NCBI GenBank assembly: GCA_017303805.1
Contig: JAFLBQ010000001.1
Span: 744,001 to 808,000, forward strand
Direction of reading: 5' to 3'
From: Cytophagales bacterium
GTDB taxonomy: Bacteria; Bacteroidota; Bacteroidia; Cytophagales; Cyclobacteriaceae
DNA length: 64,000 nucleotides
In this document: piece after piece, positions 1 through 64,000 of the stretch
How positions within the stretch are numbered: the first letter of the stretch is position 1
Layout of the letters: each line of letters opens with the position of its first letter
The notes under the pieces: model-generated
Told to the model about the DNA's origin: nothing
Seen by the model: the letters and a program-made list of their open reading frames with translations, nothing else
Databases searched by the model: none
Made by a program: the position numbers and the translations under genes

Positions 1-1084
1 TGCCTGTTTTAGTAGATACTTGTAAAACGGAGGATAGTCTTCCTCCATATTTAGCAGGCATCGAGCTTTTAAACAACTCTATGCCTGAAACTACCTCGGA
101 GTTAAAGGCGGAAAAAAATCCGAAAAAATGAGCAGGGTTGTATATTGTTGCATCATTGAAGAGAATAAGATTCTGATCGGCTGCCCCACCCCGAACATTG
201 AACCCAGTACTAACTTCTCCAATTGATTTAACGCCCGGCAAAGTAAGGATGCTTCTCAGTACATCTGCCTCACCAAAGGCAGTAGGTATGTATTTAACAA
301 AGCTTGGACTTATTTGCGCTACCCCAAGATTTAAACTTTTCACATTGGAAGTAGCTTCAGCCTGAATGACCACTTCCTCCAGATTTTTTACAGACTCACT
401 GAGTTGAATATCCAATTCCCCCGAACCATAGAGCATTATTGTCTTAACAAAATTCTCCATGCCGCTAAATCGTATTATAAGGTTATGTTTTCCGCTAGGA
501 AGCAAAATTTTATAGTGCCCTAATGAATCGGATGCAACACCAACATTCAAAGCCTCCACTTGCACGGATGCAGCCTGAATCGGATGACGGTCTGTATTTC
601 TGATAACTCCGGATAGTTGCACAGGGCGTCCGGGAATATATTTGTTCTTATCTCCGATTTCAAGTATTCTGTTTCCCCTGCCTTCCACTGCATTGGCAGA
701 CAATCGCGGTTGCGCGGGTGCGGATAAATTTTCTTGACTTTTATCAGTTCCCTGTGCAAAAACTACTTCGGTGTTTATTGCAATGCTCCTTGTAACTATA
801 ACATTTTTATCGGTGTCGATAGCATAATATATTTTTCTATTCAGAAAGAGTAAATCTAAAATTTGTGGTATCGTTCTATTGGTGGCACTTACCGAAGCAT
901 AAAGTGTATCTAACTCACTTCTTTTATAAAAGAATCTAAAGTCAGATAGCGCTTGTAAATTCTCAAGAATATATGGGATGGAGCGATTTTCGTGCTTAAC
1001 GGTATAAAGCTGTTGTTGTTGGGCTTTACTTTGAGTGCTTAGAATTAGAAGTGCAAAGACAAAAAGGAAGGAGTGCGTTTTCAT
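1..1084 (-). CDS. TonB-dependent receptor, N-terminal part (cut by window edge)
   Basis: Reading the minus strand from an ATG at 1084 gives 361 open codons that continue past base 1. Residues 1-21 are a signal peptide ending in KAQ. Residues about 25-100 look like an STN (secretin/TonB N-terminal) domain, about 152-230 are a CarboxypepD_reg-like beta domain, and about 235-360 are the start of the TonB plug, with the motifs FNVRGG and GGRLSSVL. The barrel lies outside the window. Such proteins are outer-membrane active transporters, and the STN domain usually implies signalling to an anti-sigma factor, but none is seen here. The start codon overlaps the stop of the upstream gene as ATGA, so translation is probably coupled. 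The substrate is unknown. Confidence 0.88.
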   Translation of the reverse strand, partial: MKTHSFLFVFALLILSTQSKAQQQQLYTVKHENRSIPYILENLQALSDFRFFYKRSELDTLYASVSATNRTIPQILDLLFLNRKIYYAIDTDKNVIVTRSIAINTEVVFAQGTDKSQENLSAPAQPRLSANAVEGRGNRILEIGDKNKYIPGRPVQLSGVIRNTDRHPIQAASVQVEALNVGVASDSLGHYKILLPSGKHNLIIRFSGMENFVKTIMLYGSGELDIQLSESVKNLEEVVIQAEATSNVKSLNLGVAQISPSFVKYIPTAFGEADVLRSILTLPGVKSIGEVSTGFNVRGGAADQNLILFNDATIYNPAHFFGFFSAFNSEVVSGIELFKSSMPAKYGGRLSSVLQVSTKTG

Positions 1085-1794
1085 ACTGTTTTAAAAATAT
1101 TTTTAGCAGTAGAAATTAGCTTGTCCTCCTTTGAATTAGACTTCGTCTTTGTGGAAACTTGATCTTTACGATTTAAAAGACGCTCAAGATCATTTTTTGT
1201 TTGAACCGGGAATAGCGAGCCTGCTTTAAGTAAAAAATATTTATTTTTTACCTCAAAATTAATCTGACCTCTCTTCCTGCTCATGTAAGACGTGGCTCCT
1301 TTCAAATTTTTACTTCTTAAACATAATAATGATAGTGAATCCGATTCTACAAGTGCTTCATAAAATTTCAAACCAGTGCTTGTTTCTAAATTAGAGCACC
1401 TGATGAATTTGTGATCGCCTATTTTAAACCAATTGATATTCTGTTTGACCAAAGAAATGAGTTGTCCTTGTTGCCCCTCTATGAGCACTTCATTTAATAC
1501 CAAATCAAATAATAGGGTGATGTTTCGATATTCCACGGTGCCGTAGGCAATACTTCCAGTTACCGTGTTGACCGATCCGAAGAAAGGGTGTTTCTTCGGC
1601 ATATTTGAAATTGCACTGTAGGGCATATATTCAATGCCAATAAAAATACCTTGCTGCGAGGCAACAACTTTAGAGCGGGCATTATTTATTGCGTTCTGTA
1701 GTCGAGTATCAACATTATCGGCAATAGATTGGGAGAAAAGGCGGCTGATGCCGAGCAAAAATGTAATTCCTAAAATGCCAGCCACTCGTGCCAT
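1081..1794 (-). CDS. Secreted protein of unknown function, coupled to the TonB receptor
   Basis: A 237-residue protein with a hydrophobic N-terminal signal (about residues 5-22, ending near FSQS). I recognise no family. The middle part is rich in beta-prone hydrophobic stretches and the C-terminus is a lysine/serine-rich tail (about 205-237). A purine-rich GGAGAAG lies 5 bases before the ATG, one of the clearer ribosome sites in the window. The stop overlaps the receptor start by four bases (ATGA), so the two are almost certainly one operon and may act together in the periplasm or outer membrane. It could be a receptor accessory protein; that is inference only. Confidence 0.75.
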   Translation of the reverse strand: MARVAGILGITFLLGISRLFSQSIADNVDTRLQNAINNARSKVVASQQGIFIGIEYMPYSAISNMPKKHPFFGSVNTVTGSIAYGTVEYRNITLLFDLVLNEVLIEGQQGQLISLVKQNINWFKIGDHKFIRCSNLETSTGLKFYEALVESDSLSLLCLRSKNLKGATSYMSRKRGQINFEVKNKYFLLKAGSLFPVQTKNDLERLLNRKDQVSTKTKSNSKEDKLISTAKNIFKTV

Positions 1795-1953
1795 GTTTCT
1801 TCTCCAAAGAGATTGTAAAATTCCTTATTAATCAATCATCATTCACAACAAAGGAAATTATAGATTGTGTTCGGTCAATTGTCAATTTTACCGGATTTCG
1901 TGCGCTATTTTTATCCACTGTTTGAGCTACGTCCGCTAAACAAAATGCGTTAA

Positions 1954-3144
1954 CTATAATTTCAATTTTATTATTCCTGCGCTCTGGTTCGCCTTTTCTC
2001 GTGCTTTGTCAATATTTTTTCCCAAGGCCAAACAAACTCCCATTCTACGTTCGCCATCTACCTCTGGCTTGCCAAAAATTCTTATCTGTGTATCGGCCTC
2101 CTGCAACGCGGCTTCAATTCCTGTATAGGTAATGTTGGTGGATTTACCCTTTGCGAGGATAACAGAAGAGGCGGCCGGCCCCAACTGCCGGATTGCAGGA
2201 ATAGGTAGTCCAAGAATGGCTCGCACATGCAAAGCAAATTCAGAAAGGTCTTGCGAGATCATAGTAACCATTCCGGTATCGTGCGGGCGTGGCGATAACT
2301 CGCTGAAGTAAACAAGGTCGCCCTTAACAAAAAACTCAACTCCAAAAATTCCATAGCCCCCCAGTTCGTTCACTACCTTAGTTGCAATAGTTTGTGCTTC
2401 TTTCAATGCCTGCTCATTCATTGGATGTGGCTGCCACGATTCCTGGTAGTCGCCATGTTCTTGCCGATGGCCAACGGGTTCGCAAAATGAAACTCCGTGT
2501 TTATGCCGGATAGTTAGCAAAGTAATCTCAAAATCGAAATCGATAAAACCTTCAATAATTACTTTCCCACCCCCACTGCGGCCACCTTCCTGTGCGTAGT
2601 GCCAGGCTGTTTTTAGGTCCGTCTCGTGCTTTACAACACTTTGCCCTTTGCCCGATGAGCTCATAATAGGTTTTACCACGCACGGAAGTCCAATTTGATT
2701 TACACCTTTTACAAAGCTTTCAAAATCATGAGCAAACAGGTAAGGCGAGGTTCTTATGTTTAGCTTTTCAGCAGTCAGTAACCGAATGCCTTCGCGGTTC
2801 ATGGTTAAGCGTGCCGCTGTTGCAGTGGGCACAACGCGAAAACCCTCTTGTTCCAATTCAATCAGGGTGTCGGTAGCAATGGCCTCTACTTCAGGCACAA
2901 TAATGTGCGGCTTTTCTTCTTCCACAAGTCTTCGCAGCGCTATTCCATCCAACATATTAATTACATGACTCCGATGGGCCACTTGCATGGCTGGTGCGTG
3001 GGCATACCGGTCAACCGCAATAACTTCTACCCCATACCGTTGAAATTCAATTACTACTTCTTTGCCTAATTCGCCCGCTCCCAGCATCATTACTTTAATT
3101 GCTGAAGGTGTAAGGGGTGTTCCCAATTGTAATTGTGATTCCAT
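1954..3144 (-). CDS. purT: Formate-dependent phosphoribosylglycinamide formyltransferase (GAR transformylase 2)
   Basis: A 396-residue ATP-grasp enzyme, close to the usual length of PurT (about 390). It makes formyl-GAR from GAR, formate and ATP in purine synthesis, in the cytoplasm. The N-terminal GAGELGKE nucleotide-binding loop, VIAVDRY, the ATP-grasp stretch [11 protein letters not shown] (about 160-170) and the metal/ATP end motif FGVEFFV...[11 protein letters not shown] are all visible and typical of PurT rather than PurK. It lies 44 bases downstream of the acylase gene on the same strand with no terminator seen between them, so it may be its second cistron. The pairing has no obvious functional logic. 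Confidence 0.95.
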
Positions 3145-3188
3145 TCAATATTAAAATTTCAAGAGTTGAAGTTGGTACGCTTTCCAAA

Positions 3189-5369
3189 TTATTTTCCAGG
3201 ATGATAGGTTCTTGCGGCCTGCGCAGTTACATCTTTCTTATAGAATAATACATCTTTAAACTGCCCATTGCTATAAAGCTTTGCCTGGTTGGTAAAGTAA
3301 GGCGATTGAGGATTGTTGCTGTTACCCCCCGCCAGCACTGATTTAGCCTTTATTGTTTTACCAAATTCTACTACAGCTACAAAACTATTGCCTACGTAAC
3401 CGTACATCTTATTTGTGCCCGGATACTTTCGGCTGCCAAATGCAGCCAGCGATCCCCAGAAAGAGGATGCACAAGCTACAGCCAAACTGGGTTGGGCATC
3501 ATCATAAACCTCGTTAATTTGTCCGGTGAGGCGTTGAAATCGATTAACCTCACCCCATGGCACATTCCATTTACCGAAGTCGCGAGTGAATTCACTTACC
3601 ACCATGCGCAAAGCATTCAATTTTTCTTCTGCAGAAGTTTGCTGGGCCATAAAGTTTATAATATCTAATTGGCTGCCTCCTTCCGGGATTCTTGCGAAAA
3701 TGTGTTGACGCAGTTGTGCGCCCCAATACATCGCCAGCGCAGCTCCTACGGATTCTTTGCCATAGTTTAGATTCCATGCCCGTAATGTGGCTATGGGTTC
3801 CTTCAGGTCTTCAAACGCTCCTTTATCAACAGCATCGTATGCCTTAAGTAGCGATGGCAAAAGATTTTCAAAACCGGCCAGGTATGGATCGTTAGCTGCA
3901 GCAATCAACTTATCAAGTGTGTAACGGGTTTCCCGGTCAAGCACACGCTCGGCATTAATACCTCTGGCATTTTGTGCATCGGGTGCCATATAGGCCGGGT
4001 ATTTTGTTTTATCAGGACTATATTTCCCGGCAAGCGTAAAAGGTGTTGAATTACAATTCTGAATCCACCCGTTTGCCGGATTGAGGGTTTGCACAATTTC
4101 TGAAACTTCGTGCAGGCCTTTCCAATCGGTTTCAGGATTGCTGCCATCAACCGGCTTACTCCAATCGAAGGCAGCATTACGTTTGGGAATAAAATTCCCA
4201 TGCCAATAGGCAATGTTACCTTCACGGTCTGCAAATACTGTATTGTTAGACGAGTTGGCTTTTAGTTCCATTACCTGCTTATACTCGTTGTAGCCTTTGG
4301 CTTTGGTACGTTGGTACGATTGTGTGAGTGCTTTGAGCGGTTCAACCATTAACGTAACGCTTATCCACTTATCGCCTTGTTGCGCAATAACCGGTCCGTG
4401 ATGTGTAAAATGTGCCACAAACTCCTTGTAACTCTTGGAGCCTCCGCTTTTATAGGCAAGGATAATTTTTTTTGTTGTAACCGGCTTCAAGGCATTCCCA
4501 TGCTGGTAGAAAACAGAATCCTGCTTTCGCACGATGGTTTCAAGGTATTCGTCTATTACATCGGCCTGACTGCTGGTGTGCATCCAGCCACAGTGCTCGT
4601 TAAAACCTTGGTAGATGAAAAACTGCCCCCAGGTTACAGCGCCATAAGCATTAAGGCCTTCTTTGCTGTTTACATGTACTTCGGGCCTAAAGTAAAATGA
4701 TGTATGCGGATTGATTAATAATAGGGCATTGCCGCTGGCACTGCGCATGGGCGCAATAGCGAATCCGTTCGAACCGCGGGGTTCAGGTTCCAAATCCGGT
4801 GGCGCAGTTTTGTTGTTGGTTAGGGACTGCCCCACTCCATAAAATTCTTTCAACCTGTTAACCGAAATCGATTCAATATCACCACCAATACTTCCTTCAC
4901 TAAATAGAAATGGCATCCAGGGTTTAAACCGTTTGATAAGCCGGGGCTTTACCTCCGGGTGGGTGTATAAATAGTAATTAATTCCATCTGCAAAAGCATT
5001 GCACAATCTCTTAAGCCAGTCCGGGCTTTGTGTATAAACATGTTCAGCCATTAGCGTATCATAGAACAGGCGTTGGCGCAGGTCGTGGTACAATTTATCT
5101 TCACCTTCTACCTCTGCCAATCGCCCGCTGGCTGTAATATAATTGAGTTCTACCCGCGGAAAATCATCTTCGCATTGAGCAAATAGAAAACCAAACACAG
5201 CATCCGCATCTGTTTTTCCATAAATGTGAGGTATTCCCCAGGTGTCTCTGATAATTGTTACCTGGGCTGCCTGCCGGTTCCATTTAGCAATCTCTGAAGG
5301 AACATAGGGTTGAGAAAGAAGCGAGCCGCAGCTCGCGGTAAGCACGCAAAGCACAAGTAAATAACGCAT
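3189..5369 (-). CDS. Penicillin acylase family N-terminal-nucleophile hydrolase (acyl-homoserine-lactone acylase-like)
   Basis: A 726-residue exported precursor. Residues 1-20 are a signal peptide ending LLSQ. The alpha-chain region carries RDTWGIPHIYG and a linker, then the autocleavage site RG-SNGFAIAP. Ser200 would become the N-terminal nucleophile of the beta chain. NTVFADREGNIAYW and the later asparagine-containing motifs fit the family. Members hydrolyse amide bonds of penicillins, acyl-homoserine lactones or other N-acyl compounds in the periplasm; sequence alone does not decide the substrate. The length (about 730) matches the AHL-acylase/PvdQ-QuiP branch. It is the first gene of a minus-strand pair with purT. 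A 14-bp palindrome lies in its 5' leader. Confidence 0.9.
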   Translation of the reverse strand: MRYLLVLCVLTASCGSLLSQPYVPSEIAKWNRQAAQVTIIRDTWGIPHIYGKTDADAVFGFLFAQCEDDFPRVELNYITASGRLAEVEGEDKLYHDLRQRLFYDTLMAEHVYTQSPDWLKRLCNAFADGINYYLYTHPEVKPRLIKRFKPWMPFLFSEGSIGGDIESISVNRLKEFYGVGQSLTNNKTAPPDLEPEPRGSNGFAIAPMRSASGNALLLINPHTSFYFRPEVHVNSKEGLNAYGAVTWGQFFIYQGFNEHCGWMHTSSQADVIDEYLETIVRKQDSVFYQHGNALKPVTTKKIILAYKSGGSKSYKEFVAHFTHHGPVIAQQGDKWISVTLMVEPLKALTQSYQRTKAKGYNEYKQVMELKANSSNNTVFADREGNIAYWHGNFIPKRNAAFDWSKPVDGSNPETDWKGLHEVSEIVQTLNPANGWIQNCNSTPFTLAGKYSPDKTKYPAYMAPDAQNARGINAERVLDRETRYTLDKLIAAANDPYLAGFENLLPSLLKAYDAVDKGAFEDLKEPIATLRAWNLNYGKESVGAALAMYWGAQLRQHIFARIPEGGSQLDIINFMAQQTSAEEKLNALRMVVSEFTRDFGKWNVPWGEVNRFQRLTGQINEVYDDAQPSLAVACASSFWGSLAAFGSRKYPGTNKMYGYVGNSFVAVVEFGKTIKAKSVLAGGNSNNPQSPYFTNQAKLYSNGQFKDVLFYKKDVTAQAARTYHPGK

Positions 5370-5571
5370 GGAATTCTAATAAACCTAAAAGGTATTGAAA
5401 TACCCTAAATCTGCGCGCAGTAATTACAAATATGGTTCAAGGCAGAACTGTTTAAGCCTTTAGTTAAAGGCACCAGCGGAATTCGTTCAACGCCCCGGTG
5501 CTCCCCGATAAAGGCCGTAAAAGCAAGAATTTTGGGTAACGGTTGCATTGTAAATTGAAGATTTTATAGGG
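5370..5571. other. Divergent intergenic region between acylase and susC (left part)
   Basis: No gene is supported in 5370-5697. Besides the acylase-side palindrome it holds a CGGTTGCA half-site at 5540-5547. This matches the right arm of the palindrome at 5597-5616 and is a possible third binding element for the xylan-locus regulator. The centres of the three elements are 40 and 26 bp apart. Confidence 0.4.
5391..5404. promoter_or_regulatory. 14-bp perfect palindrome in the acylase leader
   Basis: GGTATT-GA-AATACC is a perfect 6-bp inverted repeat 22 bases upstream of the acylase start codon on the minus strand. It could be a small operator or an mRNA 5' hairpin. No regulator is assigned. 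Confidence 0.35.
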
Positions 5572-5589
5572 TTTTGCAACGTTTCAGTA
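5572..5589 (+). promoter_or_regulatory. Second, imperfect LacI-type operator upstream of susC
   Basis: Around a central C|G at 5580/5581 the sequence reads TTTTGCAAC|GTTTCAGTA, with 6 of 9 positions paired. Its left arm is identical (TTTTGCAA) to the left arm of the operator at 5597-5616, centred 26 bp away. Two sites of the same half-site sequence suggest cooperative or looped binding. This is inference from sequence only. Confidence 0.45.
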
Positions 5590-5596
5590 AATAATA

Positions 5597-5616
5597 TTTT
5601 GCAATCGGTTGCAAAA
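5597..5616 (+). promoter_or_regulatory. Candidate LacI-family operator for the glucuronoxylan locus
   Basis: TTTTGCAATC|GGTTGCAAAA is a 20-bp palindrome with 9 of 10 base pairs matched and a central CG, the known layout of LacI/GalR operators. It lies 82 bases before the susC start and just upstream of a -7-like box, TACTTTTC (5625-5632; consensus TAnnTTTG). Bound repressor would cover the promoter. The likely ligand-binding partner is the LacI-type regulator at 19994-21016. Confidence 0.65.
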
Positions 5617-5697
5617 TATCATTCTACTTTTCATCTTCACCCACGAATTGCAGGTGCGCCTGCATTATTACAAAATCAATCCACTAAAAAACACCGT

Positions 5698-8600
5698 ATG
5701 ATGAAACCAATTTTACCGCCTTTAGTGAAAGAGGAATGGCACAGCACCTCTTTCGTTTTGCGAACTGTGCTGCTTGTACTGGTAGGTGTGCTGCTCACCG
5801 CCTCTGCCTATGCTCAGGCAGTTGTAAAAGGAAAGGTTACCGATGAAGCCGGCCTTGGGCTCCCCGGGGTAAATATTCTCATAAAGGGTACCGTTACGGG
5901 TACCACCACCGACTCCAATGGGAACTACGCATTGCAACTTCCCGAAGATGGTGGCTCTCGCACGTTGATATTTTCTTTTATCGGCTACGAGACTGTAGAG
6001 CAATCTGTGGATGGCAGAAGTACTATTGATGTTAGGTTATCTTCAAGTGTGGTAGCCCTTAATGAAATTGTGGTGGTTGGGTATGGAACGCAACGCAAAG
6101 CCGATGTTACCGGTTCGTTGGTTTCAGTTAGCAGCCAGGTATTGCAGGAGGTGCCCGTGGCTAACTTACAACAAGCTTTGCAGGGCCGGTTGGCCGGGAT
6201 TGAAGTTCAACGAATTGGAACTGCACCAGGTGCAACGGCACGAATTAGGGTGCGTGGAGAGCGCTCGGTGTTAGGTTCAAATGATCCACTTATAGTGCTT
6301 GATGGGATTCCCTTTGAAGGCAATTTGAATGATATTAATCCGGATGAGATAGCTTCAATTAATGTCTTGAAAGATGCTTCGGCCACAGCCATTTACGGAT
6401 CGCGCGGTGCCAACGGGGTAATGTTGATTACTACCAAAAGAGGAAAAGCAGGAGAAACTAGTCTCTCTTATAATAGTTATGTTGGCGTTACTACCGTAGC
6501 AAGAAAGTATAAGCTATTCAATGCAGAAGAATATCAAGCCATGCGCGATTATACCGGAGTTTGGCCGTACCGCCCTGATGAGGTTGAGGGTATAGCACAA
6601 GGCCGAAATGTGGATTGGCAGGATTTGATGTATGAAAACGGATATATAACCAATCACAATTTATCCATTACTGGTGGCACCGAAAAAGGTTCGTATGCTG
6701 TAGGCGGTGGTTACTTTAAAGAAACTACCATCTTGCCGGGTCAGGATTTTGAACGATTCTCTCTTAAGGTTTCAACTGATTCAAAAATTGGTGAACGCTT
6801 AAAAATAGGACTCACCAGTTTAAACTCGGTTAATTATTCAAACGGAAGCCAGTTTGTGAATCAGCAACCGGGTACGCCTGGTGCGTTTGGGGGCAGTATC
6901 ATGTACAACATACTGGCCACAAGCCCGCTCATGCCGCCTTACCAACCTAATGGTGAAATCTTTCCACGTCCCTTCGGAAATCTGGACGATGCATCGGCAA
7001 ACCTGAACCCACTGTATCTTAAAAGTAACAACAATGATTGGGTTGATCGGGTAAGGCGTTTAAGAACATTCAATAGCTTGTATGCCGAAGCAAAAATTCT
7101 TGAAGGCCTCACCTATCGATTTAACCTTGGCCTCGAATATGGCCAGGCGAACTATGCACAATTTCAGGGTGGCGCTACCTACTTCAGGCCCAATGTTGGC
7201 AACCGAGCCAGTGTTCGAAATGATGAAAATTATTCATGGACTGCAGAGAACATTTTAACATATGACAAAACGTTTGCAGAGAACCACCGCGTAACATTTA
7301 CTGGGCTGTACAGCGCCCAGCAAGCGCGTAGCTTTGCAACGCAGGTAACCAAAGATCTGATAACAGCAAATTTTATCGAGTACTTCGATCTGTCGCAATC
7401 CGATCCTTCGCAGCCTGCAGTATTAGGAGGTGGAGAAAACACGTGGGGAATTATTTCTTACATGGGACGCATCAACTATGCGTTTAAGGACCGGTACCTG
7501 TTAACGGCTACCTACCGTAGGGATGGCTCTTCGAGGCTCGCCACCAAGTGGCACAACTATCCCGCTTTTGCAGTTGCCTGGAATGCTATCAACGAACCTT
7601 TCTTAGCGGATATTAACCAGCTTAGTAATTTGAAATTTCGGGTTGGCTATGGCCAAACCTCTAACCAGTCGGTTGCACCCTATACCACACTGGGCGGGGT
7701 TGTAAATACAGTGGGCATTGCAGGGGGCACGGTGCCCATCCGCTATAATTATGGTACCTCTCAGGTTAGCGGCTATTTGGCTGCTCGCATTCCCGACAAA
7801 ACATTAGATTGGGAATATACCAACACCTTTAATGTAGGTGTAGATTTTGGTCTTTTGAACGATCGGATTACCGGTAGCATAGATTACTACAATGCACAGA
7901 CAACTAATTTGCTTTTTAACCTTTCGCTCCCTATTTCTTCGGGGTACGAGCAGCAATTTCAGACCAATATAGGTGGTATGGAAAATAAAGGACTTGAAAT
8001 TGTACTGGGTGGCAAGCCATTAAAATTATCGAATGGATTTACCTGGGATGTAGACGTGAACTGGTATTACAATCGTAATAAGTTATTAAAATATTTACCA
8101 GGAGTTGAGCGTAACATTGGTGATGGTTTGTTTGTAGGCCATCCGATAACAGCAATTTATGATTATGAAAAAATCGGAATCTGGCAAACCGGTGAAGATG
8201 CAGCCGCCTATGGGCAAACTTCGGGCTCTATCAAATTCAAAGATCAGGATGGTGATGGTGACATAGATGCAGACGACCGTAAAATAATAGGTAGCCAACA
8301 AGCCGATTGGCAAGGTGGTATTACCAACCGATTTGCATTTAAAGGTTTTGATTTGTCGTTTGTAGTGTATGTGCGTCAAGGCGGAACGTTACTGAGTTAT
8401 CTGCATGCACCCAACGGAGCTTACCTTACAAACTTAACCGGACAACGCAGTGGACTGAAGGTTGATTACTGGACACCAGACAACCCAACCAATGAGTTCC
8501 CGGCACCAGGGGCTTCGCTTCCCGGAGGCGCCTCGACAGGATGGACCACCCTGGCCTATTACGATGCTTCGTTTGCTAAAGTCCGAAGCATCAATTTTGG

Positions 8601-8865
8601 CTATACACTTCCAAAATCCTTAACGGAAAAAATAAGTGCAAAGAATGCCCGGGTTTATGTAACTGCTCAAAATCCATTTTTACTATGGAGCCCTTATGTG
8701 TTTAAGCACAATGGAGTTGATCCCGAGCCTACAGGCCAGGGTGGTACCGGTATAGTTGCCACAGGCGGCAATTTTCGTACAGGCGGAAACAACCCGGCAT
8801 TGGTTATTTCTGCTTCAACACCCCCTACCCGGTCTTTCATTGTAGGGATAAATCTTACTTTCTAA
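5698..8865 (+). CDS. SusC/RagA-family TonB-linked outer-membrane oligosaccharide transporter (xylan locus)
   Basis: I place the start at ATG 5698 (or the adjacent ATG 5701), giving about 1055 residues. A longer TTG start at 5599 would fall inside the operator. The signal peptide ends near SAYAQ. It is followed by a CarboxypepD_reg domain beginning VVKGKVTDEAG...PGVNILIKGT, then the TonB plug with the SusC signature (LQQALQGRLAGIEV, IRVRGERSV, DPLIVLDGIP, ASATAIYGSRGANGVMLITTK). A 22-strand barrel follows, ending in the aromatic GINLTF. It would import xylo-oligosaccharides together with SusD as the lid. It is the first gene of the locus, with SusD 20 bases downstream. It is probably repressed through the palindrome at 5597-5616. 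Confidence 0.95.
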   Translation: MMKPILPPLVKEEWHSTSFVLRTVLLVLVGVLLTASAYAQAVVKGKVTDEAGLGLPGVNILIKGTVTGTTTDSNGNYALQLPEDGGSRTLIFSFIGYETVEQSVDGRSTIDVRLSSSVVALNEIVVVGYGTQRKADVTGSLVSVSSQVLQEVPVANLQQALQGRLAGIEVQRIGTAPGATARIRVRGERSVLGSNDPLIVLDGIPFEGNLNDINPDEIASINVLKDASATAIYGSRGANGVMLITTKRGKAGETSLSYNSYVGVTTVARKYKLFNAEEYQAMRDYTGVWPYRPDEVEGIAQGRNVDWQDLMYENGYITNHNLSITGGTEKGSYAVGGGYFKETTILPGQDFERFSLKVSTDSKIGERLKIGLTSLNSVNYSNGSQFVNQQPGTPGAFGGSIMYNILATSPLMPPYQPNGEIFPRPFGNLDDASANLNPLYLKSNNNDWVDRVRRLRTFNSLYAEAKILEGLTYRFNLGLEYGQANYAQFQGGATYFRPNVGNRASVRNDENYSWTAENILTYDKTFAENHRVTFTGLYSAQQARSFATQVTKDLITANFIEYFDLSQSDPSQPAVLGGGENTWGIISYMGRINYAFKDRYLLTATYRRDGSSRLATKWHNYPAFAVAWNAINEPFLADINQLSNLKFRVGYGQTSNQSVAPYTTLGGVVNTVGIAGGTVPIRYNYGTSQVSGYLAARIPDKTLDWEYTNTFNVGVDFGLLNDRITGSIDYYNAQTTNLLFNLSLPISSGYEQQFQTNIGGMENKGLEIVLGGKPLKLSNGFTWDVDVNWYYNRNKLLKYLPGVERNIGDGLFVGHPITAIYDYEKIGIWQTGEDAAAYGQTSGSIKFKDQDGDGDIDADDRKIIGSQQADWQGGITNRFAFKGFDLSFVVYVRQGGTLLSYLHAPNGAYLTNLTGQRSGLKVDYWTPDNPTNEFPAPGASLPGGASTGWTTLAYYDASFAKVRSINFGYTLPKSLTEKISAKNARVYVTAQNPFLLWSPYVFKHNGVDPEPTGQGGTGIVATGGNFRTGGNNPALVISASTPPTRSFIVGINLTF

Positions 8866-8885
8866 CGATTAAAAATTGATTGGAT

Positions 8886-10802
8886 ATGAAAAATAAAATT
8901 TATGCAATTCTGGCGCTTATCGGTTGCATGATTGCTCAAGGATGCAACGATATCCTCGAGGAAAATCCGAAAACTGTTTTTACCACTGACTACTTTAAAA
9001 CAGCGCAAGGCTTTCAGGATGCTCTGAACGCTTCTTACTCTTACATGCGATTTCAATACGGTACCAACCCCGCCTTGGGCTTAAATGTTACCGGCACCGA
9101 TGAGTTTACATTTGGCCCTGAACCGAATTACAATGGTTCGGGCGATAACCTGCCGCACAAGTTGATGGGCACTTATGATGTTACTCCGCAAGCCGGTTAC
9201 CTGGGGATTACCTTTAACAGAACATTTCCGGTAATCAATACCTTAAATGGGTTAATTGCTAATGCGAATCAAGTACCAACCTTTACTGAACTGCAACGCA
9301 ACGAAGCAGTAGCACAAGCCAGGTATCTGCGTGCTCACTACTATTATTTGCTGGTAGGACACTTTGGCGCTGTACCCCTTAACCTGGGTAGTGGCGATTT
9401 AGCTTTCAACACCGTACCCTACCTTGGGTTTAACCGGGGTAGCAGCGAAACCGACCGGCAGGATTTATTGAAAAGAAATTATGAGGTAATGATTGATGAC
9501 TTGATTTTTGCATCAGAAAATTTACCTGACAGGAGGAATCCCGGTGAGTTCAGATTATTTAAAGCAGTAGCCTTTCACCTCCTGGCAAAGGTTTATCTGG
9601 CCAGGTCGTACAATACAACGTTGGCCCAATCGGATGACGCCCAAAAGGCGTACGCAGCTGCCAACGAAGTGATTACCAACCTTTCAAAATACGGAGTGGC
9701 TCTGCAACAGGATTTCGCAACAGTTTTTGCAGAAAACAACAATTACAATTCTGAAATCTTATATGCGGCCGAGAGAATACCCGGAAGCTATGTAAACAAT
9801 GGTTATCTGAATGCCAATGCGGATGGTATTGGAGATGGCGAAAACATGGCTTCCAATTGTTTTACAAGCAATTATGAACAACCCCTATTAAATAGTTGGA
9901 CTATTACCGGAACTTTACCAAGTGGTTTTACAGCAGGCGACATAATTGATGGCCGGCCATTTTTGTTTCAACGCCCCTTGCGCAAAGTGGCGCCTACGCG
10001 CTGGTTAACAGAAACAGCTTTTGCGGATAAAGTGAATGATAGTCGCTACCATAACTCGTTCCGTACGCTGTGGACAGCCGCAACACAAAATGTGTCTGGC
10101 ACAACAGCTTACAATAATTTTATAGCCGCATTAACTGCACACAGCCGGGTGCTGGGCGATACGGCATTCTTTCTTGCGGATTCTCCTGCACAAGCAGCAG
10201 CTATGGGCGTAAGTGGTTCTAATCCTTTCGGCACAAAATATTATCGGGTTTACTCGTCTAACAACTGGTACAGCAACCAACTTTATCCGGGGCCTCCCGC
10301 GCCTTCTAATACGGTGCTTGTCTATCCATCTCTCAAAAAATTTGTTGATTCACAACGCACCAGTCAGAATGGTTCTTCTGGAAGGCCGATGCCAATTTTC
10401 AGATTAGCAGAAACTTATTTACTGGCGGCTGAGGCAGCTTTTAAAACAGGAAATACGACCGAAGCTGCAGCACTTATAAATGCTATCCGAACCCGGGCTG
10501 CATATCGTCCTGGTTTATCATCAGGTGTTTTAGCTACGCGTGTAGCGGCTATGCAAGTTACGGCCGGGCAGATTACGCTAGATTTTATTCTGGATGAACG
10601 CGCTCGTGAATTGGCTGGTGAAGGTATGCGCTGGACAGATCTCGCGTTACGGGGTGAATCAGTGTTTGTAAATCGTATTGGGTTAAATGCCGATGCAACT
10701 GGTAAAGTACTTGCCAAACACCGGTTGCGGCCAATCCCGCAATCGCAACTAGATGCCATCAACGATACCGATAAACAGAAGTATCAAAATCCTGGCTATT
10801 GA
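8886..10802 (+). CDS. SusD/RagB-family surface glycan-binding lipoprotein
   Basis: 638 residues. The ATG at 8886 gives a lipoprotein signal with Cys20 (IAQGC), so the protein is lipid-anchored on the cell surface. SusD features are the N-terminal NDILEENPKT stretch, TPR-like helices with ARYLRAHYYYLL and the C-terminal RLAETYLLAAEAA, DFILDERARELAGEGMRWTDL and LRPIPQSQLDAI. It binds the glycan and closes over SusC. It lies directly after susC and its end nearly meets the next lipoprotein gene. The specificity for xylan is inferred from the enzymes encoded downstream. Confidence 0.95.
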   Translation: MKNKIYAILALIGCMIAQGCNDILEENPKTVFTTDYFKTAQGFQDALNASYSYMRFQYGTNPALGLNVTGTDEFTFGPEPNYNGSGDNLPHKLMGTYDVTPQAGYLGITFNRTFPVINTLNGLIANANQVPTFTELQRNEAVAQARYLRAHYYYLLVGHFGAVPLNLGSGDLAFNTVPYLGFNRGSSETDRQDLLKRNYEVMIDDLIFASENLPDRRNPGEFRLFKAVAFHLLAKVYLARSYNTTLAQSDDAQKAYAAANEVITNLSKYGVALQQDFATVFAENNNYNSEILYAAERIPGSYVNNGYLNANADGIGDGENMASNCFTSNYEQPLLNSWTITGTLPSGFTAGDIIDGRPFLFQRPLRKVAPTRWLTETAFADKVNDSRYHNSFRTLWTAATQNVSGTTAYNNFIAALTAHSRVLGDTAFFLADSPAQAAAMGVSGSNPFGTKYYRVYSSNNWYSNQLYPGPPAPSNTVLVYPSLKKFVDSQRTSQNGSSGRPMPIFRLAETYLLAAEAAFKTGNTTEAAALINAIRTRAAYRPGLSSGVLATRVAAMQVTAGQITLDFILDERARELAGEGMRWTDLALRGESVFVNRIGLNADATGKVLAKHRLRPIPQSQLDAINDTDKQKYQNPGY

Positions 10803-10828
10803 TCATTAATAAAAATTTTGAACTTGTC

Positions 10829-11911
10829 ATGAAAAAGAAACTATTCATTCCACTTATGCTTCTAATCTTATTTTCGGCTTGTGCTGATGAAGATGGAATT
10901 ACCTATTCTGTAAAGGATGTAAGTGCAAGGGTTACCGGCTTTAGTAATAGTAAAACGGGTGCCGGAGCTCAACTTACAATCAATGGCTCGCAACTGCTGG
11001 ATGCGCAACGCATCTTCATTGGAAACGAAAGGGTTTTAGCACGAAATTTTGTAAGCAAGACTGACTCGGAAATTACGATCAACGTACCTACAACTGTAGC
11101 GTTGGGAGTAAACCGGGTACTGGTAGTGTTTTCAGGATCAGAACGAGCGTTTTCTGAAATCGAAGTTGTTCCATTGCAGGCTGTAAGCAGCTTTACCCCG
11201 TATTCTGCTACGGCCGGAGAAACCGTTACCTTATTTGGTGTAAACTTCGATTTGGTTACAGCTGTTAAACTAGGTGATGTAAGTGCCACTATTACTTCAC
11301 AATCGCCTACGTTGCTTAAGTTTACGATGCCAACTGGAGCGCCCACAGGAAAAATTACACTAATTGGCGCTGCTGGTAATACAAACAGTGCCGATAATTT
11401 AACCTCTTGCGCAGCATCACCTGGAATCTTGGATTGTCCTGTAGGTCTTAATCTGAATACCGGATTTGAAGTTGGTAGTGGTGATAATTTTGATAATTGG
11501 AGCAAGTACAACGGAGGTACCTATATGGTTCAAACCAGCGTGCCCAGCGAAGTATTTCGTGGAGCACGGGCATTAAAAGTGGTGCGTGATGGCACGCTTG
11601 CTTCTGGCGAGTGGCGCATTCAATTGGCGTCCGATCTTGTTGCTACCGAAGCTAATGTATCCTATACGGTGTACATGTGGGCTAAAGCTTCTGTTGCAGG
11701 CGGAAGCCTGCGCGTGTCCACAGCCCCGGATGCAAAATACACCGGCAATCAAAATGTAACTACTCAATGGCAGCGGTTGGCATTTACTTTTTCGCCCGCA
11801 GGCGGTAATGCCATTGCTACTACCGAAACCCGGGTGGTGTTGGATTTTAACGGTAATAATGCTGCCGTTACTACCTTCTATATTGATGATGTTAAACTAA
11901 TCAAGAATTAA
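10829..11911 (+). CDS. Surface lipoprotein with IPT/TIG domains and a C-terminal CBM-like domain
   Basis: 360 residues from ATG 10829, 27 bases after the SusD stop. The lipoprotein signal ends at Cys18 (LFSAC). Residues about 25-110 and 112-190 look like two IPT/TIG beta-sandwiches (SARVTGFS..GAGAQLTINGSQL; SSFTPYSATAGETVTLFG). About 205-360 resembles a CBM4/9/22-type jelly-roll (LNTGFEVGSGDNFDNWSKY, FYIDDVKLIKN). This is the usual design of a SusE-position surface glycan-binding protein: the Ig-like stalk lifts the xylan-binding module off the membrane. It is the last gene before the terminator at 11950-11984. Confidence 0.85.
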   Translation: MKKKLFIPLMLLILFSACADEDGITYSVKDVSARVTGFSNSKTGAGAQLTINGSQLLDAQRIFIGNERVLARNFVSKTDSEITINVPTTVALGVNRVLVVFSGSERAFSEIEVVPLQAVSSFTPYSATAGETVTLFGVNFDLVTAVKLGDVSATITSQSPTLLKFTMPTGAPTGKITLIGAAGNTNSADNLTSCAASPGILDCPVGLNLNTGFEVGSGDNFDNWSKYNGGTYMVQTSVPSEVFRGARALKVVRDGTLASGEWRIQLASDLVATEANVSYTVYMWAKASVAGGSLRVSTAPDAKYTGNQNVTTQWQRLAFTFSPAGGNAIATTETRVVLDFNGNNAAVTTFYIDDVKLIKN

Positions 11912-11949
11912 AGACTGATTTCGTTTTAGGGTTTAAAGTTATCAGTACC

Positions 11950-11984
11950 GATCAATCCGGCTTCGGCCGGGTTGATCTAATTTT
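11950..11984 (+). terminator. Intrinsic terminator with UUCG tetraloop between import genes and xylanase
   Basis: A 12-bp stem (11950-11961 with 11966-11977, one G-U pair) closes a UUCG tetraloop in the very stable C(UUCG)G context. It is followed by TAATTTTAATTG. It lies 38 bases after the binding-protein stop and 26 before the GH10 start. It probably lowers enzyme mRNA relative to susCD, or protects the 3' end of the susCD message. Confidence 0.8.
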
Positions 11985-12003
11985 AATTGTTTAATTGTTC
12001 AGC

Positions 12004-13269
12004 ATGAAACTATTTTTACGGCAAGCCTGCGCTTCCCTTACACTTTCATTTGTAATTTCAACCACCGCCTATACTCAGATAGCACTTGAAAAGTGTAAAT
12101 TTCTGGGTAACGTTATTGGTTCGGGGGTTCCTACCAGTTTCAGCACTTACTGGAATCAGGTTACTCCGGAAAACAGTGGCAAGTGGGGCTCGGTTGAAGC
12201 AACCAGAAATAGTATGAATTGGGCCGGGCTAGATGTTGCTTACAATTTCGCGCAAGCCAACAACTACCCTTTTAAGCAACATACCTTTGTATGGGGTCAA
12301 CAACAACCGGCCTGGCTTACAACGTTAATGGCCGATACTTCAATTCCACAGGAAGAGCGTTACGCTCAAGTGCGGGCGGAAGTAGAAGAGTGGATCAGAC
12401 AATTTTGTGAACGCTACCCCAACACAGACATGATTGATGTAGTGAATGAGCCATTTCACGCCACACCGGTTTATGATTTAGCACTGGGTACAGGCTGGAA
12501 TTGGGTAATATGGGCCTTTGAGAAGGCTCGGCAGTACTGCCCTAATGCAAAATTGTTGTTAAACGATTACAACATCATTAACAACGATGGTACAACTAAC
12601 AACTATTTGGCGCTAATAAACTTATTAAAAGCTCAAAACCTGATTGATGGTATCGGAATTCAATGCCATCGGTTCGAAGTGGAGCGTGCACCGGTTACCC
12701 AACTAAAAAGCAATCTCGATAAATTAGCCACAAGCGGGTTGCCGATTTACATAAGCGAATTTGATATTGGTAACCTTGATAATGCAAGCACCGGTAATAG
12801 CACTACAGACGACAACGTTCAACTGGAAATTATGCAGCGGGTATTTCCTGTGTTATGGGAGCATCCTGCAGTGTATGGCATTACCGTATGGGGCTATCTG
12901 CAAGGACAAACATGGCAATCTACTGCTAACCTGCTGCGCGCAGATGGCAGCGAAAGACCTGCCCTTACGTGGTTAAAAAATTATGTACCATCGAAGCCTG
13001 GAGGCTCGTTTTGCCTTACAACCAGCATCAATACGCTTAATGAAAATGTTGAGGTGTTTCCCAACCCGGCTGCAACCGGCAACGGTATACTAGTTGTATC
13101 GCAAAAATATGGATCGTTAGTGGTTCGGGATTTACATGGCAAGACGATTGTTAACCTAAGCCTGCAGCCATCTCAACAACAGGTTGTTAAAATTGCAATA
13201 CCGGGAGTCTATCTATTTAATTTTTACATAAGTGGAGCAAGGATTTTGAAAAAAGTTATTGTTTACTAA
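12004..13269 (+). CDS. Secreted GH10 endo-beta-1,4-xylanase with T9SS sorting domain
   Basis: 421 residues from ATG 12004. The signal peptide runs to about residue 25 (TAYTQ). The GH10 TIM barrel covers about 28-330, with acid/base Glu149 (DVVNEP) and nucleophile Glu252 (ISEFDIG). The classical WHxQ histidine loop reads VWGQQQP here, so the -1-subsite histidine is replaced by Gly; this appears to mark a subgroup and may alter specificity. Residues 349-421 (VEVFPNP ... GVYLFNF ... KKVIVY) form a type A C-terminal sorting domain, meaning export by the type IX system. Its role is to cut the xylan backbone outside the cell. GH115 starts one base after its stop. Confidence 0.93.
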   Translation: MKLFLRQACASLTLSFVISTTAYTQIALEKCKFLGNVIGSGVPTSFSTYWNQVTPENSGKWGSVEATRNSMNWAGLDVAYNFAQANNYPFKQHTFVWGQQQPAWLTTLMADTSIPQEERYAQVRAEVEEWIRQFCERYPNTDMIDVVNEPFHATPVYDLALGTGWNWVIWAFEKARQYCPNAKLLLNDYNIINNDGTTNNYLALINLLKAQNLIDGIGIQCHRFEVERAPVTQLKSNLDKLATSGLPIYISEFDIGNLDNASTGNSTTDDNVQLEIMQRVFPVLWEHPAVYGITVWGYLQGQTWQSTANLLRADGSERPALTWLKNYVPSKPGGSFCLTTSINTLNENVEVFPNPAATGNGILVVSQKYGSLVVRDLHGKTIVNLSLQPSQQQVVKIAIPGVYLFNFYISGARILKKVIVY

Positions 13270-13270
13270 A

Positions 13271-15856
13271 ATGATAACCAAGGGTACTTTATTTGTTGCT
13301 GCCTTATTGGTAACCGTACAGAGTTTCTGCGGCCATTTAACCGAGTACGCAGAAACTTTAAGTGCTTCGCAATTTACGCTGGCATCTGGCGGGCAAACTA
13401 CTCCTTTGATAATCGATGCAAGTGAGCACACGGGTGTGGTGCGGGCCGCCCACGATTTGCAAACAGATATAGAGCAGGTGGCCGGTATAAAACCCGAGTT
13501 GTTTCTGCTTAGTAACCTTCAACCTGATACACGAGAAATAGTACTGATCGGATCGCTTGATAAAAGTGAAGTACTCAAAAAGCTGATAAGCGAGCGCAAG
13601 CTTGATATTACCGCCATTGAAGGCAAATGGGAATCCTACCTTATTCAAACAATAGAAAATCCTTTTCCTAATGTGGTGCGGGCATTTGTAATTGCAGGAA
13701 GCGATAAACGCGGAACCATTTTCGGTATTTATGAAATCTCAAAACAAATAGGTGTTTCGCCCTGGCATTGGTGGGCCGATGTACCGGTAAAAAAACAAAG
13801 CGAGCTGGTCGTTGCGGCAGAAAAGCAAACAGACTTTCCGCGTGTAAAATACAGGGGTATCTTTATTAACGATGAGCAGCCGGCTTTGGGCGGCTGGGTA
13901 AAGGAAAATTACGGAGGCTTCAACAGCAAGTTTTATACAAGAGTTTTTGAACTCATTCTGCGGTTGAAGGGAAACTTTTTGTGGCCAGCCATGTGGGGCC
14001 AGAGTTTTTATACCGAAGACCCCCTCAATCCCAAGTTGGCCGATGAATATGGAATTGTGATCAGTACCTCGCACCACGAGCCCATGATGCGGGCCCACGT
14101 AGAATGGCAGCGGGCGAACAAGGGTAAGTGGAACTATAGTTCCAACGAAGCTGCTTTGCAGGAATTCTGGAAAGCCGGTATTACCCGTATGGGAGATTAT
14201 GAAAGTGTAGTAACGCTTGCTATGCGGGGCGATGGCGATGAACCCATGTCTGAAGAAAGCAATATTTCGTTGTTGCAAAAAATTGTTTCCGATCAAAGAA
14301 AGATAATTACAGACATAACGGGCAAGCAAGCTACCGATGTACCGCAGGTTTGGGCGTTATATAAAGAAGTGCAGGAATACTACGACAAAGGCATGCGCGT
14401 ACCTGATGATGTTACCCTGTTGTTGTGCGATGACAATTGGGGCAACCTTCGTAAACTACCACGCGTGCAAGATGCAAAGCGCGCAGGCGGATATGGAATC
14501 TATTATCATTTCGATTATGTTGGCGGCCCCCGCAACTACAAATGGATTAATACCAACCAGATTGAGCGTGTGTGGGAACAAATGCATTTAGCCTATGCAT
14601 ACGAGGCACGTCAAATCTGGATTGTAAACGTGGGCGATATCAAGCCTATGGAATTTCCGATTTCGTTTTTCCTTGATTATGCGTGGAACCCGGAGGCAAT
14701 TGTACCGGAGCAATTACCTTCCTACACCGAATGGTGGTGTACACAGCAATTTGGTTCCGAACATGCCAAAGAGCTTGCCGCTTTGTTGATGTTGTACACA
14801 AAATATAACAGCAGGGTTAAGTCCGAGCTCCTGGATGCAAAAACTTTTAGCCTTGAGAATTACAATGAATTCGAACGGGTGGTGCAAGCGTATCAAGACC
14901 TGGCCTCGCGGGCGAACCTCCTGGCTCTAAAAATTCCGGCTCCGCAGCACGAAGCGTACTACCAATTGATTCAACACCCGGTGCAAGCCAGCGCCAATCT
15001 TTATGCGATGTACTACTATGTGGCACTCAATCAGCAGGCGGTGGCTCGTGGCGAACTCCGCGCAAACGAATTTGCGGACAAAGCCCGGCAACACTATCTG
15101 CGCGATTCATTAATTACCATTGAATATCACCAGCGCAACAACGGTAAATGGAATCACATGATGAGCCAAACGCATATTGGTTATACCTATTGGCAGCAGC
15201 CACCGGTTAACAAAATGCCTGAGGTTACTTATTTGAAAACCGGCACGGTTCCAAAGCAAACCGCGCCCCGCGCCCCTAAGACTGCCCGCAGTCTCGTACC
15301 AGGTTCACAGAAGAGAAATCTATTCTTTGAACAAGACAAGTATGTTGCCATGGAAGCCGACCATGCCACGCGCTTAGTAAATTCAACTGATACGAATTGG
15401 AAGGTGATCCCCAACCTGGGCAAAACCGGCTCGAGCCTTACTACTTTTCCGGTTACAACAGGTGTAGAGGAACTTTTCGAGGCTTCTCCGCATGCAGAGT
15501 ACGAATTCTACACAACCAGCACAGGGCCGGCAATGGTGCAACTCTACTTCTCGCCTACGCTTAATTTTGCTGCAGCATCGGGCGGATTACGATTTGCTGT
15601 TTCTATTGACGATGAAACTCCGCAAGTGATTAGCCTGAATGCGGACGACAACGATCTTAAAATATGGGAACGCTGGGTTGCCAATAATATCATTGTGAAA
15701 ACAAGCGCCCATCAGGTAAAGAAAAAGGGACGACATTTTTTACGCTATTGGCTGATTGAACCCGGGCTGGTTTTACAGAAAATAGTGGTAGATTTTGGAG
15801 GAGTAAAGCCTAGCAACCTGGGCCCTCCTGAAACAATTCTAATTGCAAATCCATAA
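13271..15856 (+). CDS. GH115 xylan alpha-1,2-(4-O-methyl)glucuronidase
   Basis: 861 residues from ATG 13271, one base after the GH10 stop, so translation is probably coupled. The signal peptide is about residues 1-24. Family GH115 landmarks are HWWADVPV, YRGIFINDEQPALGGWV, LKGNFLWPAMWGQSF, STSHHEPMMRAHVEW, MRGDGDEPM, LLLCDDNWGNLR and YHFDYVGGPRNYKWI. Length matches the usual 800-1000 residues. It removes (methyl)glucuronic acid from internal xylose residues of polymeric or long xylan, which complements GH67, which acts only on the non-reducing end. A beta-rich C-terminal module (about 690-861) resembles those of other GH115 enzymes. Confidence 0.94.
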   Translation: MITKGTLFVAALLVTVQSFCGHLTEYAETLSASQFTLASGGQTTPLIIDASEHTGVVRAAHDLQTDIEQVAGIKPELFLLSNLQPDTREIVLIGSLDKSEVLKKLISERKLDITAIEGKWESYLIQTIENPFPNVVRAFVIAGSDKRGTIFGIYEISKQIGVSPWHWWADVPVKKQSELVVAAEKQTDFPRVKYRGIFINDEQPALGGWVKENYGGFNSKFYTRVFELILRLKGNFLWPAMWGQSFYTEDPLNPKLADEYGIVISTSHHEPMMRAHVEWQRANKGKWNYSSNEAALQEFWKAGITRMGDYESVVTLAMRGDGDEPMSEESNISLLQKIVSDQRKIITDITGKQATDVPQVWALYKEVQEYYDKGMRVPDDVTLLLCDDNWGNLRKLPRVQDAKRAGGYGIYYHFDYVGGPRNYKWINTNQIERVWEQMHLAYAYEARQIWIVNVGDIKPMEFPISFFLDYAWNPEAIVPEQLPSYTEWWCTQQFGSEHAKELAALLMLYTKYNSRVKSELLDAKTFSLENYNEFERVVQAYQDLASRANLLALKIPAPQHEAYYQLIQHPVQASANLYAMYYYVALNQQAVARGELRANEFADKARQHYLRDSLITIEYHQRNNGKWNHMMSQTHIGYTYWQQPPVNKMPEVTYLKTGTVPKQTAPRAPKTARSLVPGSQKRNLFFEQDKYVAMEADHATRLVNSTDTNWKVIPNLGKTGSSLTTFPVTTGVEELFEASPHAEYEFYTTSTGPAMVQLYFSPTLNFAAASGGLRFAVSIDDETPQVISLNADDNDLKIWERWVANNIIVKTSAHQVKKKGRHFLRYWLIEPGLVLQKIVVDFGGVKPSNLGPPETILIANP

Positions 15857-15860
15857 AACC

Positions 15861-16940
15861 ATGAATCAAACGAAAGTAAAGTACCTTGCTATTCTCCTGC
15901 TCACATCGGCACTGTATCAATGCAGGCCTAAACCTGCTTCTGAGAAAGCGCCCGTTGATCCGATAGTAACCCCAACGCCAATTTCGCAACCATTGGTTAC
16001 CGATCTCTACACGGCCGATCCTTCTGCCCATGTTTTTAATAACCGCATTTATATTTATCCATCGCACGATATTGAGGCTGGCATTAAAGAGGATGATGAG
16101 GGCAGTCATTTTGGGATGCAAGACTACCACGTGTTTTCGATGGATGCCATTGATGGAACTGTAACCGATCATGGAGTAGCTCTTGATATTAAAGATGTGC
16201 CGTGGGCAGGCCGGCAAATGTGGGCACCGGATGCCACTTACAGCAATGGAACTTACTATTTCTATTTTCCGGTAAAAGACAAACAAGACATTTTCAGAAT
16301 AGGCGTTGCTACCGGTAAATCGCCCGAAGGCCCGTTTGTTGCTGAGGCCCGGCCTATCGAAGGAAGTTATAGTATCGACCCAGCCGTTTTTAAAGACGAT
16401 GATGGTACCTACTACATGTACTTTGGTGGAATCTGGGGCGGGCAACTGCAACGATGGGATAACAATCAATACCATGCCGATGGTAAAACCCGCAACCCAG
16501 ACGAGCAAGCCATCTTACCGCGCGTAGCTAAACTTAAACCCGATCTGAAGAGTTTTGCTGAGCCGGTTAAAGAAATAAAACTGGTGGACGAAACCGGTAA
16601 CCTCTTTACCGAAAGCCAAAATGATAAGCGCTTTTTCGAAGCGGCATGGCTGCATAAATACAATGGAAAATATTACTTCTCCTACTCTACCGGTGACACG
16701 CACTTTATAAATTATGCTGTGGGCGACTCGCCTTACGGCCCTTTTACTTTTAAGGGAGTAGTGTTACACCCGGTACAAGGCTGGACAAACCATCATTCCA
16801 TTGTAGAAGTAAATGGCAAATGGTATTTGTTTTACCATGATGTGCAGCTTTCGGGAAAGACACACTTGCGTAACATTAAAGTTACCGAGCTGCATCATAA
16901 TGCCGATGGTACCATTGAGGCAATCCACCCCTACAAATAA
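15861..16940 (+). CDS. GH43 beta-xylosidase / alpha-L-arabinofuranosidase, exported
   Basis: 359 residues from ATG 15861, 4 bases after the GH115 stop. The N-terminus is a signal sequence with a possible lipoprotein Cys21, though LYQC is a poor lipobox. The five-bladed propeller of GH43 shows the catalytic base Asp53 (TADPSAHV), the pKa-modulating Asp173 (SIDPAVFKDDDGTYYMYFGG) and an acid Glu in FFEAAWLHKYNGKYYFSYS. The second half ends HHSIVEVNGKWYLFYHD. Members remove xylose or arabinose from xylan fragments, and this one cannot be assigned between them by eye. The position between GH115 and GH10 supports arabinoxylan or xylo-oligosaccharide substrates. Confidence 0.9.
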   Translation: MNQTKVKYLAILLLTSALYQCRPKPASEKAPVDPIVTPTPISQPLVTDLYTADPSAHVFNNRIYIYPSHDIEAGIKEDDEGSHFGMQDYHVFSMDAIDGTVTDHGVALDIKDVPWAGRQMWAPDATYSNGTYYFYFPVKDKQDIFRIGVATGKSPEGPFVAEARPIEGSYSIDPAVFKDDDGTYYMYFGGIWGGQLQRWDNNQYHADGKTRNPDEQAILPRVAKLKPDLKSFAEPVKEIKLVDETGNLFTESQNDKRFFEAAWLHKYNGKYYFSYSTGDTHFINYAVGDSPYGPFTFKGVVLHPVQGWTNHHSIVEVNGKWYLFYHDVQLSGKTHLRNIKVTELHHNADGTIEAIHPYK

Positions 16941-16945
16941 AGATT

Positions 16946-18022
16946 GTGCACCGAAAGGGTACCATATTATTTCTACCGCTGGCCATTGGCTTGTTAAGCT
17001 GTACCGGTAACAACTACCATAAGGGATTGAAGGATTACTACGCCACTTACTTTAGTATGGGGGTAGCCATAACACCTCAATCGTTGCACACCGATGAAGC
17101 TACCCTGGTGGCAAGCGAGTTCAATAGTCTTACCGCAGAAAATGCGATGAAGATGGGGCCAATCCATCCTACCGAGAATGACTATTTCTGGAAGGATGCT
17201 GACTCTATTGTGGCGTTTGCCCAACGTGCTAAAATGAACGTGCGGGGCCATACACTGTGCTGGCACAATCAAGCACCCGGGTGGCTGTTTGTGAATGTCG
17301 ATGGCAGCACCGTTAGTAAAGAAGTGCTGCTGCAGCGATTGAAAGAACACATAACATCTGTTGTAAGTCGGTACCAGGGAAAAATCTATGCCTGGGATGT
17401 GGTTAACGAAGCAATCTCCGACCGGGAAGACGACTTTTACCGCGATAGTCCGTGGTATCAGATCTGTGGCGAAGAATACATTGCAAAAGCATTTGAATAC
17501 GCGCATGCGGCCGATCCGCAAGCCTTGCTTTTCTACAACGACTACAACGAGATTAATCCTGTAAAGCGAAAAAAAATTATTCAGTTGGTGCAGCAGTTGC
17601 AGGCGGCCGGTGTTCCCATTCATGGCATAGGGTTGCAAGGCCATTGGTCGGTCTTTGAACCAACGTACCAGCAATTAGATAGTACGCTTTCGGATTTCAG
17701 TAAGCTGAACATTCCGCTGCAAATAACTGAATTGGATGTATCAATCTACCCGAAAGAGCATGCGCGAAGAGAAGCAACCCCAACCGATGGTGAGGCCGGT
17801 TTTACACCTGAGTTAAAACTGAAACAAGATGAAGCGTATAAAACGTATTTCAAATTGTTTAGAAAGTATAAGCACGTAATAACAAGTGTAACTTTTTGGA
17901 ATATAAGTGATAGACGCAGTTGGCTGGATAATTTTCCGGTGCGCAACCGCAAAGATTTTCCGTTGCTGTTTGATTCTAACTTGAAACCTAAGAGCGCCTA
18001 TATAGAGGTAACTAATTTCTGA
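16946..18022 (+). CDS. GH10 endo-xylanase, lipoprotein
   Basis: 358 residues from a GTG start at 16946, 5 bases after the GH43 stop; this start gives a good lipoprotein signal with Cys19 (LLSC). The GH10 barrel is canonical, with HTLCWHNQAPGW (keeping the WHNQ loop that the first GH10 lacks), acid/base Glu155 (DVVNEA) and nucleophile Glu262 (ITELDVS). It is probably anchored to the outer membrane or faces the periplasm, where it would shorten imported or surface-bound xylo-oligosaccharides. The two GH10 enzymes therefore differ in export route and active-site loop, pointing to a division of labour. Confidence 0.93.
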   Translation: MHRKGTILFLPLAIGLLSCTGNNYHKGLKDYYATYFSMGVAITPQSLHTDEATLVASEFNSLTAENAMKMGPIHPTENDYFWKDADSIVAFAQRAKMNVRGHTLCWHNQAPGWLFVNVDGSTVSKEVLLQRLKEHITSVVSRYQGKIYAWDVVNEAISDREDDFYRDSPWYQICGEEYIAKAFEYAHAADPQALLFYNDYNEINPVKRKKIIQLVQQLQAAGVPIHGIGLQGHWSVFEPTYQQLDSTLSDFSKLNIPLQITELDVSIYPKEHARREATPTDGEAGFTPELKLKQDEAYKTYFKLFRKYKHVITSVTFWNISDRRSWLDNFPVRNRKDFPLLFDSNLKPKSAYIEVTNF

Positions 18023-18024
18023 CT

Positions 18025-19935
18025 ATGCTTCGCTGGACTATTTTATTATTGCTTTTAGGCTCAACCCTGGCGCAGGCTGAAATCCGATTGCCGCGCTTAA
18101 TAAGCAATGGAGCTGTTTTGCAGCGCGACAGGGAACTAACCATTTGGGGCTGGGCCGATGCTGGCGAAGAAGTTACACTCGCCCTTGCAGGTAAGAGTTA
18201 TGTTGCTATCGCTAACCCCAAAGGCGAGTGGGCAATTAAATTATCCCCGCAACCTGCTGGTGGCCCTTATCCAATTTCGTTGCGTGGTAAGAACGAGTTA
18301 GTACTTACCGATATCTTGTTTGGTGATGTGTGGGTTTGCTCCGGTCAGTCCAACATGGAGCTAACAATGGAACGTGTGAAGGAAAAATATGCAAAAGAAA
18401 TAGCCGCAGCCGAAAACAAATTCATCAGGCAGTTTCTTGTAGCTGATAAATATGATTTTAAGAACGAGCATCAGGATTTGGACAATGGTAACTGGATTGC
18501 CGCCACTCCCACTACGGTGTTAGATTTCTCGGCAGTCGCCTATTTCTTTGCAGTTGCATTAAATCAGAAACACCAGGTACCCATCGGGCTTATTAATGCG
18601 GCATTGGGTGGCTCACCAGCCGAGGCGTGGATGAGTGAAGAGGCGCTACGAACCTTTCCATCTGCTTTTGAAGAGTTGCAAAAATTTAAAAGCGATGCGT
18701 TGATAAGCGAGATCACCACTGCTGATCGTGCCCGGATAACGAAATGGTATAGCGACCTGAACCGGGCTGATGCCGGATTAAAAAAATGGATGCTACCCGG
18801 TAACTATGAGGCAGATTGGAAACCGATGAACGTGCCCGGCTATTGGGCCGATGCCGCGCTCGGAAATTTAAATGGTTCGGTATGGTTTAAGAAGACCGTC
18901 ACCATTCCGCCACACCTGGCTGGCAAGCCGGGTGCGCTTTGGATGGGCCGCATTGTAGATGCCGATTCGGTTTTTATAAATGGGAAATTGGTAGGCACTA
19001 CCAGTTATCAATATCCTCCGCGCAGGTATTCGTTTGGTAGTGCGGTATTGCAACCCGGTACAAATGAAATTACCGTTCGGGTAATTAATAATTCGGGGCG
19101 GGGCGGGTTTGTTGCAGATAAGCCCTACTTCCTGGCAGTAGAATCCGATACCATCGATTTAAAAGGTTTATGGAAATACCGGCAGGGTGCTGCTATGCCC
19201 CCGCTGCAAGGCGAAACATTTATTCGCTGGAAGCCGGGCGGTTTGTACAATCACATGATTGCACCGTTGGTAAAGTATTCGATTACCGGTGTTATCTGGT
19301 ACCAGGGCGAATCCAACACCAGCAATGCAAAAGAGTACGAGCAACTCTTTGCTGCGTTGATTGCAGACTGGCGTTCACACTGGCATCAGGGCAACTTCCC
19401 GTTTTTGTTTGTGCAGTTGGCTAACTTTATGGAATCCAGAAACCTTCCGCAAGAAAGTAATTGGGCAGCCTTGCGCCAGGCACAGGCAAAGACTTTGCGT
19501 GTGCCCAACACTGCGATGGCAGTGGCCATCGATTTGGGCGAATGGAACGACATCCATCCGCTTAACAAGGCCGATGTAGGGAAGCGATTGGCGCTGGCTG
19601 CAGAACACGTTGCCTACGGCAACCCCGCTGTCGGGTACTCGGGGCCATTGTACAAGTCGCACAGCATCAGGCAGAATAAAATAACTATTGAATTCGATCA
19701 GGTTGGTGCGGGGTTGGTTTCAAAAGGTGGCGACTTGAAACAGTTTGCCATTGCCGGTGCCAACCGAAAATTTGTGTGGGCAAAGGCCCGGATTATCAAT
19801 AACAAAGTTGAAGTATGGAGCGAAGCGGTGCCTAAACCGGTTGCGGTACGTTATGCGTGGGCCGATAACCCGGAAGGTGCTAACCTTTATAACTTAGAAG
19901 GCTTGCCGGCTTCGCCTTTTGAAATACCCCATTGA
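18025..19935 (+). CDS. SASA-type SGNH acetylesterase (sialate O-acetylesterase family; probable acetyl-xylan esterase)
   Basis: 636 residues with a signal peptide (about 1-18), starting 2 bases after the GH10 stop. The SGNH nucleophile is Ser109 in CSGQSNME, and ITGVIWYQGESNTSNA is the second conserved block. Between them (about 265-370) sits a GH2-type sugar-binding jelly-roll insertion (GSVWFKKTVTIPPHLAGKPG ... NNSGRGGFVADKPY), as usual in this family. The family includes CE6-like and sialate esterases. In a glucuronoxylan locus the natural role is removal of O-acetyl groups from xylose before GH10 and glucuronidase action. It is the last gene before the internal regulator promoter. Confidence 0.9.
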   Translation: MLRWTILLLLLGSTLAQAEIRLPRLISNGAVLQRDRELTIWGWADAGEEVTLALAGKSYVAIANPKGEWAIKLSPQPAGGPYPISLRGKNELVLTDILFGDVWVCSGQSNMELTMERVKEKYAKEIAAAENKFIRQFLVADKYDFKNEHQDLDNGNWIAATPTTVLDFSAVAYFFAVALNQKHQVPIGLINAALGGSPAEAWMSEEALRTFPSAFEELQKFKSDALISEITTADRARITKWYSDLNRADAGLKKWMLPGNYEADWKPMNVPGYWADAALGNLNGSVWFKKTVTIPPHLAGKPGALWMGRIVDADSVFINGKLVGTTSYQYPPRRYSFGSAVLQPGTNEITVRVINNSGRGGFVADKPYFLAVESDTIDLKGLWKYRQGAAMPPLQGETFIRWKPGGLYNHMIAPLVKYSITGVIWYQGESNTSNAKEYEQLFAALIADWRSHWHQGNFPFLFVQLANFMESRNLPQESNWAALRQAQAKTLRVPNTAMAVAIDLGEWNDIHPLNKADVGKRLALAAEHVAYGNPAVGYSGPLYKSHSIRQNKITIEFDQVGAGLVSKGGDLKQFAIAGANRKFVWAKARIINNKVEVWSEAVPKPVAVRYAWADNPEGANLYNLEGLPASPFEIPH

Positions 19936-19940
19936 TAAAA

Positions 19941-19971
19941 TTAGATGATAGCAACCCGGTTAGTATTTTTG
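19941..19971 (+). promoter_or_regulatory. Internal promoter of the LacI-family regulator gene
   Basis: TATTTTTG at 19964-19971 is a perfect Bacteroidota -7 box (TAnnTTTG). TTAG at 19941-19944 is a weak -33 element at 19-base spacing. Just upstream of the -7 box, GCAACCCGGTT (19951-19961) resembles the core GCAATCGGTT of the susC operator with one extra base, a possible autoregulatory site. The start codon at 19994 gives a leader of about 17 bases. Confidence 0.6.
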
Positions 19972-19993
19972 TTGAATTTAAAATTGCGCACAC

Positions 19994-21016
19994 ATGCCCA
20001 GCGATAAGGAGATTACCATTTATGACATAGCCAAAGAGCTGAACATCTCCCCGGCCACCGTAAGTCGTGGACTTAAAGATCACCCCGGCATTCGAAAGGA
20101 TACCAAGCGTAAGATTCTGGAAGCAGCGCGCAAGATGGGGTATCAGCAAAATACCTTTGCCAGCAATTTGCGCAGCAAGCGTTCCAACACCATTGGGGTT
20201 ATTATCCCCCGGCTTAACAGTTATTTTATGGCTACTGTTATTGCCGGTATGGAGAAGGTAGCCAACCAACGCGGTTATAACCTGATTATAAGTCAAACGC
20301 AGGAATCGTTCAAAAAAGAAATAGCCAGCGTAAACACCATGTTCAACAGCCGGATTGATGGGCTTATGGTTTCGTTAGCATACGATACGGGCGACACCAA
20401 GCATTTTGATTTACTATTAAAGCGCAAAATTCCGATCATTTTTTTCGACCGGGTCCTTACGCATCCGGGTTGTACCAGCATCGTAATTGACAACCGGCAA
20501 GCTGGGTTCGATGCCACCCACCATCTGATTCAACAAGGGTGCAGCCGCATTGTACACATTGCTGGTAATCTTAGCCGCAACGTTTACTCCGATCGCCTGG
20601 AAGGATACAAGCAAGCGCTTGTAGCAGCGGGCATTCCGTTCGATCCTGCACTCGTAATTAACAATTCATTGAGCGAGCAAGGCGGCATGGAAGCAGCCCA
20701 GCAGATTTTAGCAATGCCGCTGCGGCCCGATGGCATTTTCTCCAGCAACGATACCTCAGCCGTGGCCTGCATCAGTCAATTGAAAGCATCCGGCATTCGA
20801 ATACCGCAGGAAATGGCCGTGGTAGGTTTTAACAACGATCCCATTTCAAAAGTAATTGAGCCAAATCTCAGCACGGTGCATTACCCTGGCCACGAGATGG
20901 GCGAAGTAGCAGCCAGCACCCTGATTACCAAATTAGACCAACCTGCAGCCCACGCTCTCAATACAATTGTTTTACGGCACGAGTTAATTGTACGCGCATC
21001 ATCCATTCGAAAGTAA
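19994..21016 (+). CDS. LacI/GalR-family transcriptional regulator of the glucuronoxylan locus
   Basis: 340 residues. The N-terminal helix-turn-helix (about 8-27: TIYDIAKELNISPATVSRGL) and hinge (about 50-64) are classical, followed by a periplasmic-binding-protein-like ligand domain (about 65-340). It acts in the cytoplasm as a repressor released by a sugar or uronate. Xylan loci of Bacteroidetes are more often run by hybrid two-component systems or ECF sigma/anti-sigma pairs; none is present here. The central-CG palindrome before susC is its best candidate operator. The ligand may be a glucuronate-pathway intermediate, since GH67, the SDR and UxuA follow directly. Confidence 0.93.
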   Translation: MPSDKEITIYDIAKELNISPATVSRGLKDHPGIRKDTKRKILEAARKMGYQQNTFASNLRSKRSNTIGVIIPRLNSYFMATVIAGMEKVANQRGYNLIISQTQESFKKEIASVNTMFNSRIDGLMVSLAYDTGDTKHFDLLLKRKIPIIFFDRVLTHPGCTSIVIDNRQAGFDATHHLIQQGCSRIVHIAGNLSRNVYSDRLEGYKQALVAAGIPFDPALVINNSLSEQGGMEAAQQILAMPLRPDGIFSSNDTSAVACISQLKASGIRIPQEMAVVGFNNDPISKVIEPNLSTVHYPGHEMGEVAASTLITKLDQPAAHALNTIVLRHELIVRASSIRK

Positions 21017-21020
21017 GCCT

Positions 21021-23174
21021 ATGTTCCGAAGTATATTTCTCGCGTGGTTGTGTATTTGTTCGCTGAGTGCGCAAGCCGAAGACGGTTACCAACTTTGGTT
21101 GCGTTACGAGCCCATTCAAAATGCAACTTTAATAAAACAGTATAAGAATACCATTCGAACTATTGTGCTGGCGGGCGAGTCCCCTACCCTCCGCATTTTA
21201 CAGCAAGAACTTAACACCGGAATAAAAAGCATGCTGGGTTATGTGCCGGCTGTTTCGAATACCATTGGCACGGGTACTGTTATCATTGCTCCGCTTCAGG
21301 CTGCAATCGTAAAACAAATTTCCGTTTCTGTTGCTGGCGAAATCGGGTTGGAAGGCTACATTATTCAAAGTGTTAAGGTGAATAATAAACCGGTGGTGCT
21401 GATTACCGGCAATACCGATGTGGCATTGCTCTACGGAACGTTTCATTTGCTCCGGCTCATGCAAACGGAGCAGCCATTGCAAAATCTTAAAATTCAAACT
21501 GCCCCACGATTTAATGTACGGGTACTTAACCACTGGGATAACCTGGATGGAACGGTGGAGCGCGGGTATGCCGGCTTCTCGCTATGGAACTGGCACAAGT
21601 TACCCGGCTATACCGACCAACGCTACATTGATTATGCCCGTGCAAATGCCTCTATCGGCATTAATGGTACTGTACTTACCAATGTGAATGCTAATGCCTG
21701 GGTGCTTACACCGGCTTATCTTCAAAAGGTTGCCGCGCTGGCTACTATTTTCAGACCGTATGGTATTCGGGTTTACCTTACCGCAAGATTTAGCGCTCCC
21801 ATCGAAATTGGAAAGTTGCCAACGGCAGATCCCTTAAATGAAAGTGTAAAGCAATGGTGGAAAGACAAGGTTGCCGAAATCTACCAGTACGTTCCGGATT
21901 TTGGTGGCTTTGTTGTTAAGGCCAATTCCGAAGGACAGCCCGGCCCTCAAAATTATAATCGCACGCATGCCGATGGGGCCAATGTACTTGCCGATGCATT
22001 AGAGCTGCACGGTGGTATCGTAATGTGGCGTGCATTTGTTTATGATGATAAAGTTCCTGACGATCGCGCCAAGCAGGCCTACACTGAATTTAAACCACTG
22101 GATGGAAAGTTCAAAAGCAATGTAATAGTGCAAGTTAAAAACGGGCCTATCGACTTTCAGCCGCGCGAACCTTTCCACCCGCTATTTGGGGCCATGAAAG
22201 CAACGCCTTTAATGATGGAGTTTCAGATTACGCAGGAATACCTGGGCCAAAGTACCAACCTGGTTTACTTAGCCAATCTTTTTAAAGAGTGCCTTGATAC
22301 GGACACCCACCAGATAGGGGAAGGCAGTACAGTAGCCAAAGTAGTGGATGGCACTTTGACTCACCAAAAACTTACTGCCATAGCGGGTGTGGCAAACATT
22401 GGTACCGATCGCAACTGGTGTGGACATCCGTTTGCGCAAGCCAACTGGTATGCGTACGGGCGGCTGGCATGGAACCATCAACTTTCTTCGACTGAGATTG
22501 CGGAAGAATGGATTCGCATGACTTACTCCAACCAACCCGATGTGGTATCGCGAATCGCCACCATGATGAACAACTCGTGGGAAACGCTGGTAAACTATAT
22601 GACTCCTTTAGGGTTGCACCACATCATGGGCTGGAGCCACCATTATGGGCCAGCGCCCTGGATAAAAGATAAGCACCGGGCCGATTGGACTTCGGTGTAC
22701 TATCATCGGGCCGATTCGTTGGGAATTGGTTTTGACAGAACTGCTACCGGCAGCAATGCGGTGGCCCAGTATGCAGCACCGGTACAACAAATTTTTGCTT
22801 CGCGTGCGCAATGCCCCGAGAAATTTCTATTGTGGTTTCACCATGTAGGCTGGAACGAAAAAGTGAAATCAGGAAGAACCTTGTGGGCTGAGCTGTGCCA
22901 TCGGTACTACCAGGGTGCTGATGCAGTAAAAGATCTGCAACAACGGTGGGAAACGTTGTATGCCCATGTGGATCCGGATCGGTTTCATCAGGTAAAGCAA
23001 CTCTTGGCTATTCAATACGATGAAGCCGTAGGGTGGCGCAATGCGTGTGTACTTTATTTTCAAACTTTTTCTAAACAACCTATACCAACCGGTTTGCCGG
23101 CACCCGAAAAACCCCTGTCGTATTATATGAGCCTCGAGTTTCCGTATGCACCGGGCATCAAACCGCAATGGTGA
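21021..23174 (+). CDS. GH67 alpha-glucuronidase
   Basis: 717 residues from ATG 21021, 4 bases after the regulator stop. The signal peptide ends near SAQA. Family GH67 residues are visible in this numbering: the acid Glu304 (KANSEGQPGP) and the base pair Asp378 (NGPIDFQPREP) and Glu406 (QITQEYLG). The 28-residue spacing between the last two equals that of characterised enzymes. HGGIVMWRAFVYD and the C-terminal GFDRT region also fit. It removes (methyl)glucuronate from the non-reducing end of aldouronic acids, probably in the periplasm, and so feeds the two glucuronate genes that follow. Confidence 0.95.
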   Translation: MFRSIFLAWLCICSLSAQAEDGYQLWLRYEPIQNATLIKQYKNTIRTIVLAGESPTLRILQQELNTGIKSMLGYVPAVSNTIGTGTVIIAPLQAAIVKQISVSVAGEIGLEGYIIQSVKVNNKPVVLITGNTDVALLYGTFHLLRLMQTEQPLQNLKIQTAPRFNVRVLNHWDNLDGTVERGYAGFSLWNWHKLPGYTDQRYIDYARANASIGINGTVLTNVNANAWVLTPAYLQKVAALATIFRPYGIRVYLTARFSAPIEIGKLPTADPLNESVKQWWKDKVAEIYQYVPDFGGFVVKANSEGQPGPQNYNRTHADGANVLADALELHGGIVMWRAFVYDDKVPDDRAKQAYTEFKPLDGKFKSNVIVQVKNGPIDFQPREPFHPLFGAMKATPLMMEFQITQEYLGQSTNLVYLANLFKECLDTDTHQIGEGSTVAKVVDGTLTHQKLTAIAGVANIGTDRNWCGHPFAQANWYAYGRLAWNHQLSSTEIAEEWIRMTYSNQPDVVSRIATMMNNSWETLVNYMTPLGLHHIMGWSHHYGPAPWIKDKHRADWTSVYYHRADSLGIGFDRTATGSNAVAQYAAPVQQIFASRAQCPEKFLLWFHHVGWNEKVKSGRTLWAELCHRYYQGADAVKDLQQRWETLYAHVDPDRFHQVKQLLAIQYDEAVGWRNACVLYFQTFSKQPIPTGLPAPEKPLSYYMSLEFPYAPGIKPQW

Positions 23175-23192
23175 AATTTTTTATTTCTAATT

Positions 23193-23936
23193 ATGACTCA
23201 ACAAAGAATTGCAATTGTAACCGGGGGCGGTTCCGGACTTGGCCTTGCCATCGCCAAAAAATTAGTCTGTGAAAACATACATACGATTATAGTTGGCCGC
23301 GATGCGGTGAAGTTAAACAAGGCCTTGGCGCAAATCGGATCTCCAGCCAAGGCGATTTCATTCGATCTTACACAACTTTCAGAAATTCCGGCTTTTGTAA
23401 AATCTGTTGTAGCTGAGTTTGGCCGGATTGACATTCTGGTGAACAATGCCGGTATCAATCAAAAGAAAAGTGCGTTGGAAGTAAGCGATGTGGAATTCCA
23501 AACAATTCTAACTACCAATTTAACAAGTGTATTTTCCCTTACCCGCGAAGTGGCAAAGCACATGGTGGCGGTGCAAAGTGGAAGTATAGTGAATATCAGT
23601 TCCATGGCCTCACATTATGGCATCCCCGGTGTGGTTTCTTATACCGCTTCCAAGGCAGCCGTTGAGGGGATTACAAGGGCACTGGCTGTTGAATTATCTA
23701 CGCACGGTGTGCGTGTAAACTGTGTGGCTCCCGGATTCATCGAAACCGAGATGTCGGCCAAGGCGTTGAATGGCGACCCGACCCGGAAGCAAAAAGTATT
23801 GGCCCGCACACCTATGGGAGTATTGGGTAAACCTGAGGATGTAGCCAAGGCAGTTTATTTTTTAGCGAGTGAGGAAGCAAATTTTGTTACAGGTAGTATT
23901 TTGCGGGTAGATGGCGGCAACGCCATCGGTTTTTAA
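23193..23936 (+). CDS. SDR-family oxidoreductase, probable D-mannonate oxidoreductase (fructuronate reductase)
   Basis: A 247-residue classical short-chain dehydrogenase with TGGGSGLG cofactor loop (10-17), NNAG (84-87), catalytic Ser136/137 and Tyr150-x3-Lys154 (YTASK), and the C-terminal VTGSILRVDGG. Taken alone it could be a FabG-like or KduD-type enzyme. Its position 18 bases after GH67 and 9 before uxuA makes reduction of fructuronate to mannonate the most likely reaction; SDR-type UxuB proteins are known in other bacteria. Function is inferred from context. Confidence 0.85.
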   Translation: MTQQRIAIVTGGGSGLGLAIAKKLVCENIHTIIVGRDAVKLNKALAQIGSPAKAISFDLTQLSEIPAFVKSVVAEFGRIDILVNNAGINQKKSALEVSDVEFQTILTTNLTSVFSLTREVAKHMVAVQSGSIVNISSMASHYGIPGVVSYTASKAAVEGITRALAVELSTHGVRVNCVAPGFIETEMSAKALNGDPTRKQKVLARTPMGVLGKPEDVAKAVYFLASEEANFVTGSILRVDGGNAIGF

Positions 23937-23945
23937 ACGAAGGCT

Positions 23946-25112
23946 ATGATTGCAATGGAACAAACCATGCGGTGGTACGGGCCGCAGGATGCTGTGAAGT
24001 TAAGTGACATTCGCCAGGCAGGCTGTAGCGGTGTGGTTACTGCGTTGCACCACATACCGGTTGGTGACGTATGGCCGGAAGATGAAATACTGAAAAGGAA
24101 AAATCTGATTGAGGCAGCCGGAATGACCTGGACCGTTATTGAAAGTTTGCCCGTACACGAAGAAATAAAGAAACAGAAAGGTGATTATAAAAAATGGATC
24201 GCCAACTACAAACAAAGTATCCGCAATGTGGCCGCCTGTGGTTTGCGTGTAATCACCTATAACTTTATGCCGGTGCTGGATTGGTTGCGTACTGATGTAG
24301 CCTACACATTGCCTACTGGCAGCAAGGCTTTGTATTTTAACCGCGCAGCATTTGTAGCATTCGATTTGTTTCTGCTTAAGCGACCCAATGCGCATACCGA
24401 CTACGCGCCACACGAAGTAGATAAGGCTCAAAAATTTTTCGATGCCGCTACCGAAGCCGAACGGAAGTATTTGTTTGCAAATTGTTTGCTTGGGTTGCCC
24501 GGCAGCGATGAAAGTTTTACGCCTGAACAAGTATTAACAGCCCTGAAACAATATGCCGACATCGATGCCTCTAAACTAAAGCAACACTTGCATTTCTTTT
24601 TGCAGGAAGTAATACCGGTTGCCGAGGCTGCCGGGGTAAAGTTAGCCATTCACCCGGACGATCCGCCCTACCCCATGCTGGGCTTACCCCGTGTGGTTAG
24701 CACCGAAGCCGATGCAAAAGAGTTACTGCAAGCTGCACCCTCACCGGCTAATGGTTTATGCTTTTGTACGGGCTCTTTTGGGGCGCGTGCGGATAACGAT
24801 CTGGTAGGGATGATTCAACGCCTGGGCGACCACATTCATTTTTTGCATTTGCGTAATACCAAACGCGATGCCGAAGGGAATTTCTTTGAAGCCGACCATT
24901 TAGGGGGCGATACCGATATGCCAGCCGTAGTGAAAGAAATTTTACTGCTGATGAAACGCAGGCAAGTAAGTATCCCCATGCGCCCGGATCATGGCCACCA
25001 GATGCTCGATGATCTGACTAAGAAAACATATCCGGGTTATTCGGCTATTGGCCGGTTAAAAGGATTGGCCGAATTGCGCGGACTGGAATTAGGAATTAGC
25101 AGGATGTTGTAG
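23946..25112 (+). CDS. uxuA: Mannonate dehydratase
   Basis: 388 residues. The N-terminal [31 protein letters not shown], with GDVWP following it, is diagnostic of UxuA, as are [32 protein letters not shown] and the metal ligand block [10 protein letters not shown] near the end. It dehydrates D-mannonate to 2-keto-3-deoxygluconate in the cytoplasm. It closes the locus. Uronate isomerase (UxaC) and KDG kinase/aldolase must be encoded elsewhere. It is convergent with the beta-barrel gene at 25231-26160; I see no clear terminator in the 118 bases between. Confidence 0.95.
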
Positions 25113-25230
25113 GATAATTTGATTAATGTCCCTGTAATTCACCATTGAATTGAGACTCTAAAATCTTCCCACCTTAATTTGACAGCCCTTTTAAATTAAC
25201 CTTCTAACGCAATCAAAATTTAACCTTAAC

Positions 25231-26160
25231 TTAAAATCTTAACATATACTCCAGGTTAACGATCAAACTTCTGGTCAGTCCATCGGGTCGGGCATCGCGT
25301 ACAACCAAAGGAGTTCCCATGTTCAACTGAAGCGAGGATGCTTTGCTGATTGCGAAATCAAAATACAGGGTTGCATTAAGAGTAAGTCCTTTTGAGTTAG
25401 CGATTTCCTTTACAATACCTGTTGCATCTGTGTATTTGTCATTTCTTAAATGATAGATTGGTAATAAGCTTGGTGTGAAGCTAAAACTCTTGCCGAGAGG
25501 CATAGGGTACGAAATGCGCAAAAGCATGTCGCCCTCTCTTTCAAATTTATTGGTGGACTGAAAATCCTGTAAGGGCGAATTGGCCGGATACTGTTCTGCC
25601 AGAAATCTATTCTTGTTTTGAGTAAGCGGTTGCTGATACGCCCATACGAATTGCCATCTGTTTATTAAGTAGCCTGCGCCTACAATCAAATCTACTGTTC
25701 CAAGGCTCGATTGGTAGTCCATTGGTAACGGCAAATTGTTTTTCTCTTTGTTGCCATCGGCAAGTGGTAGCTTTACTCCGGCAGATAGAGTGAATCTTGA
25801 AGTTGATGAATAATTGAAGTTTAGAAACAGGTCAGACAAGTTAAATACTGAAATGCCATTACCGGATTGCGACAAGGTTGTAATTTTTACATCTGCACTC
25901 AATTTAGTAGTGAGCCGTTGATTTAACTCAAAGTAACTTCCGAAAATATTTATAGAATTATCAGCGCTACCAAAATTAATACCGGCTTTCAATTTGCGGG
26001 TAAATGTCAGGCTATCGGCATGCGGTTTAAAACTGTTGAGTGTGCAAAACCCTGCATCGCTGCAACCCTGGCCAAATAGATGAGTGGTTAATACCATTAT
26101 CAAAAAGCTAAAGCTCACAATTTTTATAACCGATTGATAACCTGTTTTCATTGCTTTCAT
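25231..26160 (-). CDS. Outer-membrane beta-barrel protein of unknown function
   Basis: 309 residues with a signal peptide (about 1-30, ending HLFGQ); a second ATG at 26151 would shorten it by three residues. Alternating hydrophobic/polar strands and the C-terminal LEYMLRF with terminal Phe indicate an outer-membrane barrel of about 10-12 strands. It resembles the transporter-like or phenol-degradation MetA barrel proteins, but I cannot name a family with certainty. It lies 115 bases downstream of the DUF1593 gene on the same strand and could be the last gene of the esterase cluster or an independent unit. Confidence 0.7.
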   Translation of the reverse strand: MKAMKTGYQSVIKIVSFSFLIMVLTTHLFGQGCSDAGFCTLNSFKPHADSLTFTRKLKAGINFGSADNSINIFGSYFELNQRLTTKLSADVKITTLSQSGNGISVFNLSDLFLNFNYSSTSRFTLSAGVKLPLADGNKEKNNLPLPMDYQSSLGTVDLIVGAGYLINRWQFVWAYQQPLTQNKNRFLAEQYPANSPLQDFQSTNKFEREGDMLLRISYPMPLGKSFSFTPSLLPIYHLRNDKYTDATGIVKEIANSKGLTLNATLYFDFAISKASSLQLNMGTPLVVRDARPDGLTRSLIVNLEYMLRF

Positions 26161-26275
26161 TTTAATATTCAGTTACAACGAAAATAATAGCTTTTTTGCA
26201 AATCTGATTCAGGAGAAAAGCACTTCACTTGCAGAGACTATCAGGGTTTACTCCAATAACCCTGCATCAGGTAAT

Positions 26276-27781
26276 TTAATCATTCACCTGAAGTACAACG
26301 CGAGCATAGCGCGTAAGAGCCGGAGAGCCGGTATCGGTTACGGAAACAACAAGATGAATATCATCTCCGGCTTTTGCATCGGACGGCACCACAAACTTCA
26401 AGGTTGGTTTCGCAGGGTCGTTCAATACCACTTTTCCAGAGTATGAATCTACTTCATCGTACTGCCACCACCTATAGTTAAGCTTATTTCCATCCGCATC
26501 GGTTGCCTTGGCCTGAAGCACAATTTTACTGCCCCGCTTTACATTCAATCGGTGTGCGTGTTTTAACCGTACCACCGGTGGATGATTGGCCTCATTATAA
26601 GGCTGCACGCACCACGCGGCCCGCGCAGCAAATTCATTTTGAAGTACCTCTACCCACCGGGTTTGCGGGTAAGCTTTATCCATTTGTTGTGTGTACGGAT
26701 TATAGTCCATAGCCAGGTCGCCATCTTCCCACCGGTTAGGCGCGGTGGCTGATTGCACCAAACGGCCACCCCACCCGCCATAATGCGGATTGTTCAGGTT
26801 ATCCAACCCTGCATCTATCAAATGAAAGAAAGCCGGTGAGTCGCCTTCGGAAATAAAATCGTATTGCGTAAAACTACCCCACATGTTGCTCTTTATCTTT
26901 TCCGGGTCGCTGTAGATATCTTCAATCTCGCCAGCAGGCGGATTGCCATCGCCATAGCTATAATACATTTTTAACAACGGGCCATTGTTGTTGAGTATGG
27001 GGCCCATAAACTTGCCTTCTAAATAAGGGTGCAACTCCTTCGGTACGGCTCGCTTCCAGAAGTAAGCAAAGCACCAAAACTGGTTGGCGTTATAATAAAT
27101 TTTTATGTCAGGCCAGTTTACAGAAATGTATTTGCGGTAAGTTGCATCCTGATCGAGAATGGCGTAGATGATCGCCTTGTTGCAAATTCTTTTGTAGATT
27201 GTCTTCCATTGCGGAGTGTTCTTGTAGTGATCTTCAATCGATTTTAATGAACGTGCGATTGTATTGGTGCCGCCCCATACTTGCAGGTAAAGCGGCTCCG
27301 GGTTAGAATCCAATAATTTAGCTTTTATAAAATCCGAACCCTCGGTATCCTTTTCCATTTCGCCTTCAAAATCAATATTACCGATGCGGGTAACCGAACG
27401 CAGGTATTCAGCAGTGGGAAAATCAGGCGAATGCAATTTCAGGTTTGGTTGCACTTTTCCGTAGGCATCAATCAAATTGTAAATCCATTGTTCACCTGGC
27501 CAGCGCAGCTCCGTACGTTCGCCATACATTTGTTTTGTCATTTCCATTTCGGAAATAAATTTTGTACCCTTGCCATCGCCTTTGTAATGCCACTGCGAAC
27601 TGCTGATGATCAACCCTTCAATACTAAATTCATTGGCATGCAACAAAAGCCGGATAAAGGAATCCACATCGTCCAACTCACCATCGGTAGTAACAATGGT
27701 ACGGGGCTTTGAAGTTTGGGCAAATGCAGTAGCAGCACACAACACTAAAGTAAGTACGCAGAGAAGGTTAAGATTTCGCAT
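26276..27781 (-). CDS. DUF1593 (Sde182-like) nucleoside-hydrolase-like secreted protein
   Basis: 501 residues from ATG 27781, chosen because it begins a clean signal peptide (MRNLNLLCVLTLVL, ending AFAQ) 10 bases after the upstream stop. Residues about 25-310 resemble the inosine-uridine nucleoside hydrolase fold, with the calcium-binding Asp cluster TDGELDDVDSF near the N-terminus. About 405-501 is the Ig-like C-terminal domain (KATDADGNKLNYRWW). The family is named after the Saccharophagus protein Sde182, described as cellulose binding; its reaction is unproven. In this cluster it may cleave an N- or O-glycosidic bond of an exported substrate. Confidence 0.85.
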   Translation of the reverse strand: MRNLNLLCVLTLVLCAATAFAQTSKPRTIVTTDGELDDVDSFIRLLLHANEFSIEGLIISSSQWHYKGDGKGTKFISEMEMTKQMYGERTELRWPGEQWIYNLIDAYGKVQPNLKLHSPDFPTAEYLRSVTRIGNIDFEGEMEKDTEGSDFIKAKLLDSNPEPLYLQVWGGTNTIARSLKSIEDHYKNTPQWKTIYKRICNKAIIYAILDQDATYRKYISVNWPDIKIYYNANQFWCFAYFWKRAVPKELHPYLEGKFMGPILNNNGPLLKMYYSYGDGNPPAGEIEDIYSDPEKIKSNMWGSFTQYDFISEGDSPAFFHLIDAGLDNLNNPHYGGWGGRLVQSATAPNRWEDGDLAMDYNPYTQQMDKAYPQTRWVEVLQNEFAARAAWCVQPYNEANHPPVVRLKHAHRLNVKRGSKIVLQAKATDADGNKLNYRWWQYDEVDSYSGKVVLNDPAKPTLKFVVPSDAKAGDDIHLVVSVTDTGSPALTRYARVVLQVND

Positions 27782-27791
27782 ATCCAAAATT

Positions 27792-28091
27792 TTAAATTTC
27801 CATTTCCAGTAACGCATAACTCAACGTTTTGCCGTGGGCATCCAGCACCCACGAGGTGGTAACTCCTGTGTTCAGGGCCTGCTCGCACACAAATAAAAGC
27901 GAAGCAATGTTGGGCAGTTCGTATCGCCTCACCTCGCCTTTTACAATTTCGTGAAGATGTTGCTTTACTTTCTGTACAGTAACCTTCTCACACAACCAGT
28001 TGTAGTCCTTCTCATCGTAAGGAATAAGCGATAAGGTGAGCGTGTTTCCTTTATCGCCAGCGCGGCTGTGCGCAACATCATACAGTTTCAT
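27792..28091 (-). CDS. AtuA C-terminal-domain-like protein (split partner)
   Basis: 99 residues, beginning YDVAHSRAGDKGNTL, the sequence found at the C-terminal domain of larger AtuA/DUF1446 proteins. Here it is a separate gene whose ATG overlaps the AtuA stop as ATGA, so both are made together and probably form one complex. In longer homologues the two parts are a single chain. No catalytic function is established. Confidence 0.82.
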   Translation of the reverse strand: MKLYDVAHSRAGDKGNTLTLSLIPYDEKDYNWLCEKVTVQKVKQHLHEIVKGEVRRYELPNIASLLFVCEQALNTGVTTSWVLDAHGKTLSYALLEMEI

Positions 28092-29410
28092 GTCGATTTC
28101 AAAATTACGTGGGGTTTCACTTTTTCGCGTGGCAGTAAGGTAGAGACGATGCCAATGGTTTCGTGCACATATTTACGCACCCCACCCCCGCCCGCGGGGC
28201 CGTTGGTGTACAAGGCTTCTACTTCTTCGCCCACCCGCGCTGCGTGTGCTGCCGTTCCTGCTTTGCCTGCAATCCGTAACCGCACTTCATACGGCTCGTT
28301 ATTTTTATGAAATTCATTTCCATGAACGGAGTTCATTCCGATCAGGTCAACGCGGAGTTCATGGAACACACCTTTCAATCGTTCTTTAACAATATTGCCC
28401 GCCAGCCGGGCTCTGCGTACTGCATTGTAACCGGCATACGCTATTTCACCTTCGCCTATAAAGCCGGCCTGGTAGCCCACACTCACTTTAAAAGTTTCTG
28501 GTCTGCGCTTGCCATCGCCCCTAGTTACACGCACCTCATCTTTACCTGAGGCTTGGAGTTTTACCAACGAGAAATCTGCAATAACATCGGGCGTAAAATA
28601 TTCGTAAGGGTTCACAACTTCATAAAGCAATTGTTCTTTTACTGTATCTAAGTTAATAAGGCCACCCGTGCCCGTCACTTTGGTTACTACTCCTTCCCCA
28701 TTGCTTGCCACTTCTAAGATCGGGTGCCCCAGATTCGCCATGTCAGGCACATCTTTTTTGCCCGGATCGGCATAATACCCACCGGTAACCTGGCCTGCGC
28801 ATTCCATCAAATGCCCCAACACCGTTCCTCGCCCCAACATGGCATAGTCATCACTGTGCCACTTAAATTCGTGCATCATGGGCGCAAGAAAAAGCGAAGG
28901 GTCAGCCACCCGGCCTGTGATAATAATCCCGGCATCAGATTGCAATGCCTCTTGTATTCCTTCGCTGCCCAAATAAGCATTGGCCGATACAAGTGGCCCG
29001 ACTGTAGTCAACGGTTTACCAGTTTCCAAACAAGGATCGTTTGGATTAATTTGAGCGAGCACATCATCTCCGGTAACTGCTGCTACGGTGATTGCAAGGT
29101 TCTTTTGCTTGGCAATTTCGAGTACCTTATCCAAAGCAGCCAGTGGGTTAGCTGCACCCATGTTGGTGATAAGCCGTACCTGCTTCCGCTTAAGTGGTTC
29201 AATTAATAATTCAATTCTGCGCTCCAGCAACGGGTCATATCCCAATAGTGGATTTTGTAGTTTTCGTTTTTGCGCCAATGCAATGGTGCGTTCGGCCAGG
29301 CACTCTAACACCAGATAGTCCAGCTTGCCGTTTTCAACTAATGTTAAAGCCGGATCCAACCGGTCGCCCGAAAAACCTGCACCACACCCAATGCGGATTT
29401 TCTCTTTCAT
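28088..29410 (-). CDS. AtuA/DUF1446-family protein (acyclic terpene utilisation AtuA-like)
   Basis: 440 residues from ATG 29410, which overlaps the stop of the transporter gene (ATGA). The family signature is MKEKIRIGCGAGFSGDRLDPA, followed by DYLVLECLAERTIAL, ITNMGAANP, GIIITGRVADPSLFLAPM, and GHLMECAGQVTGGYYADPG. It is cytoplasmic. AtuA is encoded in the citronellol/geranyl-CoA operon of pseudomonads but its reaction is unknown. Here there are no CoA ligase, carboxylase or acyl-CoA dehydrogenase genes, so a different pathway is likely. The neighbouring transporter suggests a carboxylic-acid substrate. Confidence 0.88.
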   Translation of the reverse strand: MKEKIRIGCGAGFSGDRLDPALTLVENGKLDYLVLECLAERTIALAQKRKLQNPLLGYDPLLERRIELLIEPLKRKQVRLITNMGAANPLAALDKVLEIAKQKNLAITVAAVTGDDVLAQINPNDPCLETGKPLTTVGPLVSANAYLGSEGIQEALQSDAGIIITGRVADPSLFLAPMMHEFKWHSDDYAMLGRGTVLGHLMECAGQVTGGYYADPGKKDVPDMANLGHPILEVASNGEGVVTKVTGTGGLINLDTVKEQLLYEVVNPYEYFTPDVIADFSLVKLQASGKDEVRVTRGDGKRRPETFKVSVGYQAGFIGEGEIAYAGYNAVRRARLAGNIVKERLKGVFHELRVDLIGMNSVHGNEFHKNNEPYEVRLRIAGKAGTAAHAARVGEEVEALYTNGPAGGGGVRKYVHETIGIVSTLLPREKVKPHVILKST

Positions 29411-30699
29411 AAGTGGATGGATCCTGTGAGCAACGCAACAAGAGTCATAACGAAGGTAGTCATCAAAGCCCACTTAAACACAAACTTTTGATGATCGCCC
29501 AGGTCAACTTCGCACAAACCAATTAATAAAAATGTTGATGCCGTGAGCGGACTTAACGGAAAGCCCACAGTCATTTGGCCTAATAGGGCTGCGCGGCCAA
29601 TCTCTAAATGGTTAATACCATAGTGTTGTGCGGCCTCGCTAAGCACCGGCACTATGCCAAAGTAATAGGCATCCGGTGTAAAAAGTAAACTGGAAGGCAT
29701 GCTGGTGAGGGCTGTTAACACCGGTAGAAAGTTTGCGTGCTGCTCAGGGATGAGGGCTACCAGGGTGGTAGCCATTGCGTCAATCATCTTGGTTCCGGTT
29801 AGAATGCCCGAGAAAATTCCAGCCGCGAAAATCATACTCGAAACCATAAAAATATTTGCGCCATGACTTTTAAGAACTTTCTGCTGATCGGCAAGCCTCG
29901 GAAAATTAATAAGCAACGCGAGGCAACTGGCCACCAGGAAAAGTACAGGCGTAGGTACCAGGCCCAACATCAGTACAACGATCAACGTAATTGTTAAAAC
30001 AGCATTAACCCAAATTAACCGGGGCCGCCTCAGTTGCTTTTGTTCTTCTGATAGCGAAGCGTGGTGATTATGCTGCAAGGTAGCCAACCCTAACCGCGCC
30101 CGCTCCTTTTTACCCAACCAATACGCCACCAACAACACCCACACAATTCCTCCCAGAATAGCGGGGATATTCGGATTGAAAATTTCCGGTGCAGTTGCAT
30201 TCATGGTAGCAATGGCTCGGGCTGATGTTCCCGACCAGGGCACCAAGTGCAGGGGACCAACACTTAAGGCCACGATGCCGGCCAATACCAGCCGGCTCAT
30301 TTTAAGTTCTTTGTAGATTGGAAGAAATGCTGAGATCACAATCATAAAGGTTGCCGTACCATCGCCATCCAGGTGCACTATCATGGTTAAGATGGCCGTA
30401 CCCATTACTACTTTTAACGGATCGCCTTTAACTTGCTTGATAATAAATGCGATTACCGGATCGAAAAGCCCAACATCCAACATTATGGCAAAATAGAGCA
30501 CTGCAAAAACCAACAGGATTCCGGTAGGTGCAACTTGCTTCATACCGGCAAGCATCATGTCGGCCAATTCCTTCACGGGCACACCGGCAATCAGTCCAAA
30601 CACAACGGGCACCAGCACCAAGGCAGTAATAACCGACAAGCGCTTTGTTAAGATAACCGCCAGAAAAACGGCAATGGTTAGAAAGCCAAGTAAGGCCAT
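29407..30699 (-). CDS. CitMHS-family carboxylate (citrate-type) transporter
   Basis: 430 residues, nearly all membrane segments (about 11-12 helices), with the family features IVHLDGDGTATFMIV and LSVGPLHLVPWSGTSARA, and a polar central loop (about 195-215). CitMHS proteins carry metal- or proton-coupled citrate or related carboxylates across the inner membrane. The gene starts 6 bases after the CE1 esterase and overlaps AtuA by ATGA. It is the only transporter in the cluster, so the cluster substrate or product is probably an organic anion. Confidence 0.88.
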   Translation of the reverse strand: MALLGFLTIAVFLAVILTKRLSVITALVLVPVVFGLIAGVPVKELADMMLAGMKQVAPTGILLVFAVLYFAIMLDVGLFDPVIAFIIKQVKGDPLKVVMGTAILTMIVHLDGDGTATFMIVISAFLPIYKELKMSRLVLAGIVALSVGPLHLVPWSGTSARAIATMNATAPEIFNPNIPAILGGIVWVLLVAYWLGKKERARLGLATLQHNHHASLSEEQKQLRRPRLIWVNAVLTITLIVVLMLGLVPTPVLFLVASCLALLINFPRLADQQKVLKSHGANIFMVSSMIFAAGIFSGILTGTKMIDAMATTLVALIPEQHANFLPVLTALTSMPSSLLFTPDAYYFGIVPVLSEAAQHYGINHLEIGRAALLGQMTVGFPLSPLTASTFLLIGLCEVDLGDHQKFVFKWALMTTFVMTLVALLTGSIHL

Positions 30700-30705
30700 T
30701 GATTT

Positions 30706-31731
30706 CTACTTGAAAGAAAGATGATCATCGAAAAACGGCAACAGGTCATTCAACACGCGCCCATCTAAAGTCCAGATTTTATTGCCGTGATTTCCAATGT
30801 ACTCTTCTGCATAGTGATCTATTCCTAAGTTCTCCAACTGTTGGCTCAACATCCCGATTTGAACCGGGAAACGGGGTGCATCATTTCGGCCCCAATCCAT
30901 TTTTATTGCCTTAAGCTTGCGCAGATTATCAGCGTAGGCAGTAACCATGTGCACCGGCATGTTCTCGTGCCATTTGTCCAGCACCGATTGGTTGATAATC
31001 ATTTTATCACCTTCATAGGTGAAGGGCACATCGCAATAAAAAGGAGGCTTGTTAGGGTTTGGCGACCAAGCGCGGGCTACCGCTACCAATACTTTGGGGT
31101 AGTAGGTTTTCTTTAACTCTTCTACAGACTTAATGCGCGCTAACTCTCTATATGAATCGCTATTCGGGCCAAACTCTTTTACAAACGCCAACAACCCGGG
31201 GCTTAGTGCATACACTACACTGAACACCTCGGGGTACAACATTCCTAATTTAATGGCACCATAGCCGCCCATCGAGTGCCCCGCAATTCCCCGGCTCTCC
31301 CGATTTGCAATGGTTTTAAAATTCTTGTCAATGTAGTCAACTAATTCCTTTGAGTTGAAATCGGCCCAATTGCCGGTGAGCGAGGAATTCGTATAGAAGC
31401 TGCCTTCAAACAACGTGTAATGATCGGCTTGTACCAATATGAACGACCGGATTTTTCTTTTGCTGATACCGGCATCCAGAATCATCTTCATGTTGCTGTA
31501 AATGCTATCGGTACCCATGAAGCCATGCAGGTAGTAGATAACCGGAAATCGTTTTCCTGCCTGGTCATAATCTGGCGGCAGGTAAACAGAAACTTTTCGG
31601 TTAGGATTTTCACCACCCGTATTTTGCAACACCTTCGACTTCAACACAAAACTCACCACTTTTCCGGTGGCCTGTTGGGCAAAGCAATCGTAGGCGAGAA
31701 AAAAGATTACTACAACAAATAGTTTTCGCAT
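30706..31731 (-). CDS. CE1/esterase-D-type secreted esterase
   Basis: 341 residues with a signal peptide ending DCFAQ (about 19). The alpha/beta-hydrolase core shows the oxyanion segment VIYYLHGFMG (64-73) and nucleophile Ser153 in GHSMGG. An acidic residue and a late His (EEYIGNHGNKIW, about 315) would complete the triad. The family includes feruloyl and acetyl-xylan esterases (CE1) as well as S-formylglutathione hydrolases; the signal peptide excludes the last. It is encoded between three type-B carboxylesterases and the carboxylate transporter, so it probably cleaves an ester outside the cytoplasm. Confidence 0.87.
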   Translation of the reverse strand: MRKLFVVVIFFLAYDCFAQQATGKVVSFVLKSKVLQNTGGENPNRKVSVYLPPDYDQAGKRFPVIYYLHGFMGTDSIYSNMKMILDAGISKRKIRSFILVQADHYTLFEGSFYTNSSLTGNWADFNSKELVDYIDKNFKTIANRESRGIAGHSMGGYGAIKLGMLYPEVFSVVYALSPGLLAFVKEFGPNSDSYRELARIKSVEELKKTYYPKVLVAVARAWSPNPNKPPFYCDVPFTYEGDKMIINQSVLDKWHENMPVHMVTAYADNLRKLKAIKMDWGRNDAPRFPVQIGMLSQQLENLGIDHYAEEYIGNHGNKIWTLDGRVLNDLLPFFDDHLSFK

Positions 31732-31761
31732 GGTATTAAATTTTAATCGAATCCAGGCAGA

Positions 31762-33288
31762 TTATTTCTGTAAGGCTTCCAGAATTTGAAACTCGGTCTT
31801 AAATAAGCCCGGTTTCAAGGCCGGAGTAATTCCAAATTCCAGTATGCTTTGATCTGTGGCATTGTACGCGTTCCACGCTGGCAAGCCGGAGCCATTAGGG
31901 TTACCGGTTTTTACAAAATTGAGCCAATACGAGGACATCGATATTTCAACGGCCCGGTCAACATCTTTCCATGGCCGGTTCCATTTCGATAAGGTGTGAA
32001 GTGCAAAGGGAACTTCGGAAGTATGAAACGCTCCGTAGTTTGGAAAGTCCGGTTTATCGGTGGGTACATAACTGAATTGGTAGAGGTAGCTTTTACTTGA
32101 ATTATTCAACGCCCACAGGTGGTCGGCATAACCTGCAAAACTTAGGTTGCCTAATTTGTTTTGCGAACGGAGTGCTTCTTCATCGGATGAAGCTGGAAAG
32201 GCTTTCAAAAAGCCTTCCGCCTGGTCCTTGTAAGTTTCTACTGCCCAGGCTTTAAATTGCCCGGCACTCTTTGGTTGGCCTGTTAATGCGGCATCGCCTG
32301 TTACCCATCCGGCAATTAAATTAACATCGTTGTGTTTACGGGTTAAAAAAAGTGTGCCGAGATCTTCGGGCAACACATAGCCATCCGTAACCGGTGCAAA
32401 CGAGCCATATGGAAACGTACTTGCCAACTTCCAAACACTATCAGCCGCAAGCTTACGCAACGCATCAACCCCGGTTGCATTTACCTTTTGCGAAAGTGCA
32501 GTGCCGGTAACTTCCGCTTGGCTTAGCTTTTTCGAAAATCTGTTCATGGAAGCGCCACTGTGTGCAATCGCGCCACGAAACAATCCTTTCGATAAAGGCG
32601 ATGCCACCAATGCCTGCACACTGAACGAACCTGCCGATTGGCCAGCAATAGTAACTTTGTTCGGATCGCCACCAAAGCCAGCAATGTTTTCTTTAATCCA
32701 TTTTAATGCAGCCAGTTGATCCAACAACGCATAATTTCCCGAAGCATTCTTTCCTGATTCTTTGGTGAGGTCGGGATGCGAGAAAAACCCGAACACCCCT
32801 ACCCGATAATTGATGCTCACAAAAATGATTCCCTGCTTCGCCAATGCTTCGCCATCATAAACCGCACACGCGCTTGACCCGGAAACAAATCCGCCCCCGT
32901 AGATCCACATCAGCACGGGTAGTTTTTCTTTCGATGTTTTGGCCGGTGTCCATACATTAAGATAGAGGCAATCTTCACTCAGGGGTTCGGGCGGTGCAAT
33001 AAACTCTTCCGTCCACATGGCAAAAGGTGCCGGTTTATTTTGGTAGGGACTTGCTGAAAATTTATCGCATGTTAAAACTCCGGCCCACGGCTTTACAGGT
33101 TGCGGCTCCATCCACCGCAAATTACCAACCGGTGGTGCGGCAAATGGAATTCCTTTAAAAGATGTTATTAATCGGTCATTGGTCCTTACACCTTTAACTT
33201 TTCCATGTACCGTTGTGGCTTCAATTAATGCCTGTGCTTGCACCTGCAACGTGGAAAGTACAAGCAGACAAATTGAAATAAATCGCAT
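31762..33288 (-). CDS. Secreted type-B carboxylesterase (third of three)
   Basis: 508 residues, signal peptide to about 18 (QVQAQ). Motifs: FKGIPFAAPPVGNLRW, EDCLYLNVWTP, oxyanion hole GGGF (131-134) and nucleophile Ser218 in GQSAGS; the late triad His falls in AFHTSEVPF. Length is normal for the COesterase family. It is exported and may be periplasmic or released. It shares the general layout of the two preceding esterases but is clearly diverged from them, which argues for different ester substrates rather than recent duplication. Confidence 0.9.
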   Translation of the reverse strand: MRFISICLLVLSTLQVQAQALIEATTVHGKVKGVRTNDRLITSFKGIPFAAPPVGNLRWMEPQPVKPWAGVLTCDKFSASPYQNKPAPFAMWTEEFIAPPEPLSEDCLYLNVWTPAKTSKEKLPVLMWIYGGGFVSGSSACAVYDGEALAKQGIIFVSINYRVGVFGFFSHPDLTKESGKNASGNYALLDQLAALKWIKENIAGFGGDPNKVTIAGQSAGSFSVQALVASPLSKGLFRGAIAHSGASMNRFSKKLSQAEVTGTALSQKVNATGVDALRKLAADSVWKLASTFPYGSFAPVTDGYVLPEDLGTLFLTRKHNDVNLIAGWVTGDAALTGQPKSAGQFKAWAVETYKDQAEGFLKAFPASSDEEALRSQNKLGNLSFAGYADHLWALNNSSKSYLYQFSYVPTDKPDFPNYGAFHTSEVPFALHTLSKWNRPWKDVDRAVEISMSSYWLNFVKTGNPNGSGLPAWNAYNATDQSILEFGITPALKPGLFKTEFQILEALQK

Positions 33289-33299
33289 AGAAGTTGAAG

Positions 33300-34949
33300 T
33301 TAGATTGCGGGGTCAGGTACTATCGCCAAAAAATCTTTATCGTGATGTTGCCTGATTTCGCAGGTATTATCAAAGATCATGGTAATGCCGTTGTCAGGCT
33401 TGTATGCACCCCACTCAGGTATGCCTTTATGATTCGGATTTCCGGTGTAGGCAAAGCTAATCCAGGCGCGGCTTACTTTGTCGGCTAACGCATACGCTTC
33501 GGGTGTGCCGCCTGTCATTTGCTCGCAGCGTGCAATATTGTCGAATACAAAAGGTATCTCCATGCAATGGACTGATTTGTAGTTGCCATCCAGCACAGGC
33601 GATTGCCAGGTGAACAAATACATATACACCGGTGCCGCGGAGGCAGATTTTATTTCAGCCATCTTTAAAGCGCCTTTGCGGAACATGGCATCCACATCAA
33701 TTAAGTCTGTTGGTTTGGTATCGCCCGGGTAGGCTTTCTTAACAGCTGCTACAAAGTCATCGGCCTTATCGCCATACTGACGCTTGATGTGCGCCATCAC
33801 AGAATCCAGCGAAGCATTGCGCAACTGCGGCATGAACAACGAAGTCATGAATTCGTTTTTGGTAGAGCCAATCATTACCGGAATATTGGCCGAGATGGCC
33901 TGGGCTTCGGGTTGCGTTGGTTGGTAAGGTAAAAACGTGCCGTCCAATACGGGGCCCCAGCTTAAACCAAATCTTCCAAACTGTTGCCCTTCGGCCCGCA
34001 GTTGGGCCATTACTTTTGCAATTGCTTTTTTTCCGGCTGCGGCTAATACCGGGAATGGTACCTTTTGTAAAGAATCAACTTGTGTTGGTTTAAGTTTTAA
34101 CTCTTCCAGCACGGCTGCCCCAATGCGTTGGGTGTTTTCATTACTGTGGAAGCTTAATCCCAAACCACCGCTTTGAATCACAGCTTTGTGAAATAGTCCT
34201 TTTGCCGAAGGTGCATTCAAAAGTGTATTCACTTTTCCGCCACCACCAGATTGGCCAAAGATTAACACATTGTTCGGGTCGCCACCAAAGTTGGCAATGT
34301 TGGCTTTTACCCATTGCAGTGCCGCTACAATATCCAGAATACTGTTATTGGCCGAAGTTTTATACTTATCGCCATAGGCCGATAAATTTAAAAAGCCGAT
34401 AATGTTTAAGCGATGGTTAATGCTTACCACCACCACATCGCCTTTGCGTGAAAGATTTTCACCTTCGTACGAAGGTAACTCGATTGATGAACCGGCAGTA
34501 TGGCCACCACCGTGCAACCACACCAACACGGGCCTTTTCTTTTCGCCTGCGGGTTCACCTTTAATAGCCGGTGTCCAGATGTTAAGGCGTTGGCAATCTT
34601 CGTTGGCATAACCCCAGTTGTGATCAAATAAAAATTCCGACTCATCATTAACGGTAGTAGTTGGATCTACTAAGGGTGCTACGGGCCCGTACGTCATGGA
34701 ACTGCGCACTCCCGGCCACGGTTTTACTTTTTGCGGGGGCATAAAGCGCTCGGCCTGTGCGTATGGAATTCCTTTGTAAATAAAAATTCCATTGTGGATA
34801 TAGCCCCGCACTTTACCGGCTTCGGTATCAGCTAAAGCGATAGACTCTCCCGCCAGCAAGGGCGTTGGGTTAATTTTCGGTTTTTGTTCGCACGCGGTGA
34901 ACAACACCGCACTTGCCAATAAGAGTAAAGTTGATTTTATGATTTTCAT
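33300..34949 (-). CDS. Lipoprotein type-B carboxylesterase (second of three)
   Basis: 549 residues. The lipoprotein signal ends at Cys20 (LFTAC), so this one is membrane anchored, unlike its two relatives. The nucleophile elbow is FGQSGGGGK with Ser234, instead of the usual G-x-S-A-G-S; the oxyanion loop is HGGGH. VHCMEIPFVFDN carries the triad His. The Ala-to-Gly change in the elbow and the HGGGH loop set it apart as a subtype. It lies 11 bases upstream of the 31762-33288 gene and 29 downstream of the 34979-36592 gene. Confidence 0.9.
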   Translation of the reverse strand: MKIIKSTLLLLASAVLFTACEQKPKINPTPLLAGESIALADTEAGKVRGYIHNGIFIYKGIPYAQAERFMPPQKVKPWPGVRSSMTYGPVAPLVDPTTTVNDESEFLFDHNWGYANEDCQRLNIWTPAIKGEPAGEKKRPVLVWLHGGGHTAGSSIELPSYEGENLSRKGDVVVVSINHRLNIIGFLNLSAYGDKYKTSANNSILDIVAALQWVKANIANFGGDPNNVLIFGQSGGGGKVNTLLNAPSAKGLFHKAVIQSGGLGLSFHSNENTQRIGAAVLEELKLKPTQVDSLQKVPFPVLAAAGKKAIAKVMAQLRAEGQQFGRFGLSWGPVLDGTFLPYQPTQPEAQAISANIPVMIGSTKNEFMTSLFMPQLRNASLDSVMAHIKRQYGDKADDFVAAVKKAYPGDTKPTDLIDVDAMFRKGALKMAEIKSASAAPVYMYLFTWQSPVLDGNYKSVHCMEIPFVFDNIARCEQMTGGTPEAYALADKVSRAWISFAYTGNPNHKGIPEWGAYKPDNGITMIFDNTCEIRQHHDKDFLAIVPDPAI

Positions 34950-34978
34950 CTGTTAGTTTTTTGAAACGAGGTGTTTAA

Positions 34979-36592
34979 TTATTTTGGTTTATTCATCCGG
35001 TCTAAAAACCAATAGCGGGCGTCATCGTACTTTACAGCTTTTGATTCGGTATCCAGAATCATTACCGGTGGTGTTTTATCATTAGCGTGTGCAGCCGGCC
35101 ATTCCGGTAATTTTTCACCATTCGGGTTTCCGGTTTTAATAAAGTTGGCGAAGTAATTTAGCATCGTGTCTGATACTTTGTAATCATCGGCAGTCCAGGC
35201 ATAATCCTTTACCAGGTGCAGGTTGCCCATGCAATATTCTATTTCGCACGCATGCGGTGCACCAATGGCTGCAGGCATTTGCTGGCCGCCTTGTTGTGTG
35301 CCACCGGCAAAGCCGGAGGTTAGATTTTTATCTACTAAAGGTGGCCGCAGTTTGCTGTAGAGATAGCGGTACACCGGCTGCGAACTGTTTTGCCGGTGCG
35401 CATCAAACCACTTCCATGTACTGTACGAGATAAACCGATCGGAGGCCAGGTTGGTAGCAGCCCACTCCACTTCTTTGGCATTGCCATGCGGATATACTTT
35501 CAAGGCTTCTTCCCAATCGTTGGGGTAAGCTTCTTTTACTTTTTTAATCAGTGTTTCTTCATTGATTGGACCTTGCGTAAAAGCCATACCGGGAATTTCT
35601 GCGGAGTTCCATCCTAATAATAATGGAACCTGTGCCTGCTCTTTGGCATTGAATGTTTCGAGCATGGGTTTGGTGAAGAAATACCCATCGATTACCGGTG
35701 GGAAACCGAACCGTTTGGATTCCACATACGCTTCGTATAAATCGCGGGTAGATGCCGCACGCATCTGCGCGACCGATGTGAAACCCGCATTTTTTGCAAA
35801 CTCGGCACCGGTCTTTTCTGCATCGGCTAAGGGAACGGCAGCGAGCGCACTTATGCCCGAACCACTTTCTCCAATAGCACCGGCAATCAACTTCCGCGAA
35901 AGCGGGGACACCATTTGAGCACTCACGGAAATGGATCCTGCCGATTCACCGGCAATGGTAACTTTCTTGGGATCGCCACCAAAGGCTGCTATGTTCTTCT
36001 GAACCCACTGCAACGCAAAAGCCTGATCGAGATAGCCCCAGTTGCCGGATGCTTTGTACGGAGTTTCTTTGCTCAACTCGGGATGCGCAAAGAAACCAAA
36101 CAATCCCAGTCTGTAATTAACCGTTACTACTACAATTCCTTTCTTGGCCATGCTGGCACCATCGTAACGCGGCTCTGAGCCATCGCCTGCCACAAACCCT
36201 CCGCCATAGAAATATACCAGTACAGGAAGCCCGGTGGTATTCTTCTTTGCTGGCGTCCACACATTCAGGTATAAACAGTCTTCGCTTATGCCATCCGACC
36301 GCGAGGCCATATCGCCAAACACTATTGCCTGCACGGCACGCGGCCCAAATTTTTTTGTTTGCTTAACACCCGTCCAATTGTCCAGCGGTTGTGGTGCCTT
36401 CCAACGTAAGTTGCCTACCGGAGGCTTTGCAAATGGAATTCCATGATACACCTGAAGTCCGGATTGGGTGTCGTACAACCCTTCAATAATTCCGTTTTCA
36501 ATTTTAGTCTGAATGGCAAAGCCATTGTTGCCTTGCGCCCGGGTTAAACCGGTGGTGGCAAGTACAAACAGCAAGAGTGTGAAGTATTTCAT
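34979..36592 (-). CDS. Secreted type-B carboxylesterase (first of three; cluster leader)
   Basis: 537 residues from ATG 36592; an upstream in-frame start would run through the inverted repeat and remove the signal peptide (ending LTRAQ, about 20). Motifs: YHGIPFAKPPVGNLRW, EDCLYLNVWTP, oxyanion GGGF and nucleophile Ser217 in GESAGS; APHACEIEYCMGN holds the triad His. It is the first gene of the minus-strand cluster that runs to AtuA-C and DUF1593. Its start codon lies inside a perfect inverted repeat shared with the divergent Nudix regulator, so this whole cluster is likely under that regulator. Confidence 0.92.
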   Translation of the reverse strand: MKYFTLLLFVLATTGLTRAQGNNGFAIQTKIENGIIEGLYDTQSGLQVYHGIPFAKPPVGNLRWKAPQPLDNWTGVKQTKKFGPRAVQAIVFGDMASRSDGISEDCLYLNVWTPAKKNTTGLPVLVYFYGGGFVAGDGSEPRYDGASMAKKGIVVVTVNYRLGLFGFFAHPELSKETPYKASGNWGYLDQAFALQWVQKNIAAFGGDPKKVTIAGESAGSISVSAQMVSPLSRKLIAGAIGESGSGISALAAVPLADAEKTGAEFAKNAGFTSVAQMRAASTRDLYEAYVESKRFGFPPVIDGYFFTKPMLETFNAKEQAQVPLLLGWNSAEIPGMAFTQGPINEETLIKKVKEAYPNDWEEALKVYPHGNAKEVEWAATNLASDRFISYSTWKWFDAHRQNSSQPVYRYLYSKLRPPLVDKNLTSGFAGGTQQGGQQMPAAIGAPHACEIEYCMGNLHLVKDYAWTADDYKVSDTMLNYFANFIKTGNPNGEKLPEWPAAHANDKTPPVMILDTESKAVKYDDARYWFLDRMNKPK

Positions 36593-36617
36593 TATTGTCT
36601 CAATTTGTAACAATAAT
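36591..36617. promoter_or_regulatory. Inverted-repeat operator between esterase cluster and Nudix regulator
   Basis: ATTATTGT (36591-36598) and ACAATAAT (36610-36617) are perfect 8-bp inverted arms with an 11-base spacer, placing their centres 19 bp apart. The left arm overlaps the esterase start codon. The right arm overlaps TATTATTG (minus strand, 36618-36611), one base from the TAnnTTTG -7 consensus. A protein bound here would block esterase transcription. The adjacent Nudix-type regulator is the natural candidate. Confidence 0.55.
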
Positions 36618-36643
36618 AATTAGCATTTGGGATACTTGCCAGT

Positions 36644-36651
36644 TATTTTTG
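36644..36651 (+). promoter_or_regulatory. -7 promoter box of the Nudix regulator gene
   Basis: TATTTTTG is a perfect match to TAnnTTTG, 17 bases upstream of the chosen ATG at 36669, giving a leader of about 12 bases. No good -33 element is seen at the expected spacing. Confidence 0.5.
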
Positions 36652-36668
36652 ACGAAACTTTTTTTGTG

Positions 36669-37364
36669 ATGGCCAAAAAGAGCTATCTGCCTCATATCGC
36701 GTACGATTCAGTGATTTTCGGCTTTTCGGATGGCGAACTGAAAATTCTGATTATGGAATACCACAATACCGGCTTGTTTGCATTGCCGGGTGGATTTGTG
36801 CGCACTGACGAAAATCTTAATGATGCTGTTTTGCGCGGACTGAACGAACGCACAGGGCTTACCAATATTTATCTGGAGCAGTTCTATACGTTTGGCGATC
36901 TGAGCCGGTTTAAGCCTGAAGTAATGCGCACCTTACTGGAAGCCAACGGCATAAATGCAGATGGCGAATACAAGTGGATGCTGGATCGGTTTATTACCGT
37001 AGCGTACTATGCGCTCATTAATTACAAAGATGTTACCCCCCGGCCCGATGCACTTTCGGATTCGTGCGAGTGGTACCCGGTAAAGAAGTTACCCAAACTG
37101 ATTCTGGATCATAAGTTGATTGTAGAAAAAGCTATTCAAACGCTGGGTGAGAATTTAGATCGTAAGTTGGTGGGCGGAAATCTGCTGCCAAAAAAATTTA
37201 CTATGAATGAACTCCAGAAAGTGTACGAAGCCATTTTGAGTACCAAGCTTCGCAGAACCACCTTTCAGCGCAAGATGTTGGCTGCTGATGTATTGAAGCG
37301 CCACGAAAAGCAATTTTCAGGGAAGGCACACAAAGCCCCGTACCTGTACAGTTTCAAAAAGTAA
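36669..37364 (+). CDS. Nudix-domain transcriptional regulator (NrtR/AraR-like)
   Basis: 231 residues from ATG 36669, chosen because the N-terminal MAKKSYLPHIAYDSVIFGF is typical and a promoter box lies just before it. Residues about 10-140 form a Nudix-like fold (ALPGGFV..DENLNDAVLRGLNERTGL). The Nudix box is degenerate (RGLNERTGL in place of RExxEExG), as expected for a sensor rather than a hydrolase. About 155-231 is a winged helix (FTMNELQKVYEAIL..RRTTFQRKM). Bacteroidetes relatives regulate arabinose or xylose use; NrtR itself regulates NAD synthesis. Divergence from the esterase cluster, with the inverted repeat between, indicates local control. Confidence 0.9.
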   Translation: MAKKSYLPHIAYDSVIFGFSDGELKILIMEYHNTGLFALPGGFVRTDENLNDAVLRGLNERTGLTNIYLEQFYTFGDLSRFKPEVMRTLLEANGINADGEYKWMLDRFITVAYYALINYKDVTPRPDALSDSCEWYPVKKLPKLILDHKLIVEKAIQTLGENLDRKLVGGNLLPKKFTMNELQKVYEAILSTKLRRTTFQRKMLAADVLKRHEKQFSGKAHKAPYLYSFKK

Positions 37365-37383
37365 TGTTGGTAAATTTTTTGCC

Positions 37384-37731
37384 TCACACTGATTCTCCAA
37401 AAGTAAGCAGGTTGTTGTCCGGATCGAGCACGGAAAATTCTTTTTGGCCCCACGGTTTTGTTACCAAGGGTTTGTAACAGGCTTTTTTCAAATCTGCCAG
37501 TTCAAACTCCTTTTCGATTTCGCTTACCCGCAAATAAATCTGTCCGTAATTCTCTTTCGGCTTTAGATCAGGAAATAAGAAGAAATGAATTTCGATCTCA
37601 TCTTTGCTAAGCATCAGGTAGTCGGGGTAATCGCCAGTACCGGCTACCTTAAACCCTAATTTCTCTATATAAAAATCTTTAGTAACTGTTTTGCTGCGCA
37701 TGGGCAACTTAGGACAAACCTTGTTAAGCAT
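37384..37731 (-). CDS. VOC-superfamily (glyoxalase/bleomycin-resistance-like) protein
   Basis: 115 residues with one betaalphabetabetabeta module pair: VTKDFYIEKLGFKV, YLMLSKDEIEIHFF, YGQIYLRVSEIE and FSVLDPDNNLLTFGE. Its size and the WGQKEFSVLDPDGN-like ending match bleomycin-binding-protein-type members. It would act as a dimer in the cytoplasm, either binding a small molecule or catalysing a metal-dependent reaction. The gene starts 2 bases after the solA-like stop, so it is the last cistron of that operon, and it converges on the Nudix regulator gene. Confidence 0.83.
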   Translation of the reverse strand: MLNKVCPKLPMRSKTVTKDFYIEKLGFKVAGTGDYPDYLMLSKDEIEIHFFLFPDLKPKENYGQIYLRVSEIEKEFELADLKKACYKPLVTKPWGQKEFSVLDPDNNLLTFGESV

Positions 37732-37733
37732 AC

Positions 37734-38885
37734 TTAATTTTTAAATCTTGTTGCACTTAAAAAGCCAATAGGTTGCGTTGTTCTTCCTTCCGTAGCAAGG
37801 TCGCACAGCACCTCGCCTACTACCGAGGCAAACTTAAACCCGTGCCCGCTAAAGCCACAGGCAATAATTACATCTTGCTGATTTGGTAAAAAGTCAATAA
37901 TAAAATTCTCGTCCGGAGTGTTGGTGTACAAACACGTTTTTGTTTGTTTAACAGATTCACAACTTTCCGGCACAAACCGCGTAATGGCTTTGGTAAGCTC
38001 ATCCACCTCCATGCTTGTTACTTCGCGGTTAACCTGGTTCGCAGTTGTTGACTTACCAGGATAATGATGGGCTGATTTTAATCCCGCAGGTTTCCCAAAC
38101 GTAGTTTCATCCAGCATCGGGAATCCATAGTACATGCCCGCATGTTCGTGATCGTCAATTAACCAACACGGAAATTTATTTAATTGAAATTGCGCAGGCT
38201 GCCGTGGTGTTGTCCATACTAAAACCTGCCGCGTAACATGTAAGTTGTTCGCCAAGCCCGGAAGAAAATCATTAGCCCAGGCACCTGCGGTAATAATCAA
38301 CTTATTGCACGAATAAGTTTGAGTGTCCGAGGTAACGCTGATCCGGTCTCCCTCCTGCTTCCAGCTAACAACTTTTTCATGGGTATGAATAGATGCTCCA
38401 AGATTAAGGGCTTGTTCTGCAAATGCACGGATGCATCGTTCGGGTGTTAGAAATCCGGCATCCGGTTCAAATAATACTTCGTAATCATCAGGTAGAGCAA
38501 ATTGTTGAAACCTGCTTTTAACTTCTGCTTTAGAAATTCGACTTACCTCAACACCATACAATTCTGATGATTCAATCACACCTTTAATGAGAATACTTTC
38601 TGGTTTGCCTGCATATAACAAGCCTGTTGGGAAATAGAACTGGTTATTGCATGCTGTTTCAAGTGCCTTCCAGTTTTGATAAGCGCGCTCCAGTAAGGGA
38701 ACATAATCGGAGTGTTCAAAGTATGCCTTGCGGATAATCCGGCTTTGACCGGCATGCGAACCCAACTCGTGGGTAAGTGTAAACTGTTCTAATCCTAAAA
38801 CTTTTATTCCTTTTTTGGCCAGGTAATAGCATGCAGCCGAACCCATAGAGCCTACTCCAAGCACTATAACCGGGAAGTGATTCAT
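37734..38885 (-). CDS. solA: SolA/MTOX-type flavin amine oxidase (N-methyl amino acid oxidase)
   Basis: 383 residues, the normal length. The dinucleotide loop is VLGVGSMGSAACYYLAKKG at the N-terminus, followed by HELGSHAGQSRIIRKAYFE. Cys318 in KTCLYTNTPDENFIID is the expected site of covalent FAD attachment, and CGFSGHGFKFAS binds the flavin. Enzymes of this family oxidise N-methyltryptophan, sarcosine or similar secondary amines and release hydrogen peroxide. It starts one base after the stop of the cytochrome gene. The substrate in this organism is not known; the symbol is used by family resemblance. Confidence 0.88.
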   Translation of the reverse strand: MNHFPVIVLGVGSMGSAACYYLAKKGIKVLGLEQFTLTHELGSHAGQSRIIRKAYFEHSDYVPLLERAYQNWKALETACNNQFYFPTGLLYAGKPESILIKGVIESSELYGVEVSRISKAEVKSRFQQFALPDDYEVLFEPDAGFLTPERCIRAFAEQALNLGASIHTHEKVVSWKQEGDRISVTSDTQTYSCNKLIITAGAWANDFLPGLANNLHVTRQVLVWTTPRQPAQFQLNKFPCWLIDDHEHAGMYYGFPMLDETTFGKPAGLKSAHHYPGKSTTANQVNREVTSMEVDELTKAITRFVPESCESVKQTKTCLYTNTPDENFIIDFLPNQQDVIIACGFSGHGFKFASVVGEVLCDLATEGRTTQPIGFLSATRFKN

Positions 38886-38886
38886 T

Positions 38887-41800
38887 CTATTCTTCTTTCA
38901 GCGTAGCCAAAAAGCTAACCACATCCCGTATCTCGCGCTTGGTGAGCAGGTACTGCATGGGCGGCATGCTGGAAGGTGAATCAATACGCTTGCTGACTGC
39001 GGTTTTAAGAATTACGGTATCTGGTTTATCGCCCGACTTTACAACAAATGAATCGGCTGATTCTTTTTGCAGAATTCCAATAACTTTCTTACCAGAATTC
39101 AATTCTAAGGTTACCACACCATAGCCATCGGCAATCCGTGCACTTGGTTTGATGAGCGACTCCAATAATTGTTCGCGTGTTAATCGCTTAGCCACACCGT
39201 TAATACGTGGGCCGGCTGTTCCGCCATAATCATCAATAGAATGGCAGCGTACGCATTGTGCCGTAGGATGGCTCCAGAATAGTCTTCCGCCTTTAGACGG
39301 ATCACCACCCAACAAAGCTCCGGCAAAACTTGAACTTAATGAATCTGCCGATTGTGAACGAACAGCTTTTGCAAACCGGTCTTTTAATGGTTTCGACTTT
39401 GTGCTGTCGATCGCTTCGGCTAATTCCAGTTGAAGTTCAGCCGGAAGTTTTTTTGTTTCCAGCCTGCTTAGAAGGTTTTCAAATGTATCTAATGAAAACT
39501 CTAGAGGTATATTACCCAGCGTGTTGATGGCTGCCTGCTGTTCTTCAGTAGTGCGGGTATTAATTACATCACTTAAAAGCGTGGCCATAACTTTTTTGTC
39601 GAGGTTAATTTTACTTAATAAATCCAATCCTGTAACCCGCACACTTTTATCTGTATCAGCCAACGCGGTTGAAATAGCTTGCTCCATTAATGGAGTATTT
39701 AATTTTGCTAGCGCCCGAAGTGCTTCTGTCTTTACATCAGGTTGTTTATCGGTTTTTAATCTTACCAGTAACTGAGGGGCTGCTGCCTCAAGCTTTAGTT
39801 TACCGATAGCTTTTGCAATTTGTGTGCGAATGGTGGCATCCGGATTTGATAGCTGTGGAATCAATACAGCCGATGATTTCTGTTGTACTAAAGCAAGATC
39901 GCGGATTACCTCACCACGATAACGACCATCTACCCTATCCAACACCGAAGGTTTTGCCCACGTGCTCAACGCGGCAATCGCTTCGGCCCGCAATGCCACC
40001 GGAGCATCTTGCAATTGCAGATAGGTTAAGAGATTTTGAAGCGCAGCATCTGTACCTTCACGCAAGTTAGCATTGATTGCCCTGCGGATTAACGCTTGAT
40101 TGGTAAATTTGGTTGAAACTAATAATTTACCCAACGCAGGTATGGCATCGGCAATTGACTTATCGTCATTAATAGCGCGGGCTGTTTCAGTTACAATAAA
40201 TTCATCTACATCGTTCAGATAAATCGCGATGCCCGGATGTTGCAATCTTCGTAAGGCTAATACCGAACCCAGGCGCACTGCTTTGGAAGGATGGCTACTT
40301 AAGGCCATTAGCTTTTCAGGCTTACCAATTCGGGCAAGCGCGAGACTGGTGGCATGACGAATGTACTCATCCGCATCGTTGTTGGATTGCAATAATTCAA
40401 TCAATAAGTCAAAAGCCGGTTCAAAGGCTATCCGGCCTAAGGCTTCGGCCGCAAAGAATTTCGATCGTGGTGCTACATCTTTCAATAAGGGCACTATCGC
40501 GGAAGCAGCCTTTGCATATCGCACATCGCCCAACCAACGCGCAGCCTGCGCCCTTATTTCTGCGTCTTCATCGGTGAGATATGGGATCAGGTTTTCGGCC
40601 ACCGCCAAATCCTTTCTTGCAATCTGACTTAAGCCCCAAATTGCATGTACGCGCGCCAATTGATTTTCTTTTTGCGCAAGCGATTTCTTGAATACCTCTA
40701 CTTGCTTGCGCGAAGCCAACTCAAACTGAGCTTTTTGCCGCACCCGCATATCGGCATGTCGCAGCAACTCGCCCAACAATTCATTTTTATATTTTGAAAA
40801 ATCTGCACGGATTTGTTTTTCTGTTTCGGCACGTACTTCTTTATTTGGGTTCTCTACATCCAGTTTCCAAATGCGGCCGTAATCTTTCGTTCCCCACCCT
40901 TCAATCCAGTCGCCCATGTACAAGGCCCCGTCAGGACCAAAATCAATACCGGTTGCCAGCACGCCACTCAGAATCATTTTGGATTCTACAAATTCAAAAG
41001 AGGCACCTTTGGGCTTTAACTTAAATGAATGAATGCCCGAACGCGTTGGGTTACCCACAAACTCAACAATAAAAAAAGTGTTCTTCAATCTATCGCCCAG
41101 GGCTGTGCCCGGATTGTACAACATGCCGGTTGGGCCGTTTACAAAATTCTTGATGGTAGGTAGTATGTAGGCCGGCTGACCTTCGTGTCGGGGCAAATAC
41201 ATTTTTTCGTCCATCCAAACCTTATAGGTATTATTATCCGGATCGCGATACTTGCCAAACTGCCAGTTGGTACGCCAGCCGATATCGGCTCCATCCACCA
41301 CATACACCAGTCGTTCGCTCTCGCCCGGGTGATCACCATCGTTATCTTCACTTATCATGTTACCGTATTCATCGAACACAAACTCATGCGTGTTACGGTT
41401 GCCATACGCAAACACTTCGAAGTTGGTGCCATCGGGCTCTGAACGTACTATCACCCCGCTGTTGGGATGTTCATATTTTTCTCCGTTGGCGCCCGTTCCG
41501 TTAAAACCAATATCACCGATTTGCCAATAGATTCTTCCATCAGGACCTACCTCAATACCCGACATACCATGGCCCCCAAAGCCGATGTGGATTCCATAGC
41601 CATGCGAGAGCGAAGTTTTCTTTGCGGCCAGGCCCCACTTGTTCTCGTTGATGCGCCAGAGATCGGGCCCGATGGCTACAAACAAATCATTGCCATGTTT
41701 TAAAACTCCACCAGCTGCATCGGTGGTTTCATCATTAAAATCTTCTACCACCAACTGCGACTTGTCGGCATACCCATCGCCATCGGTGTCTTCAATACGA

Positions 41801-42264
41801 TAGATATGCTCTTTTTGAATGGTAAGATCGCGCCAGTCGTGGGAGCCATCGCCATTCAGGTCGGCCAGCCACTGGTTTTTGGAGCTGAGTTCGGGCGCCA
41901 GAACTTTCTTCAGAAAGGCGCGCTTTTCTTCTATCGTTTGCAACTGAATGGAACCGATCTCCCAATCCTGATGCCCACGAATATCAAACTCAGAATTTTT
42001 CTGGCGGTTGGTGCGGGTGTAGTAAATTCTTCCGTGGTCGTCAATGTCTATCGATACCGGGTCGGCCACCAGCGAATCGCTGCCCCACAGGGTAAGCGTT
42101 AAGCCAGAATCGATTTGGGGGACAACCGTTTTTTGAATGCTTTGAGAGAGCGCAGCGGCTGCAGCTGGTTCTAACTGTTTTATTCTGAGATCTGCCGGTG
42201 GCTTTTCGCAACTGAAAATAAAAAGGGTAAGTAAAAGATACAGAGCGGTGACTTTAGTGCGCAT
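38887..42264 (-). CDS. Membrane-anchored PVC-type dehydrogenase with HEAT repeats and cytochrome c domain
   Basis: 1125 residues from ATG 42264, which gives a lipoprotein signal (Cys19, FIFSC). Residues about 55-480 are a beta-propeller dehydrogenase-like domain (DUF7133 type: DDHGRIYYTRTNRQ, a Ca-binding EDTDGDGYADKSQ, GPTGMLYNPGTALG, GIDFGPDGALYMGDW). About 510-960 is a long HEAT-repeat array. The C-terminus has one c-type heme site, CVRCHS at 1004-1009, with SSMPPM offering Met1100 or Met1103 as axial ligand. Such proteins are thought to oxidise sugars or alcohols in the periplasm and pass electrons to the respiratory chain. It heads a three-gene operon. Confidence 0.9.
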   Translation of the reverse strand: MRTKVTALYLLLTLFIFSCEKPPADLRIKQLEPAAAAALSQSIQKTVVPQIDSGLTLTLWGSDSLVADPVSIDIDDHGRIYYTRTNRQKNSEFDIRGHQDWEIGSIQLQTIEEKRAFLKKVLAPELSSKNQWLADLNGDGSHDWRDLTIQKEHIYRIEDTDGDGYADKSQLVVEDFNDETTDAAGGVLKHGNDLFVAIGPDLWRINENKWGLAAKKTSLSHGYGIHIGFGGHGMSGIEVGPDGRIYWQIGDIGFNGTGANGEKYEHPNSGVIVRSEPDGTNFEVFAYGNRNTHEFVFDEYGNMISEDNDGDHPGESERLVYVVDGADIGWRTNWQFGKYRDPDNNTYKVWMDEKMYLPRHEGQPAYILPTIKNFVNGPTGMLYNPGTALGDRLKNTFFIVEFVGNPTRSGIHSFKLKPKGASFEFVESKMILSGVLATGIDFGPDGALYMGDWIEGWGTKDYGRIWKLDVENPNKEVRAETEKQIRADFSKYKNELLGELLRHADMRVRQKAQFELASRKQVEVFKKSLAQKENQLARVHAIWGLSQIARKDLAVAENLIPYLTDEDAEIRAQAARWLGDVRYAKAASAIVPLLKDVAPRSKFFAAEALGRIAFEPAFDLLIELLQSNNDADEYIRHATSLALARIGKPEKLMALSSHPSKAVRLGSVLALRRLQHPGIAIYLNDVDEFIVTETARAINDDKSIADAIPALGKLLVSTKFTNQALIRRAINANLREGTDAALQNLLTYLQLQDAPVALRAEAIAALSTWAKPSVLDRVDGRYRGEVIRDLALVQQKSSAVLIPQLSNPDATIRTQIAKAIGKLKLEAAAPQLLVRLKTDKQPDVKTEALRALAKLNTPLMEQAISTALADTDKSVRVTGLDLLSKINLDKKVMATLLSDVINTRTTEEQQAAINTLGNIPLEFSLDTFENLLSRLETKKLPAELQLELAEAIDSTKSKPLKDRFAKAVRSQSADSLSSSFAGALLGGDPSKGGRLFWSHPTAQCVRCHSIDDYGGTAGPRINGVAKRLTREQLLESLIKPSARIADGYGVVTLELNSGKKVIGILQKESADSFVVKSGDKPDTVILKTAVSKRIDSPSSMPPMQYLLTKREIRDVVSFLATLKEE

Positions 42265-42387
42265 TGCTTTTTGGTTAGAAGCGAAAGATAAGAAGTTTAG
42301 GAATTTAAGTTTGCTTTGGGTGAATAACTTGTACAATTCAACGCTGGGTCAAGTCTGATTTCGATTATGGTTTTTCGAAAGACAGGT

Positions 42388-42584
42388 GGCTCCTACGGAG
42401 CCCGCTAACCCGGCACTCTATTTCTACAAGCAGGCGACTCCTACGGAGTCTGTGTTTGCTGATTTGCAATTGTTGGCTCTTCAAAGAAGAATAGTAATTC
42501 CAGTTAGATGCCAACATTTGCTCTGTAGGAGCATCCTGTTTGTAGGTTAAAAATAAAATTAGCGAGTACGGCTCCAGCGGAGCC
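42388..42584. repeat. Symmetric element of four short palindromes (REP/MITE-like)
   Basis: Four hairpin-forming palindromes occur: GGCTCCTACGGAGCC (42388-42402), GACTCCTACGGAGTC (42436-42450), GCTCTGTAGGAGC (42520-42532) and GGCTCCAGCGGAGCC (42570-42584). The block CTACAAGCAGG before the second reappears inverted as CCTGTTTGTAG after the third, so the whole is a mirror-image pair about 197 bases long. No transposase is adjacent. It resembles dispersed REP/BIME or MITE elements. Confidence 0.75.
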
Positions 42585-42733
42585 ATCTGATGTTAGAGGT
42601 TGGCCCCCGCGTTTCTTCCATAGTCGTAAGTCAACAATAACAACCCATAATTTGGAGTCTCACCACGTGCGGCCCTACCCACCAACCAGGTCAACCATTC
42701 ATGTATTATTCCAAATCAGTATTCCTATTCTGC

Positions 42734-42741
42734 TAAATTTG
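42734..42741 (+). promoter_or_regulatory. -7 promoter box of the DPP-IV gene
   Basis: TAAATTTG matches the Bacteroidota TAnnTTTG box exactly, 22 bases before the start codon. The -33 region has no clear TTTG. Confidence 0.5.
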
Positions 42742-42763
42742 AAGCTTAAAGATTTCAATCTAT

Positions 42764-44818
42764 ATGAATAAGATTACCATTGTCTGCATAATTTCCTTGC
42801 TTCCATTTGCGACCTATGCGCAAGACAAACTCAAGTCCATGCCTGGTTATGAGCAATACACCACAGTTGCCCCTCAAATTCGCTCCTCTATTAAGTCCGG
42901 AAATCTTTCGGTAACCTGGAGCGATGATGGTTCTGCTTTCGATTATGTGCAGGATAATAAACTGTACCGCTATTCCATTAAAACAAAAAAAGCAACTGTA
43001 GTTGGTGAGGCCCCAGTGTCCGACAGACGGATGCCCCCACGGCCCGTGCGCGGACGCCAATATGATTTCGCCAACTCGCCCGATGGCAAGTGGAAGGCTT
43101 TCACGAAAGATCGCAATATGTATTTGAGCGAAGCAAACGGAAGCAACCCGATAGTCATTACTACAGATGGCAACGAGCAAAACCAAATCAAGTATGGCAT
43201 TGCTACCTGGGTGTATGGCGAAGAGTTAGGCCAGAACACGGCCATGTGGTGGTCGCCCGATAGCAAAAGAATTGCCTTTTATAAGTTCGAAGAAAAGAAT
43301 GCGAAGAAATATTATGTATTGCTAAACCAGCTAAAACTGCAGGACTCATTAGAGATTGAGGCCTATCCGAAAGTGGGTGCGCTTAACCTGCCTGTAGATT
43401 TGATTGTGTATGATGTTGAAACCAAAAAGACAATCCCACTGGATATTAGGGATGGAAAGCCCTACCACGATGGAAACCTCGGCACCTATATCTATGGCGT
43501 GGATTGGACACCCGATGGAAAGGAATTGTTGTATCACAGCACGAATCGCAAGCAGGATATTATGGAGTACCGTGCGGCCGATCCGCTAACTGGTAAAAGC
43601 CGTACCGTGGTGCGTGAAGAGTGGCTGGCCAGCTTTACTAAAAACACTCCTGAGATCTATGTTCTCAAAGACGGTAAGCGATTTATCTGGGCTTCGGAGC
43701 GCACCGGGTTTAACAATTACTATTTATACGATTTCAATGGCAAGCTAATAAATGCAATTACCAGGCATCCTTTTGAAGTGGCGCGTATTGTAAAGGTAGA
43801 TGAAAAGGCAGGTGAACTTTACTACATGGCCCGTAGTGGCGATAACCACATGAAAATGCAACTGCATCGCGTAAAGCTGGATGGAACGAAAGATGCCCGC
43901 CTAACCAATCCTTTGTACAACCACACTGTAACGCTTTCACCTGATAATACTTATTTTATTGATGTGGCCGAAACTTACCACATCGCCCCTTTTACATCTT
44001 TGGTTGATGGTAAAGGGAAAGTTGTTGCTGAACTGGCCAAGAGCGACATGAGTAAGTTTGAAGAACTAGGCTTGAAGAAAGTAGAAGTATATACTTTCAC
44101 GTCAGCAGATGGGGTTACCCCATTGCATGGGGTAATTCATTTTCCTTCCAATTTTGATCCCACAAAAAAGTACCCGGTTATCTTGAGCAACTATGGCGGC
44201 CCCGCTACCAATGCATTTCGAGAGAACTTTACCTACCCCGATGCGCTTACCGAATTTGGATTTTTAGTTCTGAATATAGATGGACGCAATGCAGCTGGTA
44301 AGGGTAAGAAATTACTCGATCAACTTTATGGTAACCTTGGCTTTGTTGAGATGGATGATTTTGCTGCCGGTGTAAAGGCTCTTTACAATCGGCCCTACTT
44401 TGATAAAACCCGGGTAGGTGTGTATGGTACATCGTATGGAGGAACAACCGCGGCTACTTTGTTGCTCCGGTACCCGGATGTATTTCAGGCAGCAGTGGCG
44501 AACTCTGCCGTTACCGATTGGCGCAATTATGATAACATCTACACCGAACGGTTTATGAACACGCTGGAAAATAACAGGAAAGGATACGAAGCGTCCAGCC
44601 TGATGCCCATGGCTAAGAATCTGAAAGGTGAGTTGATGATTTTTTATGGTACAGCAGATAACAACGTACATCCTTCAAACTCCTTACAGTTGATTGATGC
44701 CTTACAAAAAGCGGGTAAGAGTTTTGAAGTGCAGCTTGCACCCGATGGCGGGCATGTGGCTATGAACCGCGACCGGATGATGGAGTTTTTTATACGGCAT
44801 CTGGTGTTGAAGAAGTAG
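42764..44818 (+). CDS. Dipeptidyl peptidase IV-type S9 serine peptidase
   Basis: 684 residues with a signal peptide (about 1-19, TYAQ). The N-terminal part is the eight-bladed propeller of the S9B family, with the substrate-N-terminus-binding double Glu in VYGEELGQNTAMWWSPD (about 148-164). The C-terminal alpha/beta-hydrolase domain has Ser557 (GTSYGG), Asp632 (TADNNVH) and His664 (GGHVAM). It removes X-Pro or X-Ala dipeptides in the periplasm. It has its own promoter; trmO follows 57 bases downstream across a small hairpin. Confidence 0.92.
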   Translation: MNKITIVCIISLLPFATYAQDKLKSMPGYEQYTTVAPQIRSSIKSGNLSVTWSDDGSAFDYVQDNKLYRYSIKTKKATVVGEAPVSDRRMPPRPVRGRQYDFANSPDGKWKAFTKDRNMYLSEANGSNPIVITTDGNEQNQIKYGIATWVYGEELGQNTAMWWSPDSKRIAFYKFEEKNAKKYYVLLNQLKLQDSLEIEAYPKVGALNLPVDLIVYDVETKKTIPLDIRDGKPYHDGNLGTYIYGVDWTPDGKELLYHSTNRKQDIMEYRAADPLTGKSRTVVREEWLASFTKNTPEIYVLKDGKRFIWASERTGFNNYYLYDFNGKLINAITRHPFEVARIVKVDEKAGELYYMARSGDNHMKMQLHRVKLDGTKDARLTNPLYNHTVTLSPDNTYFIDVAETYHIAPFTSLVDGKGKVVAELAKSDMSKFEELGLKKVEVYTFTSADGVTPLHGVIHFPSNFDPTKKYPVILSNYGGPATNAFRENFTYPDALTEFGFLVLNIDGRNAAGKGKKLLDQLYGNLGFVEMDDFAAGVKALYNRPYFDKTRVGVYGTSYGGTTAATLLLRYPDVFQAAVANSAVTDWRNYDNIYTERFMNTLENNRKGYEASSLMPMAKNLKGELMIFYGTADNNVHPSNSLQLIDALQKAGKSFEVQLAPDGGHVAMNRDRMMEFFIRHLVLKK

Positions 44819-44832
44819 CGATTCCAAGAGCG

Positions 44833-44850
44833 GGGTTGGTATGCCGACCC
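44833..44850 (+). repeat. Intercistronic hairpin between DPP-IV and trmO
   Basis: GGGTTGG-TATG-CCGACCC forms a 7-bp stem (one G-U pair) with a four-base loop, 14 bases after the peptidase stop. No U-run follows, so it is more likely an mRNA-stabilising or processing hairpin than a terminator. Confidence 0.45.
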
Positions 44851-44875
44851 TACCGATAAAAATAAAAGCAAGTTA

Positions 44876-45289
44876 ATGAGTAACGCTTACGCTCAGTTTC
44901 AATTTAAACCTATCGGAGTTATTCACTCCTCCTTAAAAAAATTATCGGATTGTCCCCGACAGGAAAGTGAGAATGCGCCAGAAGCAGTTATTGAAATATT
45001 TAAAGCATTTGAAGGAGCTGCCAGTCATTTACTTCCGGGTGATGAAGTGATCTTATTAACATGGTTGGATAAGGCTGACCGAAGTACGTTAACAACACAT
45101 CCCAGAAATGATTTGAATACGGAATTAACCGGTGTATTCTCAACTCGCTCGCCAGACCGACCCAACCCGGTAGGCTTGCATACTGTTAAAATAACGGAGA
45201 AGTTGGGTAATGGAACGTTTAAAGTATTAGCCTTGGATGTATTGGATGGTACTCCAATTGTGGATATCAAATCGGGGCCTGGTAAATAG
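44876..45289 (+). CDS. trmO: tRNA (N6-threonylcarbamoyladenosine37-N6)-methyltransferase, TsaA-like
   Basis: 137 residues with the TrmO/TsaA fold: FKPIGVIHS at the start, LPGDEVILLTWLDKADRS, GVFSTRSPDRPNPVGLHTVKI and VLALDVLDGTPIVDIK. It methylates t6A37 of some tRNAs using S-adenosylmethionine. It is at the short end for the family: the protein stops just after the DIK motif and has no C-terminal extension, and the usual DIKPY reads DIKSG. The active-site strands are present, so it is probably functional. Confidence 0.88.
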   Translation: MSNAYAQFQFKPIGVIHSSLKKLSDCPRQESENAPEAVIEIFKAFEGAASHLLPGDEVILLTWLDKADRSTLTTHPRNDLNTELTGVFSTRSPDRPNPVGLHTVKITEKLGNGTFKVLALDVLDGTPIVDIKSGPGK

Positions 45290-45302
45290 TGTTAAAGCGT
45301 TT

Positions 45303-45365
45303 GTTCGTGCCGCACGAACCACTTTCTATTCTTTCTTTGTCTTCGTTTCGTGCAGACACGAAACG
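45303..45365. repeat. Two adjacent hairpins downstream of trmO
   Basis: GTTCGTG-CCG-CACGAAC (45303-45319) and CGTTTCGTG-CAGA-CACGAAACG (45344-45365) are perfect stems of 7 and 9 bp sharing the TTCGTG/CACGAA core. They are separated by a pyrimidine-rich stretch. They could terminate transcription or be a small dispersed repeat; no long U-run follows either. Confidence 0.6.
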
Positions 45366-45737
45366 AGACTAAAGGGTTACTTGCATGGGTATATTCAAAA
45401 ATTAAAGCTTAGCTACCAACTCGATCATAATAGAATTGTGATTATCTAAAGTTAAGCAAGCATTCGTAGCAGGTTGAACCACGCTGGTGTATTGTACCCA
45501 AAAAACGCCTTTTACTGCAGAATAATCGTATTGTTCAGATCCAGCAATTTTTTACTCTGCAATTAAAAATACTTATAAATAAAGAAGTCTCTAATTTTAC
45601 TTGGTGTGTAAGTGTTCGATTAGTCGATGAAGAGTCTAAATAAGGGATAAATACTTTTGAAGTATTTTGGTATTGGGAATGGCCCGAAAAAGGCTCAAGT
45701 GCAGAAACAAAGAAATAAGTCAAATAAATAGTTCGAG
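45366..45737 (+). other. AT-rich gene-free stretch, possibly with a decayed reading frame
   Basis: No intact gene is supported. One plus-strand frame is open from 45470 for 57 codons, meets a single TAA at 45641-45643 and stays open for 24 more to 45716-45718 with tryptophan-rich coding-like sequence (FEVFWYWEWPEKG). This may be the remnant of a small gene. It has no start codon in front and no recognised family. Confidence 0.25.
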
Positions 45738-46676
45738 TTAACCTGCATTAAGACTTACGCTTTCCCCCAACTGCCATTCCTTTACTGAAGAAACCTTTAA
45801 TTCCAGACTTTTATACCCCATAGTAATAAGGTAATAACTTCCAAAATATTCCACTTTCGTAACCGCCCACTTACCGGTTTTCTTTTTGATGAGTTGCAAT
45901 TGTTCCGGTCTTAGAAATTTCCCTTTAAGGTTTACTTTTCCCAACACGCGCGCGAGTTTGGCATCAATAAGATTATACGCACCAAACAGGCGGGCCACAT
46001 ATTCGTTTTTTGGATGCTGATAAATTTGGTGCGGGGTTCCCTGCTGCACTATCGTACCTTTCTTTAACACTACTATCCGGTGCGCCCACGGCAACGTGTC
46101 TTCCGGGTGGTGTGCTACCAACACACACGTTACACCCAACTTAGTTCCAATATTAGCCACCACTTCTTTCAAGGTTGCTTTGAGGCCGGTGTCCAAATGC
46201 GAATAGGGTTCATCCAACAATAATACCTCGGGGTGCGTTAGCAACAATCGCGCAATGGCAATGCGTTGTTTCTCGCCACCCGAAAGCTGATCGGTCTTTC
46301 GCGTAAGCAGGTGCTTGATTTTACAAACAGCAATAATGTTGCGCTTGCGCCATTCCGTTACCGCGCTGGCATAAGTAAGCACTTGCTCCACCCGTAAAAA
46401 TTTGGGTAACTCAAAGTGTTGCGATAGGTAAGCTATCTGCGGATGTCCGGCAACCAGGTTTTCAGCTGGACCTTTTACAAGCTGACCGCCAAGTGTAACC
46501 TGCCCGCTATCGGGTTGTTCAAGCCCGGCAATAATTCGCAGCAAGGTACTTTTGCCTGAGCCGGTTTCACCGGCAATTACAAGGTTTTCAGATTTTCCAA
46601 TTTCGAAGGCGATGTTGTTCAGAACCTTCCCAAATTCTGTAGTTTTCGAAATTTTACTTATAACAAGTAACGGCAT
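45738..46676 (-). CDS. ABC transporter ATP-binding protein (importer type, no permease nearby)
   Basis: 312 residues from ATG 46676. Walker A GETGSGKST (about 35-43), signature LSGGEKQRIAIARLL, Walker B VLLLDEPYSHLD and the H-loop AHHPEDTL are intact. The C-terminal 70 residues (FLRPEQLQLIKKK..KVEYFGSYYLI) resemble the TOBE-like regulatory domain of CysA/PotA/ModC ATPases. It starts a single base after the stop of the PLD-family gene, implying translational coupling. No permease or binding-protein gene is adjacent, so it must pair with components encoded elsewhere. Confidence 0.87.
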   Translation of the reverse strand: MPLLVISKISKTTEFGKVLNNIAFEIGKSENLVIAGETGSGKSTLLRIIAGLEQPDSGQVTLGGQLVKGPAENLVAGHPQIAYLSQHFELPKFLRVEQVLTYASAVTEWRKRNIIAVCKIKHLLTRKTDQLSGGEKQRIAIARLLLTHPEVLLLDEPYSHLDTGLKATLKEVVANIGTKLGVTCVLVAHHPEDTLPWAHRIVVLKKGTIVQQGTPHQIYQHPKNEYVARLFGAYNLIDAKLARVLGKVNLKGKFLRPEQLQLIKKKTGKWAVTKVEYFGSYYLITMGYKSLELKVSSVKEWQLGESVSLNAG

Positions 46677-46677
46677 G

Positions 46678-47361
46678 TTATTCAAAGATAGCGAGCAAAT
46701 TCCATAGTTGATCGAACTCCTTAGCGAAAGATTTAATAACACCACCTTCACGGGTTAGCAAAATGTTTTCATGATTAAACCGCGCTGCACTGCGTGTCCA
46801 ATTGTAGCTGCCGGTAATTAACGCTTTGCTGTCTGCGATCATGAACTTATGATGCATGTGGTTGGCGGTTCGGTCTATGCGTACGGGAATGCCCTCCCCT
46901 GCCAACTGTTCAATGTCCGAGCCTTCGTCTAATAATTTGTCGTTATCGGTAATGATTTTAACCTGTACACCCCGCTTGTGCGAATCGAGTATGGCCGAAG
47001 TGATGGTATCGTCACTGATTGTAAAAACGCAAATCTGTAGTAGGCTTATTGCTTGCCGGATTTGCTGAATGATAATGTTCTTGCATGCATCGCCCGGACT
47101 AAAGTACGCATCCGAATTGGGCGCCTTCGGGGTTGTATTCATTAGCGCGCTTGTTGCATCGCGAATCCACTCAACTATAAATTTATAATTTTCGGGAGTA
47201 GCCTTTTGTTCAGCGAGTTCAAATATCTGGCTCCGTAAAAAAGCAAGTTGTTGCTCGCTGGGTTTTACCTCATCAATTATTTCACGAAGCGATTTACGCT
47301 CGGACTTTGAGAAAAACTGATCTTCGATGCTGAGTTTTAAAAAGTCAATTACAGGTTGCAT
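46678..47361 (-). CDS. Phospholipase-D-like (single HKD) protein with N-terminal helical domain
   Basis: 227 residues from ATG 47361; a longer frame upstream lacks conserved-looking sequence. Residues 1-75 are helical and of unknown family. About 85-225 is one PLDc domain with one HKD motif: His170-x-Lys172-x4-Asp177, followed by LITGSYNWTRSA. Single-HKD proteins act as homodimers, often as nucleases (Nuc type) and sometimes as phospholipases. There is no signal peptide, so it is likely cytoplasmic. It is co-transcribed with an orphan ABC ATPase, an unusual pairing. Confidence 0.83.
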   Translation of the reverse strand: MQPVIDFLKLSIEDQFFSKSERKSLREIIDEVKPSEQQLAFLRSQIFELAEQKATPENYKFIVEWIRDATSALMNTTPKAPNSDAYFSPGDACKNIIIQQIRQAISLLQICVFTISDDTITSAILDSHKRGVQVKIITDNDKLLDEGSDIEQLAGEGIPVRIDRTANHMHHKFMIADSKALITGSYNWTRSAARFNHENILLTREGGVIKSFAKEFDQLWNLLAIFE

Positions 47362-47459
47362 GCGGGTGTTGGTAGTGTGGCAAAAGACGTGAATTTTACA
47401 ATGAAAAACTTTAATAATTCGCTTCCCTGAAGAATCTATTTTAAAGTGCCGGGTAAGCA

Positions 47460-47490
47460 TTTGGGCGCCCAACTTTATCTAATATCTTTG
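47460..47490 (+). promoter_or_regulatory. Complete Bacteroidota promoter of the ABC-F/greB unit
   Basis: TTTG (47460-47463, -33 element), 19 bases, then TATCTTTG (47483-47490, -7 element): a full consensus promoter. The ATG at 47513 leaves a leader of about 16 bases. It is divergent from the PLD/ABC pair. Confidence 0.72.
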
Positions 47491-47512
47491 CCCCCTTTAT
47501 TTTTAAGATCTT

Positions 47513-49150
47513 ATGATTTCGGTTGACGCAGTAACAGTTGAATTTAATGGTTCGGCTCTTTTCAGTGACATTACTTTTAATATTAACGAAAACGATCGCA
47601 TAGCCCTGATGGGCAAGAATGGTGCAGGTAAATCTACGCTGCTAAAAATTATTGCCGGAAAGAATAAACCTACCCGTGGCAAGGTATCGGCCCCGAAGGA
47701 TGCCGTGATTGCCTATCTGCCGCAGCACTTGCTTACCGAAGATGATTGTTCGGTGTTTGAAGAAACCTGCAAGGCATTCTCTAAAATTCATGGGATGAAA
47801 TCCCGGATTGATGAGTTGAACCATCAACTGGAAACCCGTACCGACTACGAGTCGGATGAATACGCGAAGATAATAGAAGAAGTATCGGAGTTGAGCGAGA
47901 AATTCTACTCGATTGAAGAGATTAACTACGATGCAGAGATTGAAAAGACGTTGATGGGCCTCGGCTTTGAGCGCAGCGACTTTACCCGACCCACCAAAGA
48001 ATACAGCGGGGGCTGGCGCATGCGCATCGAGCTGGCTAAAATCCTGTTGCAAAAACCCGATTTGATTTTACTGGACGAACCTACCAACCACCTCGACATT
48101 GAATCGGTACAGTGGCTGGAAGAATTTTTAAAGACCGGTGCTAAGGCTGTGATTGTAATTAGCCACGATAAAACCTTTGTAGATAATCTTACCAACCGCA
48201 CCATTGAAGTAACCATGGGCCGGATTTACGATTATAAGACCAACTACTCGCATTACCTGCAACTTCGTAAAGAGAGGCGCGAGCAACAACAAAAACATTA
48301 TGACGATCAGCAGAAGGAGATTGCAGATATAACTGCGTTTATCGAACGCTTTAAAGGAACCTATTCTAAAACGCTGCAGGTACAATCGCGCGTAAAAATG
48401 CTGGAGAAAATCGAGATCGTACAGGTAGATGAGATGGATACTTCCGCACTCAATTTAAAATTTCCGCCTGCACCCCGCTCAGGTAATTACCCGGTTATTG
48501 CCGATGGACTGACAAAATCATATGGCGATCATCTCGTTTTCAAAGATGCTTCGATGACCATTGCGCGGGGCGAAAAGGTTGCCTTTGTTGGTAAGAATGG
48601 CGAAGGAAAATCGACCATGATAAAAGCCATTATGGGTGAGATTGAGTATGAAGGTAAACTGCAGGTAGGCCATAATAGTATGATCGGGTACTTTGCCCAA
48701 AACCAGGCTTCGTTGCTCGATGAAAGCTTAACCGTTTTTGAAACTATTGATCAGGTGGCTCAAGGAGATATACGAACCCGGATCAAAGACATGCTGGGCG
48801 CCTTTATGTTCAGTGGCGATAACATCGATAAAAAAGTGAAGGTACTTTCTGGCGGAGAGAAAACCCGGTTGGCCATGTTAAAGTTGCTATTGCAGCCGGT
48901 TAACCTGTTGATTTTGGATGAACCCACCAATCATCTTGATATAAAAACAAAAGATATTCTGAAAGATGCCTTGCTGGCTTTTGATGGTACCTTAATTCTT
49001 GTTTCGCACGATCGGGATTTTTTGGATGGGCTGGCACAAAAAGTATTTGAGTTTGGAAACAAACGCGTGCGCGAACATTTTGAAGACATTAATGGATTTC
49101 TGCGCAACAAGAAGCTCGAGAACTTAAAGGAGATTGAACGGAAAGTGTAA
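47513..49150 (+). CDS. ABC-F family ATPase (ribosome-associated, YbiT/Uup-like)
   Basis: 545 residues with two ABC modules and no membrane segment. Module 1: Walker A GKNGAGKST (about 35-43), signature YSGGWRMR, DEPTNHLD. Module 2: GKNGEGKST, LSGGEKTRLAML, DEPTNHLD. They are joined by a charged helical P-site tRNA-interaction linker (about 240-300, RKERREQQQKHYDDQQ). ABC-F proteins bind the ribosomal E site and relieve stalled translation; some give antibiotic resistance. No resistance subtype is evident. It is followed by greB in the same direction. Confidence 0.92.
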   Translation: MISVDAVTVEFNGSALFSDITFNINENDRIALMGKNGAGKSTLLKIIAGKNKPTRGKVSAPKDAVIAYLPQHLLTEDDCSVFEETCKAFSKIHGMKSRIDELNHQLETRTDYESDEYAKIIEEVSELSEKFYSIEEINYDAEIEKTLMGLGFERSDFTRPTKEYSGGWRMRIELAKILLQKPDLILLDEPTNHLDIESVQWLEEFLKTGAKAVIVISHDKTFVDNLTNRTIEVTMGRIYDYKTNYSHYLQLRKERREQQQKHYDDQQKEIADITAFIERFKGTYSKTLQVQSRVKMLEKIEIVQVDEMDTSALNLKFPPAPRSGNYPVIADGLTKSYGDHLVFKDASMTIARGEKVAFVGKNGEGKSTMIKAIMGEIEYEGKLQVGHNSMIGYFAQNQASLLDESLTVFETIDQVAQGDIRTRIKDMLGAFMFSGDNIDKKVKVLSGGEKTRLAMLKLLLQPVNLLILDEPTNHLDIKTKDILKDALLAFDGTLILVSHDRDFLDGLAQKVFEFGNKRVREHFEDINGFLRNKKLENLKEIERKV

Positions 49151-49199
49151 ATTTTACAGCTGCTGAGGCTGCTCCACAGTTTATTAAACTTCACCGAGC

Positions 49200-49673
49200 A
49201 TGAAAACACCCTTAATTACTCCTGAAGGTTTGGAAAAATTGAAAGCTGAGCTGGACCATCTGTGGCGGGTGGAGCGGCCCGATACTACAGCCAAGGTATC
49301 TTGGGCTGCCAGCCTGGGCGATCGTTCTGAAAATGCCGACTACCACTATAACAAGAAACGGTTACGCGAAATTGACAAGCGTATTCTGTATTTACGAAAA
49401 TGTGTAACTGAGCTGAAGGTAGTACACTACTCGCCTTTTCAGGAAGGGAAAGTAATGTTTGGTGCCTGGGTAGAGATAGAAAATGACAAAGGCATGAAGA
49501 ATCGGTTTCGAATTGTGGGTGGCGAAGAACTTATTGGAAGGAAGGATTACATTTCGATGGACTCGCCCATGGCGCAGGCGCTTTTAAAAAAAGAAGTAGG
49601 CGATGAAGTTATTGTTAAAACTCCTACCAGAGATTTTGTCTGGCGCATTGTGCGGATCGAGTATCAACCTTAA
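49200..49673 (+). CDS. greB: Transcription elongation factor GreB
   Basis: 157 residues. The N-terminal coiled coil carries LITPEGLEKLKAELDHLW and the acidic tip LGDRSENADYHYNKKRLREID, which inserts in the RNA polymerase secondary channel to stimulate transcript cleavage. The C-terminal FKBP-like domain (about 80-157) has FGAWVEIEN, DYISMDSPMAQALLKKEVGDEV. The YNKKRLREID variant is the GreB rather than GreA type. It lies 49 bases after the ABC-F gene and may be co-transcribed with it. Confidence 0.93.
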   Translation: MKTPLITPEGLEKLKAELDHLWRVERPDTTAKVSWAASLGDRSENADYHYNKKRLREIDKRILYLRKCVTELKVVHYSPFQEGKVMFGAWVEIENDKGMKNRFRIVGGEELIGRKDYISMDSPMAQALLKKEVGDEVIVKTPTRDFVWRIVRIEYQP

Positions 49674-49854
49674 GCCTTCAAATCATTTCGGAGTAATCCA
49701 TTCTAATTTTTTGAATAGGTAGTCCCGGGACTACAATATAGAATTGATGAAATGTGCGCCCGAACAAAGAATCCCGAACGATAAACACTTTGAACAGCAG
49801 TCTGTATTCTTCGCCCCTTCTCAAGCCATTCGGCTAAGGATTGCGTTCACGCAC

Positions 49855-50610
49855 TCACCGCCCTGCTTTCCGGCACTCTACCAACCAATCCCACGGATAA
49901 GGTGAGCCTAATCCCTTTGGTGGCTTTGCTAACTCCGTGTTCCAATCGTATTCTAATTTTTCAAGCCTTGTAATTGTAAATCCGGCTTGTGGTAAAACTA
50001 CTTCCAGCTCCGATGCCGAGTAATGCTTGGTGGGCACATTGTCGATGTGTACAATGCCTTGCAGCAGATCGCGCTTACTGCCTTTAAAGTAATGGAATTC
50101 ATGCACGGGTATGTTGGCTGCCGGCACCCCTTCCTTAGCATACAGTTGTATCAACTGCCACGAGGAGAACAAAGCTGAATCCAACGCGGGCAAAACAAAC
50201 AAAGCTGTGCCTTCCGGTTTTAGTGATCGAGCTACACTTTTAAATGCCCGGGTGTTTTTGGTTAAATCAGGAAACATGATAACGTTGCAACAAAAAGCAA
50301 AATCAGCTTTGGTTGCACGTAGTTCTCGGGTAACATCGTGCACGCGCAGTGTAACATTGGAATAATTACGCGCGGCAGCTTGTTGTAGCAGGCCTTTGGA
50401 AATATCTACACCCAGCACATTTTTAAAGACAGGTGCAAGGTAAGGTAGCGATTTGCCATTGCCACAGCCAAAGTCGATAGCCGATTTGGTTAATGAAGCA
50501 TGCTTCTTAATGTAGCGTGGCAGTTTTTTGAATTTATCGCTCGCATATACATCGAAGATTTCGTTGTTGTATTCCGGTGCGAGTTTCTCCCAATGTTTTT
50601 TTTCGTTCAT
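49855..50610 (-). CDS. SAM-dependent class I methyltransferase
   Basis: 251 residues from ATG 50610 (an ATG at 50628 would add six residues from inside a tandem repeat). The SAM-binding motif I is AIDFGCGNGKSLPYL (about 47-61), followed by VLGVDISKGLL and a DFAFCCNVIMFP post-I segment. The second half (FVLPALDSALFSSWQLIQLY, SASELEVVLPQAGF) resembles small-molecule or ubiquinone-type methyltransferases. No partner enzyme is adjacent, and the target cannot be named. A 14-bp tandem repeat lies in its leader. Confidence 0.82.
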   Translation of the reverse strand: MNEKKHWEKLAPEYNNEIFDVYASDKFKKLPRYIKKHASLTKSAIDFGCGNGKSLPYLAPVFKNVLGVDISKGLLQQAAARNYSNVTLRVHDVTRELRATKADFAFCCNVIMFPDLTKNTRAFKSVARSLKPEGTALFVLPALDSALFSSWQLIQLYAKEGVPAANIPVHEFHYFKGSKRDLLQGIVHIDNVPTKHYSASELEVVLPQAGFTITRLEKLEYDWNTELAKPPKGLGSPYPWDWLVECRKAGR

Positions 50611-50614
50611 GGTT

Positions 50615-50642
50615 AGTCTTGAGTACATAGTCTTGAGTACAT
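50615..50642. repeat. 14-bp tandem duplication in the methyltransferase leader
   Basis: AGTCTTGAGTACAT occurs twice in a row (50615-50628, 50629-50642) and a third copy begins (AGTCTT). On the minus strand each unit supplies an ATG: the proximal one (50628) is in frame with the methyltransferase, while the distal one (50642) opens a nine-codon frame ending in TAA at 50613-50615. Confidence 0.7.
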
Positions 50643-50659
50643 AGTCTTTAGACCTGGCA

Positions 50660-51607
50660 TTACCGATCTAAGGTTAATTGCTTTACAATCTCTTTCATCG
50701 GCCGCACGCTATGCACATGTTCAATTGCAGGCCCAGCACACCAAACAGTTTTATAAGTTGCACTAAAAGCAGCTTTCTCTACCTGCTTCATTCCTTTCCA
50801 GGCTATTAAAAGCTTTACATACTTTTTTAATCGTTTGTTATTATTGAGTAAACGCTCCAGCCAGGTGGCTTTGGTGCCCAGTTGTTGTACATACGGAGTG
50901 TTAATAACCGTAAGCGGAGAACCCGAAAGTTTACTGGTCATCACAATATCCTTCGCTGTATAATCAATCATGGCTTGTTTGTATTCGGCCGAAACATCGG
51001 CTTCATGGCAAGCAATAAAAATAGTACCAACCGAAACTCCGGCTGCACCCCAACTCATTACTTCGTCAATATCTTTTTTGAAAGCAATGCCACCTGCCGA
51101 GATAACCGGCAGGCTACAGTTTTGGGTTAAAAGTGTAACCAGTTCTTTGGGCGAAACCTTTCCTGCATGGCCTCCGGCCTGGTTATTCACGGCTACCAAC
51201 GCATCCGCGCCAAGTGCTTCTACTTTTTTGGCATACGCAAGATCTACTACATCGCAAAAGACTTTAATACCTGCAGGTTTACATTGTTCTATTACCTCTT
51301 GCGGACTGCCCAACGAAGTAATAATAAAATCCACCTTAAGCTCTACCAATGTTTTGAGCTGGTCTTTGTACTTCAGGTTAGACTTGTTTACGATAAGGTT
51401 AACCCCGAAAGGTTTACTTGAATGGGCTTTTATCTCCTGAATGGCTTCACGTAATTCTTTATCAGTACGATAGTTAAGTGCCGGAAAGGCTGCCGTAATC
51501 CCACTGTCCAATGCTGCTTTAATCATCTTGGTGTTGGAGATCAAAAACATGGGCGCCACCAGGATGGGATAGTCGATGCCTAAAAGTTTATCAAGTGTGA
51601 TAGCCAT
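50660..51607 (-). CDS. Nitronate monooxygenase / FMN-dependent 2-nitropropane dioxygenase family
   Basis: A 315-residue TIM-barrel flavoenzyme. The N-terminal LLGIDYPILVAPMFLIS, AVNNQAGGHAGK, LPVISAGGIAFKKDIDEVMSWGAAGVSVGTIFIACHEADVS are standard FMN-binding and active-site segments; the His in GGHAGK corresponds to the catalytic base. The family oxidises nitronates or acts in fatty-acid synthesis (FabK-like); the AGGHAGK form favours nitronate monooxygenase. It is followed by the methyltransferase on the same strand, with a 49-base gap containing the tandem repeat. Confidence 0.85.
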   Translation of the reverse strand: MAITLDKLLGIDYPILVAPMFLISNTKMIKAALDSGITAAFPALNYRTDKELREAIQEIKAHSSKPFGVNLIVNKSNLKYKDQLKTLVELKVDFIITSLGSPQEVIEQCKPAGIKVFCDVVDLAYAKKVEALGADALVAVNNQAGGHAGKVSPKELVTLLTQNCSLPVISAGGIAFKKDIDEVMSWGAAGVSVGTIFIACHEADVSAEYKQAMIDYTAKDIVMTSKLSGSPLTVINTPYVQQLGTKATWLERLLNNNKRLKKYVKLLIAWKGMKQVEKAAFSATYKTVWCAGPAIEHVHSVRPMKEIVKQLTLDR

Positions 51608-51679
51608 GGTTGTAGTTTAATGCGGGAAGATCAATAAAATACTACTAAAAACCACGCGGCTACCAGACGGTAATCATTT

Positions 51680-51717
51680 AAAAAAGAAAAAGTCCTGCCA
51701 CTTTCACAACAGGACTT
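51680..51717 (-). terminator. Intrinsic terminator of the response-regulator gene
   Basis: On the minus strand AAGTCCTG (51717-51710) pairs with CAGGACTT (51697-51690) across a 12-base loop and runs into TTTCTTTTTT. It lies 25 bases after the response-regulator stop codon. Confidence 0.8.
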
Positions 51718-51742
51718 AATCGATTAAAGCAACGCAACCAAC

Positions 51743-52120
51743 TTAATTCATAGAGTCTTCCAGCAACTTTTCAAGATCGTGAAAGGGCAAAGGCTTTTCT
51801 ACACATCGTGTAAACCCGGCCTCAGTGGCTAACAGGGTATCATCTTTTTGCATCAGGGTAGTCATTGCTACAAAGCGCGTGTTGGGTAAAAGTTCTTTGG
51901 CATTCTTTAGCCACTCCACACCGCCCAGGTATTCGCCATGCATGTGCAGATCTACAAAAAGTAAATCTGGTTTAATTTGATGCACATGTTCCGATCCAAC
52001 CTGATGATCTTCAAAAATATGCGCTTCAATTACTCCGGGCTGAAGGCTAACCATGCGCTTATAGATTAGCCGATTAAGGGAGTCATTCTCAAATACGCCT
52101 ACTATTACTTTCTTTTTCAT
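51743..52120 (-). CDS. Stand-alone response-regulator receiver protein
   Basis: 125 residues, only a CheY-like receiver domain. Phospho-acceptor Asp57 (LLFVDLHMHG), an acidic pair near the N-terminus (FENDS), a Thr in VAMTT and the conserved Lys in VEKPLP are in place. The acid cluster is less standard (END instead of DD). It has no output domain, so it would act by protein contact, as a relay or a motility regulator. No histidine kinase is adjacent. A strong terminator follows. Confidence 0.88.
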   Translation of the reverse strand: MKKKVIVGVFENDSLNRLIYKRMVSLQPGVIEAHIFEDHQVGSEHVHQIKPDLLFVDLHMHGEYLGGVEWLKNAKELLPNTRFVAMTTLMQKDDTLLATEAGFTRCVEKPLPFHDLEKLLEDSMN

Positions 52121-52451
52121 GCCGGCACTTGCTAACAGAATTGTGCCGAGGTAGGAATGAGCTAAAAATGCATTGAAACGGGGATTAGCAGCTAGCCTAA
52201 ATCTTCATTTTGGGAATAAACTGACCAATTCAGGAAATATGCTCCCAATGCAAGCTAAATCTGCTTCTCACCAAAAAAATCAAGTCTGCTGTAACCATTT
52301 GAGGTAATCTCCGTATTTCCTTTTGTATCGTTAAAAATTTTTTAATCTAAACCAATTTTAATTTCGTCTTTCGATTTTTTGCAGATTTTTTATTCTAGAT
52401 ACTGAAATCAAATCTTAATTAAAGTTGTGGTGGCCTTAGGCTGTATAAGTA
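52121..52451. other. Gene-free, AT-rich divergent intergenic region
   Basis: 331 bases between the response regulator and a small unknown gene, transcribed away from each other. It must hold both promoters, but I find no exact TAnnTTTG box, hairpin or repeat. Homopolymer A/T tracts are common from 52320 to 52410. Confidence 0.5.
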
Positions 52452-52769
52452 ATGAATTGGATAACACTCTATATTTCTGGCAAACCGGGCTTTAAAGAAG
52501 CAGTATTAAATAAACTGGCGCATGCCGGCAGGCATTATTTGCCTGGCGCTACCGACTCAGAAAGTGATTTCCTGCTTTATTGGATTGATAGCACCTACGC
52601 GTTGCGCGACTTCAAAACCGAAATAGGAAGCAAACTCATACTCCGCTACCGGCTGCGGTTTTCATTTATCCTTCCGGAGGCAAATCTCTCTACCGACCTT
52701 ACCACGCAGGAACTTGCCTTGGTAAAAAAGATGTCGGCCTGGGAAGCCGAATACCGGCACAGTGCCTGA
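52452..52769 (+). CDS. Small conserved-looking protein of unknown function
   Basis: 105 residues, no signal peptide, no membrane segment. It has a plausible alternating alpha/beta pattern (WITLYISG, KEAVLNKLAHAG, DFLLYWID, YRLRFSFILPE) and an acidic C-terminal helix. I do not recognise a family. Codon use resembles the neighbours and it is followed, 80 bases later, by the PorE-like gene, so it may be an independent short cistron or a leader gene of that unit. Confidence 0.6.
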   Translation: MNWITLYISGKPGFKEAVLNKLAHAGRHYLPGATDSESDFLLYWIDSTYALRDFKTEIGSKLILRYRLRFSFILPEANLSTDLTTQELALVKKMSAWEAEYRHSA

Positions 52770-52849
52770 TGGGCTTACTGCGTGATGTAAAAAATTCAAT
52801 ATCTTTAACGTTGTATTTTTAACCTCCTGGTAAACCCCTTACTTGTGCT

Positions 52850-54904
52850 ATGGCTTTCCGGTACATTGCTTTAATCGCGCTCCTTTTCCCTTCCTGCTCC
52901 TTGTTTGCCCAACTAGATTCGGTGGCACTCTCGAATGAATACTACAAGCAAGGAATGGAAATTTTTGACTACGAGCATCGTAAAATTGCCACCGAGTTGT
53001 TCACCCTGGCAACCAAAGCCAATCCCAAAAATGCCAAGGCCCAGTTTATGGCTGGCCGTTCCATTATGCTAACCGTTCGAAAAGAACTCTCGCTGGAATA
53101 TTTTAAACGAGCCTATCAATTGGATCCTAAGATTGATGAAGACATTCTCTATTACCTGGGCCAGGCATACCACTATTCCGAAAAATTTGATAGCGCCATT
53201 TTACTCTACGACCGGTATAACCGCTTGCTGGCCCGCTCGCTCGATTACTCTAAATCAAAAAAAATAAATGAGGTTAACCGCAAAATCTTTGAGTGCCACA
53301 ATGCCAAGATAATGATTGCCCAACCGGTAGATGTTACCATCAATCATTTAGATGCAAATATTAACAGCGAGTGGCCCGATTACGCCCCGGCCATCAATGC
53401 CGATGAAACGTTTATGGTATTTACAACCCGCAGGCCCGAAGAAAATCTGAACAACCGCCTGGCACAGGATAACGAGTACTACGAAGAAATTTTTTACTCT
53501 AAAAAAGTAGATGGCAACTGGACACCAGCCCGCAATCTTGCCGGACCATTAAACAACAATTATCACAACGCCAGTATCAATCTTTCGCCCGATGGCAAAG
53601 AAATGTTGCTTTACCACGATAGCAATGGAGGCGATATTCTTGCTTCGTTTTTAAAACCTGATGGCACCTGGACCAACCCCGAGGAACTTTCTATTAACAG
53701 CGAGTACTTGGAGAACTCAGCTTCTATTTCGGCCGATGGAAAAATGCTTTTTTTTACAAGCAACAGACCCGGTGGCTATGGGGGCACTGATATTTATGTT
53801 TCTGTAAAAGATGCCCGCGGCCGGTGGGGCACCCCGCGCAACCTCGGTAAAAACATCAATACCGAATTGGATGAAGATGGTGTTTATATTTCGGCCAACG
53901 GCAAGCATTTGTACTTTAGTTCGAATGGCCATGCCGGTATGGGCGATTTGGATATTTACAGAAGTACATTCAATGCCGAGAAAGACGTTTGGGAAAAACC
54001 CATTAACATGGGATACCCGATTAACTCGGTTGAAAATGATATTTACATTGTGCTTACCCGCAATGAAGAGTACGCCTACATCTCCTCTGTGCGGCCTGAA
54101 GGGATTGGCGAACAAGATATCTACAAAATTGATATTCGTAATTGGAAGGAGCCGGCTTACAGCCAACCTGACTTTGCCGATGCGGTGCTGGCTCTGGAAG
54201 ATCAACTTCCACTCTTTGGCAACCGGCCCGCTATTGACAAAGTGCAACCAACCAAGCCCGAAGTTAAAACCGAAACCGCACCGTTACTGCCGGCCGTTGT
54301 AAATCTATCGGTGTATGTGGCTGAGGGTAGCAGTCGCAAGCCATTGGCCGCCCAGGTTAAGTTATCGGCTCATACTACGGAACTAAGCTTTACAGAAACC
54401 AAACCCGGTCTTTATGCGGCCCAGGTGAAAAATAAAACTACGGGTGTGGAACGGTATAAATTACTGGTTTCAGCAAAAGAGTATTTGCCCTACTCGGCCT
54501 CGTATGTGTTTGGCCCCGGCATGAACACCAGCTTAACCGATACAGTTTATCTTGATAAGATCGCGGTTAACTATAATCGGCAACTGAATGTTTATTTTCC
54601 ACACGATAGCGATGTACCTAAGTCGTTTGAAGATATACTGTACCTCGAGCAAATAATGAAGACTTCGGGTTCTATCAAAGTGGAGATTAGCGGCCATACC
54701 GACAATGTGGGAAGTCATGCCTACAATGTAAACTTAAGTCACAGGCGGGCGCTGGCAGTTAAAAAACATTTGGTGAAAGCTGGTATTGAAGAAAATCGCA
54801 TAACGGTAGCGGGTTATGGACCCGATAAACCGCTGGTGGAGAACAACTCGAAAGGCAACCGCCAGCTTAACCGCAGAACCGAGTTTACTATAACCGAAAA
54901 ATAG
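52850..54904 (+). CDS. OmpA-family protein with TPR and PD40 repeats (PorE-like)
   Basis: 684 residues with a signal peptide (about 1-21, LFAQ). The order of domains is: TPR repeats (about 25-150), WD40-like PD40 beta-propeller blades (about 180-420; repeated LSPDGKEMLL, SADGKMLFFTSNRPGG, SANGKHLYFSSNG), a CarboxypepD_reg-like sandwich (about 485-560) and the OmpA peptidoglycan-binding domain (about 580-684; EISGHTDNVGSHAYNVNLSHRRA). This is the architecture of PorE, which anchors the type IX secretion machine to peptidoglycan; many Bacteroidetes have several paralogues. It fits the T9SS signal on the GH10 xylanase. Confidence 0.88.
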   Translation: MAFRYIALIALLFPSCSLFAQLDSVALSNEYYKQGMEIFDYEHRKIATELFTLATKANPKNAKAQFMAGRSIMLTVRKELSLEYFKRAYQLDPKIDEDILYYLGQAYHYSEKFDSAILLYDRYNRLLARSLDYSKSKKINEVNRKIFECHNAKIMIAQPVDVTINHLDANINSEWPDYAPAINADETFMVFTTRRPEENLNNRLAQDNEYYEEIFYSKKVDGNWTPARNLAGPLNNNYHNASINLSPDGKEMLLYHDSNGGDILASFLKPDGTWTNPEELSINSEYLENSASISADGKMLFFTSNRPGGYGGTDIYVSVKDARGRWGTPRNLGKNINTELDEDGVYISANGKHLYFSSNGHAGMGDLDIYRSTFNAEKDVWEKPINMGYPINSVENDIYIVLTRNEEYAYISSVRPEGIGEQDIYKIDIRNWKEPAYSQPDFADAVLALEDQLPLFGNRPAIDKVQPTKPEVKTETAPLLPAVVNLSVYVAEGSSRKPLAAQVKLSAHTTELSFTETKPGLYAAQVKNKTTGVERYKLLVSAKEYLPYSASYVFGPGMNTSLTDTVYLDKIAVNYNRQLNVYFPHDSDVPKSFEDILYLEQIMKTSGSIKVEISGHTDNVGSHAYNVNLSHRRALAVKKHLVKAGIEENRITVAGYGPDKPLVENNSKGNRQLNRRTEFTITEK

Positions 54905-54911
54905 AAAGAGC

Positions 54912-56243
54912 ATGCGCCTGCGCAAATGGTTGGCCGGGCTTGGCTTGTTCTTACTTTCGCTGGCGATTTTACTTGCCACCCTCGTAAACCGAATTGATCG
55001 CACGCCACTGGCACAACAGGATTTTTATGTGCGTGCCATGCACCAACTGGACTCACTGCAGCCAGCCACTTACGCATCTACCGCGCTAACTGCAGCCTGG
55101 GGCAAGGTTAACATTACACCAACGTATGCTATGCCCATGGCGGGCTACAAGTTGCGGCCGGCATTTACTACCGTTCACGATTCCCTGTATGCCCGCTTTA
55201 TTGTTATCGATAATGGAAAGGTAGAAGTTATATTGCTTAGTGCCGATCTGCTCATTTTCCCACCGGCATTGCGCACGCAAGTTGAAAGCCGATTGCAATC
55301 AACCAAACCTATGTTTAGGTTTTACAGTGCTACGCATACGCACAATAGTGTGGGCGGCTGGCATGCAGCCTGGGGCGCGCAGTTTGCAGTTGGTGATTAT
55401 AATCCGCTTTGGATTGACTCCACTGCTAACTTAATAGTTACCGAAATTGAAAAAGTAAGACGCAACCTACAACCTGCCCGCGCCTCGTATTGGCAGGCCG
55501 ATGCAAGTACCTACGCAGCTAATCGTCTTAAAGAAGGTAATCCCTACGATGGGCAACTGCGCGGCCTTCGATTAGCAAAAGAAGATAGTTCACATGCTTA
55601 CCTGGTTACGTTTAGCGCTCATGCAACCAGCATCAGCAGTAAGAGTAGCGCCCTTTCGGGCGATTACCCGGCAGCGTTGATTCAACACATAGAAGGTAAC
55701 ACAAACAGGTTTGCACTTTTTATGGCAGGTATGGTGGGCAGTCATAAGTTAAGTGGCATTGCCGAAAGCGAATTTGCAGCGGCCGAAGCGGCCGGAAATA
55801 TTCTTGCCGAAAAGGTGTTACATCCTTCAAAGACCCAGCAGGTAAAGGATGCTACCATAAAAACCATGCAGGTACCGGTTGAATATGGCCCCTCGCAAAT
55901 GCGGTTGAATAAAGACTACCGGTTGCGAAACTGGATTTTTTCTTCAGCCCTTAATTCGTTACAAGGCGAACTAACCTGTTTGCAGTTAGACAATGTACTT
56001 CTAATTGGCACCCCCTGCGATTTTTCGGGCGAGATTGCTGTTACGCAGAACCTGGAAGCATTTGCGCGTGCACACAACAAGCAATTAATTATCACCAGTT
56101 TTAACGGAAACTACACTGGCTACATTACAGCCGATGTTCATTACGAAACCACCTTGCGGGCAGAAGTAACCACCATGAATTGGGTGGGCCCTTACTTTGG
56201 GCAGTACTATACCGACATGATTCAGAAAATAATCTTGAAGTGA
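54912..56243 (+). CDS. Neutral ceramidase-like hydrolase (N-terminal domain only)
   Basis: 443 residues starting 7 bases after the PorE-like stop. A membrane segment at about 9-26 could be a signal anchor. AAWGKVNITPTYAMPMAGY and FYSATHTHNSVGGW match the neutral/alkaline ceramidase catalytic domain, whose HTH motif binds zinc. Typical neutral ceramidases are about 650-750 residues and have a C-terminal Ig-like domain that is absent here. The conserved nucleophile region is also diverged (FMAGMVGSHKLSG). It may hydrolyse sphingolipid or other amides in the envelope, but activity is uncertain. Confidence 0.78.
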   Translation: MRLRKWLAGLGLFLLSLAILLATLVNRIDRTPLAQQDFYVRAMHQLDSLQPATYASTALTAAWGKVNITPTYAMPMAGYKLRPAFTTVHDSLYARFIVIDNGKVEVILLSADLLIFPPALRTQVESRLQSTKPMFRFYSATHTHNSVGGWHAAWGAQFAVGDYNPLWIDSTANLIVTEIEKVRRNLQPARASYWQADASTYAANRLKEGNPYDGQLRGLRLAKEDSSHAYLVTFSAHATSISSKSSALSGDYPAALIQHIEGNTNRFALFMAGMVGSHKLSGIAESEFAAAEAAGNILAEKVLHPSKTQQVKDATIKTMQVPVEYGPSQMRLNKDYRLRNWIFSSALNSLQGELTCLQLDNVLLIGTPCDFSGEIAVTQNLEAFARAHNKQLIITSFNGNYTGYITADVHYETTLRAEVTTMNWVGPYFGQYYTDMIQKIILK

Positions 56244-56246
56244 AAC

Positions 56247-57503
56247 CTAATGTGTAGGTTTGCTGCCCCCTTTTTTTCCCCGAAAGGGCTTGCGTTTAAA
56301 ATTCTTTTTATCTCCACCCTGTCGTTTTTTTCCGTGCGGCTCGTGCTTTCTGGCTTCGGGGGCGTAAACGGGTGCCGCACCTAATTCGGCAGGCACTGCG
56401 ATTTTAGGAATTTCTTTACCGATTAAACTTTCTATGCGGAAGAATTTGCGCTGATCGAAATCATTGATAAAGGTAATGGCGGTGCCGGTAGTAGCTGCCC
56501 GGGCGGTTCTACCAATGCGGTGAATGTAATCTTCCGGGTCGGGCGGAACATCAAAATTAACTACCAGGTCTATTCCTTCCACATCAATACCACGCGAAAG
56601 CACATCGGTGCCAATCAACACCGCTAGTTGTTTGTTCTTGAACTCGCGCAAGATATGCTCGCGTTCAATTTGTTCCAGGTCGCTGTGTATCGATTTAGAC
56701 TGGATACCCAGCCTGTGCAGGTTGCGATCTAATTTCTTTACGTTTTCTTTGGTAGAAGCAAAAATGATTACGCTGTTATACGAGTTATCTTTTAATAGCA
56801 AATCGATTAGCTTTTCCTTTTGTTCATTATGCACTACGTAGGCTTGCTGCAAAATTCCTTCTGCCGGTTTGGATATGGCAATGTTGATTTCAGCCGGGTT
56901 GTTAAGAATGCGGTTGGCAAGCGCCCGGATTTTTGGCGGCATAGTTGCCGAAAACAGCAGCGTTTGGCGTTGCTGCGGTAGTTCTTTAATAATCCGGACT
57001 ATATCTTCATAAAAACCCATGTCCAGCATCCGGTCGGCTTCATCCAACACCAGGTGCTCTACCTTATCAAACTTAATGGTACCCATCGCCATTTGGGCAA
57101 TCAGCCGCCCCGGAGTAGCAATTATGATATCAACGCCACCCTCCATGGCCCGCTTCTGCTGATCCCAGATGGCGCCATCGCCCCCTCCGTAAATCGCAAT
57201 GGAGCTAACGCCTAAAAAGTAAGAAAACCCTTCAATCTGCTGATCGATCTGTTGCGCCAACTCGCGCGTAGGCGCAATGATAACCGTATTTAAATGGCTA
57301 TTTTCTTTACTTACAATATTGTTTAGAATAGGTAATACGTAGGCGGCAGTTTTGCCGGTACCGGTTTGCGCACAGGCAATCAGATCTTGCTTTTTTAAGA
57401 TGGCCGGTATGGCTTGTTCCTGTATGGGGGTGGCTTTCGAAAAGCCCATGGCATCCAACCCATCTAATAGCCGGGAGTGGAAACCAAATTCATGAAATGT
57501 CAA
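56247..57503 (-). CDS. rhlE: DEAD-box RNA helicase (RhlE-type)
   Basis: 418 residues with all helicase motifs: Q motif GFSKATPIQEQAIP, motif I AQTGTGKTA, Ia PTRELAQQ, II DEAD, III SAT, and the C-terminal IIFASTKENV, VLIGTDVLSRGIDV and HRIGRTARA. The basic tail (about 385-418, RKHEPHGKKRQGGDKKNFKRKPFRGKKG rich in Lys/Gly) is typical of cold-adapted RhlE proteins and binds RNA. It acts in RNA remodelling and ribosome assembly. It converges on the ceramidase-like gene with only three bases between. Confidence 0.92.
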   Translation of the reverse strand: MTFHEFGFHSRLLDGLDAMGFSKATPIQEQAIPAILKKQDLIACAQTGTGKTAAYVLPILNNIVSKENSHLNTVIIAPTRELAQQIDQQIEGFSYFLGVSSIAIYGGGDGAIWDQQKRAMEGGVDIIIATPGRLIAQMAMGTIKFDKVEHLVLDEADRMLDMGFYEDIVRIIKELPQQRQTLLFSATMPPKIRALANRILNNPAEINIAISKPAEGILQQAYVVHNEQKEKLIDLLLKDNSYNSVIIFASTKENVKKLDRNLHRLGIQSKSIHSDLEQIEREHILREFKNKQLAVLIGTDVLSRGIDVEGIDLVVNFDVPPDPEDYIHRIGRTARAATTGTAITFINDFDQRKFFRIESLIGKEIPKIAVPAELGAAPVYAPEARKHEPHGKKRQGGDKKNFKRKPFRGKKGGSKPTH

Positions 57504-57605
57504 GTGATGAAGTTTAAAAAATGAAACATTGGTGCAAGGTACAATAAGTTAGGCAACCCACCGAATGGGTGAAACTACGAGGGATTGTGTATTTTGACCG
57601 GGCGT

Positions 57606-58001
57606 ATGAATGAAAATAAAGCCTATACCATTAGAATGGTGGTTGCAGAATCAGATATTGATGCCATGGGTCATGTTAACAATGTTGTTTATCTGCGCTA
57701 TGTGCAAGAGGCAGCCGCAGCCCACTGGCAAGCCGTGGCCACCGAAGCGGCAAAAGCTGCTATGCTATGGGTGGTACTCCGCCACGAAATAGATTACCTC
57801 GCTCCCGCCTTTGCTGGCGAGGTACTTTATGCCACTACCTGGGTAGGTGAAACAACCGGAGTAAAATCGGTACGCTTTGTTGAAATTGCTAACGCAACCG
57901 GCAAAACGATCGCTAAGGCCCGCACGGTGTGGTGTATGTTGGATGCGGCAACTCTCAAACCCAAACGGATTGAACCCGAAATGATGGAGCCTTTCATGTA
58001 A
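57606..58001 (+). CDS. Acyl-CoA thioesterase (hotdog fold, 4HBT)
   Basis: 131 residues from ATG 57606. The hotdog signature SDIDAMGHVNNVVYLRYVQEAA includes the catalytic-type Asp19 and His23. VVLRHEIDYLAPAFAGEVL and ARTVWCMLDAATLKPKRIE complete the 4HBT pattern. It hydrolyses acyl-CoA or aryl-CoA thioesters in the cytoplasm as a tetramer. A TATTTTG sequence ends about 12 bases before the ATG, so the message may have a very short leader. It is divergent from the DEAD helicase. Confidence 0.86.
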   Translation: MNENKAYTIRMVVAESDIDAMGHVNNVVYLRYVQEAAAAHWQAVATEAAKAAMLWVVLRHEIDYLAPAFAGEVLYATTWVGETTGVKSVRFVEIANATGKTIAKARTVWCMLDAATLKPKRIEPEMMEPFM

Positions 58002-58079
58002 TAGGAAACACCTTCACTACATCCGTAACTTTCATCCACCAGCATTTTGTTGTTTATTTAGATCTCAACGTAAACACGC

Positions 58080-59057
58080 ATGAAAAATTCAGTACTTGTT
58101 GCAATGGCTGCACTTCTTTTCTGTTGTCAAGATAAAGAAGCAGCGAACAATCAAAAATCGGGCAACCCCGTGTTGGAAGGTTGGTATGCCGACCCCGAAG
58201 GGATTGTGTGGGATAACACGTATTGGATTTACCCCACCTACTCAGCTCCCTACGAACAGCAAGTCTTTATGGATGCGTTTTCTTCGCCCGATTTAGTTAC
58301 CTGGACAAAACACGAGCACATACTAGACACAGCACAAATTAAGTGGGCTAAGCGCGCAATGTGGGCTCCGGCAATTGTTCGTAAAGACAATCACTACTTT
58401 CTCTTTTTCGGTGCCAACGATATTCAAAGCAACGATGAATACGGAGGTATTGGCATTGGCGTAGCTACCAAGCCCGAAGGCCCATTTACCGATTACCTCG
58501 GCAAACCTTTGATAAGTCAGTTTTATAATGGAGCTCAGCCCATCGATCAGTTTGTATTTAATGATGATGGTACCTATTACCTGATTTACGGAGGCTGGCG
58601 GCATTGTAATATCGGGTTACTGAGTGATGACTTTAAATCCATTGTGCCGCAACGCGATACCTTGTTTCGTGAGATAACCCCCGAGGGCTATGTGGAAGGG
58701 CCATTTATGTTTAAGCGCAACAGTAAGTACTATTTTATGTGGTCGGAGGGCGGCTGGACCGGGCCCGATTACAGCGTGGCATATGCTATTGCCGATAGTC
58801 CGTTCGGACCTTTTACACGGGAAGCAAAAATTTTGCAGCAAGATGCCTCAGTGGCTACCGGTGCTGGGCACCATTCGGTTATTAACCGCCCCGGAACAGA
58901 TGAGTGGTTCATAATTTACCATCGCAGGCCGCTCGATCAAACCGACCGAAATGCGAGAGTGGTGTGTATTGAAAAAATGGAGTTTGATGGCCAAGGTAAA
59001 ATCAAGCCGGTTACAATCACCTTCGAAGGAGTAGCGCCTGTACCTATTGGTCGGTAA
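58080..59057 (+). CDS. GH43 glycosidase, lipoprotein
   Basis: 325 residues. The lipoprotein signal ends at Cys15 (LLFC). Catalytic residues of the GH43 propeller: base Asp38 (WYADPEG), pKa Asp in QPIDQFVFNDDGTYYLIYGG, acid Glu in GYVEGPFMFKR. GAGHHSVINRPGTDEWFIIYHRR is the family C-terminal block. It is far from the xylan locus (33 kb) and alone, and its sequence differs from the GH43 at 15861-16940, so it probably belongs to another subfamily (arabinosidase, xylosidase or galactosidase). A bidirectional terminator follows. Confidence 0.88.
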   Translation: MKNSVLVAMAALLFCCQDKEAANNQKSGNPVLEGWYADPEGIVWDNTYWIYPTYSAPYEQQVFMDAFSSPDLVTWTKHEHILDTAQIKWAKRAMWAPAIVRKDNHYFLFFGANDIQSNDEYGGIGIGVATKPEGPFTDYLGKPLISQFYNGAQPIDQFVFNDDGTYYLIYGGWRHCNIGLLSDDFKSIVPQRDTLFREITPEGYVEGPFMFKRNSKYYFMWSEGGWTGPDYSVAYAIADSPFGPFTREAKILQQDASVATGAGHHSVINRPGTDEWFIIYHRRPLDQTDRNARVVCIEKMEFDGQGKIKPVTITFEGVAPVPIGR

Positions 59058-59076
59058 GTAAAAAAGAGCGCAAAAA

Positions 59077-59105
59077 AAGAGGCTATCTACTTGAGACAGC
59101 CTCTT
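59077..59105. terminator. Bidirectional terminator between GH43 and cold-shock gene
   Basis: AAGAGGCT (59077-59084) pairs with AGCCTCTT (59098-59105); TCT/AGA add an inner stem beyond one mismatch. A-runs on the left and a CTTC run on the right suit termination from both convergent genes. Confidence 0.78.
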
Positions 59106-59128
59106 CTTCACTTTGAAAAATTAGATTA

Positions 59129-59323
59129 TTAGTTAGTAACGCGTACGTTAACTGCATTCAAACCTTTTTTTCCTTCCTTCAGTTCAAAAGTAATGGTGTC
59201 ATTCTCACGTATCTGATCAACCAATCCCGACACGTGTACAAAGTACTCTTGTCCTGTTGCTGTTTCTTTAACAAAACCGAATCCTTTGGTCTCGTTAAAG
59301 AATTTTACTGTTCCTTCTTTCAT
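59129..59323 (-). CDS. Cold-shock domain protein
   Basis: 64 residues, the standard one-domain CspA size. RNP1 KGFGFV (13-18) and RNP2 YFVHVS (27-32) are intact, and the strand pattern MKEGTVKFFNETKG is typical. It binds single-stranded RNA or DNA and melts mRNA structure. A perfect -7 box lies 28 bases before the start on the minus strand and the leader is short (about 20 bases), unlike the long cold-responsive leader of E. coli cspA. Confidence 0.95.
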   Translation of the reverse strand: MKEGTVKFFNETKGFGFVKETATGQEYFVHVSGLVDQIRENDTITFELKEGKKGLNAVNVRVTN

Positions 59324-59350
59324 TATGATTTGTTAAAAATTTGATGGGCG

Positions 59351-59358
59351 CAAACATA
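59351..59358 (-). promoter_or_regulatory. -7 promoter box of the cold-shock gene
   Basis: On the minus strand TATGTTTG (59358-59351) matches TAnnTTTG exactly, 27 bases upstream of the ATG at 59323. Confidence 0.55.
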
Positions 59359-59383
59359 CGCATATATTCTGGAATAACAGTTG

Positions 59384-60154
59384 TCAGGCTGCGCGCTTCA
59401 TCCGTTCTAAGGCTACTTCTTTTTGCTTAGCCAAATGAATTACTCCTATTTTGTCTAAAACCCGAATTATATAGTAGGTGGGATCGATTTCGTGCCAACG
59501 AATACCCCCAAAATTTGCCCGCGAACCAAATTTATGGTGGTTATTATGATAGCTCTCGCCCATCATCAGCACATCCACGGGCAAAAAGTTCTTAGATGTA
59601 TCGCGTACTTCAAAATTGGTATAGCCGTATTTATGGGCAAACCAGTTAATAATGGCTCCGTGGATGGGACTCATTAAGAATTGAAGCGGCAACAGCAACC
59701 ACAGCCACCATACTGTTGCAAACTTTACGTAGAAAAGCACATAGAGCGCACCCCAAAAGATCCGCGAGGGCCACGAACGTGCTATTTTGTCGAACACATC
59801 CCAGCGTGGTACGCCTTCGGTAAAACGTTTATCTGGCACCATCCGGCCACTGGCAATATCCGAATAAATGGTTTTGGTTTTCCACATCATGTTCCAGATG
59901 GTCTCATCGTACATGGGCGAGTGTGGGTCATCTTCCGTATCGGCAAAGGCATGGTGCATGCGGTGCATGGTTCCATATCCGTAAGGACTTAAGTAGTTGG
60001 AGCCTTGAAAAATCCACGTAAGTACAAAAAATACCTTCTCGGTAAATTTGCTCATGGTAAAGGCTTTGTGCGAGGCGTAGCGATGCAGAAAAAAAGTTTG
60101 GAAAAACAAGGACAGGTACCAGTGCGCTACAAAAAAAATCAGAATCTCTTTCAT
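59384..60154 (-). CDS. Acyl-CoA/fatty-acid desaturase (membrane di-iron)
   Basis: 256 residues with about four membrane segments. The three histidine boxes are HRYASH (24-29), HRMHH (about 65-69) and HNNHH (about 208-212), in the order and spacing of stearoyl-CoA delta-9-type desaturases. It introduces a double bond into fatty acyl chains of membrane lipids and is often cold-induced; it lies beside the cold-shock gene. It starts with ATG at 60154. Confidence 0.9.
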   Translation of the reverse strand: MKEILIFFVAHWYLSLFFQTFFLHRYASHKAFTMSKFTEKVFFVLTWIFQGSNYLSPYGYGTMHRMHHAFADTEDDPHSPMYDETIWNMMWKTKTIYSDIASGRMVPDKRFTEGVPRWDVFDKIARSWPSRIFWGALYVLFYVKFATVWWLWLLLPLQFLMSPIHGAIINWFAHKYGYTNFEVRDTSKNFLPVDVLMMGESYHNNHHKFGSRANFGGIRWHEIDPTYYIIRVLDKIGVIHLAKQKEVALERMKRAA

Positions 60155-60256
60155 TAGATCAGGTAGGTTAAAATCAACAATTACAAGTTAAAGCAGGGAT
60201 TTACCTGCCGGGTGTAAGACCGTGCTACCTTCGGGTTGTGACAGAAATGCTAAAAA

Positions 60257-60889
60257 TTATTTTTTGCGCGAAAGCGCCTGGGTAATATCTGCCTTCAGAT
60301 GGTGGATAAACTCCTGGGCATCTTCCACATGGCAGGCTTTCTTAAAACTTTCAAAAAGGTGCGAGGTATCGGGCATTCCAAAGTGAATTTTATTCTTTTC
60401 AGCCTCCAGTTTTTTACTTGCACGACTGAATAATTGACGGCAATGGTCAGCCTTTTTATTCAATACCTGTTGAATTTCGTGATAGTCGAAATCGAAAACT
60501 TCGCGTAACAGATACGTGGCCCGCTCCAGCGGCTCAAGTTTGGTTTGGATTACTTTAAAGGCAGCCGATAATTCCTTTTCTACATCAATGTGTGAGAGGT
60601 CAAGTTCTTTAAAGCGGCCCACCCAATCTTTTACACTTAGCTGATCCCAATTAATGAACCGGGCTTTCTTCAAAGCCTCCAGGTGTTTCAGGCAGTTATT
60701 GGTAACTGCCCGCATCAGGTAGGCTTTGGTGTTCTCAATTTTTGTATGATCGATGGTTAGCCACCGCGCAAAAGTCTCCTGCACCACATCTTCTGCATCG
60801 GCCTTGCACCGTAAAAGATTGTACGCTACCTGGTGTAGCAGCGGTTGGTAGAGCGTTATGGTTTGTGCGTGATTCACAAAAAATTTCAA
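60257..60889 (-). CDS. ECF-type RNA polymerase sigma factor
   Basis: 210 residues. Region 2 is YQPLLHQVAYNLLRCKADAEDVVQETFARWL (about 14-45); region 4 is LEPLERATYLLREVFDFDYHEIQQVLNKKADHCRQLFSRASKKL (about 116-160). The C-terminal 45 residues are an extra helical segment, as in SigJ-type or anti-sigma-independent ECFs. The frame begins at a TTG at 60889 (a GTG lies four codons later); no ATG start before region 2 is available, so the true start is uncertain. No anti-sigma gene is adjacent. Confidence 0.85.
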   Translation of the reverse strand: MKFFVNHAQTITLYQPLLHQVAYNLLRCKADAEDVVQETFARWLTIDHTKIENTKAYLMRAVTNNCLKHLEALKKARFINWDQLSVKDWVGRFKELDLSHIDVEKELSAAFKVIQTKLEPLERATYLLREVFDFDYHEIQQVLNKKADHCRQLFSRASKKLEAEKNKIHFGMPDTSHLFESFKKACHVEDAQEFIHHLKADITQALSRKK

Positions 60890-60961
60890 TGCGTAAAGGT
60901 AGTGCTATTATTGGTATTGCTCCATCAAGTTTTACGGGTATGGCAAACAACACTTGTTCGC

Positions 60962-62821
60962 TTATGCCTCAAACTCCGAGAGCTCAAGCCAACGCATGGT
61001 TTTTTCATCGAGTTCGGTACTTAAGCGCTTAATCTGGGTGGCAAGTTCCTGCAGTTGAAGATGATCGGTAAGGCCACTGTTAAGTTGGTTGGTTAGCGCT
61101 GCTTTTTCGTTTTCCAGGCGCTGAATTTCTTCAACCAGCTTATCAAATTCCTGCTTTTCTTTGAAATTTAAGCGCTTTTTGGTTGGTTCTGGCTTCGCTA
61201 CCTGCGGTAATGCTTCGGGCGGAGTTTCATCGTCAGCTTGGCCATCGGCCCAAAGCCGGTAGTCAGAATAATTGCCATTGAACAGTCTTATTTTACCAGC
61301 CCCTTCAAAAATGAAAAGTTGCTCTACCAGGTGATCCATAAAATACCGGTCGTGCGAAACAAGTACCAGGCAGCCATTAAACTTTTCCAGAAACTCTTCC
61401 AATACGTTCAGCGTGTCGATATCAAAGTCGTTGGTGGGTTCGTCCAGCACCAAAAAGTTAGGATTGCGCACCAGTACTTTTAAAAGCTGAAGGCGTTTCT
61501 TTTCACCCCCACTCAACTTCTCGATGTAGTTGTATTGCTTTTCGGGTGGAAACAAAAACGTATCTAAAAATTTTGAGGCCGATACCTGCGAGCCATCTGC
61601 AAGCGTAATAAATTCTGCAATCTCTTTTACCTCTTCTATTACGCGGTGTGCCGGATTTAAATCTTCTACCTCTTGTGTAAAGTAGCCGATCTTGGTGGTA
61701 ACACCCGGAATAATTTCTCCGCTGTCGGGTTTGGTTTTACCCGTAAGTAAATCGAGGAAGGTGGACTTACCCACCCCGTTCTTCCCTACAATTCCAATCC
61801 GGTCTTTCTTCTTGAAAACATACGAGAAGTTGCTCACCATAGCCGCATCGCCAAATCGTTTGTTAACCTGATGAAGCTCCAACACTTTACCACCCTGTCG
61901 GGCTTCCTGCACGTCCAATTCCAGTTTATCCTTCTTCAGATTTACCGAGGCTTTTTCCTGCAAATCGTAGAACGCATCTATCCGGTACTTGGCTTTGGTG
62001 CCGCGGGCTTTTGGCTGCTTCCGCATCCATTCCAACTCCTTTTTCATCAGGTTCCGGGCCTTGGCAACCTCGGTTTTAAGCATTTCTTCCCGCTCCGACT
62101 TCTTCTCTAAAAAGTAGGCGTAGTTACCCTTATACCGATAAAGTTTACCCCGGTCAAGCTCCAGAATCTCGTTTGCTACATTATCCAGAAAGTAGCGATC
62201 ATGGGTTACCATCAGCAACGTAATTTGCTGTCCGCTCAGGTAGCTCTCCAGCCATTCGATGGCCTCCAGGTCTAAGTGGTTAGTGGGCTCATCCATGATA
62301 ATGAGATCGGGTTCGGCCAATAACATTTGGGCCAGAAAAATGCGCTTACGCTGACCACCCGAAAGCTCACCAAACGGTTGGTCCAGGTTGGTAATACCCA
62401 ACTTACCGGTTATGGTTTGAACTTTGGCATCGTAATCCCAGGCGTTAAGGGCTTCCATCTTTTCGAGGGCATGTTGCATCCGGTCGGGCGAAACATCCGA
62501 ATCGTGCAGACAAGATTCATATTCGTTTACCGCAGCCGCTACACGGTTGTTCTTATCGAAGATGATTTCCTTTACGGTGAGCAGTTCATCGGCTGCAGGC
62601 TGTTGGGTTAAGTACCCGAGCTTTATACCATCGCGCACACTTATTATACCCGCATCGGTAGCAACCTGGCCGGTGAGCAATTTTAATAACGTAGATTTTC
62701 CGGTACCATTTTCACCAACCAGGGCAAGCTTCTCGCCTTGCGCTATTCCTAAAGTAATATCTTTGAATAACCATCTATCGTTAAATGACTTGGCAATTCC
62801 TTCTGCTGATAAATAATTCAC
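60962..62821 (-). CDS. uup: ABC-F family ATPase, Uup-like
   Basis: 619 residues, two ABC modules: GENGTGKST / LSGGQRKR / DEPTNHLD, and GKNGVGKST / LSGGEKKR / DEPTNDFD. The linker at about 240-290 holds EWMRKQPKARGTKAKYRIDAF, typical of Uup, and a C-terminal coiled coil (about 545-619) completes the Uup architecture. It works at the ribosome and may bind branched DNA, limiting transposon excision in E. coli. It is distinct from the ABC-F protein at 47513-49150. It has its own promoter. Confidence 0.92.
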   Translation of the reverse strand: MNYLSAEGIAKSFNDRWLFKDITLGIAQGEKLALVGENGTGKSTLLKLLTGQVATDAGIISVRDGIKLGYLTQQPAADELLTVKEIIFDKNNRVAAAVNEYESCLHDSDVSPDRMQHALEKMEALNAWDYDAKVQTITGKLGITNLDQPFGELSGGQRKRIFLAQMLLAEPDLIIMDEPTNHLDLEAIEWLESYLSGQQITLLMVTHDRYFLDNVANEILELDRGKLYRYKGNYAYFLEKKSEREEMLKTEVAKARNLMKKELEWMRKQPKARGTKAKYRIDAFYDLQEKASVNLKKDKLELDVQEARQGGKVLELHQVNKRFGDAAMVSNFSYVFKKKDRIGIVGKNGVGKSTFLDLLTGKTKPDSGEIIPGVTTKIGYFTQEVEDLNPAHRVIEEVKEIAEFITLADGSQVSASKFLDTFLFPPEKQYNYIEKLSGGEKKRLQLLKVLVRNPNFLVLDEPTNDFDIDTLNVLEEFLEKFNGCLVLVSHDRYFMDHLVEQLFIFEGAGKIRLFNGNYSDYRLWADGQADDETPPEALPQVAKPEPTKKRLNFKEKQEFDKLVEEIQRLENEKAALTNQLNSGLTDHLQLQELATQIKRLSTELDEKTMRWLELSEFEA

Positions 62822-62825
62822 GTGT

Positions 62826-62850
62826 GCCTTAAATTAAGGCTGCAAATTTA
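62826..62850 (-). promoter_or_regulatory. Promoter of uup with palindrome at the start site
   Basis: On the minus strand TAAATTTG (62850-62843) is a perfect -7 box. GCCTTAA-A-TTAAGGC (62826-62840) is a perfect palindrome spanning the expected start site, able to form a 5' hairpin or bind a regulator. Confidence 0.55.
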
Positions 62851-62924
62851 GCACAAGTCAGCCAGCCCCGAAGGTTAAAGCAACCGGTGTAATGGAAAAA
62901 ATAAATGTCCGCAAAGGGCTATGT

Positions 62925-63026
62925 TCAAGCGGTGCGCGATTGCTTCATGTAGAAGCAGAAGAAGCACAAACCAAGTTGAAAAAATGCCGTGGCTGCGATG
63001 GTAAAAATTAGCATAACAAACTCCAT
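62925..63026 (-). CDS. Possible small membrane protein (33 residues)
   Basis: An ATG at 63026 opens a 33-codon frame: a hydrophobic helix (MEFVMLIFTIAATAFFQLGL) followed by CFFCFYMKQ and a basic end, the profile of a single-pass small membrane protein. AAAAG precedes the ATG by two bases. On the plus strand an overlapping 39-codon frame (62892-63011, with a CRGC motif) is the alternative. Only one can be a gene; the membrane-like peptide looks more natural, but neither is proven. Confidence 0.35.
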   Translation of the reverse strand: MEFVMLIFTIAATAFFQLGLCFFCFYMKQSRTA

Positions 63027-63118
63027 CTTTTAATATTAAATATAAAGTTAATACAACGTAGTTGAATATACACTAAATCAATTAGTTATAATTTCAAAAT
63101 TTTGCTAAGCTATTGACT

Positions 63119-63628
63119 ATGAAACTACTGGAAATGCTGGCCTTGCCGCCAACCAAACTCCAAAAAGATAAAATTGTAAAGTATGTGGGCGCCAGTCAGC
63201 ACCGGTTTGATGAGTTGATGCGCGTGTTTATTGCCGGGCCATACCGGATAACACAGCGGGCAGCCTGGCCATTGAGCTATTGTGTACAAGTTTACCCGTA
63301 TTTACTACAGCCGCATTTTAATACTATTACAAAAACCCTAAGCGCATCTGCGTTACCGGATGCGCTAAAAAGAAACCTGCTGCGTAGCCTTCAGTTTGTT
63401 AAAATACCAGCGCGTTACCAGGGCCGGATTGCCACTTGTTGTTTTGCCTTTTTAACCGGCACCGAACCGGTGGCGGTAAAAGTTTTTGCCATGACGGTAC
63501 TGGCAGACCTGGCAAAAGATAATGCGGACCTTAAAAATGAAATCATTCCCCTGTTAGAAGACCAACTCCCCTACGGTTCGGCCGGATTTATAGCGCGCGC
63601 GAAGCGGGTATTGAAACAGTTGAAGTAA
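63119..63628 (+). CDS. HEAT-repeat-like helical protein of unknown function
   Basis: 169 residues from ATG 63119. The sequence is almost entirely helical, with repeated amphipathic helices (LKRNLLRSLQFVKIP, VAVKVFAMTVLADLAKDN, LKNEIIPLLEDQL) resembling HEAT/armadillo repeats. No signal, membrane segment or catalytic motif is seen. I do not recognise the family; it may be a protein-interaction scaffold. It is monocistronic by position. Confidence 0.7.
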   Translation: MKLLEMLALPPTKLQKDKIVKYVGASQHRFDELMRVFIAGPYRITQRAAWPLSYCVQVYPYLLQPHFNTITKTLSASALPDALKRNLLRSLQFVKIPARYQGRIATCCFAFLTGTEPVAVKVFAMTVLADLAKDNADLKNEIIPLLEDQLPYGSAGFIARAKRVLKQLK

Positions 63629-63759
63629 AGCGGCACTTGTAACAACTATAAAATTCTATTAAGCCCAATCCAAGATTAAGTTGGTGCACCTTCGGGTTGC
63701 GGCTGCAAGGGTCGGCAATAGTTCTGAAGGTTAGTCTGCCAATCGTGCAGCGAATACTC

Positions 63760-63767
63760 TACTTTTG
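63760..63767 (+). promoter_or_regulatory. -7 promoter box just before a zinc-ribbon/DUF3667 gene
   Basis: TACTTTTG matches TAnnTTTG exactly and ends only seven bases before the ATG at 63775. The predicted transcript would be leaderless or nearly so. Confidence 0.55.
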
Positions 63768-63774
63768 CAGTGCC

Positions 63775-64000
63775 ATGATCAGCACCACCCACATTTGTAA
63801 AAGTTGCGCTAACGAATTTACCGGTAGTTTCTGTAATCAGTGTGGTGAAAAGGTTCTGACAAAAAAAGATAAATCATTTCAGTCCATTCTCAATTCGGTT
63901 TTACTTACGGTAACATTTACCGACAGTAAATTTATTCGAACTCTTTGGCAAGTATTGAGAAACCCGGGCACTATAGCACGCGATTTTTCTGCCGGTAAGC
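63775..64000 (+). CDS. DUF3667-type membrane protein with zinc ribbon, N-terminal part (cut by window edge)
   Basis: 75 codons open to the window end. The start ICKSC...FCNQCGEK is a zinc ribbon with Cys8, Cys11, Cys20 and Cys23, followed by a stretch (SVLLTVTFTDSKFIRTLWQVLRNPGTIARDFSAGK) that closely resembles the beginning of DUF3667 proteins, which carry several membrane helices further on. Function is unknown. The start is supported by the box at 63760-63767. Confidence 0.75.
   Translation, partial: MISTTHICKSCANEFTGSFCNQCGEKVLTKKDKSFQSILNSVLLTVTFTDSKFIRTLWQVLRNPGTIARDFSAGK

Follow-up and report, generated by a model that had tools for sequence, protein, structure and literature searches.

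An eight-gene operon of a Cytophagales bacterium predicted to release, import and cleave the acid part of an ester

We analysed a stretch of 64,000 nucleotides from a Cytophagales bacterium (contig JAFLBQ010000001.1, positions 744,001 to 808,000), referred to below as the window. It holds an operon of eight tightly packed genes on one strand, preceded by a palindrome and a divergent regulator gene (Table 1). An earlier note, made from the sequence alone, had described eight packed minus-strand genes; their extents agree with the gene calls, and profile searches returned the same families (three COesterase, one CE1 Esterase, CitMHS, AtuA, AtuA_ferredoxin and DUF1593, the last now listed in Pfam as Sde182_NH-like, PF07632, with Sde0182_C). 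With the starts as used for the calls, the intergenic spacing along the operon is 29, 11, 30, 6, -4, -4 and -26 bases. The last value becomes a 10-base gap if DUF1593 begins at an inner ATG (27781, 501 aa); in three relatives the longest frame is 501, 501 and 519 aa, so that two agree with this length.

Table 1. Genes and predicted operator of the operon, with positions in the window.
Feature	Coordinates	Strand	Evidence
COE1, exported type-B carboxylesterase, first gene of the operon	34979..36592	-	COesterase 393 bits; GESAG at 215; signal-peptide-like start
COE2, type-B carboxylesterase, probable lipoprotein	33300..34949	-	COesterase 305 bits; GQSGG at 232; LFTAC start
COE3, exported type-B carboxylesterase	31762..33288	-	COesterase 359 bits; GQSAG
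CE1-type exported esterase	30706..31731	-	PF00756 (Esterase) 94 bits; GHSMG
CitMHS-family carboxylate symporter	29407..30699	-	TIGR00784 522 bits, cut-off 260
AtuA, predicted large subunit of a hydroxy-acid lyase	28088..29410	-	PF07287 503 bits; ATG start, ATGA overlap with CitMHS
AtuA-C (AtuA_ferredoxin), predicted small lyase subunit	27792..28091	-	PF23544 118 bits
DUF1593 / Sde182 nucleoside-hydrolase-like exported protein, inner ATG start	26276..27781	-	PF07632 228 bits; PF21027 82 bits; DGELDD motif
Predicted operator, TATTGTCTCAATTTGTAACAATA	36593..36615	.	23-base palindrome before COE1
Divergent NrtR/AraR-like Nudix regulator, impaired Nudix box	36669..37364	+	NrtR winged helix (NrtR_WHD, PF21906) 64 bits, cut-off 27; ATG start judged from the L008 sequence

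All four esterases combine a hydrophobic N-terminus with a GxSxG motif; COE2 is lipoprotein-like, and the other three resemble ordinary signal-peptide proteins. Export signals were judged by eye and from hydropathy rather than with a signal-peptide program, and on this basis those claimed earlier for the four esterases were confirmed, with the DUF1593 protein also looking exported, which brings the number to five. The nearest solved chain to COE2 is 5a2g, a carboxylic ester hydrolase, and its relatives on plasmids are broad carboxylesterases too, while the CE1 esterase is closest to 8z91 (‘Esterase’), followed by ferulic acid esterases. We rejected naming the ester from these matches, which lead to carboxylesterases of broad type, to an ‘Esterase’ with no further name and to ferulic acid esterases.

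To AtuA and AtuA-C a likely reaction can be assigned, that of an acetate-releasing lyase. The AtuA model (pLDDT 90) has a single fold match in the PDB at E <= 0.001, 9evf_A (E 4.6e-25, TM 0.72/0.69), and the AtuA-C model (pLDDT 84.5) also has a single one at this threshold, 9evf_B (E 1.1e-4, TM 0.67/0.63). We know this entry by its title (“Citramalate lyase - ADP - pyruvate complex”), its chain names and the fold match. A profile of 21 AtuA proteins built without the E. coli protein retrieved 9erq_A at E 5e-6, which we kept in place of the value of 5e-98 from alignment A1; the latter was circular since A1 included the E. coli protein. Because both subunits match 9evf and the published, tentative role of AtuA is that of an acetate lyase, the models suggest that AtuA and AtuA-C release acetate from R-C(OH)(R')-CH2-COO- and leave a keto product, with no CoA attached to the acetyl part. 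A cytoplasmic AtuA/AtuA-C pair, as proposed in the earlier note, is supported, and its reaction, left open there, is narrowed.

A non-lyase acting on a free carboxylate with the same fold (an isomerase, hydratase or phosphotransferase) would fit the low identity of AtuA to the citramalate lyase large subunit CmlA (only 16-22%) and the placement of the small subunits in different Pfam families (PF23544 for AtuA-C, DUF4387 for CmlB). We nevertheless consider it unlikely, given that both subunits match one complex, that Atu-type members are assigned as lyases too, and that 19 alignment columns, the start methionine left out, are invariant across the 11 proteins that were compared, E. coli CmlA being one of these (the columns include E40, R167, D170, E203, C204, K244, Y263, E264 and K308). 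CmlA itself lies on a very long branch in the AtuA tree.

The separation from the citronellol (Atu) pathway, drawn in the earlier note from the lack of a CoA ligase, geranyl-CoA carboxylase or acyl-CoA dehydrogenase beside AtuA, held up. The families of CoA ligases, biotin carboxylases and acyl-CoA dehydrogenases were all missing from the genes scanned within and around the operon, and the main genes scanned between 5599 and 44818 include no geranyl-CoA carboxylase, acyl-CoA synthase or enoyl-CoA hydratase. The window AtuA is 31-37% identical to four Atu-type examples and falls in a separate group from the Atu-type proteins in a quick tree without bootstraps, on which the CitMHS label requires 5 changes. 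As the scan around AtuA showed none of the pathway's carboxylase, ligase and hydratase families, and AtuA is placed elsewhere in the tree, this pathway was rejected. In favour of the lyase reading, a phosphotransacetylase gene overlaps AtuA in locus L069 and a degradative HMG-CoA reductase gene does so in L084; the AtuA proteins of both are, on the other hand, closer to the CoA-linked type than to that of the window.

Conservation in related genomes, and the neighbours of AtuA in close relatives, had been set beforehand as tests of the unit. Among the 61 further genomes of the genus that were searched, three (L007, L008 and L009) carry all eight genes in an identical order, which is more than chance and bears out one co-inherited unit. 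Of the 62 same-genus genomes, 5 have AtuA, and it is these five and no others that have a full-score CitMHS; in each of them CitMHS adjoins AtuA, so that AtuA does not stand among unrelated neighbours in close relatives. PF07287 (formerly DUF1446) has matches in 158 of 392 genomes drawn from the phylum. A smaller core of CitMHS, AtuA and AtuA-C also occurs in other Bacteroidota, Bacillaceae, Alpha- and Betaproteobacteria and one haloarchaeon, and CitMHS adjoins AtuA in 19 of the 21 named loci. In the Bacillaceae core (L017), the few neighbours scanned are a sigma-54 activator and a chromate transporter.

Esterases were counted by tblastn (coverage >40%), the esterase of L026 having 24% identity but a Pfam match. 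An esterase gene stands immediately before the core in 14 of the 21 named loci, with a hydrophobic start in all 11 of these inspected, and a COE3 relative lies directly upstream of CitMHS in 11; in the other 7 loci neither the core nor AtuA is directly preceded by an esterase. As the core also occurs without them, the esterases are a frequent add-on to it.

Plasmid loci give a broader view of the transporter-linked pair. Transporters other than CitMHS (TTT, TRAP, ABC or dicarboxylate symporter) stand beside AtuA there, and in all nine transporter-linked plasmid loci opened the small partner gene is separate and adjoins AtuA. Of the ‘split AtuA’ described earlier, the separate small partner is therefore real but is no oddity, its model matching citramalate lyase subunit B. 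Telling against the lyase reading, some of these pairs also have CoA-linked genes nearby: Salipiger has CoA transferases, MaoC and a CoA ester lyase, Loktanella has a 3-hydroxyacyl-CoA dehydrogenase, and Methylobacterium has a thiolase and an acetate-CoA ligase on the other strand. Since related AtuA proteins pair with other transporter types, CitMHS does not fix the identity of the acid. This tells against the reading that the operon takes up citrate or metal-citrate, free or from citrate esters, with AtuA/AtuA-C as a citrate lyase or acting in a side reaction; a special citrate lyase would also be needless in a cell with a citric acid cycle. We hold this reading to be quite improbable, although the name of TIGR00784 is citrate:proton symporter, its score is well in excess of the cut-off, and citrate matches the general form of the lyase substrate.

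A glucuronoxylan locus (5599-25112), with a SusC/SusD pair at 5599-10802, ends 1.2 kb from the operon, which itself contains no such pair. It could be thought that the operon is a side branch of this locus, the esterases deacylating xylan or lignin-carbohydrate esters that the locus sets free and CitMHS and AtuA handling a sugar acid; ferulic acid esterases are among the nearest solved relatives of the CE1 esterase, and L008 has glucuronate genes 4.3 kb from the cluster. We regard this as very unlikely: the xylan locus lies on the other strand under another regulator (LacI), sugar acids lack the tertiary hydroxy-acid form, and the neighbours scanned in L017 are of the kinds given above. Because the stretches read of L007 and L009 are without the window's xylan genes, and L008 has its glucuronate genes at the distance stated, the glucuronoxylan locus is no fixed neighbour of the operon.

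The 23-base palindrome before COE1 recurs in every relative locus, five in all, in which we saw a divergent NrtR-like gene; two of these loci are from distant Algoriphagus. The operator pattern was written once sites had been viewed in the window, in L007-L009, in L013 (one of its two) and in L023, and its matches at these places are by construction; this does not hold for the second L013 site or for the absence of the pattern from other loci. The figure of 0.04 for the operator comes from a pattern itself drawn from the site. No second exact copy of the palindrome was found in the genome, and sites with 3 mismatches number 12 genome-wide, about twice the 6 of a reversed-pattern control. As all 12 near-sites differ from the operator by 3 bases, we do not claim a second target or a genome-wide regulon.

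The Nudix box of the regulator, GFVRTDENLNDAVLRGLNERTGL, departs from the signature GX5EX7REUXEEXGU by the replacement of two glutamates and is thus impaired. Against the NCBIfam equivalog of the NAD-metabolism NrtR, the protein scores 100 bits and does not reach the cut-off of 400. The earlier note had proposed control by an AraR/NrtR-like Nudix protein as a hint of a sugar- or cell-wall-derived ester. An NrtR-like protein is indeed encoded divergently to the operon, but the hint is weak, because AraR_C scores below its cut-off (20.4 against 23.8) and other NrtR-family members respond to ADP-ribose.

On balance, we predict that the eight genes probably form a self-contained operon for using the acid part of an ester. 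The three type-B esterases and the CE1 esterase, perhaps with the DUF1593 protein, would release a polycarboxylic hydroxy-acid outside the inner membrane, and CitMHS, judging from its family, would import it; the interpretation put forward earlier is partly supported, its esterases with export signals and its carboxylate transporter being among the parts that hold. From the fold, the subunit make-up and the family chemistry, AtuA and AtuA-C would act as a two-subunit lyase of the citramalate-lyase kind, yielding acetate (or acetyl phosphate) and R-CO-R' from R-C(OH)(R')-CH2-COO- with no CoA thioester on the acetyl side; the ADP in the solved relative 9evf, as we read this ligand, suggests activation by ATP. 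The NrtR-like repressor would bind the conserved palindrome before COE1 and leave it once a small-molecule effector is present. As guesses, we rank the candidate acids as 3-hydroxy-3-methylglutarate (HMG), then citramalate or another 2-alkylmalate, then citrate. Acetoacetate use was considered from a CoA-transferase (PF01144) and set aside as uninformative, this family being present in 50 of 62 same-genus genomes.

If true, this would be a bacterial route to the use of acyl groups of esters. We found no description of the operon, of such a route or of CmlAB chemistry in the papers searched, a search thin on subscription journals and without preprints. PF07287 is named after a terpene pathway, yet the transporter-linked loci opened stand without that pathway's carboxylase. 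With the lyase reading, a family met so far chiefly in the breakdown of terpenes acquires a role that can be assayed directly, and a two-subunit lyase tied to carboxylate uptake would account for the ~100-aa hypothetical protein beside AtuA. More speculatively, and in our estimate doubtful, AtuA and its ~100-aa partner may be a broad family of ATP-primed lyases that take acetate off tertiary hydroxy-acids without acetyl-side CoA and travel with transporters as an inter-phylum cassette, to which Bacteroidota would have added exported esterases and an NrtR-type repressor; the outcome would be a pathway devoted to acyl esters from plants, HMG-glycoside esters for example.

Among known systems, citramalate lyase (CmlA/CmlB; PDB 9erq, 9evf) likewise has a large AtuA-family subunit and a small one of ~100 aa, each window model matching its own chain of 9evf; it differs in the family of the small subunit and by the low large-subunit identity given above. 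An AtuA + DUF4387 pair of E. coli O157, downstream of methylaspartate ammonia-lyase, matches CmlA/CmlB; the E. coli pair is part of a glutamate mutase/methylaspartate operon that also contains a gene for a dicarboxylate symporter, whereas neither glutamate mutase nor methylaspartate ammonia-lyase was found among the neighbours scanned of the window pair. With the Atu pathway the window shares the AtuA and AtuA_ferredoxin domains, but not the ligase, carboxylase and dehydrogenase families among the genes scanned nearby; Atu-type proteins often have the two domains fused in one protein (split in L069), whereas those of the window are separate. Unlike BtAraR/XylR and NrtR, Nudix-type regulators of Bacteroidetes, the window regulator lies beside no recognised arabinose, xylose-catabolic or NAD genes; it resembles them in its NrtR winged helix and in the two replaced Nudix glutamates, and the window palindrome is about as long as the stretch that an AraR dimer covers. 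Finally, the DUF1593 protein resembles at the sequence level (1e-48) the cellulose-binding protein Sde0182 (PDB 2yhg) of Saccharophagus degradans.

Gene calls and family matches recovered all eight packed minus-strand genes claimed in an earlier note (Table), in the order COE1, COE2, COE3 (type-B carboxylesterases), CE1 (PF00756), CitMHS, AtuA, AtuA-C and DUF1593. The export signals claimed for the four esterases agree with a hydrophobic N-terminus, present with GxSxG in all four; that of DUF1593 is likewise hydrophobic. AtuA was called from a GTG at 29473; its likely start codon is an ATG at 29410 that forms an ATGA overlap with the end of CitMHS. For DUF1593, 27781 is the most likely start. 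The 309-aa protein beside the operon had no match in Pfam or NCBIfam.

Coordinates of the operon, its neighbours and compared gene runs
Location	Coordinates	Strand	Content
Window	5599-25112	+	glucuronoxylan locus: SusC/SusD pair, TIG/CBM protein, two GH10, GH115, GH43; also SASA esterase, LacI regulator, GH67, SDR, UxuA
Window	25231-26160	-	309-aa protein, hydrophobic start; between xylan locus and operon
Window	26276-36592	-	eight-gene operon
Window	37384-38885	-	glyoxalase-like and FAD oxidoreductase (DAO) genes, adjoining regulator
Window	38887-42336	-	1149-aa protein: DUF7133, HEAT repeats, cytochrome c end
L064 (Microvirga)	5995-12586		single run: AtuA, AtuA-C, tricarboxylate-binding protein, 3HB-oligomer hydrolase, tannase
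L069 (Rhodococcus)	3297-7661		AMP-ligase, phosphotransacetylase, AtuA, AtuA-C, joined by 4-base overlaps
L070 (E. coli O157)	31934-33618		AtuA/DUF4387 pair: ECs_0760 ("3-methylaspartate ammonia-lyase"), ECs_0759 ("acyl-CoA synthetase")
L084 (haloarchaeal)	2336-6663		dicarboxylate symporter, degradative HMG-CoA reductase, AtuA, AtuA_ferredoxin, consecutive

By sequence search, AtuA occurred in 5 of 62 same-genus genomes (the window's included), and the identical five carried CitMHS above the TIGR00784 cut-off (5/62); sub-cut-off CitMHS matches (21-24 bits) lay in four more genomes and at an additional position in one of these five. Of the four relatives, three (L007, L008, L009) carry all eight genes in unchanged order, and each also has the divergent regulator and DAO (3/3); the glyoxalase gene is retained in two of these three. 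In the fourth (L010), CE1-CitMHS-AtuA-AtuA-C sits close to a contig end, with an extra PF00756 esterase preceding CE1. The operon holds as a conserved gene set, and the proposed outline of ester cleavage, uptake and processing is sound.

Among 21 loci from an AtuA search, CitMHS adjoins AtuA in 19 (exceptions L028, L031), being placed after AtuA-C in L029; AtuA-C adjoins AtuA in 19 (L021 and L025 stop too early), and in L031 it is a domain within AtuA itself. An esterase lies directly upstream of the core in 14/21, either COE3-like (n=11: L011, L013, L014, L016, L018, L019, L020, L023, L024, L025, L027) or PF00756-type (n=3: L015, L026 and L028, the last without CitMHS). It is absent from this position in L012, L017, L021, L022, L029, L030 and L031 (7/21), and a fucosidase-like gene occupies it in L021.

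A plasmid search returned 161 records with AtuA relatives, and 14 were examined among the 40 matches listed. CitMHS-AtuA-AtuA-C was found in four of the 14, in Spirosoma (Bacteroidota), Mycetohabitans, Haladaptatus (a haloarchaeon) and Roseomonas, and AtuA-AtuA-C with a different transporter in five: TRAP (Salipiger, Loktanella), tripartite tricarboxylate (Microvirga, Methylobacterium) or ABC (Tistrella). The Microvirga locus also has 3HB-oligomer hydrolase and tannase/feruloyl esterase genes, a second link of AtuA to esterases. CoA-linked genes close by in the Salipiger, Loktanella and Methylobacterium loci argue against an entirely CoA-free pathway there. Another four of the 14 (Rhodococcus gordoniae, Acinetobacter, R. 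opacus, Nitratireductor) belong to the Atu type and include carboxylase or acyl-CoA genes. The Halalkalicoccus locus has a dicarboxylate symporter, a degradative HMG-CoA reductase (TIGR00532, 435 bits vs cut-off 260), AtuA and an AtuA_ferredoxin protein.

A quick tree was built from 47 AtuA proteins after the 30 phylum-search loci had been reduced to 12; in it, the window protein clusters with CitMHS-kind AtuA proteins from other Bacteroidota. L031, L069 and 12 proteins from elsewhere in the phylum group together behind a branch 2.04 changes per column long, and CmlA is a very distant outlier. Proteins with the CitMHS label cluster without making up a single clade (5 changes vs a shuffled mean of 15.1).

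An NrtR-like gene diverges from the operon, probably beginning at 36669 judging from the relatives. The earlier note named an AraR/NrtR-like Nudix protein as regulator; the hint it drew from this, of a sugar- or cell-wall-derived ester, is weak. Two Nudix-box glutamates are replaced, as is described for AraR proteins in PMC4666351. COE1 and the regulator are separated by 76 bases, which contain TATTGTCTCAATTTGTAACAATA, palindromic at 18/23 positions. A search pattern based on this sequence has an expectation of 0.04 occurrences in the window at <=3 mismatches, and two matches were reached in 1/100 shuffles; the whole genome contains a single exact site, plus 12 places at 3 mismatches vs 6 for the control. 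Exact matches occur in 6/80 loci, L007, L008, L009, L013 (twice), L023 and L071 (the window), by construction except for one L013 site, and the same six have the NrtR-like gene. In L013, one site lies ~210 bases upstream of a divergent COE1-like gene, the other upstream of a regulator-COE3-CitMHS-AtuA run.

AlphaFold2 models were built from 21 AtuA proteins (20/21 search loci plus the window; pLDDT 90.4) and 15 AtuA-C proteins (pLDDT 84.5). At E <= 0.001 the sole PDB entry for either was 9evf, 'Citramalate lyase - ADP - pyruvate complex', matched by AtuA at chain A (CmlA) and by AtuA-C at chain B (DUF4387 domain-containing protein CmlB). Nineteen alignment columns (start methionine excluded) are invariant across 11 compared proteins, CmlA among them. 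E. coli O157 genes 3' of methylaspartate ammonia-lyase match CmlA/CmlB; the ECs_0760 and ECs_0759 labels look wrong, as both genes are the AtuA/DUF4387 pair. The cytoplasmic step assigned to AtuA/AtuA-C stands in outline, and its reaction, previously left open, can be named with moderate confidence as acetate release. Given the ADP ligand in 9evf, the lyase may be primed by ATP, a reading helped by the phosphotransacetylase gene overlapping AtuA in Rhodococcus, where the L069 run points to acetyl phosphate being the product.

HMG differs from citrate in having a methyl where citrate has its central carboxyl, which makes it a plausible cargo for CitMHS. The L084 row, possibly a pathway that degrades mevalonate and releases acetate at its last step, supports HMG-type chemistry in the family through its HMG-CoA reductase, but its AtuA is closer to the Atu type, sharing 45% with L069 and 35% with the window. 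PMC6270660 describes HMG as an ester linker of the flaxseed lignan macromolecule. Citramalate is the candidate acid with the sole enzyme precedent seen, and the deduced lyase chemistry would suit both acids. The CmlAB reaction and the one tentatively assigned to Atu-type AtuA are alike in that acetate is taken off a carbon with a tertiary hydroxyl.
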